In this document: positions 1 through 38,497 of the stretch, in pieces
Position numbering within the stretch: the first letter of the stretch is position 1
Layout of the letters: each line of letters begins with the position of its first letter
Virus record (IMG/VR): IMGVR_UViG_3300010399_000024
Location: 1-38,497 of that record
Length of the DNA: 38,497 nt
Source: a virus
Direction: 5' to 3' (one strand)
Notes under the pieces: model-generated
What the model saw: the letters and a program-made list of their open reading frames with translations, nothing else
What the model was told of the DNA's origin: nothing
Database searches by the model: none
Made by a program: the position numbers and the translations under genes

Positions 1-123
1 AGCTGATAAGCGAAAATTAATAGAGCCATTACAACTGGCTAAAACAGCAAAAGAAATAGAAAAAATAATAGGTAACGATACATGGACAAAACATTATTGC
101 TACTGTTGCGGGGCTGAAAAAGA
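1..123. repeat. Terminal direct repeat, left copy
   Basis: These bases are identical to the last 123 bases of the window. The reading frame of the gene at the right end continues without a break into the left end when the copies are overlapped. This shows that the molecule is circular or circularly permuted, with a unit length of 38,374 bases. An overlap of this size is typical of an assembler closing a circle rather than of a real phage terminal repeat, and headful packaging (as in P22-like phages) would give permuted ends. Confidence 0.95.
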
Positions 124-220
124 ACATTTAATTTGTTTAGATGACGGCGATTCGATTTTTATGCTGTGTAAATTATGTTTGTTAGGTATGGTTGATGCAT
201 TGCCAGAGCTTGAAGAATGA
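2..220 (+). CDS. Small zinc-binding protein, C-terminal part (gene spans the join)
   Basis: This is the 3' part of the gene that starts at 38274. Joined across the repeat it encodes a protein of about 106 residues. The visible part carries four or five cysteines in the pattern CYCCG, then about 20 residues, then CKLC, which looks like a zinc ribbon. The start of the gene gives MTDWFVLAKK. I do not recognise the family. The stop codon is part of the repeated TGATTATATTGGA cassette. Confidence 0.75.
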   Translation, partial: ADKRKLIEPLQLAKTAKEIEKIIGNDTWTKHYCYCCGAEKEHLICLDDGDSIFMLCKLCLLGMVDALPELEE

Positions 221-230
221 TTATATTGGA
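218..230 (+). repeat. TGATTATATTGGA cassette, copy 1
   Basis: One of four near-identical 13-14 base copies (also at 373, 414 and 38247). Its first three bases are the stop codon of the upstream gene and its TTGGA could act as a weak ribosome binding site. Here it is followed by an ATG at 242 that opens only a six-codon frame, so the downstream gene appears to have been lost or replaced by the tRNA. Confidence 0.6.
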
Positions 231-290
231 ATACCTAAAGATGGATTATAGAAAAGCATAGTCTATCTTTAATATGATAAAATAGATAAC

Positions 291-411
291 GCGCAAGTAG
301 CTTAGCAGGTTAGAGCTTATTCTTTGGGGTAGTGAACCAATGTAATCATTAAGACATGGATAAATACGTGTTGGTTATATTGGAGCGTGGGTTCGATTCC
401 CACCTTGCGCA
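291..411 (+). tRNA. tRNA-like gene, apparent anticodon TGG (Pro), with a long insertion
   Basis: The ends form a perfect 7-bp acceptor stem (GCGCAAG with CTTGCGC) followed by A as discriminator. The T arm is perfect (GTGGG, loop TTCGATT, CCCAC). A D arm with GG in the loop is present (GCTT with GAGC). The next stem-loop has the 7-base loop TTTGGGG, giving anticodon TGG, but its stem is weak (TATTC with TAGTG). Between this arm and the T arm lie about 52 bases instead of 4-24, including a possible stem AACCAA/TTGGTT and one copy of the ATTGGAG cassette. It could be a tRNA with an insertion, an intron-bearing tRNA or a decayed copy. GGATA at 358-362 pairs better with TATTC, which would leave an insertion inside the anticodon loop. 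Confidence 0.55.
373..386 (+). repeat. GGTTATATTGGAG cassette, copy 2, inside the tRNA-like gene
   Basis: It differs from the other copies (218, 414, 38247) at one base near its start. It sits in the extended variable region of the tRNA-like gene, which suggests that the extra sequence came from recombination with a neighbouring copy. Confidence 0.5.
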
Positions 412-413
412 CT

Positions 414-427
414 TGATTATATTGGAG
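414..427 (+). repeat. TGATTATATTGGAG cassette, copy 3
   Basis: Identical to the copy at 38247 over 14 bases. Its GGAG lies 10 bases before the ATG at 438 and is the likely ribosome binding site of that gene. With copy 1 it flanks the tRNA-like gene as a direct repeat. Confidence 0.6.
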
Positions 428-437
428 TGGTTGAAAG

Positions 438-638
438 ATGAAAGTTAAAAACAAAAAAGGTGATTTAACCAATATTTATATAGGGAATGCCGGAGTATTA
501 ACGCTTGAATGTATTAGTAAGGATTGGTTCGCTGTAGAGTTAGAGGTTGAAGGGGAATCTTTGACTTTTGAAACAAATGCTATCGAGATATTATTAATGC
601 AGCATAAGATTGCTAGGTTTATGGATATTGAAGAATGA
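438..638 (+). CDS. Hypothetical protein, 66 aa
   Basis: A small protein with a beta-rich look and an acidic C-terminus (MDIEE). The start is preceded by GGAG in the repeated cassette. Its stop overlaps the next start (ATGA), so it is translationally coupled to the YopX-like gene. I do not recognise a family. Confidence 0.7.
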   Translation: MKVKNKKGDLTNIYIGNAGVLTLECISKDWFAVELEVEGESLTFETNAIEILLMQHKIARFMDIEE

Positions 639-1129
639 AGAGCTTAAAATTCAGAGCTTGGCATAAAGAATTGAAAATCATGACAAAAGGATTTGATTTG
701 ACTAGCCTAACAGCTGATTATGGTGGCACTGTATGCCTTCCTTTTATAGAGAGTAGATTTAATGAGATCTCAATAAATGATGAAAATATAGAGCTAATGC
801 AATGGACGGGATTGCAAGATAAGCATGGTAAAGATATTTACGAGGGTGATGTCCTAGAGTGGGTTGGTTACGATTACGATGAGAATCACATTCGTATAGA
901 ATCCAATAAACGAGGCGATGTTGTTTATTGTGGCGGCCATCCAAAGGTTCATTATTTCGGGCAATTTAATTTATGGAAGACAGCGGACGAGCCAGATGCT
1001 GATTATTATTTTTATTTAGATTATTTAGAATCTGGCAATAATGCTACTGGTTCAGATTTTTACAAGAATCCAAGGGTGATTGGGAATATTTATGAAACCC
1101 CAGAGCTGCTTAAATGTGATGAAGAATAG
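635..1129 (+). CDS. YopX-family protein
   Basis: The 164-residue protein has the hallmarks of the YopX family common in phages. It opens with KFRAWH, followed by LMQWTGLQDKHGKDIYEGDV at about residues 54-73 and VIGNIYETPELL near the end, at the usual YopX length. The cellular role of the family is unknown; members usually lie among early accessory genes, as here. It overlaps the upstream gene by four bases, and the next gene begins inside its 3' end. Confidence 0.9.
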   Translation: MKSLKFRAWHKELKIMTKGFDLTSLTADYGGTVCLPFIESRFNEISINDENIELMQWTGLQDKHGKDIYEGDVLEWVGYDYDENHIRIESNKRGDVVYCGGHPKVHYFGQFNLWKTADEPDADYYFYLDYLESGNNATGSDFYKNPRVIGNIYETPELLKCDEE

Positions 1130-1304
1130 AGATGATATAAAAGCGTGGCTCGAATGGCTAGGTATTAAGCCGGCTCATGTTGCTATCATAATGGCAGATT
1201 CATATAAGATAGAAATCGCTATTAATATTCAGCCGCAACAGAAGTTATTGTTTAGAGACCGCTATAAAGATGCTATGTCTTCGTTTTTCCATATAAAGGT
1301 GTAA
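1119..1304 (+). CDS. Hypothetical protein, 61 aa
   Basis: I chose the ATG at 1119 (MKNRDDIKAW) because it overlaps the end of the YopX-like gene by a normal amount; an ATG at 1080 is also in frame. The protein is mixed-charge with a hydrophobic centre (HVAIIMADSY). No family is recognised. It lies in a run of coupled small genes before the large terminase. Confidence 0.6.
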   Translation: MKNRDDIKAWLEWLGIKPAHVAIIMADSYKIEIAINIQPQQKLLFRDRYKDAMSSFFHIKV

Positions 1305-1305
1305 T

Positions 1306-1488
1306 ATGCAGCATAAGCTAACTTCAGAACAGGCAGAACATTTGCTGCATGCTATAGAGCAGGAGAAATATAGCGGTGACCCATTTGAGTATATTGATAT
1401 TACATCTTTAAAGCATATCATTAAGGATTTTACACAGGATGACACGCCAGCTAACCAAAGAAGAGAAGCGCATCTATCAAAGACTTAA
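1306..1488 (+). CDS. Hypothetical protein, 60 aa, overlapping the terminase start
   Basis: AAGGTG lies a few bases before the ATG, a good ribosome binding site. The first 40 residues look helical (LTSEQAEHLLHAIEQEKYSG). The last 50 bases overlap the beginning of the large terminase gene in another frame. The function is unknown; coupling to terminase translation is likely. Confidence 0.6.
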   Translation: MQHKLTSEQAEHLLHAIEQEKYSGDPFEYIDITSLKHIIKDFTQDDTPANQRREAHLSKT

Positions 1489-3016
1489 AGATGACTTTTG
1501 TCATTTTGCGACGAAGTGCCTGAAGATAAGAACGAAAGAAGGCTCGATAGAAAACTTATCACTAAACAAAGCACAGCAATATATTCACCAGCAGTTGGAA
1601 AATGAACGAGGTCGCACAGGTAAAGTACGAGCACTGATCCTGAAAGGAAGACAACAAGGATGTTCAACATACGTAGGAGCAAGATTCTATCACCAGGTTA
1701 CAATGCGTTTTGGTTGCCAAGCCTTTATCCTAACACACGCACTGGATGCCACCAATAACCTCTATAAAATGGCGCAACGTTATTACGAGCACACTCCAAT
1801 TGCTTGGAAGCACGACGTGGGCAAATCCAATTCTAAAGAATTAATCTTTGAACGTTTAGATTCTGGATACAAACTTGGAACCGCTGGTAACAAACAAGTA
1901 GGTCGCTCAGCAACTATTCAACTACTTCATGGCTCTGAAGTTGCTTTTTGGGCAAACGCGCCAGAAATTGTAACGGGCATTATGCAGGCAGTTCCTGACG
2001 CGTCAAATACTGAAATTATTTTAGAGTCCACTGCTAATGGCATTGGGAATTATTTTCATACCATGTGGCAGGCGGCAGAAGCTGGATTAAATGATTATCA
2101 AGCTATTTTTGTCCCATGGTATTGGCAAGAAGAATATCAATCGCCTTACGATGGCTTAGCATTTGATGAGAAAGAATTAACTCTTATGGATCTTTATCAT
2201 TTAACTGCTGAGCAGATAATGTGGCGACGTAAAAAGATTGTAGAGCTGTCGGTTAATGGCATTGATGGTGAGAAAGCTTTTCAGCAAGAATACCCAAATA
2301 CTAGTAGCGAAGCTTTTATATTAACAGGAGAGGACAATTACATACCATCTGATGTAGTATTGTTGGCCCGTAAAGCAGAAGAGGTAGAACCCATTGGCCC
2401 CCTTATCATTGGTTGTGATCCTGCTCGTTACGGAGATGACCGAACTGCGATCATACGCAGACGAGGTCGGCTTGCATATGAGCTGCAAACATTCGTCAAG
2501 AAAGATACTATGGAAATATCGGGCATTGTTCATCAGATTATATCTAATGAGAAACCGGCTAAAGTATGTATCGATGTCGGTGGCCTTGGTGCTGGGGTGG
2601 TGGATAGGCTAAACGAATTAGGCCACAAAGATATAATCGCCGCTATTAACTTCGGCTCAAAACCCCTAGACATCAAAATCTATCGCAATAAACGTGCCGA
2701 GATGTGGGGCGAAATGAGAGCATGGCTAGAAGATTATCCATGTAAAATACCTGACTCAGATGAATTACATAGCGACCTAACTGGAGTAAAATATAAGATA
2801 GATTCTAATTCTAGGTTGCTGTTAGAGTCTAAAGAGGATATGAAGAAGCGGGGGATTCGCTCAAGTGATGCGGCAGATGCATTAGCTCTTACATTCAGCT
2901 TACCAAATTCAGCAATTTCTGCTACCATAAATAAGCAACAAAACGCAACCTTTAAGGCTTTGGCTGATGATATGGCTAAGCGCAAACAGCTTATGGAGCG
3001 TTCTAGATTTAAATAA
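1439..3016 (+). CDS. terL: Terminase large subunit (ATPase and nuclease)
   Basis: The 525-residue protein is the DNA packaging motor. A Walker A-like motif GRQQGCST is at residues 70-77, a Walker B-type segment GSEVAFW follows about 95 residues later, and ESTANG is the coupling motif. The C-terminal RNase H-fold nuclease shows IIGCDPARYGDDRTAI with its first catalytic aspartate, VCIDVGGLGAG, and the late acidic motif SSDAADALAL. The length is normal for P22/Sf6-like large terminases. AAGGA lies 11 bases before the start. The portal gene follows after a 105-base gap that carries control signals. Confidence 0.95.
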   Translation: MTRQLTKEEKRIYQRLKDDFCHFATKCLKIRTKEGSIENLSLNKAQQYIHQQLENERGRTGKVRALILKGRQQGCSTYVGARFYHQVTMRFGCQAFILTHALDATNNLYKMAQRYYEHTPIAWKHDVGKSNSKELIFERLDSGYKLGTAGNKQVGRSATIQLLHGSEVAFWANAPEIVTGIMQAVPDASNTEIILESTANGIGNYFHTMWQAAEAGLNDYQAIFVPWYWQEEYQSPYDGLAFDEKELTLMDLYHLTAEQIMWRRKKIVELSVNGIDGEKAFQQEYPNTSSEAFILTGEDNYIPSDVVLLARKAEEVEPIGPLIIGCDPARYGDDRTAIIRRRGRLAYELQTFVKKDTMEISGIVHQIISNEKPAKVCIDVGGLGAGVVDRLNELGHKDIIAAINFGSKPLDIKIYRNKRAEMWGEMRAWLEDYPCKIPDSDELHSDLTGVKYKIDSNSRLLLESKEDMKKRGIRSSDAADALALTFSLPNSAISATINKQQNATFKALADDMAKRKQLMERSRFK

Positions 3017-3026
3017 TTTGTTTACT

Positions 3027-3055
3027 TTGTAAGTCGAAAGCAAACAAAATATAAG
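3027..3055 (+). promoter_or_regulatory. Possible promoter before the portal gene
   Basis: TTGTAA and TATAAG are spaced by 17 bases (4 and 5 matches to consensus). The -10 lies in the loop of an inverted repeat AAACAAAA/TTTTGTTT at 3042-3064, and TTTGTTTAC occurs twice, at 3017 and 3058. The repeat could instead be a weak terminator of the terminase transcript. Confidence 0.35.
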
Positions 3056-3078
3056 GTTTTGTTTACAAAATAGCGAAA

Positions 3079-3105
3079 TGTCGACATATTGTCGATATGT
3101 GTCGA
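3079..3105. promoter_or_regulatory. Three TGTCGA repeats in the portal leader
   Basis: TGTCGA occurs at 3079, 3090 and 3100, spaced 11 and 10 bases, about one helical turn. The first is part of the palindrome ATGTCGACAT. They lie between the possible promoter and the AAGGA of the portal gene, where a protein bound to one face of the DNA could act as a repressor. Confidence 0.4.
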
Positions 3106-3121
3106 TCATAAGGATATATAC

Positions 3122-5257
3122 ATGTTTGCATCAGGTGATGTTCGCGACCCCAAAGAAATAGATTTAGAAACCATTAAAAGCGACATAGAAGTATCTTACA
3201 AGTTCTTCCAGCAGAATTACCAACGCTATCATCAGTTTTATGATTTTGTATTCCGCTCAGCCATTTCATCTCAAGACATAGAAAAGCTCAAAGACCTAGG
3301 GAAGCCACCAATTGAAGCCAACATTTTACGCGCCCTAATCTCTAGGGTTAAAGGCGAGTTTGCAAAACAAAAGCCTAATCTTGATATTCATCCCAATGAA
3401 GGCATGAAGATGGATAGATTGTCACCCGTTAATCAGCGCTTAATTAAAGTGGCGCAGGCACATTTAAACGAAATATTGCTTGAAGAAAGCAATGGTGATT
3501 TCCAGTATGACGTATTTTCAGACACACTAGGCGGCGGCTTTTCTGCTGGCAAAGTATATGCAGATTATGTGAATCAACGTTCATTTTTACAAAACATTTA
3601 TATTGAGAGATGCTTTAATCCAACAATGTGTGGCTTTGACCCACTAGCTAGAACCAGTCACAAGGGTGATGGGCGTTATGCTTTTGAGCTAAACCCTATG
3701 ACCAAAGAAGAATTTGCAGATGAGTACGGTTCGGCAAAGGCTAAAGAATTTTATTATACGCGTGCAATTCAATCGTTTAATTGGTCATATCAAAACAATG
3801 AAGAAAAGATAGTTTTGATTGGTGATTATTATGTGAAAGTTCCAAAGAATGAAACGCTTTGCTTGTTGGCCGATGGGCAAGCAGTTACAGAGCGTGATTA
3901 TAACAAGATGCTTAAAGAGTGGGATTCTATAGAGCAGCCACCGATTGTATTGCAGCGCAGAAAGACAGTGGTCGAGACTATTGAGCGTTATAGGCTTTGT
4001 GAGAATGAGATATTAGAGCATACAAAGACTTCATACCCTATGCTGCCATTAGTGTTTTTTGATGGTGATAGTGTGTGGTTGCAAAATGAGCAGGGCGGTC
4101 AGATGCAGCAGTTTTGTAGGCCTTACATTTATGATGCAAAGGGTGCGCAACAATTAAAGAACTTTGCTATGCAAAGCATAGGCGCTGAACTTGAAGATTT
4201 TGTGCAGCATAAGTTTATTGTGCCAATTGAGGCGATACCACAAGATCCACATTACCGTGAAGCTTTTGTGCGCCCACAATTAGCCAATACGTTAGCTTAT
4301 AAGTCATTCGATTCTGAGCGCCCTGATGTGCCGCTTGCACCCCCTAGGGAGATTGTAAGGCCAGAAGTGCCAAGTCTTTTGCCAGAAACCTATATGAATA
4401 TGGATGGCACGGTTCAAACGGTAATGGGCACTTATGATGGTATTTTAGGCATTAATGGCAAAGAAATATCAGGCAAAGCTATACAAATGGGTGCATTGCA
4501 ATCAAATGCGGCTGTTATGCCTTATTTGAAAAACTATCTTAAAGGCTTGCAAAGATGTGGCGAGATAATACTGCATATGATTCCACAGTATTATAATACG
4601 CCTCGTAGCATTCCTATTAGGCTTTCGAATGGTAAGCGTGATTGGGTGATGATCAATGACGACAACAATCCAGAATCAATTGATTTTAAGTTTGATCCAC
4701 ATGAGTTAAACCTTAAGATTGAGCCAGGCGTTAATGCTGAAGTGCAAAAACAATTAGCGGTTGAGCAGCTTACGGCAATTGCTGACAAGTTTGAGCGCTT
4801 TAAAGCGTTTATGGAAGACAAAGGCATACCAGTTATTCTTGATAATATTGATATTCATGGCGCGGCTGGTCTTAAAGAAGCATTTGAGGAATGGGACGAG
4901 CAAATGCGTCAACAACCGCCTAAGCCAAATCCTATGGAAGTTGAGGCCAATACTATAAAAGAAATAGAGGGAATGAAAACGCAGCAACGTGCCACAGAAG
5001 CCGAAATGAAACATTCTATACAGGCGGCTGAAGTTGCAATTGCTAAGCAGCGCGCAGATGTTGAGGCGGCAAGGTTAGCGGCTGAGATGAGCTCTAAATA
5101 TACAAATGAAATGTTAAATCATGAAAGAGAAGATGCAAAGATAGCTCAAGAGGCGACACAGTTTGCGGCACAGCATGCGTTAGAGATGGCTAGATTGAGT
5201 CAGGAAGTAAACGCTAGCCAGCAAAATGTTATGGAGAATCAGCCGCCAGTTGTTTAA
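3122..5257 (+). CDS. Portal protein (P22 type)
   Basis: The 711-residue protein forms the dodecameric ring through which DNA enters and leaves the head. Its length, its place between large terminase and scaffold, and its long helical, glutamine-rich C-terminus match P22-type portals (about 725 residues). The N-terminal part is acidic and helical; the last 120 residues (MKTQQRATEAEMKHSIQAAE onward) are predicted coiled coil, comparable with the P22 barrel. I chose the ATG at 3122 because AAGGA stands seven bases before it; a start at 3089 would lie inside the TGTCGA repeats and has no ribosome binding site. Confidence 0.9.
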   Translation: MFASGDVRDPKEIDLETIKSDIEVSYKFFQQNYQRYHQFYDFVFRSAISSQDIEKLKDLGKPPIEANILRALISRVKGEFAKQKPNLDIHPNEGMKMDRLSPVNQRLIKVAQAHLNEILLEESNGDFQYDVFSDTLGGGFSAGKVYADYVNQRSFLQNIYIERCFNPTMCGFDPLARTSHKGDGRYAFELNPMTKEEFADEYGSAKAKEFYYTRAIQSFNWSYQNNEEKIVLIGDYYVKVPKNETLCLLADGQAVTERDYNKMLKEWDSIEQPPIVLQRRKTVVETIERYRLCENEILEHTKTSYPMLPLVFFDGDSVWLQNEQGGQMQQFCRPYIYDAKGAQQLKNFAMQSIGAELEDFVQHKFIVPIEAIPQDPHYREAFVRPQLANTLAYKSFDSERPDVPLAPPREIVRPEVPSLLPETYMNMDGTVQTVMGTYDGILGINGKEISGKAIQMGALQSNAAVMPYLKNYLKGLQRCGEIILHMIPQYYNTPRSIPIRLSNGKRDWVMINDDNNPESIDFKFDPHELNLKIEPGVNAEVQKQLAVEQLTAIADKFERFKAFMEDKGIPVILDNIDIHGAAGLKEAFEEWDEQMRQQPPKPNPMEVEANTIKEIEGMKTQQRATEAEMKHSIQAAEVAIAKQRADVEAARLAAEMSSKYTNEMLNHEREDAKIAQEATQFAAQHALEMARLSQEVNASQQNVMENQPPVV

Positions 5258-5331
5258 TAGCGGGAGACGGAATCGAACCGTCAACCGAAAGTTTATGAGA
5301 CTCTCCATCTGCCAATTGATAGTATCCCGCG
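5258..5331 (-). tRNA. tRNA-Met (CAT)-like gene
   Basis: Read on the minus strand, GCGGGA pairs with TCCCGC as a 6-bp acceptor stem (a seventh pair would be a C-T mismatch). The T arm GACGG/CCGTC with loop TTCGATT is perfect. The D arm has AATTGGCA in its loop. The anticodon stem AGAGT/ACTTT closes the loop CTCATAA, giving anticodon CAT. The gene begins one base after the portal stop codon and points against the surrounding transcription. It may be functional, decayed, or an attachment-site-like remnant. Confidence 0.7.
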
Positions 5332-5352
5332 AGCATATTATAACTTATATGC

Positions 5353-5380
5353 TTGACTTTTGGGTTGATTTAATTAATAT
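5353..5380 (+). promoter_or_regulatory. Possible late promoter before scaffold
   Basis: TTGACT and TAATAT are separated by 16 bases (5 and 4 matches to the sigma-70 consensus). It would give a leader of about 160 bases before the scaffold gene. The evidence is only the two boxes. Confidence 0.35.
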
Positions 5381-5395
5381 TTAAGATATGGCAGT

Positions 5396-5530
5396 AATGT
5401 TCCTCATGGAACATTTATAGGCTGTCTTCTGACTAGGCGGAATGATTCCTAGATTCCACTGTTACGGCACAAGATAAAAGCCGCGGATGCACCGATACGC
5501 AATGCCACTGTTATCACACAAGTCAAAAGT
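5396..5530 (+). other. Structured leader upstream of scaffold
   Basis: This non-coding stretch holds a perfect hairpin AATGTTCC-TCAT-GGAACATT (5396-5415) that resembles the parS-like palindrome at 21266 apart from its centre. It also holds a hairpin CTAGG/CCTAG (5433-5452) and a 25-base imperfect direct repeat (5456-5480 and 5505-5529, 20 of 25 bases equal, starting CCACTGTTA). No open frame fills it. It could be a regulatory leader RNA or a protein-binding region; I do not recognise a known RNA family. Confidence 0.45.
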
Positions 5531-5548
5531 GAGAGGGAGCTTAGAGTT

Positions 5549-6262
5549 ATGAGTAGTGAAGATATAGGACAAGATGTTAGTCAGGCACAGGCCGAATCTG
5601 TAAATGCGCCAGCAACTGAAAAGATGTTGCCGCAATCAAAGGTTACAGAGCTTGTAGCTAATGCGAGACTTGTGGCTGAGCAGAAAGCAAGACAAGAGAT
5701 GGAGGCTAAGTTCTCTCAAGAGCGTGAGCAGATGATGCAGCAGCGTTCAATGGGTGGAATGGCGCAACCTGCGCAGAATCAAGGCTTTAGCCAAGAGGAT
5801 GCGGCCAAACTTGTTGAAGCTGAGATTGCAAAAAGAGATCAACTTTTGATGCAACAACAGCAACGCGCACAAGTTGAAGAATTAGCGAATCAATATACCG
5901 AGAAGATGGCATATGGCGAAAACGCCTATGACGACTTCAAGGAAGTGACTGGCAAATTTAATCCTGTAAAATTTCCGCAAGTAACATTAGCTGCTGCAAC
6001 GCTGGATAATACTGCTGATGTCATTTATGACATTATGCAAAATCCTACCAAGCTTACTCATTTGCAACAATTGTTTCAGATGGATGAGAATTTGGCGTTT
6101 GATGAAATGAAGCGGTTATCTGCTTCTATTAAGCGTAATAGCGAAGCGGCGGAATCTAATGTGCGGTCACCTAATCCACTATCTAAACCTAAGCCATCAA
6201 TAGCCGGGGCTGATAGTGGTAGAAAAACGATAGCGGATTGGAAAAAACGCTGGAAAGCATAG
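5549..6262 (+). CDS. Scaffolding protein
   Basis: The 237-residue protein lies between portal and coat, the position of scaffold in P22-like phages. It is polar, rich in glutamine and glutamate, and largely helical (residues 40-130 suggest coiled coil). It ends in a basic short helix, RKTIADWKKRWKA, comparable with the coat-binding helix-turn-helix at the end of P22 gp8. It should guide assembly of the coat shell and then leave or be degraded. GAGAGGGAGC upstream is the ribosome binding site. Confidence 0.8.
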   Translation: MSSEDIGQDVSQAQAESVNAPATEKMLPQSKVTELVANARLVAEQKARQEMEAKFSQEREQMMQQRSMGGMAQPAQNQGFSQEDAAKLVEAEIAKRDQLLMQQQQRAQVEELANQYTEKMAYGENAYDDFKEVTGKFNPVKFPQVTLAAATLDNTADVIYDIMQNPTKLTHLQQLFQMDENLAFDEMKRLSASIKRNSEAAESNVRSPNPLSKPKPSIAGADSGRKTIADWKKRWKA

Positions 6263-6272
6263 CCACTTAATC

Positions 6273-6294
6273 AGTCTCTATATAAATGGAGACT
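6273..6294 (+). promoter_or_regulatory. Hairpin covering the coat gene ribosome binding site
   Basis: AGTCTC and GAGACT form a 6-bp stem with a 10-base loop, and the GGAG of the coat gene (6288-6291) lies in the 3' arm. Folding would limit coat translation. The stem is short and AT-flanked, so the effect may be small. Confidence 0.4.
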
Positions 6295-6300
6295 TGTGTT

Positions 6301-7563
6301 ATGAGTAATGTTCCAACCAATATTCTGCAACAGGTGATCACATATCAAGAATCATCCCTTGCATACCTCGTTAATTTAAACTGCTTTGTAACAACATCTA
6401 ATACAAAGTTTAAAGATTTTGAAAACAAGATTGCCAACCTTGGTGATACTGTAACTTTCGATAAACCACCCCGTTTTATTACTGCTAACAGCTTAATTGC
6501 GAACTTCCAAGGCAGCGTACAACGCGTTCAAACATTGACAGTAAATCAAGCGCAAAACGTAGCGTACGATTTTACTGCGCAACAAATGTTGTTCAACGTT
6601 GAAGATTACATGCATATATTTGGTAAAAGTGCGATCGAAGAACTTAGCGCCAATATTGAAGCGAACATCGCGCAGAATTGCGTTACTAATACTTTTAGGT
6701 TCTACGGTGATGGTGTTACACCAATTACAACTTTTAACCAGCTTGCCAAAGCTCTCGCCTTATTTAGAACATTTGGCGCCGCAAAAAACGATACCAAGGG
6801 CTACATATCCGATATCGCTGTACCCGACATCGTAGGTTCTGGTTTGAATCAGTTTGCTATGGAGCGAAATGACGAGACAGCAATGTCTTGGGAATTAGGC
6901 CCATTTAGCCGTTGCGAATGGTATCAATCAAACTTGTTGCCAGTGCACATTGCAGGAACTGAAGGTATCCAAGGCTCTACATTGACTGTTGTTTCAACAA
7001 CAACGGATGCTAGTGGCGCTGTAACTTCTATTACTTTCTCTGGTACACATAGTGCAACAGATGCAAATTCTGTGTTGCAATATGACAAGTTCGAGTTTGT
7101 AGATAATGTTTCGGGTTTTAACAACCTACGTTTCTTAACATTTATTGGGCATCAAGTATCGCAAGCACCTGTTCAGTTCCAGGCAACTGCAAATGCTGCG
7201 GCTTCTGGTAGCGCTGTTACTGTATCTATTTATCCGCCATTAGTAGTTGGTGCAACTAATAGTGGTGATAGTGATGCACAGAACATTAACTATCCAATCG
7301 TTGCTGGTATGCAGGTTACTGTATTGCCATCACATAGAAGTGGTGTGATTACATCAGGAAATCCATTGTTCTTAGCGATGCCAAGACTTCCAGATCAAGA
7401 TCCATTCTATACAGCCAACGAATACGATCCAGATACAGGCGTTTCTATGCGTATGTATTGGGGTACAATTTTTGGCCAAAACCAACAAGGTTTTGTACAT
7501 GACTGTATATGGGGCTCAACGCTAGTGCAGGAATATTCAATGGCGATTATATTCCCGCTATAA
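6301..7563 (+). CDS. Major capsid (coat) protein, P22 type
   Basis: The 420-residue protein directly follows scaffold and has the length of P22 gp5 (430). The N-terminal half is helical and polar with the P-loop-like FDKPPRFITANSL region; the middle (about residues 225-320) is beta-rich with many S/T/V residues, as expected for the inserted domain of P22-type coats. GGAG lies nine bases before the ATG at 6301; an ATG at 6286 is in frame but has no such site. A terminator-like hairpin follows the stop. Confidence 0.85.
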   Translation: MSNVPTNILQQVITYQESSLAYLVNLNCFVTTSNTKFKDFENKIANLGDTVTFDKPPRFITANSLIANFQGSVQRVQTLTVNQAQNVAYDFTAQQMLFNVEDYMHIFGKSAIEELSANIEANIAQNCVTNTFRFYGDGVTPITTFNQLAKALALFRTFGAAKNDTKGYISDIAVPDIVGSGLNQFAMERNDETAMSWELGPFSRCEWYQSNLLPVHIAGTEGIQGSTLTVVSTTTDASGAVTSITFSGTHSATDANSVLQYDKFEFVDNVSGFNNLRFLTFIGHQVSQAPVQFQATANAAASGSAVTVSIYPPLVVGATNSGDSDAQNINYPIVAGMQVTVLPSHRSGVITSGNPLFLAMPRLPDQDPFYTANEYDPDTGVSMRMYWGTIFGQNQQGFVHDCIWGSTLVQEYSMAIIFPL

Positions 7564-7573
7564 CTGGAATGGC

Positions 7574-7592
7574 ACCCCACATGTCTTGGGGT
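7574..7592 (+). terminator. Terminator-like hairpin after the coat gene
   Basis: ACCCCA and TGGGGT form a 6-bp stem with a 7-base loop, followed by TTAATTT. It lies 11 bases after the coat stop. It could lower transcription into the endonuclease and following genes, or protect the coat mRNA end. Confidence 0.5.
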
Positions 7593-7598
7593 TTAATT

Positions 7599-7637
7599 TC
7601 GACTCCGATTGTTCTAAGATAGAACCTTTGGAGTCGA
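7599..7637 (+). promoter_or_regulatory. Two-tier hairpin sequestering the HNH ribosome binding site
   Basis: The outer stem TCGACTCC/GGAGTCGA (8 bp) is followed by a 4x4 internal loop and an inner stem GTTCTA/TAGAAC with an AGA loop. The only good ribosome binding site for the endonuclease, GGAG at 7630-7633, is in the outer stem. This recalls the hairpins that keep T4 homing endonuclease genes silent on read-through transcripts. Confidence 0.6.
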
Positions 7638-7644
7638 GATTGAG

Positions 7645-8235
7645 ATGGGCAGAAAGACAGCATGCAGTAAATGTGGAAAACAGAAAGAGTCTTCTTATTT
7701 GAACGCAGGATATTGTAAAGAATGTTCAAATGCTAAAAATAAGGAAAGCAGAGAGAATGCAAAGCTCGGCATTTTTTCTGAGCGCAAAAGAGGCAGAACG
7801 CCTTTATGTGCGCGATGCAAAGAAGTTAAAGAGTATTTAAAAGGCACATATTGCAATAAATGCAAAAGCGCAATTAGATACTTAAGGGCTGGTAAATGTC
7901 CGTGCGGCGCCGATAGATTGCCTAACAGTGATTATTGCAGAGAATGTAAAAATCGTAATGGTAGAGAATGGCAAAAAACGCAACAATGGACAGAGGAAGA
8001 TAGATTAAAATTTCAACAGAGATATAGAAGTGATGAAATTTTTAGAACTAAATCCAAGGCCAGAAGAAATGCTAATTACGCTAAACAAACTGGCAAGCTT
8101 GAGCGCAAGCCTTGTGAGGGATGCGGTAGCAGTGTGGGTGTAGAAATGCACCATAAAGACTACACTAGAGCTTTAGATGTAGTTTGGTTATGTAATGAAT
8201 GCCATGACAGGCTTCATTATGAAAGCAAAACTTAA
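7645..8235 (+). CDS. HNH endonuclease with zinc knuckles (free-standing, homing type)
   Basis: The 196-residue protein has paired CxxC (or CxC) knuckles at C7/C10-C24/C27, C55/C58-C70/C73 and C85/C87-C98/C101. The C-terminal HNH module has C157/C160, the catalytic pair H169-H170 in VEMHHKDY, and C183/C186-H187-H191 in LCNECHDRLH. Such enzymes cut DNA near their own insertion site and spread the gene. It sits alone between coat and the next virion gene, with its ribosome binding site in a hairpin. It has no obvious role in virion assembly. Confidence 0.85.
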   Translation: MGRKTACSKCGKQKESSYLNAGYCKECSNAKNKESRENAKLGIFSERKRGRTPLCARCKEVKEYLKGTYCNKCKSAIRYLRAGKCPCGADRLPNSDYCRECKNRNGREWQKTQQWTEEDRLKFQQRYRSDEIFRTKSKARRNANYAKQTGKLERKPCEGCGSSVGVEMHHKDYTRALDVVWLCNECHDRLHYESKT

Positions 8236-8250
8236 TTAAGGAGAACTCAC

Positions 8251-9246
8251 ATGAGCGTAACCGGCGGAACAACTGGTGTTGTACAACCACTATCACCACT
8301 TACACCTGTTGTAAACTTAACAGACCTTTACTTATGGGGTTGCTACCTTAATTGGGTATCAACAACATCATTTAGCGTATCAGTTGGTGCATGCCGCGAT
8401 TCATCTGGCTTGACAGATATTTTGCTAGGCACAAGCGAATACAGCTATGCTAATCAATCTAATGAAATTGTCACACCATTACCAGTGGCTGTAACTGTAA
8501 GTCTTTCAGCAACTGGCGCAGGCGGTTTAGATACAGGCACATTAGCTGCATCTACTCAATATTATGTGTATGTTGTAGGCGATTCTAAAGGCTTTTTAAA
8601 TGCTTCTGTTGTGTTTTCAACAGCTCTCCCTTTAGCTGGTGTTAACACAGGCGGCGCAACTCCTACAGCGATTAGTTTGCCAACAGGCCCTACAATGCCA
8701 ACAGGCCAAGCATCTAATGGCACTATTCATCAGTATGATTGCTTTAGATATATTGGTTCCATATCAACAGATGCTAGTTCGCATGTGCGCCCATTTGTGC
8801 AAACAGGTGCGACACGTATTCGTACTGTATACTTTGATCCAGGTACAGGCCCATCTACAAAAGGCGTTACCATTCCATCAAGCGGTACAAGTGGTTCTAC
8901 AACTTATGTAAACGTTGGTGTATTGACAACGCTTATGCCACAAACAGCGTCTGAAGCTATTTTAAATGTAAAACTTACTCCAAATACTGCTGGAAATTAC
9001 ATATTCTTAGCATCGCCTACTGTGGATAACGGCACAACCGCAACTGTTGGCTCAATGGCAGCATTTAGTGCATCCGTTGTTAGCACAGGCTTTCAAGATA
9101 TGGTGGTAAGAGTTCCTGTAAACGTGCCAAACTCAACACAGCGCGCTGCGCTAACAATTGGCGCAGTTAACACAGCTTTGTATGCAACAAGCGAAGCAAG
9201 CGATGTTGTTGCGTTCTTGTTAAATGGCTATGTAGACAGACTGTAA
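8251..9246 (+). CDS. Probable virion protein, 331 aa
   Basis: The protein is rich in T, S, G, V and A and almost free of charged runs, with a beta-rich composition typical of phage decoration or fibre-like proteins. It follows the coat gene (after the inserted endonuclease) and precedes the gp4-like gene. AAGGAG precedes the start. It could be a head decoration or head-fibre protein; the sequence alone does not decide. Confidence 0.6.
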   Translation: MSVTGGTTGVVQPLSPLTPVVNLTDLYLWGCYLNWVSTTSFSVSVGACRDSSGLTDILLGTSEYSYANQSNEIVTPLPVAVTVSLSATGAGGLDTGTLAASTQYYVYVVGDSKGFLNASVVFSTALPLAGVNTGGATPTAISLPTGPTMPTGQASNGTIHQYDCFRYIGSISTDASSHVRPFVQTGATRIRTVYFDPGTGPSTKGVTIPSSGTSGSTTYVNVGVLTTLMPQTASEAILNVKLTPNTAGNYIFLASPTVDNGTTATVGSMAAFSASVVSTGFQDMVVRVPVNVPNSTQRAALTIGAVNTALYATSEASDVVAFLLNGYVDRL

Positions 9247-9299
9247 TAGGCTAAACTTTAAAGGTGGCGAATTCGTCACCTTTAAAACACGGAGGTAAC

Positions 9300-10325
9300 A
9301 TGGGTTACACTACGACTCAGTTGATTACTAACGCGTACTATTCGTCAAGTTTAGTTGCTCGTGAATTTGAAACTATCCAAGGCTATCAATTAAATGATGC
9401 GCTGCAATGGCTAAATGAATTATTACTAGACAACACAGTTGATGCGGGAGAAATCCCTTATATCACTACTTGGCTTGAATTTAATTCAACAACTGGTCAA
9501 GAGAAATACTTTTTAGCAAATCTAATAGACATTCAGTCTATAGTTTTCTTTATTGATTCTGTGCGTTACGAAATGAAGTTTGTAGGGCGCAAGAAGTACT
9601 TTTCAACACCACGCGCCAATAATATTAATGCATTGCCATTGTCGTACACTTATGAGCGTACATATGGCGGCGTTAATTTATTCTTATATTTCTTTCCAGA
9701 TAAGCCTTATTTGATGCAAATTGCAGGCAACATGTATATGCAGCCTGTGTCATTGAATCAGGATTTGACGCTTTGTGCTGCGAATTTAGGCGCGTACACA
9801 TTAACTGGCACAACTCCTTATGTGATAACTACGGGTAATTTTGTGGTTAATGGGGTTGATTTAGCTGGAAGTTATGCTGATATTAATGCGTTGATTACAG
9901 CAGTTAATACTAATGTGCCAAATGTTACAGCTGGTCTTAATGGCGTGCAATTTGTAATGAACTCAAGATGGGGCGGCGCACAAGTGCAAGTGCAAACTTT
10001 AGGCACATCAAGCGCTACGAATAATATAACTTTTGCGAATTTTTCAACATTAAATGGCTTGTATCAGGTTCAGTTTACAGCACTAGATCAGTTTTATATT
10101 GACTACCTGCGCTACAGATTGGCCGCGCGTATCTGCATGGAAAACAATTTTGCAATACCGCCAACAGTTCGTGAAATGCTTGATATTTACAGGCAAAAGA
10201 TTATCAAAATGGCGGAGCCTATGGACCTGCAGATTCAGAAAACAAGCTGCCTAACAAGAGCGATTGGCGTCAATTGGGCGCAAGCCAATGTTGGCAAGGG
10301 CTGGACTAGTAACGGTGGTTATTAA
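9300..10325 (+). CDS. Tail accessory / head-to-tail adaptor protein (P22 gp4-like)
   Basis: The 341-residue protein lies directly before the gp10-like gene, the position of P22 gp4. Its N-terminal 100 residues are helical (ATG YTTTQLITNAYY, then FETIQGYQLNDALQWLNELL), as in adaptor domains that dock below the portal. The middle contains a beta-rich insertion (about residues 165-250), and P22 gp4 is only 166 residues, so this is a longer version. GGAGGT stands seven bases before the ATG at 9300; an ATG at 9264 in the same frame lacks such a site. Confidence 0.7.
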   Translation: MGYTTTQLITNAYYSSSLVAREFETIQGYQLNDALQWLNELLLDNTVDAGEIPYITTWLEFNSTTGQEKYFLANLIDIQSIVFFIDSVRYEMKFVGRKKYFSTPRANNINALPLSYTYERTYGGVNLFLYFFPDKPYLMQIAGNMYMQPVSLNQDLTLCAANLGAYTLTGTTPYVITTGNFVVNGVDLAGSYADINALITAVNTNVPNVTAGLNGVQFVMNSRWGGAQVQVQTLGTSSATNNITFANFSTLNGLYQVQFTALDQFYIDYLRYRLAARICMENNFAIPPTVREMLDIYRQKIIKMAEPMDLQIQKTSCLTRAIGVNWAQANVGKGWTSNGGY

Positions 10326-10327
10326 GC

Positions 10328-11983
10328 ATGGTTAGCACTCGCGTCACGCCCAATGCAACACCTGTGCCTGTCGAGATTGTAGGCAGCTCTACTTTCGGGC
10401 GCTTTTCTAAAATATCTCCTGCGCGCACTTACAACATGTACATTAGCCAATCAGGAGATGCTAAAGAAAATTGGTTAATTTCTGTTCCTGGCTATCAAAA
10501 AATATTTACCTTGAGTAGCAACGGGTTTGGTCGTGGATTATTTAATTCAACCAAAGGTGATTTTTTATTAATTGTTGTCGGTGATTCTGTTTACACATTA
10601 AGGCTTCCTTTATTTACTGTAAGCTTTATAGGCACGCTTAACACAAATCATGGCGAAGTATATATCGCTGAAAATTTGGCTAAACAAATCTGTATTGTAG
10701 ATGGCTCATTTGCTTATATTTATAATTACGGCACAAATACCTTTGCAGTTTTTAGTGACTCTAAAACAATGTCGGGGGAGTTAATACCTAATTATGTTGA
10801 ATATCATAATACTTATTTTCTTTTTGGCAATGCTAACACTGGCGCTGACGGCTCTAATTGGTATATATATGCCACGGGTACTGGCACAACTATTACATAT
10901 ACTCAGACATTGGCAATACAAACTAAATCAGATTTTGCACGCGCAGTAAAGCGTATACCTGCTCATGGCAATAACGTATTAGTAATGGGTGAGGTGGTAA
11001 GTGAGATTTGGACGCAGATTGCTGGCACTCAGATTTATACTAGAAATCCTAGTATAAATATTGATTACGGCTGTGTTTCTGTTGCAACCATTGCAGAGGG
11101 CGATAATTATATTGTATGGCTTGCACAGAACCAATCAGAGCAGCCAGTTATTATGTATTATGATGGAGCAAATCCAACTAGGATATCAAGTGACGGTATA
11201 GATTATTTATTGTCAACCATTCAATTTCCAGCCCAAAGCACGGCCATGCTTTATAGAGTAGATGGCCATTTGTTTTATCAGTTAACTTTTTATAATAGCG
11301 CTGATAATTTGTCATTGTTATATGATTTTAATACGGGTAAGTTTTTTGACATTTCAGATCAGTATTTGGACTACCATCCCGCCACTAATATAGTTTATTT
11401 TAATGGCACTCAATATTTTGTATCTTTGAATAACTCTGGATTTTATGAATTTAATTCTAATATTACATACATATATGAAGGGGGAACATTTCCGCCGCCT
11501 ACAAATCCTGATCCAAGTCAAGTCTTTGATATACAACGCATAAGAGTAACGCCTAGCATAAGAGAGGCTAACTCTACACGATTTATTGCAAACTCCTTGG
11601 TTTTAACGCTTGAACAAGGCCAAGATACAAATTATAACGGCCCACAAAAGATTGACTATATAGTCACAGAGCAATCCAATACTTTCCCTTATGATTATAT
11701 AATAACTGAACAAGGTTTATATTTGGTTGATGAAGATTCAACGGAATTAGTTAATGGCTTACCGGCTGCAACGTATCAACCAAGAATAGATTTAGCAATA
11801 TCTAAAGATGCTGGTGTTAGCTGGGGTCCTTATGTGCCTCGCGGGCTTCATCCACAAGGTTACAGGAAGAATATATTGCATTGGGAGTCTATGGGCGTTG
11901 CAAATGACTTATGCTGTAAATTCAGGTTTTGGATGACATCGCGCATAGTAGTTAATAACGCTGTGATGGATGTAATATCATGA
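10328..11983 (+). CDS. Packaged DNA stabilisation protein (P22 gp10-like)
   Basis: The 551-residue protein starts three bases after the gp4-like stop. It opens with a polar segment and has the repeated beta-strand pattern and aromatic clusters of the P22 gp10 tail-hub family (for example SPARTYNMYISQ, VIRPxx-like SVPGYQK and the IDYGCVSV segment). Members plug the tail tube and keep DNA in the head. The length (P22 gp10: 472) is somewhat greater, with an extra C-terminal beta region. Its stop overlaps the next start by four bases. Confidence 0.8.
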   Translation: MVSTRVTPNATPVPVEIVGSSTFGRFSKISPARTYNMYISQSGDAKENWLISVPGYQKIFTLSSNGFGRGLFNSTKGDFLLIVVGDSVYTLRLPLFTVSFIGTLNTNHGEVYIAENLAKQICIVDGSFAYIYNYGTNTFAVFSDSKTMSGELIPNYVEYHNTYFLFGNANTGADGSNWYIYATGTGTTITYTQTLAIQTKSDFARAVKRIPAHGNNVLVMGEVVSEIWTQIAGTQIYTRNPSINIDYGCVSVATIAEGDNYIVWLAQNQSEQPVIMYYDGANPTRISSDGIDYLLSTIQFPAQSTAMLYRVDGHLFYQLTFYNSADNLSLLYDFNTGKFFDISDQYLDYHPATNIVYFNGTQYFVSLNNSGFYEFNSNITYIYEGGTFPPPTNPDPSQVFDIQRIRVTPSIREANSTRFIANSLVLTLEQGQDTNYNGPQKIDYIVTEQSNTFPYDYIITEQGLYLVDEDSTELVNGLPAATYQPRIDLAISKDAGVSWGPYVPRGLHPQGYRKNILHWESMGVANDLCCKFRFWMTSRIVVNNAVMDVIS

Positions 11984-12699
11984 CATATACACCACAGGGA
12001 ACATACACTGAGCTACCTCAATATAGAAAATCTGAAGATTATGCACAACAAGAATATTATCAAGAATTATTATGCCTGGTTTTAACAACATGGTTCAATG
12101 CCAATGGGTTTTATCAAGCAAACATTACGGCAGCACAATTAGCAGCAATTTTAGCTTTTGCGCCACAGCCGCCCCCCGGTACGCACTGGTTTAATACAAC
12201 GCTTGATGTTATGCAATATCTTGATAATGCGGGCAATGTTGAGACTGTTAGCGCCTATCCTGCGACAACTGTTATATCTACAGGCTTTGCATCTGACACG
12301 ATAACAAATACTGATGTAAATGGCATGTATGCAACTCCTATAGAATTAATTGTAGCGCCATCTGCTAATCAGGCGATTATAGTTAACAATTTTGTACTAG
12401 AATTAATATATGGATCGGCGCCTTTTGCAGGCGGTGGCAATGTTTATTTGCAATATGGAAATACTGCGCATGGCACAGATTTTGCAACGCCAGGCACTAA
12501 TATTCCAGCAGCTTTTATTACAGGTGGCGCTAACGCTTTAATTCAAACGCCAGGCACGATTAACACAACTACTGGTCTTGCAACGAGTGTTGCAGGGGCG
12601 GCGAGTATTACATTAACAAATGATACCGGCGCATTTACTACGGGGACAGGCTGTAGTTTACGCTATTATTTATGGTATTCTATTATAGCAATTACATAG
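11980..12699 (+). CDS. Probable tail protein, 239 aa
   Basis: It is coupled to the gp10-like gene by ATGA. Residues 1-60 are helical and aromatic; the rest is low in charge and rich in T, G, N and A, with a beta-rich appearance. In P22 a tail needle (gp26) lies here, but this protein lacks long heptad repeats, so I do not call it a needle. Confidence 0.55.
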   Translation: MTYTPQGTYTELPQYRKSEDYAQQEYYQELLCLVLTTWFNANGFYQANITAAQLAAILAFAPQPPPGTHWFNTTLDVMQYLDNAGNVETVSAYPATTVISTGFASDTITNTDVNGMYATPIELIVAPSANQAIIVNNFVLELIYGSAPFAGGGNVYLQYGNTAHGTDFATPGTNIPAAFITGGANALIQTPGTINTTTGLATSVAGAASITLTNDTGAFTTGTGCSLRYYLWYSIIAIT

Positions 12700-12708
12700 G
12701 CGACAATC

Positions 12709-13527
12709 ATGAATGTTGAAGTTTTGGCAAAAGGTTTATCGGCGTTAAAGCAAGAGCAGGATCGCAAAAGAAACAAGAATCCGCATACTGAAGCACTGCC
12801 ATATTTAAATGCTATTCCAAATTTCGGCAGAGAAGCCTATCAGCCATATATTAATCAAGGTCAACAAGCTTTTGGGCAATTACCTGATTATCAGCAGATG
12901 GCGCAAAATCCTACTGATTTCTTAAATATGCTAATGGGTCAATATGAGCCAAGCGTTGGTTATAAGCGCAAACATGAAAACTTAATGAAAACATTAGGCT
13001 CTATTGGCGCGCAAGGCGGTTATGCTGGCACACCATTACATCAAGAGCAGTCAGGACAGCTTGCAAATTCATTGTTAGATGAAGATATGCAGCGATTTTT
13101 AGAGAATGTATTGGGCATTCAAGGTTTTGGCACGCAAGGCATAGAGAATCAAGTGGGCCGCGGCTATAACGCTGCTGGTAATTTAGCAGATTATTTGGGC
13201 GCAGCTCATGGTCAATTGGGTCAAAGTGCTTTTGCGGGTCGCGCAAGCAGAAATGCGGCAAATCAGGCATGGATGAATAATTTATTTAAAGCTGGGGCCG
13301 GTGCTGCTGGTACTGCTGCTGGCGCTTATTTTGGTGGCCCTGCTGGCGCTGCTGCTGCCAGTGGTGCAATGGGTGGAGCAATGGGCGGCACAGGTGGGGG
13401 CGCTGGATCTGAGGATGGCGGCGCAAGCTATGGAATACCTGGTTTTGGCCAGCAAGCAATGTTTGGTGGTGGTCGTTATGGCAATCCATCCGGGCAGTAT
13501 AACTCTTTAAATCAAATGAGATTTTAA
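12709..13527 (+). CDS. Probable DNA ejection (internal virion) protein, 272 aa
   Basis: The protein is rich in glutamine, glycine and alanine. Residues 195-225 (AGAGAAGTAAGAYFGGPAG) form a glycine-zipper-like stretch that could insert in a membrane, as in ejection proteins of P22-like and T7-like phages. The C-terminus is glycine-rich. It is the first of three adjacent genes with this character, after the tail hub, where P22 has gp7, gp20 and gp16. The assignment rests on position and composition. Confidence 0.6.
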   Translation: MNVEVLAKGLSALKQEQDRKRNKNPHTEALPYLNAIPNFGREAYQPYINQGQQAFGQLPDYQQMAQNPTDFLNMLMGQYEPSVGYKRKHENLMKTLGSIGAQGGYAGTPLHQEQSGQLANSLLDEDMQRFLENVLGIQGFGTQGIENQVGRGYNAAGNLADYLGAAHGQLGQSAFAGRASRNAANQAWMNNLFKAGAGAAGTAAGAYFGGPAGAAAASGAMGGAMGGTGGGAGSEDGGASYGIPGFGQQAMFGGGRYGNPSGQYNSLNQMRF

Positions 13528-13529
13528 AC

Positions 13530-14681
13530 ATGCCATTACAAACTTTTAATTTTCCGATTCAAGAAGCACCTGATTTTTCAGGGCTTGGTGATATGTTTCA
13601 AAATTACTGGAAAGGCTATCAATTAGCGCAGACGCCACAGTTAATGGAGCGGGAAAGACAAAAAGAGCAGTTATCAAATCAATTGTTACAACAACAAGCT
13701 GAGCTGTATGGACCATTAACTGAATCGCAGATTATTAAGAATTTAAGAGAGGCGCAGACCGGCGGGTTAACTGGAACTGCTAAAAACATTGCATTATTGC
13801 ATGAAATGCAAAAGCAACCTGGCCATGATCCAGAGCTAGCTAAAAAGTTACAAAATCAAATAGACTTTGAAAAACAAACTCAAGAAATATTAAACAAACA
13901 ACACGAGATTTATACAGATACTATTCAATATAGGAGCGCCACTCCAAATCAAAAACTAATGATGGAGATTGACGCGCTTGGTAAAAATAAAACATATGAC
14001 ATACAAGGCAAGCAAGTTGATTTAACTCCTGCTCAGGCTATGCAGCGTATGAGTGTTTTATCTAAGGCTGTCTTAAACAATATTACAGATCAACCAACTA
14101 GGCAAAGATTAGAAGCTGCTAGCAGGCTATCAAATTCATTAGAATTGATAAATCCTGATAGCGCATTCAGATATTCTGGCGGCTTAAATGGCTTGTCTAA
14201 GAAGTTTGAAGAAACAAAAGGCGCCCTAGGTGGCAAGCAGTCTGAAGAATACAAGAAGTTTCAAGAAAACTTAACACGCCTGCAAATTGCATCACATCAA
14301 GTAAGCCAATTTTTTGATTTGTCAGCGGCGGAGAAAATTCAAGAAGATGTTAATTATCTTGTAAATCCGCAAAACTGGATGACGCATCCTGATATTGCTA
14401 AAGCAAAATATAAAGCATTGGTTGATATGTTTAATACTGAACATTCAACAATGCTGCAAATGGTAGCATTGCCAACAATGTACGGGTTTAATGTGTCACC
14501 TGCTGGCGAGCAAGGATTGGGTGGTGAGTTATATAATGCAATACAGCCGCCTGCCAATGCTCAAACATCTAATGCAAATGCACAAAATAATTTGCCTGAA
14601 ATAACAGATGCGGATGTTAAGGCTGCCGCTAAAAAGTATGGCATATCTGAAGCGCAGGTACGAAAGGATTGGGGGCTATAA
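13530..14681 (+). CDS. Probable DNA ejection protein, 383 aa
   Basis: A mostly helical, glutamine- and leucine-rich protein with likely coiled coil around residues 40-130 and 230-290. It lies two bases after the preceding ejection-type gene and its TAATG overlaps the next. It ends with a short helix motif ITDADVKAAAKKYGISEAQV that resembles a DNA- or peptide-binding helical unit. Placement suggests the middle one of three ejection proteins. Confidence 0.55.
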   Translation: MPLQTFNFPIQEAPDFSGLGDMFQNYWKGYQLAQTPQLMERERQKEQLSNQLLQQQAELYGPLTESQIIKNLREAQTGGLTGTAKNIALLHEMQKQPGHDPELAKKLQNQIDFEKQTQEILNKQHEIYTDTIQYRSATPNQKLMMEIDALGKNKTYDIQGKQVDLTPAQAMQRMSVLSKAVLNNITDQPTRQRLEAASRLSNSLELINPDSAFRYSGGLNGLSKKFEETKGALGGKQSEEYKKFQENLTRLQIASHQVSQFFDLSAAEKIQEDVNYLVNPQNWMTHPDIAKAKYKALVDMFNTEHSTMLQMVALPTMYGFNVSPAGEQGLGGELYNAIQPPANAQTSNANAQNNLPEITDADVKAAAKKYGISEAQVRKDWGL

Positions 14682-16195
14682 TGCCAAGAGATTTATATGC
14701 AGAAAGAGGCATTACACCAGGCGGTGGCAATCAATCTTCGCTTGGCAGAGACTTATATGCAGAAGGCGATAATATTCCTGATCCATCTTTTCTATATCGC
14801 ACGGATAGACAGGGACCACTAGGCACTTTGCAAGATATTGGCGAAGGTATTGGTGGTTTAATTACGGGTTTTCCCGGGTTTATTGAATCAACAGGAAAAG
14901 GATTAGGGCGACTTGCGGGGCAAGCGCAAACTAATCCAAAAAGATTTGCACAGAACTTAGCCGAATCTTTTATGCAATTTGGCTCTAATCTTGGAAATGT
15001 TCCAGAAGCCACAAATCAATATATGCAATCGCGTGGATATACAAAGCCTGGTGATGCAATGGAAAATATTTTAAAAAGTATTCCAAGAGAAGGTCGGCCA
15101 CATGTTTCTGGCGAGACATTGAAAAACATTTTACGCTCTATTCATTTGCCACGCGGCGGTGAGTTTGATTATGCAAAAGAGGTTGGTAAAGAAAGTCCAA
15201 GATTTCAAGCAGAAGCAGAAGCAGATCAGTTTGCAAAAGAATTTCTACCTCAAGCCTTATCAGCTGGTCTAGGTATTCCAGGAATTGCAGCTAATGAATT
15301 AGGTGCTGAACGCAATCCTTTTGGGTCATTAGCAATCCCTGCAACGACTTCCGCGGTTAAAAGCACTCTTAAAGCAATACCAGAAATTCCAGCAATTTTA
15401 AAAAATTTACCTGAACATTTAAAAGCTCCAGATTGGCTGACTAAAGAAATGGCTGGCAAATCAGTGGGGGAACCAGCAAAAGCCACATATGCAAAAGGTG
15501 GTCAGTTATATGAAAACATTATTAATGATGTTGAAAACTCAGGTATAAAAGCTGATACAAAAAAATCAGTTACTAAAGTTATTGAGTCTGACATTATTAA
15601 TCCAAAAACTGGCAAGCCAATAACTAAGACCGTAACTACAATGGAGTCACCAACACATGCTGAAATTGCAAAAGAATTGCATGGGGTTAGCAATGAAGCA
15701 ATAGATGCTGTTCATAAAGCTTATGAAACTGGAAGCTTTAGAGATATTGTAGAAGCTGAGAAAAGATTGGGTGAGTTTGAAAATTTAGAATGGAAACAAC
15801 ATTATAATAAAACAAAAGCTTTAGATAGCAATGCAATTTATAATTCGAAAAAAATGGAAACAAAATTAAATAAGTTAATAGATGGCACCATAGAAAAACT
15901 AGATCCAGAACGCCGTGGCGAAATAAAAAATGCGAGAGAATATTATAAGACAAATGTAGGGCCTCTATTAGAAATTGGGCCTATTCATGAATACATCAAA
16001 GGAAGATTAACCGCAGAAGATCTAGCAAAATCTTTGCAAGGAAACACTAAAGCAGCAAAATTATTTAGAGCAAAATTGGCCAAGGATTTTAAAGCAATTG
16101 GTCAAAATAAATTTAAAGATCAGATAGTAAGCACAGGAATAGAGGGTGCAAAAGCTTCTGCTTTGGTTAAAATTTTAAGCAAGGTATTGTTATGA
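14681..16195 (+). CDS. Probable DNA ejection protein, 504 aa
   Basis: I chose the ATG at 14681, which overlaps the previous stop as TAATG. The N-terminus carries RDLYAE twice (residues 3-8 and about 24-29). Residues 45-70 (LQDIGEGIGGLITGFPGF) and 190-215 are glycine-rich hydrophobic stretches that could contact membrane. The C-terminal half is lysine-rich and helical. It is the last gene of the tail and ejection block and is coupled by ATGA to a small downstream frame. Confidence 0.6.
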   Translation: MPRDLYAERGITPGGGNQSSLGRDLYAEGDNIPDPSFLYRTDRQGPLGTLQDIGEGIGGLITGFPGFIESTGKGLGRLAGQAQTNPKRFAQNLAESFMQFGSNLGNVPEATNQYMQSRGYTKPGDAMENILKSIPREGRPHVSGETLKNILRSIHLPRGGEFDYAKEVGKESPRFQAEAEADQFAKEFLPQALSAGLGIPGIAANELGAERNPFGSLAIPATTSAVKSTLKAIPEIPAILKNLPEHLKAPDWLTKEMAGKSVGEPAKATYAKGGQLYENIINDVENSGIKADTKKSVTKVIESDIINPKTGKPITKTVTTMESPTHAEIAKELHGVSNEAIDAVHKAYETGSFRDIVEAEKRLGEFENLEWKQHYNKTKALDSNAIYNSKKMETKLNKLIDGTIEKLDPERRGEIKNAREYYKTNVGPLLEIGPIHEYIKGRLTAEDLAKSLQGNTKAAKLFRAKLAKDFKAIGQNKFKDQIVSTGIEGAKASALVKILSKVLL

Positions 16196-16380
16196 TAAAT
16201 TTTATACAAAAGCTAACCATCAATAATGGCATTAAGCACATAAATAGCAATCATTACATAACAAAATATTATCATTTCTTAACCTCTATATTTATTAATG
16301 TTGTTATGCGACTAACAATAACATTTTATTCTATAATTGTCAAGCTTTTTAAAGGATTTTCTAAATGGCATTCGGACTAA
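16192..16380 (+). CDS. Hypothetical hydrophobic protein, 62 aa (uncertain)
   Basis: The frame overlaps the previous stop by ATGA and the next start by 16 bases. It is rich in I, F, N, H and K, with one likely membrane segment (FLTSIFINVVMRLTITFYSI). The DNA is much more AT-rich than the genes around it. It may be a real small membrane protein, for instance a holin candidate, or a chance frame in a spacer. Confidence 0.35.
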   Translation: MINFIQKLTINNGIKHINSNHYITKYYHFLTSIFINVVMRLTITFYSIIVKLFKGFSKWHSD

Positions 16381-17582
16381 ATCCACTTTATGTTACAAAT
16401 ACTAGCCTTAATCAATATCTGGTTGACAAAAGCACGGGCGCACCTCTAGCTGGTGGTACTGTATATTTTTATCAAGATATCAATAGAACAACTTTAAAAA
16501 GTGTATATCAATTAACGCAATTAGCCGGGCCGCCCTCGAATAATTATTCTTATGTAGCATTGCCAAATCCTATAGTTTTGTCAGGCGTTGGTACAATTGC
16601 AGATCCAAATAGCGGCGACCAAATCCCCCTTTATTATTTGCCATATACAAACCTAATCGACAATGTAATGGATCTCTATTACATAGAGGTCTATGACGCT
16701 AATGGACTGCTGCAATTTACACGCGAAGCATGGCCATATCCAAACATAAGCGGAAGCGGTGGCGGCGGTAGCGGAACAGTTAATAATGGCACGCAAAACC
16801 AAATTGCTTATTATGCAGCAACTGGCACAACTATTTCAGGTTTCGGCCCTGCTGCAAACTCTATAGTGGTTACCACAAATTCATCTGTACCAACTTTGAG
16901 CCAAACTTTACCTACCCAAGTAATAGTAGCTTCTAAATTAATCACCACAGTAAACGTGCAAACCTTTACAGGCTCTGGAACATATACGCCTACCCTAAAT
17001 ATGGTTTATTGCATCATTGAAATACTTGGTGGCGGAGGAGCGGGCGGAGGCGGTGGCGCAACAGGTGGCGCAGAGCATTCCTCAGGCTCAGGTGGTGGTG
17101 GCGGCGAATATGCATCAGGCCATTTTTCAGCCACAACTATTGGCGCATCACAAACAGTAACCATAGGCGCAGGAGGCACCGGCAATAGCGGCACTACAGG
17201 AGGCAATGGCGGCAATAGCTCTGTAGGCGCGCTTATTTCAGCGAATGGCGGCGGTGGCGGCCCAAGCGTGGCACCTACTGGTTCGCCAGGCTTTGCCCAA
17301 GGGGGAGCTGGCGGCACAGGCGGTTCAGGTGGCGACTTTAGAACGCCCGGTCAAAATGGTTTTTGGACAATTAGTAATTTTACTGGTGGCGACAACATAG
17401 GTGGTCCTGGCGCGAACAGCCAATATGGCTCAGGCGGTCTTATAGGAAATGCTGCAACAGGGGGTGCCGCTGGTGGATATGGCGCAGGCGGTGGTGGCAC
17501 ATCTAATCCGCAAAGCGCGGCCGCTCTAACTGGGGGCGCTGGTAGCGCCGGTATTGTAATAGTCACAGAATATATATCGTAG
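16365..17582 (+). CDS. Tail fibre protein with poly-glycine C-terminal domain
   Basis: AAGGA precedes the start. Residues 1-125 form a phage-type anchor region (NTSLNQYLVDKSTGAPLAGG, then YYIEVYDANGLLQFTREAWP). A GSGGGGSG linker follows. From about residue 195 (VQTFTGSGTYTP, then CIIEILGGGGAGG) to the end it is the glycine-rich fold known from phage adhesins, where stacked poly-glycine helices carry receptor-binding loops. The same C-terminal module ends the fibre gene at 17995. It probably binds the cell surface. Confidence 0.75.
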   Translation: MAFGLNPLYVTNTSLNQYLVDKSTGAPLAGGTVYFYQDINRTTLKSVYQLTQLAGPPSNNYSYVALPNPIVLSGVGTIADPNSGDQIPLYYLPYTNLIDNVMDLYYIEVYDANGLLQFTREAWPYPNISGSGGGGSGTVNNGTQNQIAYYAATGTTISGFGPAANSIVVTTNSSVPTLSQTLPTQVIVASKLITTVNVQTFTGSGTYTPTLNMVYCIIEILGGGGAGGGGGATGGAEHSSGSGGGGGEYASGHFSATTIGASQTVTIGAGGTGNSGTTGGNGGNSSVGALISANGGGGGPSVAPTGSPGFAQGGAGGTGGSGGDFRTPGQNGFWTISNFTGGDNIGGPGANSQYGSGGLIGNAATGGAAGGYGAGGGGTSNPQSAAALTGGAGSAGIVIVTEYIS

Positions 17583-17592
17583 GAGATTTTAA

Positions 17593-17985
17593 ATGTCACA
17601 AAATTATTCATGGAATCCAAATATTGGCGCAGTTAATGGCTATGGTAATGTGCCATGCAAAAATGTACGCGGAACCAAATTAGGCGCAACAACTGATACA
17701 TCATTAACGGTTCCTAATATTGTTTCTACCGGCAATATTAGAAATACAGTGCCATTAACTGGCGCTGACACTGGTTTAATCTATGCTAGGATTCAATACG
17801 ACTATAATGCAACTGTATGGGTTGCAAATAATGCAGCGGCAACACCTGATACTAGCGGCACTTTTGCAACGGTTGCAGGCGCTCTTAACCCTGAATGTCT
17901 GTTAGTTAAGGGTGGCGATGTGCTACACTTTTATGCAGCAGCAGCGGCTAACGTGACTGTTGAATTTTATCCGTGGCAAGCATAA
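17593..17985 (+). CDS. Hypothetical virion-associated protein, 130 aa
   Basis: AGGAGA lies ten bases before the start. The protein is low in charge, rich in T, N, A and V, and predicted beta, ending in NVTVEFYPWQA. It lies between two fibre genes and may be a fibre-associated or decoration protein. I do not recognise the family. Confidence 0.55.
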   Translation: MSQNYSWNPNIGAVNGYGNVPCKNVRGTKLGATTDTSLTVPNIVSTGNIRNTVPLTGADTGLIYARIQYDYNATVWVANNAAATPDTSGTFATVAGALNPECLLVKGGDVLHFYAAAAANVTVEFYPWQA

Positions 17986-17994
17986 GGATAGGCA

Positions 17995-20250
17995 ATGAGC
18001 GGAACCACTACCAAGTTTAGCCAGTTTCAAACTGGTAACAATCTAAAAACCAGCGACACAACTGTTGGGTTGCGTGGTGGTTTAAATACGATATTTACTA
18101 ACACTGGCTTGCAAGATTCCGCGGGCGACCAGATATTAACGTATGGCACAAATGCAGGTTACGGTTTAACACTTGAAGGAACAGGTGGCACCATTCTGCC
18201 TAGAGGCTCAACAGCTGATAGACCCCTAGTTACAAGAGGCGCAATACGTCTTAATACAACAACTGGATTTTTTGAATGCTCTGTTGATGGCGTTAGCTGG
18301 GTAGATTTGTCAACCGGCGGCGGCGGAACATCAGTTGCAGGAACTGCAAACCAAATAGATGTAAACACCGTTGGCCCCGTTAGCACTATTTCTCTAGATG
18401 CTGCCCTGATTTTGCCGGGCACACTAACTACATCTCATACTGTTACATTAAGCGGTTTAACAGCGTCAACGATTCTAGGTTTAGATGGTTCAAATAATAT
18501 TATTTCAATTACAGAGCCTTTAGCGCCAACACTTGGCGGAACTGGATTATCTACCTATACATTAGGTGATACTTTATACGCATCAGCCGCAAGCACATTA
18601 GCAAAACTTGCTGGAAATACCACCAATACTATCAAATATTTGGCACAAACAGGTACAGGGGTTGTTAGTGCGGCGCCAGCTTGGACTACAATTTCTGGCG
18701 GTGATATTACAGGCGCGGCTCTTACTGAGGTAAATGATACCAACGTAACCATGACGCTTGGGGGCAGCCCAACTACAGCATTGTTACGCGCAACATCTAT
18801 GACACTAGGTTGGACAGGGCAGCTAGCAGTAACTCGAGGCGGCACTGGTTTAAGCTCTGTTGTACAAGGTGATCTACTTTATGGCTCAGCTGCTAACACT
18901 TTATCAACCCTTACTAAAAGCACGACTGGCACTCAATATTTAGGCAATCAAGGCACTAGCAACAATCCAGCATGGGCGACCATTTCTGGTGGCGACATTA
19001 CTGGCGCTGCCCTTACCAAAACTGACGATACAAATGTGACATTAACACTTGGTGGAACTCCAACCACAGCGCTATTAAGAGCTGCCAGTATTACGGCAGG
19101 ATGGACAGGAACCTTAGCAGAAACTAGAGGCGGCACAAATCAATCTACTTATACATTAGGCGATACACTTTATGCCTCAGCGGCAAATACACTATCAAAA
19201 TTAGCCGGAAATACTGCTGCAACCATTAAGTATTTATCACAAACAGGCACTGGCGCAGTATCAGCAGCCCCGGTATGGTCCACAATCTCTGGTGGCGACA
19301 TAACAGGCGCCGCATTAACTAAAACCGATGACACAAACGTCACGCTGACGCTTGGTGGCACGCCTACAACAGCTTTGTTGCGAGCATCAAGCATTACTGC
19401 TGGCTGGACCGGTCAATTAGCAGTATCACGCGGCGGCACGGGCTTGGCTTCCGCGACAGCTTATGCTGTGCTTTGTGGCGGTACAACATCTACCAATCCT
19501 TTTCAAAGCATTGCTAGCGTTGGAACAAGCGGCCAGGTTTTAACCTCTAATGGTGCCGGCGCATTACCAACATTCCAAAGCAACCCTAGCGGTAGCGGCT
19601 TTAGCGTAGTTAATATTCAAACATTTGTTAGTAGCGGAACTTATACACCAACTGCAAATATGAAATATTGCATTATTGAAACCGTGGGTGGTGGTGGCGG
19701 TGGTGGTGGCGGATTTTCTGCTGCCTCTAATTATCAGGTGGGCGGCGGTGGTGGCGGTGGCGGATATTCAAGAAAGTTTGCGTCTGCGGCAACTATTGGC
19801 GCATCACAAACTGTAACTATTGGTGCCGCTGGTACCGCTGGATCTGCTGGTAATAATAATGGTGGCAATGGTGGTGATACATCTGTAGGTAGCATTTGTA
19901 TTGGTAAGGGCGGCACTGGCGGCAATGGAAGCACTACAGGAGGTGTTACAAATACTCCTGGCGGCGCCGGTGGCGTTGCGGGAACTGGCGATGTTTCAAT
20001 ACCAGGCCAGCGAGGCCTTGCAGGAAGTAATAATAGCTCTGCTACTCTTGCTGGATATTTAGGGAATGGCGGAGCTGCTGCTTGTGGATTTGGTTATGGC
20101 GCGCAAACCGCAACATCCTCTACGCCTACCGCTGGTGTCGCTGGAAATGTATATGGTAGCGGTGGATCTGGCGGCCAATCATTTGGCAACGGTGATGTGG
20201 CTGGGGGCGCAGGTGCTGCTGGTATTGTGGTTATCACGGAATTTATATAA
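17995..20250 (+). CDS. Large tail fibre with tandem repeats and poly-glycine C-terminal domain
   Basis: The 751-residue protein has an N-terminal region with a typical fibre motif (TRGAIRLNTTTGFFECSVDG at about residues 79-98). A repeat region follows (residues about 180-520) in which ISGGDITGAAL, LGGTPTTALLRA and TRGGTGLS recur three times. From about residue 540 (VNIQTFVSSGTYTP, then CIIETVGGGGGGGGG) it carries the same glycine-rich receptor-binding module as the gene at 16365, ending AAGIVVITEFI. It should be a main host-recognition fibre. The minus-strand HNH gene follows 15 bases later. Confidence 0.8.
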   Translation: MSGTTTKFSQFQTGNNLKTSDTTVGLRGGLNTIFTNTGLQDSAGDQILTYGTNAGYGLTLEGTGGTILPRGSTADRPLVTRGAIRLNTTTGFFECSVDGVSWVDLSTGGGGTSVAGTANQIDVNTVGPVSTISLDAALILPGTLTTSHTVTLSGLTASTILGLDGSNNIISITEPLAPTLGGTGLSTYTLGDTLYASAASTLAKLAGNTTNTIKYLAQTGTGVVSAAPAWTTISGGDITGAALTEVNDTNVTMTLGGSPTTALLRATSMTLGWTGQLAVTRGGTGLSSVVQGDLLYGSAANTLSTLTKSTTGTQYLGNQGTSNNPAWATISGGDITGAALTKTDDTNVTLTLGGTPTTALLRAASITAGWTGTLAETRGGTNQSTYTLGDTLYASAANTLSKLAGNTAATIKYLSQTGTGAVSAAPVWSTISGGDITGAALTKTDDTNVTLTLGGTPTTALLRASSITAGWTGQLAVSRGGTGLASATAYAVLCGGTTSTNPFQSIASVGTSGQVLTSNGAGALPTFQSNPSGSGFSVVNIQTFVSSGTYTPTANMKYCIIETVGGGGGGGGGFSAASNYQVGGGGGGGGYSRKFASAATIGASQTVTIGAAGTAGSAGNNNGGNGGDTSVGSICIGKGGTGGNGSTTGGVTNTPGGAGGVAGTGDVSIPGQRGLAGSNNSSATLAGYLGNGGAAACGFGYGAQTATSSTPTAGVAGNVYGSGGSGGQSFGNGDVAGGAGAAGIVVITEFI
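18682..19560 (+). repeat. Three tandem coding repeats of about 97-101 codons
   Basis: Repeat units start at the Trp codons at 18682, 18973 and 19276 (steps of 291 and 303 bases). Each encodes ISGGDITGAAL, then TLGG.PTTALLRA, then a GWTG and RGGT motif. The third unit is incomplete at its end. A partial related unit lies before the first (TLGGTGLSTYTLGDTLYASA). The units differ at many third codon positions, so the duplication is old or under mutation pressure. Confidence 0.75.
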
Positions 20251-20265
20251 GTTAAGAATTTATCA

Positions 20266-20748
20266 TTAGTAGGTGCGCGTATGCAGCTTAACATGTTCAG
20301 AAGGATTCATAATTTGCAAATTTTCGATTCTATTGTCGGATTTATTGTGGTTAATATGATGAACATGCTCATTAGATTTAAGCTGCCTGCCAATAAATTG
20401 TTCCATTATATATCTATGCTCAAGAACTCTTTTACCATTAATTCTAATCCTTATATAAGGAAGGTTTCCAGTTGCGGCAGCCAGTGTATAACATTTTCTA
20501 GAGCAAAACTTTTTAATGTTTTTTCTGCTAGGCGAAATATAAAAAATATTTTTACAAGTTTTACACATGATTTTAAGCTGTCTGTTATTAACAGCTTTTT
20601 TACCCAATATAGATTTAAGTCTTTTGGGCTCTCTCTTGTTTTTCGTCAAATACCAAAGACAGTTACGCGAACATGCAATGGCAGTTTTGGCTCTATATGG
20701 CAAAACTTTAAATTCTTTTCTACAATGTTTACAAATGAGGGTTATCAT
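20266..20748 (-). CDS. HNH endonuclease with zinc knuckles, opposite strand
   Basis: The 160-residue protein has two zinc knuckles (C6/C9-C26/C30 and C62/C65-C82/C86) and a classical C-terminal HNH: E110-H111-R112, then EHVHHINHNKSDNR with H130-H131 and D138-N139, N143-L144 and H152. This is the phage homing type. A longer frame upstream (to 20919) has no HNH character and is an antisense shadow, so I start at MITLICKHC. It is inserted against the direction of all neighbouring genes. Its start codon overlaps that of the plus-strand gene as CATG. Confidence 0.85.
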   Translation of the reverse strand: MITLICKHCRKEFKVLPYRAKTAIACSRNCLWYLTKNKREPKRLKSILGKKAVNNRQLKIMCKTCKNIFYISPSRKNIKKFCSRKCYTLAAATGNLPYIRIRINGKRVLEHRYIMEQFIGRQLKSNEHVHHINHNKSDNRIENLQIMNPSEHVKLHTRTY

Positions 20749-20950
20749 GCCGCTTACCAAAGGTAAATCAAAAAAAACTATAAGTAAAAATATTAGTGAA
20801 TTAGAGCATACAGGAAAGTACGGGCATAAGCAATCTATTGCTATAGCGTTGTCTGAAGCTCGTAAAAGCGGCGCTAAGATTCCTAAGAAACATGCGAAAA
20901 AAACAGCAAAGCATCGCAAGCAAAAAATGGGAGAAATAAGTGGCTACTGA
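20747..20950 (+). CDS. Small lysine-rich protein (DUF6496-like), 67 aa
   Basis: The protein begins MPLTKGKSKKTISKNISELE and continues HTGKYGHKQSIAIALSEARK, a pattern I associate with small phage DUF6496-type proteins. The C-terminus is very basic. GAGGG precedes the start but lies inside the HNH gene of the other strand. First of three basic genes in a row; the role is unknown, perhaps virion DNA binding. Confidence 0.7.
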   Translation: MPLTKGKSKKTISKNISELEHTGKYGHKQSIAIALSEARKSGAKIPKKHAKKTAKHRKQKMGEISGY

Positions 20951-21152
20951 AAAATTACCTAAAAAAATTAAGAAAGGCTCTGTAACAAAACCTAAAAGTG
21001 TTACAAGCGCAAAATTAACTTCGCGCATGAAAAAAGCTTTTACAGATAAATCTAAATCAGAAGGCGCCACACAAAAGATTTATGATACAACTAATGATAA
21101 AGATTCAAAGATTATGAAAAAAGGCAGAAAAGCGCGCAGAGGAGAAATCTAA
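20940..21152 (+). CDS. Lysine-rich basic protein, 70 aa
   Basis: It starts at GTG with GGGAG seven bases before, and overlaps the previous gene by 11 bases. About a quarter of the residues are lysine and there is no hydrophobic core, so it is probably disordered. It ends KKGRKARRGEI and is coupled by TAATG to another basic gene. A nucleic-acid-binding role is plausible but not shown. Confidence 0.65.
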   Translation: MATEKLPKKIKKGSVTKPKSVTSAKLTSRMKKAFTDKSKSEGATQKIYDTTNDKDSKIMKKGRKARRGEI

Positions 21153-21262
21153 TGGCCGCAAAAGAACAGCACTCCAAGAAAAACGATAAGAAAGTTGCTA
21201 AAATGAGTTTAAAGGAAAAGCGTAAAGCTAAAGAAGCCAAACGCACAGGTAAAGATTGTTAA
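21152..21262 (+). CDS. Lysine-rich basic peptide, 36 aa
   Basis: MAAKEQHSKKNDKK begins the frame, which is half lysine, arginine and other polar residues. GGAG lies eight bases upstream. It is coupled to the preceding basic gene. Its end is followed at once by the parS-like palindrome. Confidence 0.55.
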   Translation: MAAKEQHSKKNDKKVAKMSLKEKRKAKEAKRTGKDC

Positions 21263-21265
21263 AAA

Positions 21266-21281
21266 TGTTCCACGTGGAACC
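21266..21281. promoter_or_regulatory. parS-like palindrome TGTTCCACGTGGAACC
   Basis: The 14-bp core GTTCCACGTGGAAC is a perfect palindrome. It equals the parS core known from pseudomonad chromosomes and differs from the Bacillus-type GTTTCACGTGAAAC by one symmetric change. It lies in the only gap (31 bases) between the basic gene cluster and the next virion gene. It could also fold in RNA as a 5-bp stem with an ACGT loop before the ribosome binding site. No ParB-like gene is visible in the genome. Confidence 0.55.
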
Positions 21282-21293
21282 GAGGTAAATTAA

Positions 21294-22316
21294 ATGGCAT
21301 GTTTAAACGTCTGGTGGCCACAAGCAGGTCTTGTGCCAAACACAACTACAACAACTAGCGCAACAACATTGCCTAGCATTGTATATATTCAAACAAATGA
21401 TACATACGCAACAGTTACAACCGCGGGCTATTTAAATAAAGCTGCGCAAATGTATGGCGCGGGTACATTTAATAATTCACAAATGGCGTTGGTTTATACA
21501 ACTGATGACAAAATAGTATGGTTGCAAGTATCTGTGACTTTTTCAGGCGCTACAGCATCTTACAGTTTGGTAACACCGCCTACAGGTAGCGCTTCATTCT
21601 CAAGCATCACTTTAGGCGATGGAAGTGTAAGCGCGCCTACATTGAACTTTAGCGGCAGAACTACAACTGGTCTTTATTCAAGTGCTGCGGCTACTATGGA
21701 TGTAGCGAGCGCTGGCACAAGAGCTGCAACATTTAATTATGCGGCGGGTTCAGCTATTTTCTCTGGCACATCATCTGCCACACCTGGCACGATTCGTGCT
21801 TTGGTTGGCAAATTCAGCGGAACAGCAACCACGATGACATCTGGCAACCTAGTTGGTGTTAGAGGTGAGGTTGATTATGTTGGCGCATCTGGTGGCTTCC
21901 TATATGGCGTACAAGGCAAGTTAATCCCAACCGGCACTCTATCTGGCTCTAGCTGGAATGCTGGCGTATTTGGGCAGTTAGATATTTCTGCTGCAACAGT
22001 TAATGCGGGTCAAACTGCATGTATCTGGGGTGACTATGGTACAACTTCTGGCACAATATCGGATGCTAGTGGAATGCGTGGTATTGCTATGACAAATACT
22101 ACTGCTGCTGTTTTAAATGCCCAAGATTATCGTTATGGTAATGCTACTTATCTGCTAGAATTAGCAGGAGCTGGTGGCACATTAAATTACTACGCGGCCG
22201 CTGGTACTAGTGGTGGTTCTGCGGGTGATGCGGCACATTGTGCGGCACAGCAAGTAATCAAGATTGAGATCAACGGAGTAGCGGCGTATATTCCTGTGTT
22301 TACCCAAAATACCTAA
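21294..22316 (+). CDS. Probable tail fibre or tail-associated protein, 340 aa
   Basis: GAGG precedes the start. The protein is poor in charge and rich in T, S, G and A. It carries LNFSGRTTTGLYSSAAATMD at about residues 118-137, a motif common in phage fibre and tail proteins. A short linker (PPTGSASFSSITLGDG) separates an N-terminal domain from the rest. It follows the fibre cluster and precedes lysis genes. The exact role is unknown. Confidence 0.6.
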   Translation: MACLNVWWPQAGLVPNTTTTTSATTLPSIVYIQTNDTYATVTTAGYLNKAAQMYGAGTFNNSQMALVYTTDDKIVWLQVSVTFSGATASYSLVTPPTGSASFSSITLGDGSVSAPTLNFSGRTTTGLYSSAAATMDVASAGTRAATFNYAAGSAIFSGTSSATPGTIRALVGKFSGTATTMTSGNLVGVRGEVDYVGASGGFLYGVQGKLIPTGTLSGSSWNAGVFGQLDISAATVNAGQTACIWGDYGTTSGTISDASGMRGIAMTNTTAAVLNAQDYRYGNATYLLELAGAGGTLNYYAAAGTSGGSAGDAAHCAAQQVIKIEINGVAAYIPVFTQNT

Positions 22317-22326
22317 GAGGCAGTAA

Positions 22327-22560
22327 ATGTTACAACAAATTGAAACGCGTATAGCGCAATTGACTAGAGAATTAGAGCAAGCAGTTGCTAATCACAATGT
22401 TATTTTTGGCGCATTAAGTGAGGCTAAAAATATGTTGGCATCATTGCAAGCAGGCGCTACAGAAGTAGCAAATGTTGCGGCAAATGTTGAGGATGCAGTA
22501 ACTAAAGTTGAGACATGTTTATCGGAAGGAGAGCAAAATGGAACACAAGCATCACAGTAA
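22327..22560 (+). CDS. Coiled-coil small protein, 77 aa
   Basis: Almost entirely heptad-like helix (MLQQIETRIAQLTRELEQAV, then ANVAANVEDAVTKVE), so it is probably a coiled-coil oligomer. There is no membrane segment. It overlaps the next gene by 23 bases. Its position between a tail gene and lysozyme would suit a chaperone or a small virion protein. Confidence 0.6.
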   Translation: MLQQIETRIAQLTRELEQAVANHNVIFGALSEAKNMLASLQAGATEVANVAANVEDAVTKVETCLSEGEQNGTQASQ

Positions 22561-22714
22561 AATGCACGAAGGCGTTCGTCACAAAGGAAGCACTGAAAAA
22601 AATTCTTGGCATGGCGATAAAGCGCCAAAGTCTGGCAATCACAAACCAGCTAGAACTCCTGGAGTTAGCGGAAATGGTTGCGCAAAAATGAGCTGGAAAG
22701 GCAGTTCATACTAA
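22538..22714 (+). CDS. Histidine/lysine-rich basic protein, 58 aa
   Basis: GGAAGGAGAG precedes the ATG at 22538, which I prefer over an in-frame ATG at 22508. The protein (MEHKHHSKMHEGVRHKG onward) is rich in H, K, G and S, without a hydrophobic core. A role in binding metal or nucleic acid is possible. Its end forms one arm of the hairpin over the lysozyme start. Confidence 0.6.
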   Translation: MEHKHHSKMHEGVRHKGSTEKNSWHGDKAPKSGNHKPARTPGVSGNGCAKMSWKGSSY

Positions 22715-22728
22715 TTTTATAAGTATGA
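22706..22728 (+). promoter_or_regulatory. Hairpin containing the lysozyme start codon
   Basis: TCATACT and AGTATGA form a perfect 7-bp stem with a 9-base loop. The ATG of the lysozyme gene lies in the 3' arm and the stop of the previous gene lies in the loop. There is no recognisable ribosome binding site for lysozyme, so its translation probably depends on ribosomes arriving from upstream and opening the stem. Confidence 0.5.
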
Positions 22729-23243
22729 GCAAATTTTTAGAGGCCGTTACTATGGTTTTGCGCCATGAAGGCGGCCTTGAGCGCAACGAAGATGGCAGCG
22801 ATGCGGGAGGAATCTCGAATCATGGCATTTCATTACGTTTTTATAAGACCATAAAACCAGATGCAACCGCATGGGATATAGAATCGCTATCTATAACAGA
22901 AGCTGAAGATATATATCAGCGTAAATTCTGGATTCCGATGCGCCTTGATGAGATCGAAAATCAAAAACTAACTAATAGAGTTTTAGATTTAGCAGTCAAT
23001 ACAGGTATGAGAGAAGCAGCTCTTATGCTTCAACGCGCCTTAAACTCGATACACCCCAAAATATGCGTTATAGACGGCGTAATAGGCATCAGAACAATAG
23101 CTGCTGCTAATGGTCAAAACCCAGATGCTTTATACAACAGGCTTATATTAGAAGCTACAAAATATTATAATGAGATTAGCCGGCTAGGAAAGAATCACGT
23201 CTTTCTCGATCCATGGCTAATAAGACTGAACGACACGCCTTAA
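22725..23243 (+). CDS. Endolysin, GH108-type N-acetylmuramidase
   Basis: The 172-residue protein has the GH108 signature: HEGG at residues 14-17 with the catalytic glutamate E15, then the SDAGGISNHGIS segment. The second half, from about residue 95 (LDLAVNTG, then MLQRALN and DGVIG), matches the peptidoglycan-binding domain usual in this family. It cuts the glycan strands of the cell wall at lysis. There is no signal peptide, so it needs a holin for export. A small membrane gene follows. Confidence 0.9.
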   Translation: MSKFLEAVTMVLRHEGGLERNEDGSDAGGISNHGISLRFYKTIKPDATAWDIESLSITEAEDIYQRKFWIPMRLDEIENQKLTNRVLDLAVNTGMREAALMLQRALNSIHPKICVIDGVIGIRTIAAANGQNPDALYNRLILEATKYYNEISRLGKNHVFLDPWLIRLNDTP

Positions 23244-23327
23244 ATCTACAATCTCTTACATAGTAATTAGCTTGTTGCCATAGAGGTTGCATTAATACAC
23301 TTTATACTATGTATATAAGGACGAGAA

Positions 23328-23474
23328 ATGAAAAAAGGGATTTTGATTGTGTTTGCGCTTTATCTGGTGGCGTGTGTCTTATATATTATCTATATGGCGC
23401 CACCAGAACACAAATATGAAGAATTAAAGCTCGCCAGAGACAGCATTGAACTACTTGAGCTTATTGCTGAATAA
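23328..23474 (+). CDS. Small membrane or lipoprotein, 48 aa, next to endolysin (lysis candidate)
   Basis: MKKGILIVFALYLVACVLYI is a typical hydrophobic N-terminus; LVAC at residues 13-16 fits a lipobox, but the hydrophobic stretch continues past the cysteine (to about residue 23), so it may simply be a membrane anchor. The rest is charged and helical. AAGGACGAG precedes the start. A spanin-like or holin-like role is plausible from its place after endolysin. Its end overlaps the convergent leftward gene by 14 bases. Confidence 0.65.
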   Translation: MKKGILIVFALYLVACVLYIIYMAPPEHKYEELKLARDSIELLELIAE

Positions 23475-24465
23475 AATTGTTTACCGCCTCTCCTATTGCT
23501 TTCAACAATTTATCATCTCTTGGCTCGTTCCCTTCCATGCCAAAACTAGAAGTTCTAAGCTCTAAGTGGGCAAATAAACCCACGTCACGATTCCCCGCAT
23601 TTTGAGCATTGCCGCCATTAATGTAGCGCGCTTCAACGCAAGTGTTGATTACACCATCGTTTTGTCTAAACCAAGAAGTGCCGGGTGTAAATCCAGGTGG
23701 ATTAATATATGGCAAATTATTTTTAGTTCCTGGCAAGCTTTTAGTGGTCATAGTGAAATTATTGCATTCTTCAAGTGGAAAAGCATCAGTTAATGCATAT
23801 GCAAATTCCCTGCAAATACTAGGGATATTTTGTACAAATTGTGCATTGTAGGCATTGTGTAATAGCAGGTGCATATTAGCACCCCCTTTCATGCCGTGTA
23901 TTTGTATATGCGGCAACTTTGGATAGGCATCATATATCCAGCTAGATACGAATCTAAACAAACATTGCCAAGCATGAGCGCAATCACTATTTGCTCTATT
24001 TGGTTGCCCATCTGCTTTGCCGTGACCGCAATCCCTGCTTGCAGCATTACTAATCATGCATAGTGGTCGCCAGAAATCGTTATTGCCTACAAGCCTAGCC
24101 GTTACTCTAAATACTAAATCAGATTTATTATGTGGGTCCTCGATTACAACCTGTAAAGCTTTAGGGTCAAAGTTCCAATACAGCACTAGTGGCCATTTGC
24201 TAATGTCTTTGTGGCGATAAAATACTAATTCAGGACTATTGTCTAATACATAGCACTGCAAGCCTAAGGTGTCGGTAGCTGCCTTAATAGCATCGGCATT
24301 TTTGGCAACGAGAGCGTCAATGAGAGCTTTTGTGTTATGGCGAGTGGTATCGGATGGATCTACATAATCTTTGATTGGCTGGCCTATAAAATCATTTATA
24401 TTGGCTAATAATGTAGGACTAGTGGAGCATACTTGATAGGTTTTGATTAGCTCTTGTAGAGTCAT
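23461..24465 (-). CDS. Protein of unknown function, 334 aa, possible metal-dependent hydrolase
   Basis: GGAGA lies five bases before the start. The middle shows ASRDCGHGK, NRANSDCAHAW and HIQIHGMKGG, and the end shows GNRDVGLFAHLELR. This order (Asp/His pair, HG motif, late NR and LELR) reminds me of M14-like and poly-gamma-glutamate-hydrolase-type zinc enzymes, but I cannot establish homology. There is no signal peptide or membrane segment. It is the last gene of the leftward operon, next to the lysis genes. If it is a hydrolase, a capsule or peptidoglycan target is possible. Confidence 0.5.
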   Translation of the reverse strand: MTLQELIKTYQVCSTSPTLLANINDFIGQPIKDYVDPSDTTRHNTKALIDALVAKNADAIKAATDTLGLQCYVLDNSPELVFYRHKDISKWPLVLYWNFDPKALQVVIEDPHNKSDLVFRVTARLVGNNDFWRPLCMISNAASRDCGHGKADGQPNRANSDCAHAWQCLFRFVSSWIYDAYPKLPHIQIHGMKGGANMHLLLHNAYNAQFVQNIPSICREFAYALTDAFPLEECNNFTMTTKSLPGTKNNLPYINPPGFTPGTSWFRQNDGVINTCVEARYINGGNAQNAGNRDVGLFAHLELRTSSFGMEGNEPRDDKLLKAIGEAVNNFIQQ

Positions 24466-24681
24466 CTAATTCTCCATTTTAAATTTGTTTGGGTTTTCAT
24501 TCTGGATTTGATTGTTTATTGGTGGCATAGGTTGTGGTAACTGCTCTTGAAATGGCAGTCTAGATGTATGCTTGTCTATAAGATAAGACCAAAACTGCTG
24601 CCTTTGCTTTTGGCTTAATTCAGTATATTGACCATCTTTGTTTCTTCTAAACACTTTAGTCTCTCTGGTTACAGGTATCAT
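24466..24681 (-). CDS. Hypothetical protein, 71 aa
   Basis: A polar protein: a basic N-terminus (RETKVFRRNKDGQYTELSQK), then a proline- and glutamine-rich, probably disordered tail. It overlaps the previous gene as ATGA and ends directly before the 334-residue gene, so the three are one translational unit. No family is recognised. Confidence 0.6.
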   Translation of the reverse strand: MIPVTRETKVFRRNKDGQYTELSQKQRQQFWSYLIDKHTSRLPFQEQLPQPMPPINNQIQNENPNKFKMEN

Positions 24682-24863
24682 GGTCTAGGTCGCCCCAAGC
24701 AACAGCTACAAGCTTCGAGTATAGCATTTTTAAAAGCGTCCCAAGCGCATGGAGGCGCAACTTCAGCGATAGGGATCGCTTCTATTGGAGGAGTTAGAGG
24801 TAATGAGTATGGCGGCTCTATATAGATTCTGGTGCGAAATATACCAAACTGAGGTGTAAACAT
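24678..24863 (-). CDS. Hypothetical proline-rich protein, 61 aa
   Basis: GGAG stands seven bases before the start. The first 40 residues are rich in proline and isoleucine (YIEPPYSLPLTPPIEAIPIA); the end has AFKNAILEACSCC with three cysteines. The stop overlaps the next start as ATGA. The function is unknown. Confidence 0.55.
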   Translation of the reverse strand: MFTPQFGIFRTRIYIEPPYSLPLTPPIEAIPIAEVAPPCAWDAFKNAILEACSCCLGRPRP

Positions 24864-24898
24864 AGGAAATCTCCATTGTTTCTTTTAGTTTAGCAGGT

Positions 24899-25243
24899 TT
24901 ATGGGGTTTCTAAATAGTCCAGCATCTTCGTGCAGTTGTCTCTTAAAGCAATTAATCCGGCTTTATCGTAAATAGTTTCATGCACGCCAGAGTTTTTGTT
25001 TTGCTTTATAACTATTGAGCGATAAAAATCATTGTATTTAATAATAGTTGTTGAGTCGTTGCCAACTATATTGCAGCTGGTATAGGGCGGCTTATTAGCA
25101 AAACGATTGATGATTTTTTCTAAAAGCTGAATATTGAAAAAGTCCCTAGATTCTGGTCTGCCATCGGGATTAACGGGTAACATATTTAAGTCTTTACTGT
25201 TTTTAATTTCTGCAATCAGCTCTTCTGCTTCATCGTTAGTCAT
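24899..25243 (-). CDS. Small protein of the MTESEAQELI family, 114 aa
   Basis: It begins MTNDEAEELIAEIKNSKDLN, a variant of the N-terminal module found in six genes between 24899 and 27008. The tail is longer than in the others and ends KAGLIALRDNCTKMLDYLE, which resembles LTQLRDNINKMLEYLN at the end of the gene at 26639. EKIINRFANK also matches EKIINRFVEA in the gene at 25534. It overlaps the upstream gene by eight bases. The role is unknown. Confidence 0.7.
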   Translation of the reverse strand: MTNDEAEELIAEIKNSKDLNMLPVNPDGRPESRDFFNIQLLEKIINRFANKPPYTSCNIVGNDSTTIIKYNDFYRSIVIKQNKNSGVHETIYDKAGLIALRDNCTKMLDYLETP

Positions 25244-25397
25244 TCTGCATCCCCTCCAAAATCAAACGTGTTATCACCGTAATCAAAGCAGTCCTAGCGC
25301 ATAACATTCCTTCTTGAAAAGATTTATTGCCAACATCTTCAGGAAGCTTAATTTTATGAATTTTCCTAAGCAGCTCTTGTACTTCAGTTTCCGTCAT
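25236..25397 (-). CDS. Small protein of the MTESEAQELI family, 53 aa
   Basis: It begins MTETEVQELLRKIHKI and continues with a tail unlike the other members, but its middle (SFQEGMLCARTALITVI) recalls MNSVMGGILLGLIEARDLI in the gene at 25796. It overlaps both neighbours (ATGA upstream). It is too short for most gene finders, but start overlap and shared N-terminus support it. Confidence 0.65.
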   Translation of the reverse strand: MTETEVQELLRKIHKIKLPEDVGNKSFQEGMLCARTALITVITRLILEGMQND

Positions 25398-25537
25398 TTG
25401 TTTTCCTCATCTTGGAAACATTTTAAAACAAGCCGTTCAATTCTATTTTTATTGGATTTAAACAACACATTTTTTATCTGCCAATATCCTGGCACTATCC
25501 AAACAAATTGCTTATATGCCGGATGATAAATAATCAT
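25394..25537 (-). CDS. Hypothetical protein, 47 aa
   Basis: The frame begins MIIYHPAYKQFVWIVPGYWQ, is aromatic and basic, and is linked to both neighbours by ATGA overlaps. It does not carry the shared N-terminal module. The function is unknown. Confidence 0.55.
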   Translation of the reverse strand: MIIYHPAYKQFVWIVPGYWQIKNVLFKSNKNRIERLVLKCFQDEENK

Positions 25538-25806
25538 TTATTATTTTTTCTCCATGGAGCCTCACCCATTAAACAACCAGCAGGACAGCAACATGTATCT
25601 AAAAATACATGGATATCTTTTATGTTTTGTTGCAATTTTTGAACCTCAGAAACAGATGGCTGTTGGGATGCCTCAACAAAACGGTTGATGATTTTTTCGA
25701 AAGTATAAGAAGTATGTTTCAGTTCAGGCATGTCTACTCCGAGCTCTGCCACATAAGCCTTTTTAATCTCTGCAATTAGTTCTTGTGCCTCACTTTCAGT
25801 CATCAT
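25534..25806 (-). CDS. Small protein of the MTESEAQELI family, 90 aa
   Basis: Two ATG codons in a row open the gene; the shared module MTESEAQELIAEIKKAYVAE starts at the second. EKIINRFVEA in the middle matches the gene at 24899. The end is cysteine-rich (FLDTCCCPAGCLMGEAPW), which may bind a metal. GGAAG precedes the start, and the gene overlaps the upstream gene by 11 bases. Confidence 0.7.
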   Translation of the reverse strand: MMTESEAQELIAEIKKAYVAELGVDMPELKHTSYTFEKIINRFVEASQQPSVSEVQKLQQNIKDIHVFLDTCCCPAGCLMGEAPWRKNNK

Positions 25807-25945
25807 CTTCTTCCAAAATTAAATCTCTTGCTTCAATCAACCCTAGCAAGATCCCACCCATAACGGAGTTCATAGGTATGTTTTCTTCTTTCATATCTTC
25901 AATCCTATCATTAAGAATTTCAATTATTTCATTAATATCTTTCAT
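25796..25945 (-). CDS. Hypothetical acidic protein, 49 aa
   Basis: MKDINEIIEILNDRIEDMKE begins a helical, acidic protein ending LEEDDD. It shares only a loose likeness with the tail of the gene at 25236. It overlaps the downstream gene and touches the upstream one, in keeping with one polycistronic unit. Confidence 0.55.
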   Translation of the reverse strand: MKDINEIIEILNDRIEDMKEENIPMNSVMGGILLGLIEARDLILEEDDD

Positions 25946-26112
25946 TAATCAACCTTAATCTGTATTTTTAATAATTGAATCTCTAATTGTAATTGTATTA
26001 TCTCTAGCTTTAATGCCGTTAATTGCTGTTCAGAAACTAATGCTAATTCGGCCACTTTGGTTGCATGATCTAATACATTGTTAATTAGCTCTTGCGCTTC
26101 ACTTTCTGTCAT
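25945..26112 (-). CDS. Small protein of the MTESEAQELI family, 55 aa
   Basis: I start at the module MTESEAQELINNVLDHATKV; an in-frame ATG at 26130 adds MHGIND. The tail is a near-perfect leucine/isoleucine heptad helix (LEIIQLQLEIQLLKIQIKVD), so it is probably a coiled-coil dimer. The stop overlaps the next start by one base. Confidence 0.65.
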   Translation of the reverse strand: MTESEAQELINNVLDHATKVAELALVSEQQLTALKLEIIQLQLEIQLLKIQIKVD

Positions 26113-26151
26113 ATCGTTTATTCCATGCATCTTTAACCATTTGTTTTCCTA

Positions 26152-26337
26152 TTATTCTTCAAGCCATTCACATGTGATCATAGGGGTATTGGTCGCTAAT
26201 GATAGCTCAAATTTTAAACTAAAATTTGGCTTCCCTTTACATTCAGTTATACAAGAAGCTAATAAATCACATAGCTTTTTAGCTTCATCATGCGTAAGCT
26301 CTATAGTAAATGGATTTGATTTATGCGGTGATTTCAT
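26152..26337 (-). CDS. Hypothetical protein, 61 aa
   Basis: A compact small protein (FTIELTHDEAKKLCDLLASC, then KPNFSLKFELSL). THDEAKKL may be a distant version of the shared module, but the likeness is too weak to count. It ends CEWLEE. No family is recognised. Confidence 0.6.
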   Translation of the reverse strand: MKSPHKSNPFTIELTHDEAKKLCDLLASCITECKGKPNFSLKFELSLATNTPMITCEWLEE

Positions 26338-26338
26338 T

Positions 26339-26452
26339 TTAGCTAAAAAACCACCATGAAAGCAGCCCCCATGTCGCCACAGCTACAATTAGTGTTATCA
26401 CTACGTTTCTAGCTTTGCGCCTAAAATCTTCAAACTCATCAAAATCAATCAT
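26339..26452 (-). CDS. Single-pass membrane peptide, 37 aa
   Basis: MIDFDEFEDFRRKARNVVIT leads into the hydrophobic VITLIVAVATWGLLSWWFF. I chose the ATG that overlaps the previous stop (ATGA). A longer in-frame start at 26578 would lie inside the previous gene. It could be a holin- or superinfection-type membrane peptide. Confidence 0.5.
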   Translation of the reverse strand: MIDFDEFEDFRRKARNVVITLIVAVATWGLLSWWFFS

Positions 26453-26649
26453 CCAAAAACCCTCGCTACAGGATAAAGCCCAAACATTAGCTGCCATATT
26501 ATAAATATTATTATCCATATCAGGAAAAACGCCATACGAATATCTTTGTTGTCTTTGGTTACCCATAATATGCCACATACATAAATAGCAATCGTTGCAA
26601 TTACATAAAAGCCAAATATTATACCGTATGCAAATATTTCAGGTTTCAT
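26449..26649 (-). CDS. Two-pass membrane protein, 66 aa
   Basis: Two hydrophobic segments (about residues 5-29 and 39-61) flank the polar loop TKDNKDIRM. Size and layout would fit a small holin or another membrane-acting early protein. It overlaps the upstream gene by 11 bases and the downstream one by four. Confidence 0.6.
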   Translation of the reverse strand: MKPEIFAYGIIFGFYVIATIAIYVCGILWVTKDNKDIRMAFFLIWIIIFIIWQLMFGLYPVARVFG

Positions 26650-26824
26650 TGTTTAAATATTCTAACATTTTGTTAATGTTATCGCGTAGCTGCGTTAGTT
26701 CATCTGCGCTCATAATTCCAGATAAAATCACATCATCATCATCATGATCAATAAGCTGTAATATTGATTTTTTTAGCTCGCTATCAATCTCTGCAATCAG
26801 CTCTTGCGCTTCACTTTCCGTCAT
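26639..26824 (-). CDS. Small protein of the MTESEAQELI family, 61 aa
   Basis: The module MTESEAQELIAEIDSELKKS opens the gene. The tail (LIDHDDDDVILSG, then DELTQLRDNINKMLEYLNNE) is acidic and shares its end with the gene at 24899. It overlaps the upstream family member by 14 bases. Confidence 0.7.
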   Translation of the reverse strand: MTESEAQELIAEIDSELKKSILQLIDHDDDDVILSGIMSADELTQLRDNINKMLEYLNNET

Positions 26825-27008
26825 CTTTATCTTTCTCTTGATAAGTATATATAATCTCTAATCTTTTCTTTAAATATTCTAAAGTTTCTATTAATTCTAA
26901 TGCCCCTTGCTCAGATAGTTTAGCTTTTCTTTTTATATCTATAAAGCCACCGCAAGGAAAAGAATATCTGTCATGCAATATCAACTCTTGTGTTTCACTT
27001 GCCGCCAT
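26811..27008 (-). CDS. Small protein, distant member of the MTESEAQELI family, 65 aa
   Basis: It begins MAASETQELILHDRYSFPCG, a diverged form of the module. The rest (KLSEQGALELIETLEYLKKR onward) is helical; its LIETLEYL is like the endings of other members. AGGA lies nine bases before this ATG; a TTG two codons upstream is in the same frame. It is the first gene after a 75-base gap. Confidence 0.6.
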   Translation of the reverse strand: MAASETQELILHDRYSFPCGGFIDIKRKAKLSEQGALELIETLEYLKKRLEIIYTYQEKDKDDGK

Positions 27009-27014
27009 GTTCAA

Positions 27015-27084
27015 TAATCCTATTATACTGGGTTTAAAATCAATTTAAGATAATTTTTTAATATAATCCTATTAACATAGGATT
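27015..27084 (-). promoter_or_regulatory. AT-rich gap with hairpin and repeated AATAGGATTAT
   Basis: On the minus strand AATCCTAT-GTTA-ATAGGATT forms a perfect 8-bp hairpin (27065-27084) that includes the end of the upstream gene, and ATAGGATTAT recurs just before the next gene. TATAAT at 27027-27022 could be a -10 box with only a weak -35. This is the one clear spacer in this part of the operon, so it may be an internal promoter or processing site. Confidence 0.4.
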
Positions 27085-27329
27085 TATAGTTGAGCTCCCA
27101 TCTTAAGTTTCGGCAAATTCAAACCTTCCTCGTCCAAAATCATAATCGCAGGCCCCATAGCCATTTGTTCCCATACTTCACCAAGCCTGTAACCCGCCAT
27201 TAATTGCGCCTCACCACGTGTGATATATCTATCATAACGGCAACCATTGTTTTTAAACGCGCTAGTAGCTTTCCAGCCATCGACAGGTTCGCCATTTATC
27301 ATAAGGCCCACTATTTCTTCTTTTCGCAT
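27084..27329 (-). CDS. Hypothetical protein, 81 aa
   Basis: A compact mixed alpha/beta small protein: MRKEEIVGLMINGEPVDGWK, then RYITRGEAQLMAGYRLGEVW. Its end coincides with the hairpin. It starts one base downstream of the zinc-ribbon gene. No family is recognised. Confidence 0.65.
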   Translation of the reverse strand: MRKEEIVGLMINGEPVDGWKATSAFKNNGCRYDRYITRGEAQLMAGYRLGEVWEQMAMGPAIMILDEEGLNLPKLKMGAQL

Positions 27330-27330
27330 A

Positions 27331-27510
27331 TTATTTACCTTTATTTTCTTTATGCTTAATAAACTCTAACGCCACATAATTCAATAAATCTAATTCACAA
27401 TCCCCACAGAACCCATAAGACCCCCATCGAAGCCTCGTATCTGGCATCCTTACAGACTCTCTAAAGTCACGCTCGCACACAATACATATTTCAGTTATTT
27501 TTTGAGCCAC
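27331..27510 (-). CDS. Small zinc-ribbon protein, 59 aa
   Basis: It starts at GTG (GAGGA upstream). CIVC at about residues 9-12 and CGDC at about residues 36-39 form a four-cysteine zinc ribbon separated by RMPDTRLRWGSYG. It overlaps the end of the membrane gene. Such ribbons in phage early genes often bind nucleic acid or host proteins; the role here is unknown. Confidence 0.6.
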   Translation of the reverse strand: MAQKITEICIVCERDFRESVRMPDTRLRWGSYGFCGDCELDLLNYVALEFIKHKENKGK

Positions 27511-27682
27511 ATATTTCCTCTATTAAGGCTTTCACAAAGAGAGCTATCATCGCAAACAGGATAAACGGCCATCCAACAATGCATAGTATTGCCGCCAAAC
27601 ACATTTGAGTTAAATTGTCTATATTCTCGAAATATACAAACACGATAAATGTAATTAGAAATCCGAAAATATAAAGCAACAC
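27491..27682 (-). CDS. Two-pass membrane protein, 63 aa
   Basis: I start at GTG 27682 because AGAGG lies upstream and the previous gene stops three bases before; an ATG at 27766 would overlap that gene by 80 bases. Two hydrophobic segments (about residues 2-19 and 29-51) are joined by ENIDNLTQ, with a charged C-terminus. It is another small membrane protein of the operon. Confidence 0.55.
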   Translation of the reverse strand: MLLYIFGFLITFIVFVYFENIDNLTQMCLAAILCIVGWPFILFAMIALFVKALIEEICGSKNN

Positions 27683-27683
27683 T

Positions 27684-27920
27684 TTAATTAACCTCTTTAG
27701 GTGTTTGTTCTTGCAGATAATTCCATGCTTGCATAACATCTTCATGCGATATATGCAGCAATACAAACTTCTTTGAGCTGTCTTGTGTTGTTGTATGCGT
27801 GACGCCTCTAACAGGAAGCGTTATAGGAATGCCGGCAATCATAACGGCAATTTCTGCATCTACATCAAAGTTATTAGTGTCGCGCACAAAGTTACGCAGA
27901 TTGAGTACTTGTTCCGTCAT
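27684..27920 (-). CDS. Hypothetical protein, 78 aa
   Basis: A beta-rich small protein (FDVDAEIAVMIAGIPITLPV, then FVLLHISHEDVMQAWNYL). It overlaps the alpha-CTD fusion gene by 29 bases. It lies in the control part of the operon. No family is recognised. Confidence 0.6.
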   Translation of the reverse strand: MTEQVLNLRNFVRDTNNFDVDAEIAVMIAGIPITLPVRGVTHTTTQDSSKKFVLLHISHEDVMQAWNYLQEQTPKEVN

Positions 27921-28551
27921 TTTTTATCTCCAAATGTGCAGTTAGGTTTGACCAGTTATTGATAGCCTGATAAAGAACTGGGAAAATATCTTCGTGTCGA
28001 TCATAATATACCTCATTAGATTTCTGTATCAGGCCGCATTTGTCACATACAATAGAAAAGCCACCGCCATTCCATGAAAGTCTCGGCGCTTTATTGCATA
28101 TAATGCAATTTTTGGCTCTGGGCATTTCTTTGTTAACCTCGATCACTTTTTCCGTCATTACTATTTTTTCTTTCGGAATTTCTATGACTTTTTCAACTTG
28201 CGTGATTTTCTGCTTAAAAACAGGAAGCTCAATTTTTGCAAAGATTTCCTTTATTTGTTGCCGTATTTCTTGTTCTATAGCATCTAATCCTGGCTCTACA
28301 GGCTTTATAACTGAAGGCTTTGCGCCTAAAGATAATCCTTTTCTTGCTAAAGTGTCTTTTAGATCAAGAAGGCTTTTTCTGCCAAAATTAGGAATATGCA
28401 TTAACTCTTTATCTTCCATCGCACAAAGCTGCTCAAGCGTTAAAATATTTTCAGCCCATAAACAATTTTCCGTTCTAACAAGCAACATTAAAGGGCCAAT
28501 CTCTTTATCAAAAAGCTCTCTTTTTGCTTCCCATGTCATAGCTTTATTCAT
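27892..28551 (-). CDS. RNA polymerase alpha C-terminal domain-like protein fused to a zinc ribbon
   Basis: Residues about 15-76 closely resemble the C-terminal domain of bacterial RNA polymerase alpha: RTENCLWAENI, then IPNFGRKSLLDLKDTL and KGLSLG. The residues that contact promoter DNA in E. coli alpha (R265, N268, C269, G296, K298, S299) are all present as R26, N29, C30, G57, K59, S60; K271 is replaced by W and E302 by D. Residues 88-142 are a charged helix with the repeat EKVIEIPKE/EKVIEVNKE. Residues 149-172 hold a zinc ribbon (C149, C152, C169, C172) like that of Lar-type proteins. The alpha N-terminal dimerisation domain is absent. It could redirect host polymerase or bind UP-like DNA. 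It overlaps both neighbours. Confidence 0.8.
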   Translation of the reverse strand: MNKAMTWEAKRELFDKEIGPLMLLVRTENCLWAENILTLEQLCAMEDKELMHIPNFGRKSLLDLKDTLARKGLSLGAKPSVIKPVEPGLDAIEQEIRQQIKEIFAKIELPVFKQKITQVEKVIEIPKEKIVMTEKVIEVNKEMPRAKNCIICNKAPRLSWNGGGFSIVCDKCGLIQKSNEVYYDRHEDIFPVLYQAINNWSNLTAHLEIKNDGTSTQSA

Positions 28552-28726
28552 TCGCCTGCTCGCCTCTCATCTCACGCAACAAATTATCTAACACAGCATT
28601 TAAGTCGTCATCTTCCTCTTTTAATTGCTTTTTACGCGCAATAACTTGTTCGAGCTTGCGTTTCTCGTCACCCTTAACCTTGTCGCTTAACAATTCAACC
28701 AGCTCTAAATATGTAACCTTAGCCAT
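28544..28726 (-). CDS. Helical charged small protein, 60 aa
   Basis: Strongly charged and helical (LSDKVKGDEKRKLEQVIARK, then EEDDDLNAVLDNLLREM), probably a coiled coil. Its stop overlaps the start of the alpha-CTD fusion by eight bases, so the two are likely made together. No family is recognised. Confidence 0.6.
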   Translation of the reverse strand: MAKVTYLELVELLSDKVKGDEKRKLEQVIARKKQLKEEDDDLNAVLDNLLREMRGEQANE

Positions 28727-28736
28727 CTAATGCTCC

Positions 28737-29234
28737 TTAAAACGGTGTATCCAAATCATCGCCACCTTTGTCATAAAACTCTTTCAATTTAGCATCATCT
28801 GTTTGCGGATTTTCCCACGGCAAAAACTTAGCTATTACATTCTTATCAGAATATTGACCCGTTTTATCTTCTTGAATCTTTACATAACATTTGCCTTTAT
28901 GGCCCAGCAAATCCTGTATAAGATTGCGCTTGTTATAGTTTTCGCTATCAATTTCAGGCTTGTTAATAGCTTTGGCTATATTGCCGATCTTAGTGTTTAA
29001 GCGCTTCATGCCATCTTCATCATTCTTTGTAGCAATTAGATAATCATAAATACGCCATTCGCGGCCATTCATATCTCGCACAACAAATAATACTTCTAAC
29101 ATCTTATTGCCAGATTTAGATACTTTAGGTATTACCTGGTTAATTCTAAATACGCCTTGACCTTCAGCCATTAGCTCAACACGGTCTTTGGGGCCTAAAT
29201 AATCATACTCAAACTCTAAATCGCTGTAACTCAT
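28737..29234 (-). CDS. DUF669-type recombination-associated protein, 165 aa
   Basis: AAGGAG precedes the ATG at 29234 (MSYSDLEFEYDYLG), which I prefer to an in-frame ATG at 29279. The protein has the pattern of DUF669 phage proteins, with a beta-barrel-like core (FRINQVIPKVSKSGNKMLEV, then FVVRDMNGREWRIYDYL) and an acidic tail (DKGGDDLDTPF) as in single-stranded-DNA-binding proteins. It lies next to the RecA-like ATPase, its usual partner. It probably binds single-stranded DNA during phage recombination. Confidence 0.75.
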   Translation of the reverse strand: MSYSDLEFEYDYLGPKDRVELMAEGQGVFRINQVIPKVSKSGNKMLEVLFVVRDMNGREWRIYDYLIATKNDEDGMKRLNTKIGNIAKAINKPEIDSENYNKRNLIQDLLGHKGKCYVKIQEDKTGQYSDKNVIAKFLPWENPQTDDAKLKEFYDKGGDDLDTPF

Positions 29235-29248
29235 TAATTTTCTCCTTG

Positions 29249-29317
29249 TTAAAATATAAAACCATAAATAATTGCACAAATATAAGCCATTGCAACAAAG
29301 CCTATAATGCCCATCAT
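29249..29317 (-). CDS. Membrane micropeptide, 22 aa
   Basis: MMGIIGFVAMAYICAIIYGF is a single hydrophobic helix. GAGGTG stands before the two ATG codons, and the start overlaps the ATPase stop. Another ribosome binding site for the DUF669-type gene follows it directly. It may be a real micropeptide or only a coupling frame. Confidence 0.4.
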   Translation of the reverse strand: MMGIIGFVAMAYICAIIYGFIF

Positions 29318-30168
29318 TTCACCTCTTTGCTATTAATTTTATCTTGCAGAGTTGTAATGCATTTTGCAATAATTTCTTGCGGCATATCCTCGAAACAATC
29401 GCAATTAGCTTTTGTAAACCATTTCTCTACCATGTCTGGCGGAATACTCAATAAGCTAACCAATCTTTTGATTTCACCAACCTGTTCTTTTGTTGCTAAG
29501 TTTTGTGGAGTAACTGCTTTTTCTAAGCTTTCTATGCCACAACGTTTGATGACTTCTGCATAGTTGAAATTGATGTCCTCATTAGTTTCAAATGTGTCAA
29601 GCCGACTTTTTTTAACAACGGCATAAAATTGTTTGCCAGCAACATGCGTCTCTAACACCAAATCAAACATATATCCAAGGCGTTTATAGCCAGCATATGT
29701 GGTGCCTTTTAATGTCATATTATCGCCATATTCTTTTTTGGCTTGGCACGTAACAATAACGTTCGCATCAATTCGCAACAATAGATTAATTAATTGTTTA
29801 ACTTTAGCATCCGCCGCCGCTATGTGACGACCAAAATCAGAACCTACTCTCTTTTCACATTCTATGATCAAGTTTTCATATGCAACAGTCAAGCTATCAA
29901 TAACAACTGTTTTAAAATCATGCTTTTGTGTCATTAACTCTTTAACCTGAGCAATAATTTCATCCAAATCGCCAGTGTTAATAACGCCACCGCCATTATC
30001 TGCAATAGCTTTGGCATACTTTATCTTGCTAGATGTGTCCTCTGTATCAAAATAAGCTACATTTGGCATTGCGCAGCAAATAGAGCTTTTACCGCTTCCC
30101 ATTTCGCCATAAACAAGCATCTTTAATCGCTGCTGCTTAACTTCTGGTTTTTTAAATTTTAGAGCCAT
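29314..30168 (-). CDS. RecA-like phage ATPase (Sak4/AAA_24 type)
   Basis: The 284-residue protein has Walker A GEMGSGKSS at residues 21-29, DTEDTSSK at 41-48, and a Walker B-like VVIDSLT with D91. TCQAKKEYG in the middle corresponds to the sensor region of RecA-like single-domain ATPases. Size and order fit the Sak4-type annealing and recombination ATPases of phages. It is followed by the DUF669-type gene. The C-terminal 60 residues form a helical domain. It should promote strand annealing in replication-coupled recombination. Confidence 0.85.
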   Translation of the reverse strand: MALKFKKPEVKQQRLKMLVYGEMGSGKSSICCAMPNVAYFDTEDTSSKIKYAKAIADNGGGVINTGDLDEIIAQVKELMTQKHDFKTVVIDSLTVAYENLIIECEKRVGSDFGRHIAAADAKVKQLINLLLRIDANVIVTCQAKKEYGDNMTLKGTTYAGYKRLGYMFDLVLETHVAGKQFYAVVKKSRLDTFETNEDINFNYAEVIKRCGIESLEKAVTPQNLATKEQVGEIKRLVSLLSIPPDMVEKWFTKANCDCFEDMPQEIIAKCITTLQDKINSKEVK

Positions 30169-30170
30169 AA

Positions 30171-30299
30171 CTACTCACCCTTATTTTTAAGCAAAAAATC
30201 TATCGCTATCAAACTAAAAACTGCCCATCCAGGCTCACCAAATATAATTCCTACAAACATACTTCCCAAAACCGCTATAACTAAACTGCTATCTACCAT
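30171..30299 (-). CDS. Two-pass membrane peptide, 42 aa
   Basis: MVDSSLVIAVLGSMFVGIIF, a short GEPG turn, then AVFSLIAIDFLL. It ends three bases before the ATPase gene and is the first gene behind the leftward promoter, so it should be made early. It could be an inner-membrane exclusion or holin-like peptide. Confidence 0.55.
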   Translation of the reverse strand: MVDSSLVIAVLGSMFVGIIFGEPGWAVFSLIAIDFLLKNKGE

Positions 30300-30304
30300 G
30301 ATTC

Positions 30305-30333
30305 TTGACATTCCCCATAAGATACGTCATAGT
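30305..30333 (+). promoter_or_regulatory. Rightward promoter for the ribbon-helix-helix gene
   Basis: A perfect TTGACA and CATAGT (4 of 6) are 17 bases apart. Its -10 box overlaps that of the leftward promoter on the other strand. Transcripts would start near 30340, about 36 bases before the regulator gene. Confidence 0.5.
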
Positions 30334-30356
30334 AACACGATTATTAATGTTGTCAA
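30329..30356 (-). promoter_or_regulatory. Main leftward promoter of the early operon
   Basis: On the minus strand TTGACA (30356-30351) and TACTAT (30334-30329) are 16 bases apart. TCTTGACA at 30303 and TGTCAAGA at 30351 make an 8-bp inverted repeat that contains both -35 boxes. It drives the 6.8-kb leftward operon. Confidence 0.65.
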
Positions 30357-30375
30357 GATGGAGATTTAGAAAAGC

Positions 30376-30540
30376 ATGAAAAAGTTTGAGGGGGAGCGCA
30401 AGGTTAGGCGAGGGATAAGTTTAGATCCAAAATTGCTAACTAAAATGGAGCAGGAAGCCGAACAACGAACCGGCGGCAATCTTAGTTTATTGTTAACTAA
30501 AATATGCTTGGTATTCCTTGATGGCAAAATTAAAATTTAG
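30376..30540 (+). CDS. Ribbon-helix-helix regulator, 54 aa
   Basis: After a basic arm (MKKFEGERKVRR) comes GISLDPKLLTKMEQEAEQR, then GGNLSLLLTKICLVFLDG, which is the strand-helix-helix pattern of Arc/CopG-type repressors, at their usual length. Its gene lies directly right of the overlapping divergent promoters, so it may control them. A GC-rich inverted repeat follows its stop. Confidence 0.7.
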   Translation: MKKFEGERKVRRGISLDPKLLTKMEQEAEQRTGGNLSLLLTKICLVFLDGKIKI

Positions 30541-30862
30541 CCTATACTACAACTAGGCGCGCAGATAATTAAACTTGTTTCCATGACTAACTCCCTTGTC
30601 ACCGCGCGCCTACCTGCAAATGTTAAATAAAAATCTATCAGAAGTTAAAAAAGCTTTTTGTGTTTAAGCGCTTAAGTCATTGATTTATAAGGATTTTTAT
30701 CTTTAAAAGGTTAAATATTGGTTTTGTGTTTAAGCACTTGTGCTTATTGCAAGATTTTACCTGATCTAGTAACTTCAGAATTATGTTTTATAGAGTTTAA
30801 ATAAAAAACCCAGCAGTATCGGGTCGGCAGACAGTTTACTACTGGGCTTTAGGAGGTCTTTT
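30541..30862. other. Non-coding control region with repeats and palindromes
   Basis: No convincing gene is present. It holds an inverted repeat TAGGCGCGC/GCGCGCCTA (30554-30562 and 30604-30612) and a perfect 12-bp palindrome TTAAGCGCTTAA (30664-30675). A second palindrome TAAGCAC-TT-GTGCTTA is at 30731-30746. Both palindromes begin inside a 14-base direct repeat TTTTGTGTTTAAGC (30656 and 30722, 66 bases apart). A stem CCCAGCAGTA/TACTACTGGG with one mismatch (30812-30846) precedes AGGAGG. These may be operators, initiator sites or a leader RNA. Confidence 0.55.
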
Positions 30863-30919
30863 ATGTCTATTATTCCAATCCCTAAAGAAAGGAAAGAAAC
30901 AAAAGGAATATGCATATGA
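30863..30919 (+). CDS. Possible leader peptide, 18 aa
   Basis: A textbook AGGAGG lies six bases before the ATG, the strongest ribosome binding site nearby, yet the frame encodes only MSIIPIPKERKETKGICI. It follows a hairpin. It overlaps a second mini-frame as ATGA. A role in translational control of the replication gene is possible. Confidence 0.4.
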   Translation: MSIIPIPKERKETKGICI

Positions 30920-30981
30920 TCTACCATCCCTTGTGCCTCTGTCAATCCCTTAACCACAAATCATTTAGTTTTAAAGCTTAG
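30916..30981 (+). CDS. Possible second leader peptide, 21 aa
   Basis: The frame (MIYHPLCLCQSLNHKSFSFK and one more residue) is coupled to the first mini-frame by ATGA and ends 14 bases before the replication gene, whose GAAGGA lies just after its stop. It may serve only to carry ribosomes to that gene. Confidence 0.3.
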   Translation: MIYHPLCLCQSLNHKSFSFKA

Positions 30982-30995
30982 AAGGACATTAAGCC

Positions 30996-31625
30996 ATGAC
31001 ATCTATCGCTACTAATAAACCAAAACATAAGCCATATAAATTTAAAAGTTCTATTATCGACATTAATCGCAAGATGTATAAATGGGCAGAAAATTTGGCA
31101 GACAATGAACTAATATCTCATGCAGTCATGCATACTTTAAAAGCAATCATTTCTGAAAGATTAGTACCTCAAGCAACCATCTCACAAATTAATGCTACTA
31201 GGGATAGGTCCATTACTAAATTCTCTCAAGATGACAAAGTTTGTAATAGGACTATCCGTAGGCATATCAAATTATTAGAGCGATTAAAATACATAAAAGT
31301 AACTAGAGCACATAAAGATTGGAAGACTAGAAACTCTTATTTCATCTGCGTTCCAGACGAATACTTAGTTGCTCAACGTGGGGACATCGTGTCCTCCTCT
31401 ATAAGCTGTTCTTCTTCTCTTTCAGAGAAGAAGAAGAACACATATTTTAAAAATAAAACCAAGATATCAAAGCATGACAAACACGCGCCGGCTAGCTTGC
31501 CCCTTGACGGGGCAGCTGCCGGCGTGCCTTCATATGAGGACAAAAAACCATTGAGCGCAGAAAAGAGGCAGTGGGGGATAGAGCAATTACAATTATTAAA
31601 ACAAATGTTGGGGACTAAAAAATGA
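30996..31625 (+). CDS. Helix-turn-helix replication protein, 209 aa
   Basis: Residues 40-115 contain a winged-helix region like that of phage replication initiators (AVMHTLKAIISERLVPQATI, then VCNRTIRRHIKLLERLKYIK). A low-complexity linker follows (about residues 130-185, serine- and lysine-rich) and a short helical C-terminus (RQWGIEQLQLLKQMLG) that could recruit a helicase. In lambda-like and P22-like phages such genes contain the origin within them; this one has three strong hairpins in the linker part. It heads a plus-strand replication operon and overlaps the next gene by four bases. Confidence 0.65.
   Translation: MTSIATNKPKHKPYKFKSSIIDINRKMYKWAENLADNELISHAVMHTLKAIISERLVPQATISQINATRDRSITKFSQDDKVCNRTIRRHIKLLERLKYIKVTRAHKDWKTRNSYFICVPDEYLVAQRGDIVSSSISCSSSLSEKKKNTYFKNKTKISKHDKHAPASLPLDGAAAGVPSYEDKKPLSAEKRQWGIEQLQLLKQMLGTKK
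31380..31523. repeat. Three consecutive hairpins inside the replication gene (origin candidate)
   Basis: Hairpin 1 (31380-31396) is GGGGACA-TCG-TGTCCTC. Hairpin 2 (31407-31440) has a 14-base arm TGTTCTTCTTCTCT, a TTC loop and a complementary arm with one extra AAG. Hairpin 3 (31487-31523) pairs GCCGGC, AGCT and GCCCC with GGGGC, AGCT and GCCGGC, with two bulged T residues and loop TTGAC. Hairpin 3 is far more GC-rich than its surroundings. The protein encoded here is low-complexity, so DNA or RNA structure may be what is conserved. Confidence 0.6.
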
Positions 31626-31948
31626 AAATTATTAAGGCTAATGTAAATCGCAAAAATACAAAAAATGTTATACCGCTAGAAGCCTATCATTTAGCACAGA
31701 AAGCTAAAGATGAGGGATTAACTTATATTGAAAAAGAAAAATTCTATATGTTAACTAAACAATTAGAGTTTAGAGGGGCTAGGAAACCAGAAGTTGAACG
31801 TATGTTTGATCAATTTAATGCTTTGGTGACATTTCTTGAACAATGCTGTCATGTTGAGACATTAGAAGAAGAATCACATATGTTAGAATTGTACATTGAT
31901 TGGGTTTATGAATGTTTTGATAAACTTAAAGTTAAAGATCAAAAATGA
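31622..31948 (+). CDS. Hypothetical protein, 108 aa
   Basis: A helical charged protein (LEAYHLAQKAKDEGLTYIEK, then KLEFRGARKPEVERMFDQFN). It overlaps both neighbours by four bases (ATGA). Its place between the replication protein and a VRR-NUC nuclease suggests a replication accessory role. No family is recognised. Confidence 0.6.
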   Translation: MKIIKANVNRKNTKNVIPLEAYHLAQKAKDEGLTYIEKEKFYMLTKQLEFRGARKPEVERMFDQFNALVTFLEQCCHVETLEEESHMLELYIDWVYECFDKLKVKDQK

Positions 31949-32244
31949 GCAATCATAGAATCATTACACAGTCTGATAATGTTCAGGCCGAATATATGAA
32001 GAAACAAGGTCTTGTTGCTGGCATGCCAGATCTAATGATAGCTATACCCAATAAAATCTATCATGGGCTTTTTATAGAGCTTAAAGCCATAAATGGAAAA
32101 GCAGCTGCAAATCAAAAATCAATTGCAACTCATCTGAACAATAAAAATTATTTGGCTTTAATCTGCTATGGTTGGTTAGAAGCAAAAGCTCAAATTGAAA
32201 AGTATATGAAAAATATTATACCATTATCAGCGGTGGCAATATGA
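31945..32244 (+). CDS. VRR-NUC domain nuclease, short form, 99 aa
   Basis: The core of the VRR-NUC fold is present: KKQGLVAGMPDLMIAIPN (conserved GxPD with the catalytic aspartate), GLFIELKAINGKA (conserved ExK), then Q57 and a C-terminal helix. The family's usual N-terminal glutamate-containing helix is short here. VRR-NUC enzymes cut branched DNA and lie with replication and resolvase genes in phages, as here. It is coupled to both neighbours by ATGA. Confidence 0.8.
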   Translation: MSNHRIITQSDNVQAEYMKKQGLVAGMPDLMIAIPNKIYHGLFIELKAINGKAAANQKSIATHLNNKNYLALICYGWLEAKAQIEKYMKNIIPLSAVAI

Positions 32245-32411
32245 ATAGACACGAAAAGCAACAAATGTTAGACAAGCTTCTTAAAAAGCATAAAGCTGAA
32301 GGTTTAACTCAAGCTGAAAAGCTAGAACTACATTTGTTGTTAAACACTAAAGTCAGGGATGATAATGACAATCGAGATTACTATGTGCCTAAAGTGGAGT
32401 ATCTTCACTAA
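32241..32411 (+). CDS. Small helical protein, 56 aa
   Basis: MNRHEKQQMLDKLLKKHKAE is followed by LTQAEKLELHLLL and a polar tail ending YYVPKVEYLH. It starts inside the nuclease stop (ATGA). Its pattern GLTQAEKLELHLLL recalls GLTYIEKEKFYMLT in the gene at 31622, so the two may be distantly related. Confidence 0.6.
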   Translation: MNRHEKQQMLDKLLKKHKAEGLTQAEKLELHLLLNTKVRDDNDNRDYYVPKVEYLH

Positions 32412-32426
32412 TTTGGAATATTATCT

Positions 32427-33197
32427 ATGACGGATATAGATAAGATATTACCTTTTCTTAAAGCTTTGGCTAATGATCCAGATGAGATCAGAGTTATTAC
32501 TATTTATGGGAAACCATGTTCAAAAGCGAGACCTCGATTAGGCAGGTATGGTGTATATAAAGACAAAAAAGATTCTAGTAATGAATCAAAAACCAAAGCT
32601 GCATTGATTAAATCTATAGAAAATCCATATCTAGGCAATGTGGCAATGGCATGTTTATTTTATAGAGACACCAAACAAAGAATAGACACTGATAATTTAT
32701 TAAAACATGTTTGTGACTCGGCTAATGGAGTGGTATGGATAGATGATTCTCAAGTTACCGCCATAACTGGAGTTTTAGAATATGATCCAATCAATCCTAG
32801 AACTATTTTTGCATGTGCGCCACATGTTACAAGCATGTCACGAGGCATAGATAGTAAAAGAAAATGCGAAAAATGTGACAATGAGATTCATATTAAAGGC
32901 GCATGGCATAAAAAAAGATTTTGTGATGCGTGCAAACACTTGCATATGTTTAGGCCAAAAAAACCAAAGTCATGTGCAATATGTAACAGTTCTTTTGCTC
33001 CGGACAAAAAGCATAGAAAATTTTGCTCTAATAAGTGTGCAGGTAAAAATTTATCGAATATTAAAACTGGAAAACCGACAGGCAGGACAAAGCCTTTTAG
33101 TTCTTGCCAGGATTGCGGCAAGCAACTAGCTCATAGAAGGGGCGGAAGATGTCGGAAATGTTATCATAATGGTAGGATTAAATATGATGAGAATTAA
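32427..33197 (+). CDS. RusA-type Holliday junction resolvase with three C-terminal zinc knuckles
   Basis: Residues 20-130 are a RusA domain: IYGKPCSKARPRLG at 26-39 and RIDTDNLLKHVCD at 85-97 with the metal-binding D87 and D89, then VWIDDSQV with D106/D107. RusA is normally about 120 residues. Here residues 147-245 add three four-cysteine knuckles: C147/C150-C166/C169, C183/C186-C200/C204 and C227/C230-C242/C245. The extra part looks like the knuckle arrays of phage HNH enzymes. It should resolve branched DNA before packaging. Confidence 0.85.
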   Translation: MTDIDKILPFLKALANDPDEIRVITIYGKPCSKARPRLGRYGVYKDKKDSSNESKTKAALIKSIENPYLGNVAMACLFYRDTKQRIDTDNLLKHVCDSANGVVWIDDSQVTAITGVLEYDPINPRTIFACAPHVTSMSRGIDSKRKCEKCDNEIHIKGAWHKKRFCDACKHLHMFRPKKPKSCAICNSSFAPDKKHRKFCSNKCAGKNLSNIKTGKPTGRTKPFSSCQDCGKQLAHRRGGRCRKCYHNGRIKYDEN

Positions 33198-33321
33198 ATT
33201 TAGCCCCCTGGTGGCATGGAAGTATGCATCAGAGAAATGGCAACTTGATGAATGGGTTGTTGGTTTCTTGGTGGCAGTTTTAATTTTAATGTTGGTGGTT
33301 GCAATATTGGCTAGCTGGTAG
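33184..33321 (+). CDS. Single-pass membrane protein, 45 aa
   Basis: The start lies inside the end of the resolvase gene (ATGATGA). A polar half (SPLVAWKYASEKWQLDEW) is followed by the membrane helix VVGFLVAVLILMLVVAILAS. It is the last gene before the bidirectional terminator. The role is unknown; an inner-membrane peptide is likely. Confidence 0.6.
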   Translation: MMRIKFSPLVAWKYASEKWQLDEWVVGFLVAVLILMLVVAILASW

Positions 33322-33367
33322 TATTATTTAAAAGTGATTTAAATATACAAATGTTACCCAACCCGAT

Positions 33368-33397
33368 ATAAAAGGGGGCCTATCCACCCCCTTTTAT
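33368..33397. terminator. Bidirectional Rho-independent terminator
   Basis: ATAAAAGGGGG and CCCCCTTTTAT form a perfect 11-bp stem with an 8-base loop. Each strand gives a GC-rich stem followed by a short T run. It lies exactly between the rightward replication operon and the convergent leftward operon. Confidence 0.9.
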
Positions 33398-33401
33398 CCT
33401 T

Positions 33402-33557
33402 TTAGGCGCCATACAGCATTCTAATCTCTGCTTCTTTTTCTTTGCATTCTTTCAAGCTAAGCCCCGGTGTTTTATATACATCAAGTATTTTAGCCATCAT
33501 TACCACCATATCTAAATGATGTAGCATTTCAGCTTCTAGTTCGTTTTCAGTTTTCAT
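33402..33557 (-). CDS. Hypothetical small protein, 51 aa
   Basis: MKTENELEAEMLHHLDMVVM begins a helical, acidic protein ending EAEIRMLYGA. Its start overlaps the upstream stop by ATGA. The end touches the terminator. The opening is only loosely like the MTESEAQELI module and I do not count it as a member. Confidence 0.6.
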   Translation of the reverse strand: MKTENELEAEMLHHLDMVVMMAKILDVYKTPGLSLKECKEKEAEIRMLYGA

Positions 33558-33817
33558 AATATGACCTTAAAATCGTTTGCGTTAAATAAATCCCAATCTG
33601 TTGTCTCGATAGTACTTAGATCAGTATATGGATTGTTATGCCACTCAAGCATTACTTCTTCGCCATATGCACTGATTGCAGCAGCTTGATATACACATCT
33701 GTCTTTGTATTCTGCCTTAGAACTTACATAAGGCTGCTGCAAAAGCGCATATTCAATGCGCGTTTCTGGATGTTTGTAAATTTCATTAGTGTCTATCAAT
33801 GCTCTAAAATCGATCAT
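33554..33817 (-). CDS. Hypothetical protein, 87 aa
   Basis: A compact protein with aromatic and acidic residues (FRALIDTNEIYKHPETRIEY onward). It overlaps both neighbours by four bases. I see no known motif. Confidence 0.6.
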   Translation of the reverse strand: MIDFRALIDTNEIYKHPETRIEYALLQQPYVSSKAEYKDRCVYQAAAISAYGEEVMLEWHNNPYTDLSTIETTDWDLFNANDFKVIL

Positions 33818-34017
33818 AATAACTCCATAACTTTGTTAATCTTAATCATATCCTCAGTGCTCAAGTTCCCAAGTCGTGTCTCTGGAAATAGCTTTTTAAC
33901 AATCTCATAAGCTTTATTCCAGTTATCTTCGTTGAAGCTTTCTTCCTCGTTTGCCTGCTCTAACCAGGTATAATAACGGTGTAAATCGGCTGTAATGGCG
34001 CATGGTGTATCATTCAT
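33814..34017 (-). CDS. Hypothetical protein, 67 aa
   Basis: Helical and acidic, with DLHRYYTWLEQANEEESFNE in the middle. It overlaps both neighbours (four bases each). The function is unknown. Confidence 0.6.
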   Translation of the reverse strand: MNDTPCAITADLHRYYTWLEQANEEESFNEDNWNKAYEIVKKLFPETRLGNLSTEDMIKINKVMELL

Positions 34018-34172
34018 TTGCTGTATTCCTCGTTTAAATAATTATCTAAATCATCACCCTCAAGCTCGTACCATTTTTGCCCAAGTTCTTCGATGACAAA
34101 ATCTATACATGCTTGGCAGCCGCAGCCTTTAACTTCGGCTGCAAAATTCGCTACTATTTCGTAATTATCCAT
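34014..34172 (-). CDS. Small cysteine-containing protein, 52 aa
   Basis: MDNYEIVANFAAEVKGCGCQ continues with ACIDFV, so C17, C19 and C22 are close together and might bind a metal. The rest is acidic and helical. It overlaps the neighbouring gene on each side by a few bases, as do all genes of this operon. Confidence 0.6.
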   Translation of the reverse strand: MDNYEIVANFAAEVKGCGCQACIDFVIEELGQKWYELEGDDLDNYLNEEYSK

Positions 34173-34546
34173 TATTTCAACTCCAATCTGCGTGTAGGCG
34201 CACCCACTTTCTTTACTACTTCGTATACATCTGCAAAATGTGTACGCAATGCATCTCTATCAACTGATTCCGTACCTTTAATCCAGTTGTAAGTCGCAAT
34301 TCTTTTGCCAAATTTGTCTATCACAGTTTCAAAATCGCCGATTATAACTTTGATTTTGTCACGTATAGCTTTGTGCGCAGCTTCTTGTGCCTTTATCTGC
34401 TTGTCCATCTCGATAGCTGTATCAATTAAGCTTGCAAGCATATCTGTTGCAAGCATCGCAGAGGCTGGCACTGTAATGTTTGTATTTAATTTAACTATAT
34501 TGGTAGCGTTGGTCGGCGCTCTCATCGTATTTGTTATATCTTTCAT
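34172..34546 (-). CDS. Phage protein, 124 aa, possible recombination accessory
   Basis: First gene behind the leftward promoter. Residues 30-75 form a charged helix (AIEMDKQIKAQEAAHKAIRD). The C-terminus (GKRIATYNWIKGTESVDRDA, then HFADVYEVVKKVGAPTRRLE) resembles the small helical proteins often found with YqaJ-type recombinases, which share an ending with a bulky residue plus RR and an aromatic or Leu. No YqaJ gene is visible. The assignment is tentative. Confidence 0.55.
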   Translation of the reverse strand: MKDITNTMRAPTNATNIVKLNTNITVPASAMLATDMLASLIDTAIEMDKQIKAQEAAHKAIRDKIKVIIGDFETVIDKFGKRIATYNWIKGTESVDRDALRTHFADVYEVVKKVGAPTRRLELK

Positions 34547-34580
34547 TTTTTATCTATCCAGTTGTGTCGTTGATGAGGTA

Positions 34581-34608
34581 AGTGTAGCACAGTTGTTACG
34601 CATGTCAA
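34581..34608 (-). promoter_or_regulatory. Leftward promoter of the small operon
   Basis: On the minus strand TTGACA (34608-34603) and TACACT (34586-34581) are 16 bases apart. TGTCAACA here and TGTTGACA at 34643 form an 8-bp inverted repeat holding both -35 boxes. Between them, TAATAAT and ATTATTA (34618-34640) form a second inverted repeat. Confidence 0.65.
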
Positions 34609-34644
34609 CATGTTTTTATAATAATATGCATAAAATTATTACTG

Positions 34645-34673
34645 TTGACACGATTTAGGGGATTAGCTAAACT
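34645..34673 (+). promoter_or_regulatory. Rightward promoter giving a near-leaderless mRNA
   Basis: TTGACA and TAAACT (4 of 6) are 17 bases apart. The start point should fall at about 34680, only about two bases before the ATG at 34682, so this mRNA would be nearly leaderless, like lambda cI from its maintenance promoter. Confidence 0.65.
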
Positions 34674-34681
34674 AGTTTTAT

Positions 34682-35248
34682 ATGGATACAGCAATAAAAC
34701 AGCAGTGTAAAAGGTGCAGAGGTACTAAATCAGTGCGTGGCATGGGCGGCTTGGATAAGGCGTGCCCTGAATGTAAGGCTACTGGTTTTGTGACTCTTGA
34801 AAGCAGTGCATCTACACTAAATAGTGATAAAGCGGCGGACATTGTTCCGCCGACCATTGTTAATGTTACTCCCGTTGATTCTACAACTTTACTATCCGGA
34901 GTTGATCGGTCACCATCAATGGGAGTGGCGCCCGATGTTAAAGAAGTGATTGAAGCGCCTAAAAAGCCACCAGAGCAAGAATTAGGTGAGATGAGCGGTT
35001 ATACACCGCTTATGATTGAGGCGCTGATGGCGGAACCTAGAATGAAGCCTGATGAATGGCGTAGAAAGTATGGCGCAGTGGTGCTAGACCCGCTTAGTCA
35101 GCCAAAACCGGGCAAACAGTATTTGCCTGATTTGCAGTCTAGGGCTAAATTTAGAGAGAATGTAGCGAGGATGCAAAAACCGAAACCTAGGAAGCATAAT
35201 ACGATGGCGACACATGATTTAGCGGGGAAGTTAGAGGGGATTGAGTGA
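34682..35248 (+). CDS. Zinc-finger protein with DnaJ-type CxxCxG motifs, 188 aa
   Basis: Residues 9-34 contain CKRCRGTKS and CPECKATGF, two DnaJ-like half-motifs making one zinc site. A variable linker follows, then a C-terminal domain (YTPLMIEALMAEPRMKPDEW onward). The ending KPRKHNTMATHDLA matches KPRKHNIMRSQDEA in the gene at 35639. It is the first gene of the rightward unit leading to the small terminase. DnaJ-type zinc sites can bind unfolded protein or RNA; the role here is unknown. Confidence 0.65.
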   Translation: MDTAIKQQCKRCRGTKSVRGMGGLDKACPECKATGFVTLESSASTLNSDKAADIVPPTIVNVTPVDSTTLLSGVDRSPSMGVAPDVKEVIEAPKKPPEQELGEMSGYTPLMIEALMAEPRMKPDEWRRKYGAVVLDPLSQPKPGKQYLPDLQSRAKFRENVARMQKPKPRKHNTMATHDLAGKLEGIE

Positions 35249-35652
35249 GAAGCTTGGTTGTTAAGGTTCCTGATGGTAATCCGCCGCAGACACCGCTTAA
35301 TTATTGGGCTGTTTTAGAAAGATATGAAGGCATAATAAGCGAATTTGCGCCGATATTAGATGCTTTGTATGATTCTGAATATAAATATAACAAAAATATT
35401 AGGGCTCCTCTGGGTGCGGCAAAAGAAAATGTTACAACAATTGTTAGGTTTGCTCATAACAGGATAAGCAGATTAAAAAGAAGGTTGGAATTATTATGGC
35501 AAGCTGTGCCAATTGCGCCTAGAAAGATTGATATAATGAAGACGCAAAATGCGGTTAGTGATATTGACAATGATTCGCCGGAATATGTAGATACATATAA
35601 TCCATTGGCACCAAGATATTGGCAAAAGGCTGTTAAAGATGCATGTGAGTAG
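35245..35652 (+). CDS. Hypothetical protein, 135 aa
   Basis: GTG start with GAGGGGA six bases before. Helical and basic middle (KYNKNIRAPLGAAKENVTTI onward). A segment APRKIDIMKTQNAV resembles the PRKHN motif of both neighbours. It overlaps both. No family is recognised. Confidence 0.6.
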   Translation: MRSLVVKVPDGNPPQTPLNYWAVLERYEGIISEFAPILDALYDSEYKYNKNIRAPLGAAKENVTTIVRFAHNRISRLKRRLELLWQAVPIAPRKIDIMKTQNAVSDIDNDSPEYVDTYNPLAPRYWQKAVKDACE

Positions 35653-35854
35653 AATGCGTACTAAATTTGAGGAAAAGCCGATTAAGCAATTGGATGCGCC
35701 TAAATTTATTTATAATTCTAGTGGTATTTTGATTCCTTATAGCAAGTTACAGCAAGAATTAGAAACGTATAAAATGAAATCAGAGATTAAGCCGCGCAAA
35801 CATAATATAATGCGTAGCCAAGATGAAGCGGCTAGAAGTATGGGGATATTGTGA
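35639..35854 (+). CDS. Hypothetical protein, 71 aa
   Basis: The start is uncertain: ATG 35639 overlaps the previous gene by 14 bases, ATG 35654 directly follows it. A polar middle with YNSSGILIPYSKLQQELETY is followed by the shared ending KPRKHNIMRSQDEA. It ends four bases inside the next gene. Confidence 0.55.
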   Translation: MHVSRMRTKFEEKPIKQLDAPKFIYNSSGILIPYSKLQQELETYKMKSEIKPRKHNIMRSQDEAARSMGIL

Positions 35855-36183
35855 GTAATGTATTTGAAAAGCTGCAAGATGAAATGGGTACTTATAGATT
35901 GCAAAACAGAATTGCAGAGCTTGAGCGAGCTTTAAAAGATAAAGATGAGTTGTTAGGTAATGCAAACCGTACATATGCTTTTGAGATAAACAGGCTTGAG
36001 TCAGAGCTGGCAAAATATAAATCAACAGTTCTATTAAATTGTCCATTCTGTGATGGTGATGCAGTGTTGATGCAAGAAGTATGTGGTGATGATTATTATG
36101 TGCAATGTATGATATGTGATGCGCAATCAGTTTATGATAATGTAAAGAGTGAAGTTATTATGTCATGGAATAAGAGGGTTTAA
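35851..36183 (+). CDS. Coiled coil joined to a Lar-like zinc ribbon, 110 aa
   Basis: GTG start. Residues 1-55 are a heptad-like helix (LQNRIAELERALKDKDELLG). From residue 61 comes a Lar-type ribbon: LLNCPFCDGDA, then VQCMICDA and the typical end VIMSWNKRV. Lar-type proteins of prophages alleviate type I restriction; this family assignment does not prove that activity. The gene is one of three Lar-like genes in 2 kb. Confidence 0.7.
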   Translation: MSNVFEKLQDEMGTYRLQNRIAELERALKDKDELLGNANRTYAFEINRLESELAKYKSTVLLNCPFCDGDAVLMQEVCGDDYYVQCMICDAQSVYDNVKSEVIMSWNKRV

Positions 36184-36371
36184 TGGCGCATTGGTTTGAC
36201 GAAAGAGTTAATTTAGATTTAGTAAGATTTATTGTTTATGTTGACGACGGTGTTATATTTAAATTTGATGATAAACAACAATTAAGTGTAACTTTTGATG
36301 ATGCGGAAGAAAGCGCCAGGTATAAACAAAAACTAGTTAAAGCATTGGAAGAAATAAATGCCAACAGGTAG
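36183..36371 (+). CDS. Hypothetical protein, 62 aa
   Basis: MAHWFDERVNLDLVRFIVYV is a beta-type start, then an acidic helix (EESARYKQKLVKALEEINAN). It overlaps the previous stop (TAATG) and the small terminase start by 14 bases. No family is recognised. Confidence 0.6.
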   Translation: MAHWFDERVNLDLVRFIVYVDDGVIFKFDDKQQLSVTFDDAEESARYKQKLVKALEEINANR

Positions 36372-36762
36372 ACCGACAGATTACACGCCTGAAAAAGCCG
36401 CAAAAATTTGTGGTTTGGTTTCTTCTACTTTTAAATCGGTTAAAACTATTTGCGAAGAAAATGACGATTTACCAGATGAAAAAACTGCGTTTGTGTGGAT
36501 GCATAAATTTCCAAGCTTTCGCCAGGACTATTTGGATGCAAAAGAAACCCAAGGGATTTTATATGCTGAGGAAATATTAGATAGGGCGGTTCAGTGCCCG
36601 GCAATTTCTGAAGAAATTCAAAAGCAAGCGCATGTGTTCCGTGTTGCTCAATGGCATTTTGCAAAGATGGCGCCAAAACAATTTGGCGACAAAAAACAAG
36701 TTGATACAAACATGAAGCTTGAGGTTGTAAACCCCGCAGATGCATTGGCGCAATTAGATTAA
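36358..36762 (+). CDS. terS: Terminase small subunit (Sf6 gp1-like)
   Basis: The 134-residue protein matches Sf6-type small terminases: GRPTDYTPEKAAKICGLVSS at 4-23, a helix-turn-helix for DNA binding with KTAFVWMHKFPSFRQDY, a central helix (QGILYAEEILDRA), and the ending WHFAKMAPKQFGDKK. It selects the packaging site and passes DNA to the large subunit. The large subunit gene starts 3 kb later across the join, an unusual separation filled with small accessory genes. Confidence 0.85.
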   Translation: MPTGRPTDYTPEKAAKICGLVSSTFKSVKTICEENDDLPDEKTAFVWMHKFPSFRQDYLDAKETQGILYAEEILDRAVQCPAISEEIQKQAHVFRVAQWHFAKMAPKQFGDKKQVDTNMKLEVVNPADALAQLD

Positions 36763-36764
36763 TT

Positions 36765-37013
36765 ATGTTTGAGCTAACCATGAAAAATGAATTTCTTAAA
36801 AGCCTTGAACAAATAGATAATGATATAATTATCGTAGAAAAAATACGTCATATTGATCATCCTCTTATTACGCAAGAATTAAAACAAAGAGCTTTTAAGT
36901 TAAAAATTGATTTAGAAGTCGAAAAACAAGTTATTATTGATGAAGATTTAAATCCTCTTGTTCAGAAAAGAATTGATGAGTTCTTAGCAGTTGAGGCTAA
37001 ATACAAATCATGA
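36765..37013 (+). CDS. Hypothetical charged helical protein, 82 aa
   Basis: Almost all charged helix (IDNDIIIVEKIRHIDHPLIT, then LKQRAFKLKIDLEVEKQVII). A second in-frame ATG (36780, MKNEFLKSLE) could be the real start. It overlaps the next gene by four bases. The function is unknown. Confidence 0.6.
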   Translation: MFELTMKNEFLKSLEQIDNDIIIVEKIRHIDHPLITQELKQRAFKLKIDLEVEKQVIIDEDLNPLVQKRIDEFLAVEAKYKS

Positions 37014-37180
37014 CAACAGCTTTTATAATTATTATGTGCATGTTTTCCGGCATTGTTGGTTATCATTTAGGCGAAGAAACATGCAATGAATATCGCGCAT
37101 CAGTTCAATTAGAAAAAGCATATGAGCAGATTGAACAATTAGAAAACGAATTAAACATAGTATCCAAACAATACAAATAA
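37010..37180 (+). CDS. Membrane-anchored coiled-coil peptide, 56 aa
   Basis: An N-terminal membrane helix (TTAFIIIMCMFSGIVGYHLG) is followed by a heptad-like helix (SVQLEKAYEQIEQLENELNI). This layout is that of a very short inner-membrane spanin, but the usual length is over 100 residues and it is not next to endolysin. It could be another small membrane protein. Confidence 0.6.
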   Translation: MTTAFIIIMCMFSGIVGYHLGEETCNEYRASVQLEKAYEQIEQLENELNIVSKQYK

Positions 37181-37237
37181 GTGCAAATACACTGACAAGC
37201 CCAGCTTAACCATTTTCTTGGCGTTAGCAAAAAGGTG

Positions 37238-37266
37238 TTGACATTTGTATGCGGTAAGCATACAAT
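37238..37266 (+). promoter_or_regulatory. Strong promoter with an operator-like repeat in its spacer
   Basis: TTGACA and TACAAT are 17 bases apart, the best promoter match in the window. TTGTATGC-GGTAA-GCATACAA (37245-37265) is a perfect 8-bp inverted repeat filling the spacer and reaching into the -10 box. A bound repressor would block polymerase. The promoter also shows that the ATG at 37235 cannot be the start of the next gene. Confidence 0.8.
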
Positions 37267-37294
37267 ACAATCATTAACGACATGGATAGATGAT

Positions 37295-37537
37295 ATGATG
37301 AGAACTTTTTATTATGATCCAGATAACCGCAAATCACCAAAAACTAATCATTATTGCTGTCATTGTCATAAAGATATAAAAAATATCAAATATTGGGCTT
37401 TTGCTTCTAATGATGGCTGGGATCTGATTCATTATGAAGATATAACAGATCTTAAAAATGTTAGGATAGCTTTTATAGGGGCTGATTGTGTTAAAAAATT
37501 AGATATTCCAAATGAGTTTTATTTTAAAAATGAATAA
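37295..37537 (+). CDS. Hypothetical protein with cysteine motifs, 80 aa
   Basis: The start is set by the promoter: two ATG codons (37295, 37298) follow about 20 bases after the expected start point. CCHCHKDI at about residues 22-29 and GADC near the end could bind zinc. WAFASNDGWDLIHY is an aromatic core. It is the first gene of the regulated unit and overlaps the next by eight bases. Confidence 0.65.
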   Translation: MMRTFYYDPDNRKSPKTNHYCCHCHKDIKNIKYWAFASNDGWDLIHYEDITDLKNVRIAFIGADCVKKLDIPNEFYFKNE

Positions 37538-37721
37538 TCCAGAACTTAAGCCGTGTCCGTTTTGTGGGGATGCTCAAATAATTCAGCAATCTACATCTGC
37601 ATGGGGTGAAAAATTTTTAAACAATAAATTCACCAAATTTAAAGTTGTATGTCGGTGTCCGATTTATTTTGACAATATAGATGAAGCAGTCATGCTATGG
37701 AACAAGCGTTATGAGCAGTGA
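37530..37721 (+). CDS. Lar-like zinc-ribbon protein, 63 aa
   Basis: NNPELKPCPFCGDAQIIQQS followed by VVCRC and the ending EAVMLWNKRYEQ is the Lar-like pattern (CPFCG, second cysteine pair, WNKR) in its usual size. An ATG at 37512 is in frame. The second pair is changed to CRC. Restriction alleviation is the known role of prophage Lar; here it is inferred. It overlaps both neighbours. Confidence 0.75.
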   Translation: MNNPELKPCPFCGDAQIIQQSTSAWGEKFLNNKFTKFKVVCRCPIYFDNIDEAVMLWNKRYEQ

Positions 37722-37911
37722 AGCATCAAAGCCATGCCCTTGGTGTGGCGCTAGATTGCCAGATATAAGAATGCATACTTATGCTGAGAATGGTGAAACT
37801 ATGAAAAATTGGATAGCGAGATGCAATGATTTTTATGGTTGTGGCGCTATGCTTAAATCTTATCCAACAAAAGAAGAAGCGGTAAAGGCGTGGAATAAAC
37901 GATATGAATAG
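37711..37911 (+). CDS. Lar-like zinc-ribbon protein, 66 aa
   Basis: SSEASKPCPWCGARLPDIRM, then WIARCNDFYGCGAMLKSYPT and EEAVKAWNKRYE give the complete Lar-like pattern. I start at ATG 37711, overlapping the previous gene by 11 bases. It is the third Lar-like gene in a small region and a likely paralogue of the one at 37530. Confidence 0.75.
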   Translation: MSSEASKPCPWCGARLPDIRMHTYAENGETMKNWIARCNDFYGCGAMLKSYPTKEEAVKAWNKRYE

Positions 37912-38041
37912 TTTGCAGCTTATATTAACGCTCGGGTGTGGTTTGTTTGCCTTGTCTATAACGATTTTAATTTTATGGTTAATTAACCCATTGCTTAACT
38001 TGCTTGCAAATAAGCTGGCTAGGATCATTTGCAATGAATAA
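37904..38041 (+). CDS. Single-pass membrane protein, 45 aa
   Basis: NSLQLILTLGCGLFALSITI followed by LILWLINPLL is one long hydrophobic stretch, then a charged end (LANKLARIICNE). The start overlaps the previous stop and the end overlaps the next start by eight bases. The function is unknown. Confidence 0.6.
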   Translation: MNSLQLILTLGCGLFALSITILILWLINPLLNLLANKLARIICNE

Positions 38042-38249
38042 CTCCCACCTCGATATTCGCGTACCAGATGAAATCGCTGCACAAATACGCGAGATGGCGG
38101 CAGCTCGTGGGTTGTCGGTTAGTGCATTGTTGAGGATGATTATATTGCAATATTTAGAAGGGAATAGGGCGATTGAATCAGCGCCAATTGGTGTAAGCGG
38201 GCAAGTATTTGATACGCGTCAGATGAAATGGGTGTTTCCTAATGGATGA
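38034..38249 (+). CDS. Ribbon-helix-helix (CopG/Arc-type) regulator, 71 aa
   Basis: MNNSHLDIRVPDEIAAQIRE, then AAARGLSVSALLRMIILQYL, is the strand-helix-helix fold: LDIRVP is the DNA-binding strand. I chose ATG 38034; a TTG upstream at 38004 lies within the membrane gene. It is produced from the unit driven by the 37238 promoter, so it may bind the repeat there and repress itself. The stop is part of the TGATTATATTGGAG cassette. Confidence 0.75.
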   Translation: MNNSHLDIRVPDEIAAQIREMAAARGLSVSALLRMIILQYLEGNRAIESAPIGVSGQVFDTRQMKWVFPNG

Positions 38250-38260
38250 TTATATTGGAG
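38247..38260 (+). repeat. TGATTATATTGGAG cassette, copy 4
   Basis: Identical to the copy at 414. It starts with the stop codon of the regulator gene and its GGAG lies 13 bases before the ATG at 38274. Confidence 0.6.
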
Positions 38261-38273
38261 TATTTAAGGGCAC

Positions 38274-38497
38274 ATGACTGATTGGTTTGTTCTTGCTAAG
38301 AAAGAAAAGATATCTAAAGTTGCAGACAGATGGGCCGAGCAATATGCGGTTTATGCTGGTGAGCCAAAATGGCGAGCTGATAAGCGAAAATTAATAGAGC
38401 CATTACAACTGGCTAAAACAGCAAAAGAAATAGAAAAAATAATAGGTAACGATACATGGACAAAACATTATTGCTACTGTTGCGGGGCTGAAAAAGA
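38274..38497 (+). CDS. Small zinc-binding protein, N-terminal part (continues at position 2)
   Basis: The gene starts MTDWFVLAKKEKISKVADRW and runs off the end; the last 123 bases repeat the beginning of the window. Together with the part at the left end it makes about 106 residues with a cysteine-rich C-terminal half. AAGGG lies just before the start. No family is recognised. Confidence 0.75.
   Translation, partial: MTDWFVLAKKEKISKVADRWAEQYAVYAGEPKWRADKRKLIEPLQLAKTAKEIEKIIGNDTWTKHYCYCCGAEK
38375..38497. repeat. Terminal direct repeat, right copy
   Basis: Identical to the first 123 bases, showing that the ends overlap and the genome is circular or circularly permuted. The reading frame passes through the join unchanged. 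Confidence 0.95.

Follow-up and report, generated by a model that had tools for sequence, protein, structure and literature searches.

Why would a phage encode the DNA-binding end of the RNA polymerase alpha subunit, and what would it do with that domain once it is cut loose from polymerase? We analyzed a 38,497-nucleotide stretch of viral DNA (the window) that carries on its minus strand a 219-aa ORF (P0001; 27892-28551, ATG start), at exactly the position given by an earlier sequence-only reading, encoding an alpha C-terminal domain (alpha-CTD), a linker and a candidate zinc ribbon. An ORF in antisense, 28040-28591 (+), was regarded as overlapping the coding strand by chance. The window is the complete genome of a P22-like podophage with a 123-bp terminal repeat; its genes include those for a terminase, a P22-type portal, and major head and head-closure proteins. 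The portal shares 20-25% identity with its relatives in named phages, half of which are Vibrio phages, and one further portal relative lies in a cellular genome, a Parvularculaceae MAG contig (L134), which is weak evidence on the host. Elsewhere in the window, 291-411 (+) matches an Rfam tRNA model (47.5 bits, 121 nt long), with added nucleotides in its anticodon arm, and its variable region is long; ARAGORN gives no tRNA there, and the element is possibly an interrupted or pseudo-tRNA.

We found that residues 10-69 of the protein score 56.1 bits with the PF03118 profile, whose cut-off is 23.8 (E=3.1e-15), and a phmmer search of the PDB matched solved alpha-CTDs at E about 3e-10; by these sequence scores the match is far beyond chance. 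An AlphaFold2 model of the whole protein, built on 43 sequences, has a mean pLDDT per ten-residue block of 91-98 over residues 11-70 and 86 for residues 71-80. VIA-align places predicted residues 11-77 on the E. coli alpha-CTD with an rmsd of 0.5 Å for 67 residues and a Z of 14.0, and DNA-bound alpha-CTDs are among the top Foldseek and VIA-align rows for the model. We place the domain at residues 10-77 (28321-28524, minus strand). The alpha-NTD is absent: the alpha-CTD begins near residue 10, and full-length RpoA models match the ORF at their C-terminal end only, far below cut-off. Profile and predicted fold together identify the N-terminal part of this phage protein as a genuine RNA polymerase alpha-CTD, in line with the sequence-only reading, which had named the domain, looked to a structure prediction for its fold and noted that the polymerase-assembly domain is missing.

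The rest of the protein is less regular. AlphaFold2 secondary structure places helices at residues 88-106 and 110-122 (28186-28290, minus strand), followed by an EKVIE-repeat segment at residues 123-148 (28108-28185, minus strand) that is mostly disordered by prediction. Since pLDDT falls below 50 over residues 123-143, home to much of the repeat, the linker first described as a repeated helix is better named a disordered tether; helices are predicted to about residue 122, and the repeat itself is not helical in the model. Residues 149-210 (27922-28107, minus strand) make up a candidate four-Cys zinc ribbon and C-terminal helix, with cysteines at 149, 152, 169 and 172, the motif AINNW at 196, predicted strands over 157-183 and a predicted helix at 189-210, a zinc-ribbon-like order. 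The cysteine pattern and the model make a four-Cys zinc ribbon plausible. The earlier assignment of a ribbon has four cysteines and a suitable predicted order of strands and helix behind it; no model in Pfam, NCBIfam or PHROG matches the candidate ribbon confidently, no solved structure matches it, and the ribbon modelled alone is poor (pLDDT 55).

The two CxxC pairs and the later A-x3-W motif recall Lar (PF14354), and the ribbon could on that account be the business end of the protein, a diverged Lar-type antirestriction domain for which the alpha-CTD is a mere DNA anchor. The phage itself carries three PF14354 Lar restriction-alleviation genes (35851-36183, 37512-37721 and 37681-37911, all plus strand), the first of which has a coiled-coil-like stretch ahead of its Lar ribbon and is predicted to form a helix plus ribbon. 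In contrast to Lar domains, however, the ribbon of the 219-aa protein has more residues inserted behind its second CxxC, and searches of Pfam and NCBIfam that admitted hits to E=10 gave no match to Lar profiles (PF14354 or TIGR03655). A profile-profile comparison with Lar domains, using a profile made from the window's three Lar genes and one reference sequence that NCBIfam identifies as RalR/Lar, returned a probability of 0.9%. We consider a Lar-type function highly improbable, and do not claim Lar membership for the ribbon.

We compared the alpha-CTD residue by residue with that of E. coli, using a reference sequence that agrees with the PDB alignment. Identity is 28/60 over E. coli positions 256-315, and all eight of the UP-element DNA contact positions compared are kept, seven of them identically (R265/R26, N268/N29, C269/C30, N294/N55, G296/G57, K298/K59 and S299/S60) and E302 conservatively as D63. 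The six contacts listed by the sequence-only reading (R26, N29, C30, G57, K59 and S60) are therefore all present, with N55 besides, and the alignment agrees with it on two substitutions, K271 to W32 and E302 to D. W32 sits near the DNA face, which counts against the explanation we favor below; a pattern for W-type alpha-CTDs hit the window but nothing in IMG/VR. The opposite holds for the sigma-facing surface. D259 and E261 of the E. coli alpha-CTD contact sigma region 4, and the window protein has P20 and M22 in their place, whereas 37 of the 42 other phage alpha-CTDs retain at least one acid at 259/261. This acidic determinant characterizes the E. coli domain and is no requirement for belonging to PF03118. 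The activator-facing T285/E286/V287 are E/D/K. Judged from the alignment, the protein has retained the DNA face but lost the sigma face.

Loss of the acidic sigma contact makes competition, by occupancy of DNA, likelier than recruitment of polymerase. Under recruitment the protein would act as an activator, with its alpha-CTD on UP-like DNA and its ribbon on polymerase or a phage factor, bringing host polymerase to phage promoters. The retained DNA face would suit such a protein, and zinc ribbons are common polymerase-binding modules. The missing sigma-facing acids argue against it, however, and the ribbon, having no recognizable family, gives no pointer to polymerase contact. Promoter-like sites in 23000-35000 are also close to chance in number, with 56 found against 45.8 in shuffled sequence (sd 7.3). 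Together these points leave recruitment improbable.

The 219-aa gene is the fifth in a leftward run, all on the minus strand, that starts with a 46-aa ORF (30171-30311) and continues with a Sak4-like ssDNA annealing ATPase (29314-30168; phrog_124, E=5.4e-24; AAA_24), an SSB-like gene (28737-29234; phrog_378, E=4.4e-6) and a 60-aa gene of unassigned function (28544-28726). The 60-aa gene's stop and the start codon of the 219-aa gene overlap (ATGA), and the 219-aa gene in turn shares a 29-nt overlap at its end with the downstream gene, an arrangement as in a coupled operon. Upstream of the run lies a promoter-like site recognized by consensus match only (30329-30356, minus strand; TTGACA-16-TACTAT, TG-extended). 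The leftward operon noted at the outset is supported, as a DNA-metabolism operon. Between the leftward and rightward genes, at 30633-30739, are two 41-nt direct repeats, 76% alike with a spacing of 66, which are candidate operators or iterons.

This setting brings in a different explanation, that the protein is a DNA-binding accessory of a Sak4/SSB recombination-replication module with no role in transcription, its helix-hairpin-helix-type alpha-CTD and ribbon holding DNA that is A+T-rich or structured while it is annealed or replicated. The position of the gene, downstream of Sak4 and the SSB-like gene in one operon, speaks for it, and the known neighbors are recombination genes rather than regulators, which counts against a transcriptional function. 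Three phages related through the portal retain a Sak4 homolog with an SSB-like gene nearby, again as the accessory role would have it; yet the genes downstream are unrelated, and with no alpha-CTD gene in these phages the module evidently works without an alpha-CTD protein. The UP contacts kept by the window protein are, moreover, specific ones and not those of a generic helix-hairpin-helix.

No alpha-CTD was found in the 38 virus records that share the portal family, many of them fragments and five longer than 38 kb. This absence makes the 219-aa gene look accessory, and from sequence comparison it looks like an insertion in a variable slot. Full-length relatives of the protein were likewise not found in viral contigs, genome contigs, INPHARED or plasmids, so that conservation of the ribbon and tether has no comparison, a further point against our favored explanation. 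Four INPHARED matches (H3 and H7-H9; L002-L005) proved to be bacterial sequence, a normal rpoA with an L17-like ORF behind it, and were set aside.

To place the domain among other phages we surveyed IMG/VR. An alignment-based scan gave 80 loci, whose ORFs are mostly short and without the RpoA N-terminal part, and a DNA-pattern scan added more; combined, the two scans yield about 81 distinct phage proteins with an alpha-CTD. PF03118 matches 51/51 non-redundant members, the window protein included, and none of the PHROG families that these members match is named as alpha-CTD. One alpha-CTD copy was present in each of 15 records checked (15/15), and one terminase model matched in 5 of the 15; viral origin is thereby shown for some and taken from IMG/VR for the rest. 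The domain lies at the C-terminus in 61 of the 81 proteins and in the middle in 12, while 6 have it at the N-terminus and 2 consist of it alone, which puts the window protein in the N-terminal minority.

The patterns used for fetching include some contact residues, and we recounted conservation on the half of the domain that was not used. In proteins fetched by the C-terminal pattern only, R265 is kept in 19/20, C269 in 17/20 and N268 in 14/20; in those fetched by the N-terminal pattern only, N294 is kept in 15/18, G296 in 18/18, K298 as K or R in 17/18, S299 in 18/18 and E302 as E or D in 18/18. By this count the contact face is conserved across 42 phage alpha-CTDs beyond the fetching bias. 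Buried residues, L281 and I275 among them, are conserved likewise, as expected for the fold.

The partners of these phage domains include sigma region 4, HTH domains and, in a few cases, Cys/His clusters. Sigma70_r4 is found in 12 of the 51 non-redundant members, and the fusion of sister modules to sigma region 4 and HTH points to promoter DNA, which weighs against a role confined to recombination. In seven records (L021, L045, L057, L082, L084, L166 and L208) a sigma region-4-like HTH and an alpha-CTD share one protein, placing -35 and UP recognition modules on one polypeptide without polymerase. Cys/His-rich parts lie N-terminal to the alpha-CTD in L185, L165, L078 and L081, and no Pfam family matches these clusters. 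Other fusions of an alpha-CTD to a zinc module, which the sequence-only reading had proposed to look for, were thus found in part: these four short phage proteins pair an alpha-CTD with a candidate metal-binding cluster, as the window protein does, but in the reverse order, with the cluster first, and with no family to assign it to.

Two other kinds of architecture appeared in the survey. The cultured Ruegeria phage vB_RpoS-V16 encodes a 288-aa protein (L094:2917-3783) with an N-terminal alpha-CTD and the RefSeq label pyrophosphatase; it is possible that an alpha-CTD is joined here to a nucleotide pyrophosphohydrolase, and the second part has no Pfam match at E<=0.01. At L018:7839-8297 an alpha-CTD apparently lies within a short MTLRDYFA...AYAMADAMLKAR-type phage protein, and N-terminal parts resembling it precede the alpha-CTDs of L032, L046 and L173.

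We also scanned the genes that flank 35 phage alpha-CTD genes, two to either side; 120 families came up in all, a count that has no formal background. Among the named matches are DNA polymerase, Gam, NinG, endonuclease, exonuclease and Erf families, together with a few terminase and lysis genes, and this company lends the Sak4/SSB-accessory explanation further support. Set against the portal kin that have Sak4 and an SSB-like gene but no alpha-CTD, the specific UP contacts and the sigma region 4 of sister proteins, we regard that explanation as unlikely, though the likeliest of the alternatives.

The explanation we favor is that the 219-aa protein binds DNA early in infection, occupying A+T-rich, UP-like sequences with no polymerase attached, and so damps or retunes UP-dependent transcription; we put its probability at roughly 0.48, a little short of even. 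In this model, an early, non-structural protein of a P22-like phage would use a captured alpha-CTD, cut loose from polymerase, to bind UP-like, A+T-rich DNA in its minor groove, and perhaps also some of the regulators that bind alpha-CTD. The flexible tether would hold the four-Cys ribbon, which may supply a second contact with DNA or a protein partner. UP-type sites would then be occupied in place of the host alpha-CTD, and UP-dependent transcription would most likely be damped or retuned in the early phase of infection. From the evidence above we infer binding to DNA and to zinc, early expression and competition, as well as whatever effect the protein may have on transcription, and hypothesize that it acts as a host takeover factor, the role suggested when the locus was first read.

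Among known proteins, E. coli RpoA 250-316 (PF03118) is like the window protein in sequence, predicted fold and DNA-contact residues, and differs from it in belonging to a subunit with an alpha-NTD, in its 259/261 acids and T285/E286/V287, and in carrying no fused tether and ribbon. Phage proteins with the label "RNA polymerase alpha subunit C-terminal domain-containing" already exist in UniProt, so that the kind is known to databases. Examples are A0A2P1JY10 of Rhodococcus phage Finch, A0A5Q2WLP1 of Mycobacterium phage Mithril and uncultured Caudovirales entries; like the window protein they hold an alpha-CTD in a short chain (98 to 240 aa), and they are good structural matches to its alpha-CTD part, with no confident match over its ribbon. 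The open-access literature (our search did not extend to subscription papers) yielded no functional study of phage-encoded alpha-CTD proteins.

The alpha subunit is a known phage target, since both T4 Alt/ModA and the phiKMV-like Rac act on the host's copy of it (PMC2988021, PMC7552054). Those proteins modify host alpha or cause its cleavage, whereas the window protein carries a copy of the domain instead, and a phage with its own alpha-CTD would reach the control point hit by Alt/ModA and Rac by a different route. More generally, and more tentatively still, we propose that phages commonly use the free alpha-CTD as a tool, a captured module for binding promoter DNA, joined to unrelated partners (sigma region 4, HTH domains, coiled coils, Cys/His clusters and the ribbon described here) that substitutes for the host alpha-CTD at UP-type sites rather than modifying it. 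With about 81 phage alpha-CTD proteins in hand, many of them fusions and often encoded beside DNA-metabolism genes, a general "alpha-CTD mimic" strategy would be testable, and the reuse of this domain by many unrelated phages suggests a little-studied way to act at host or phage promoters.
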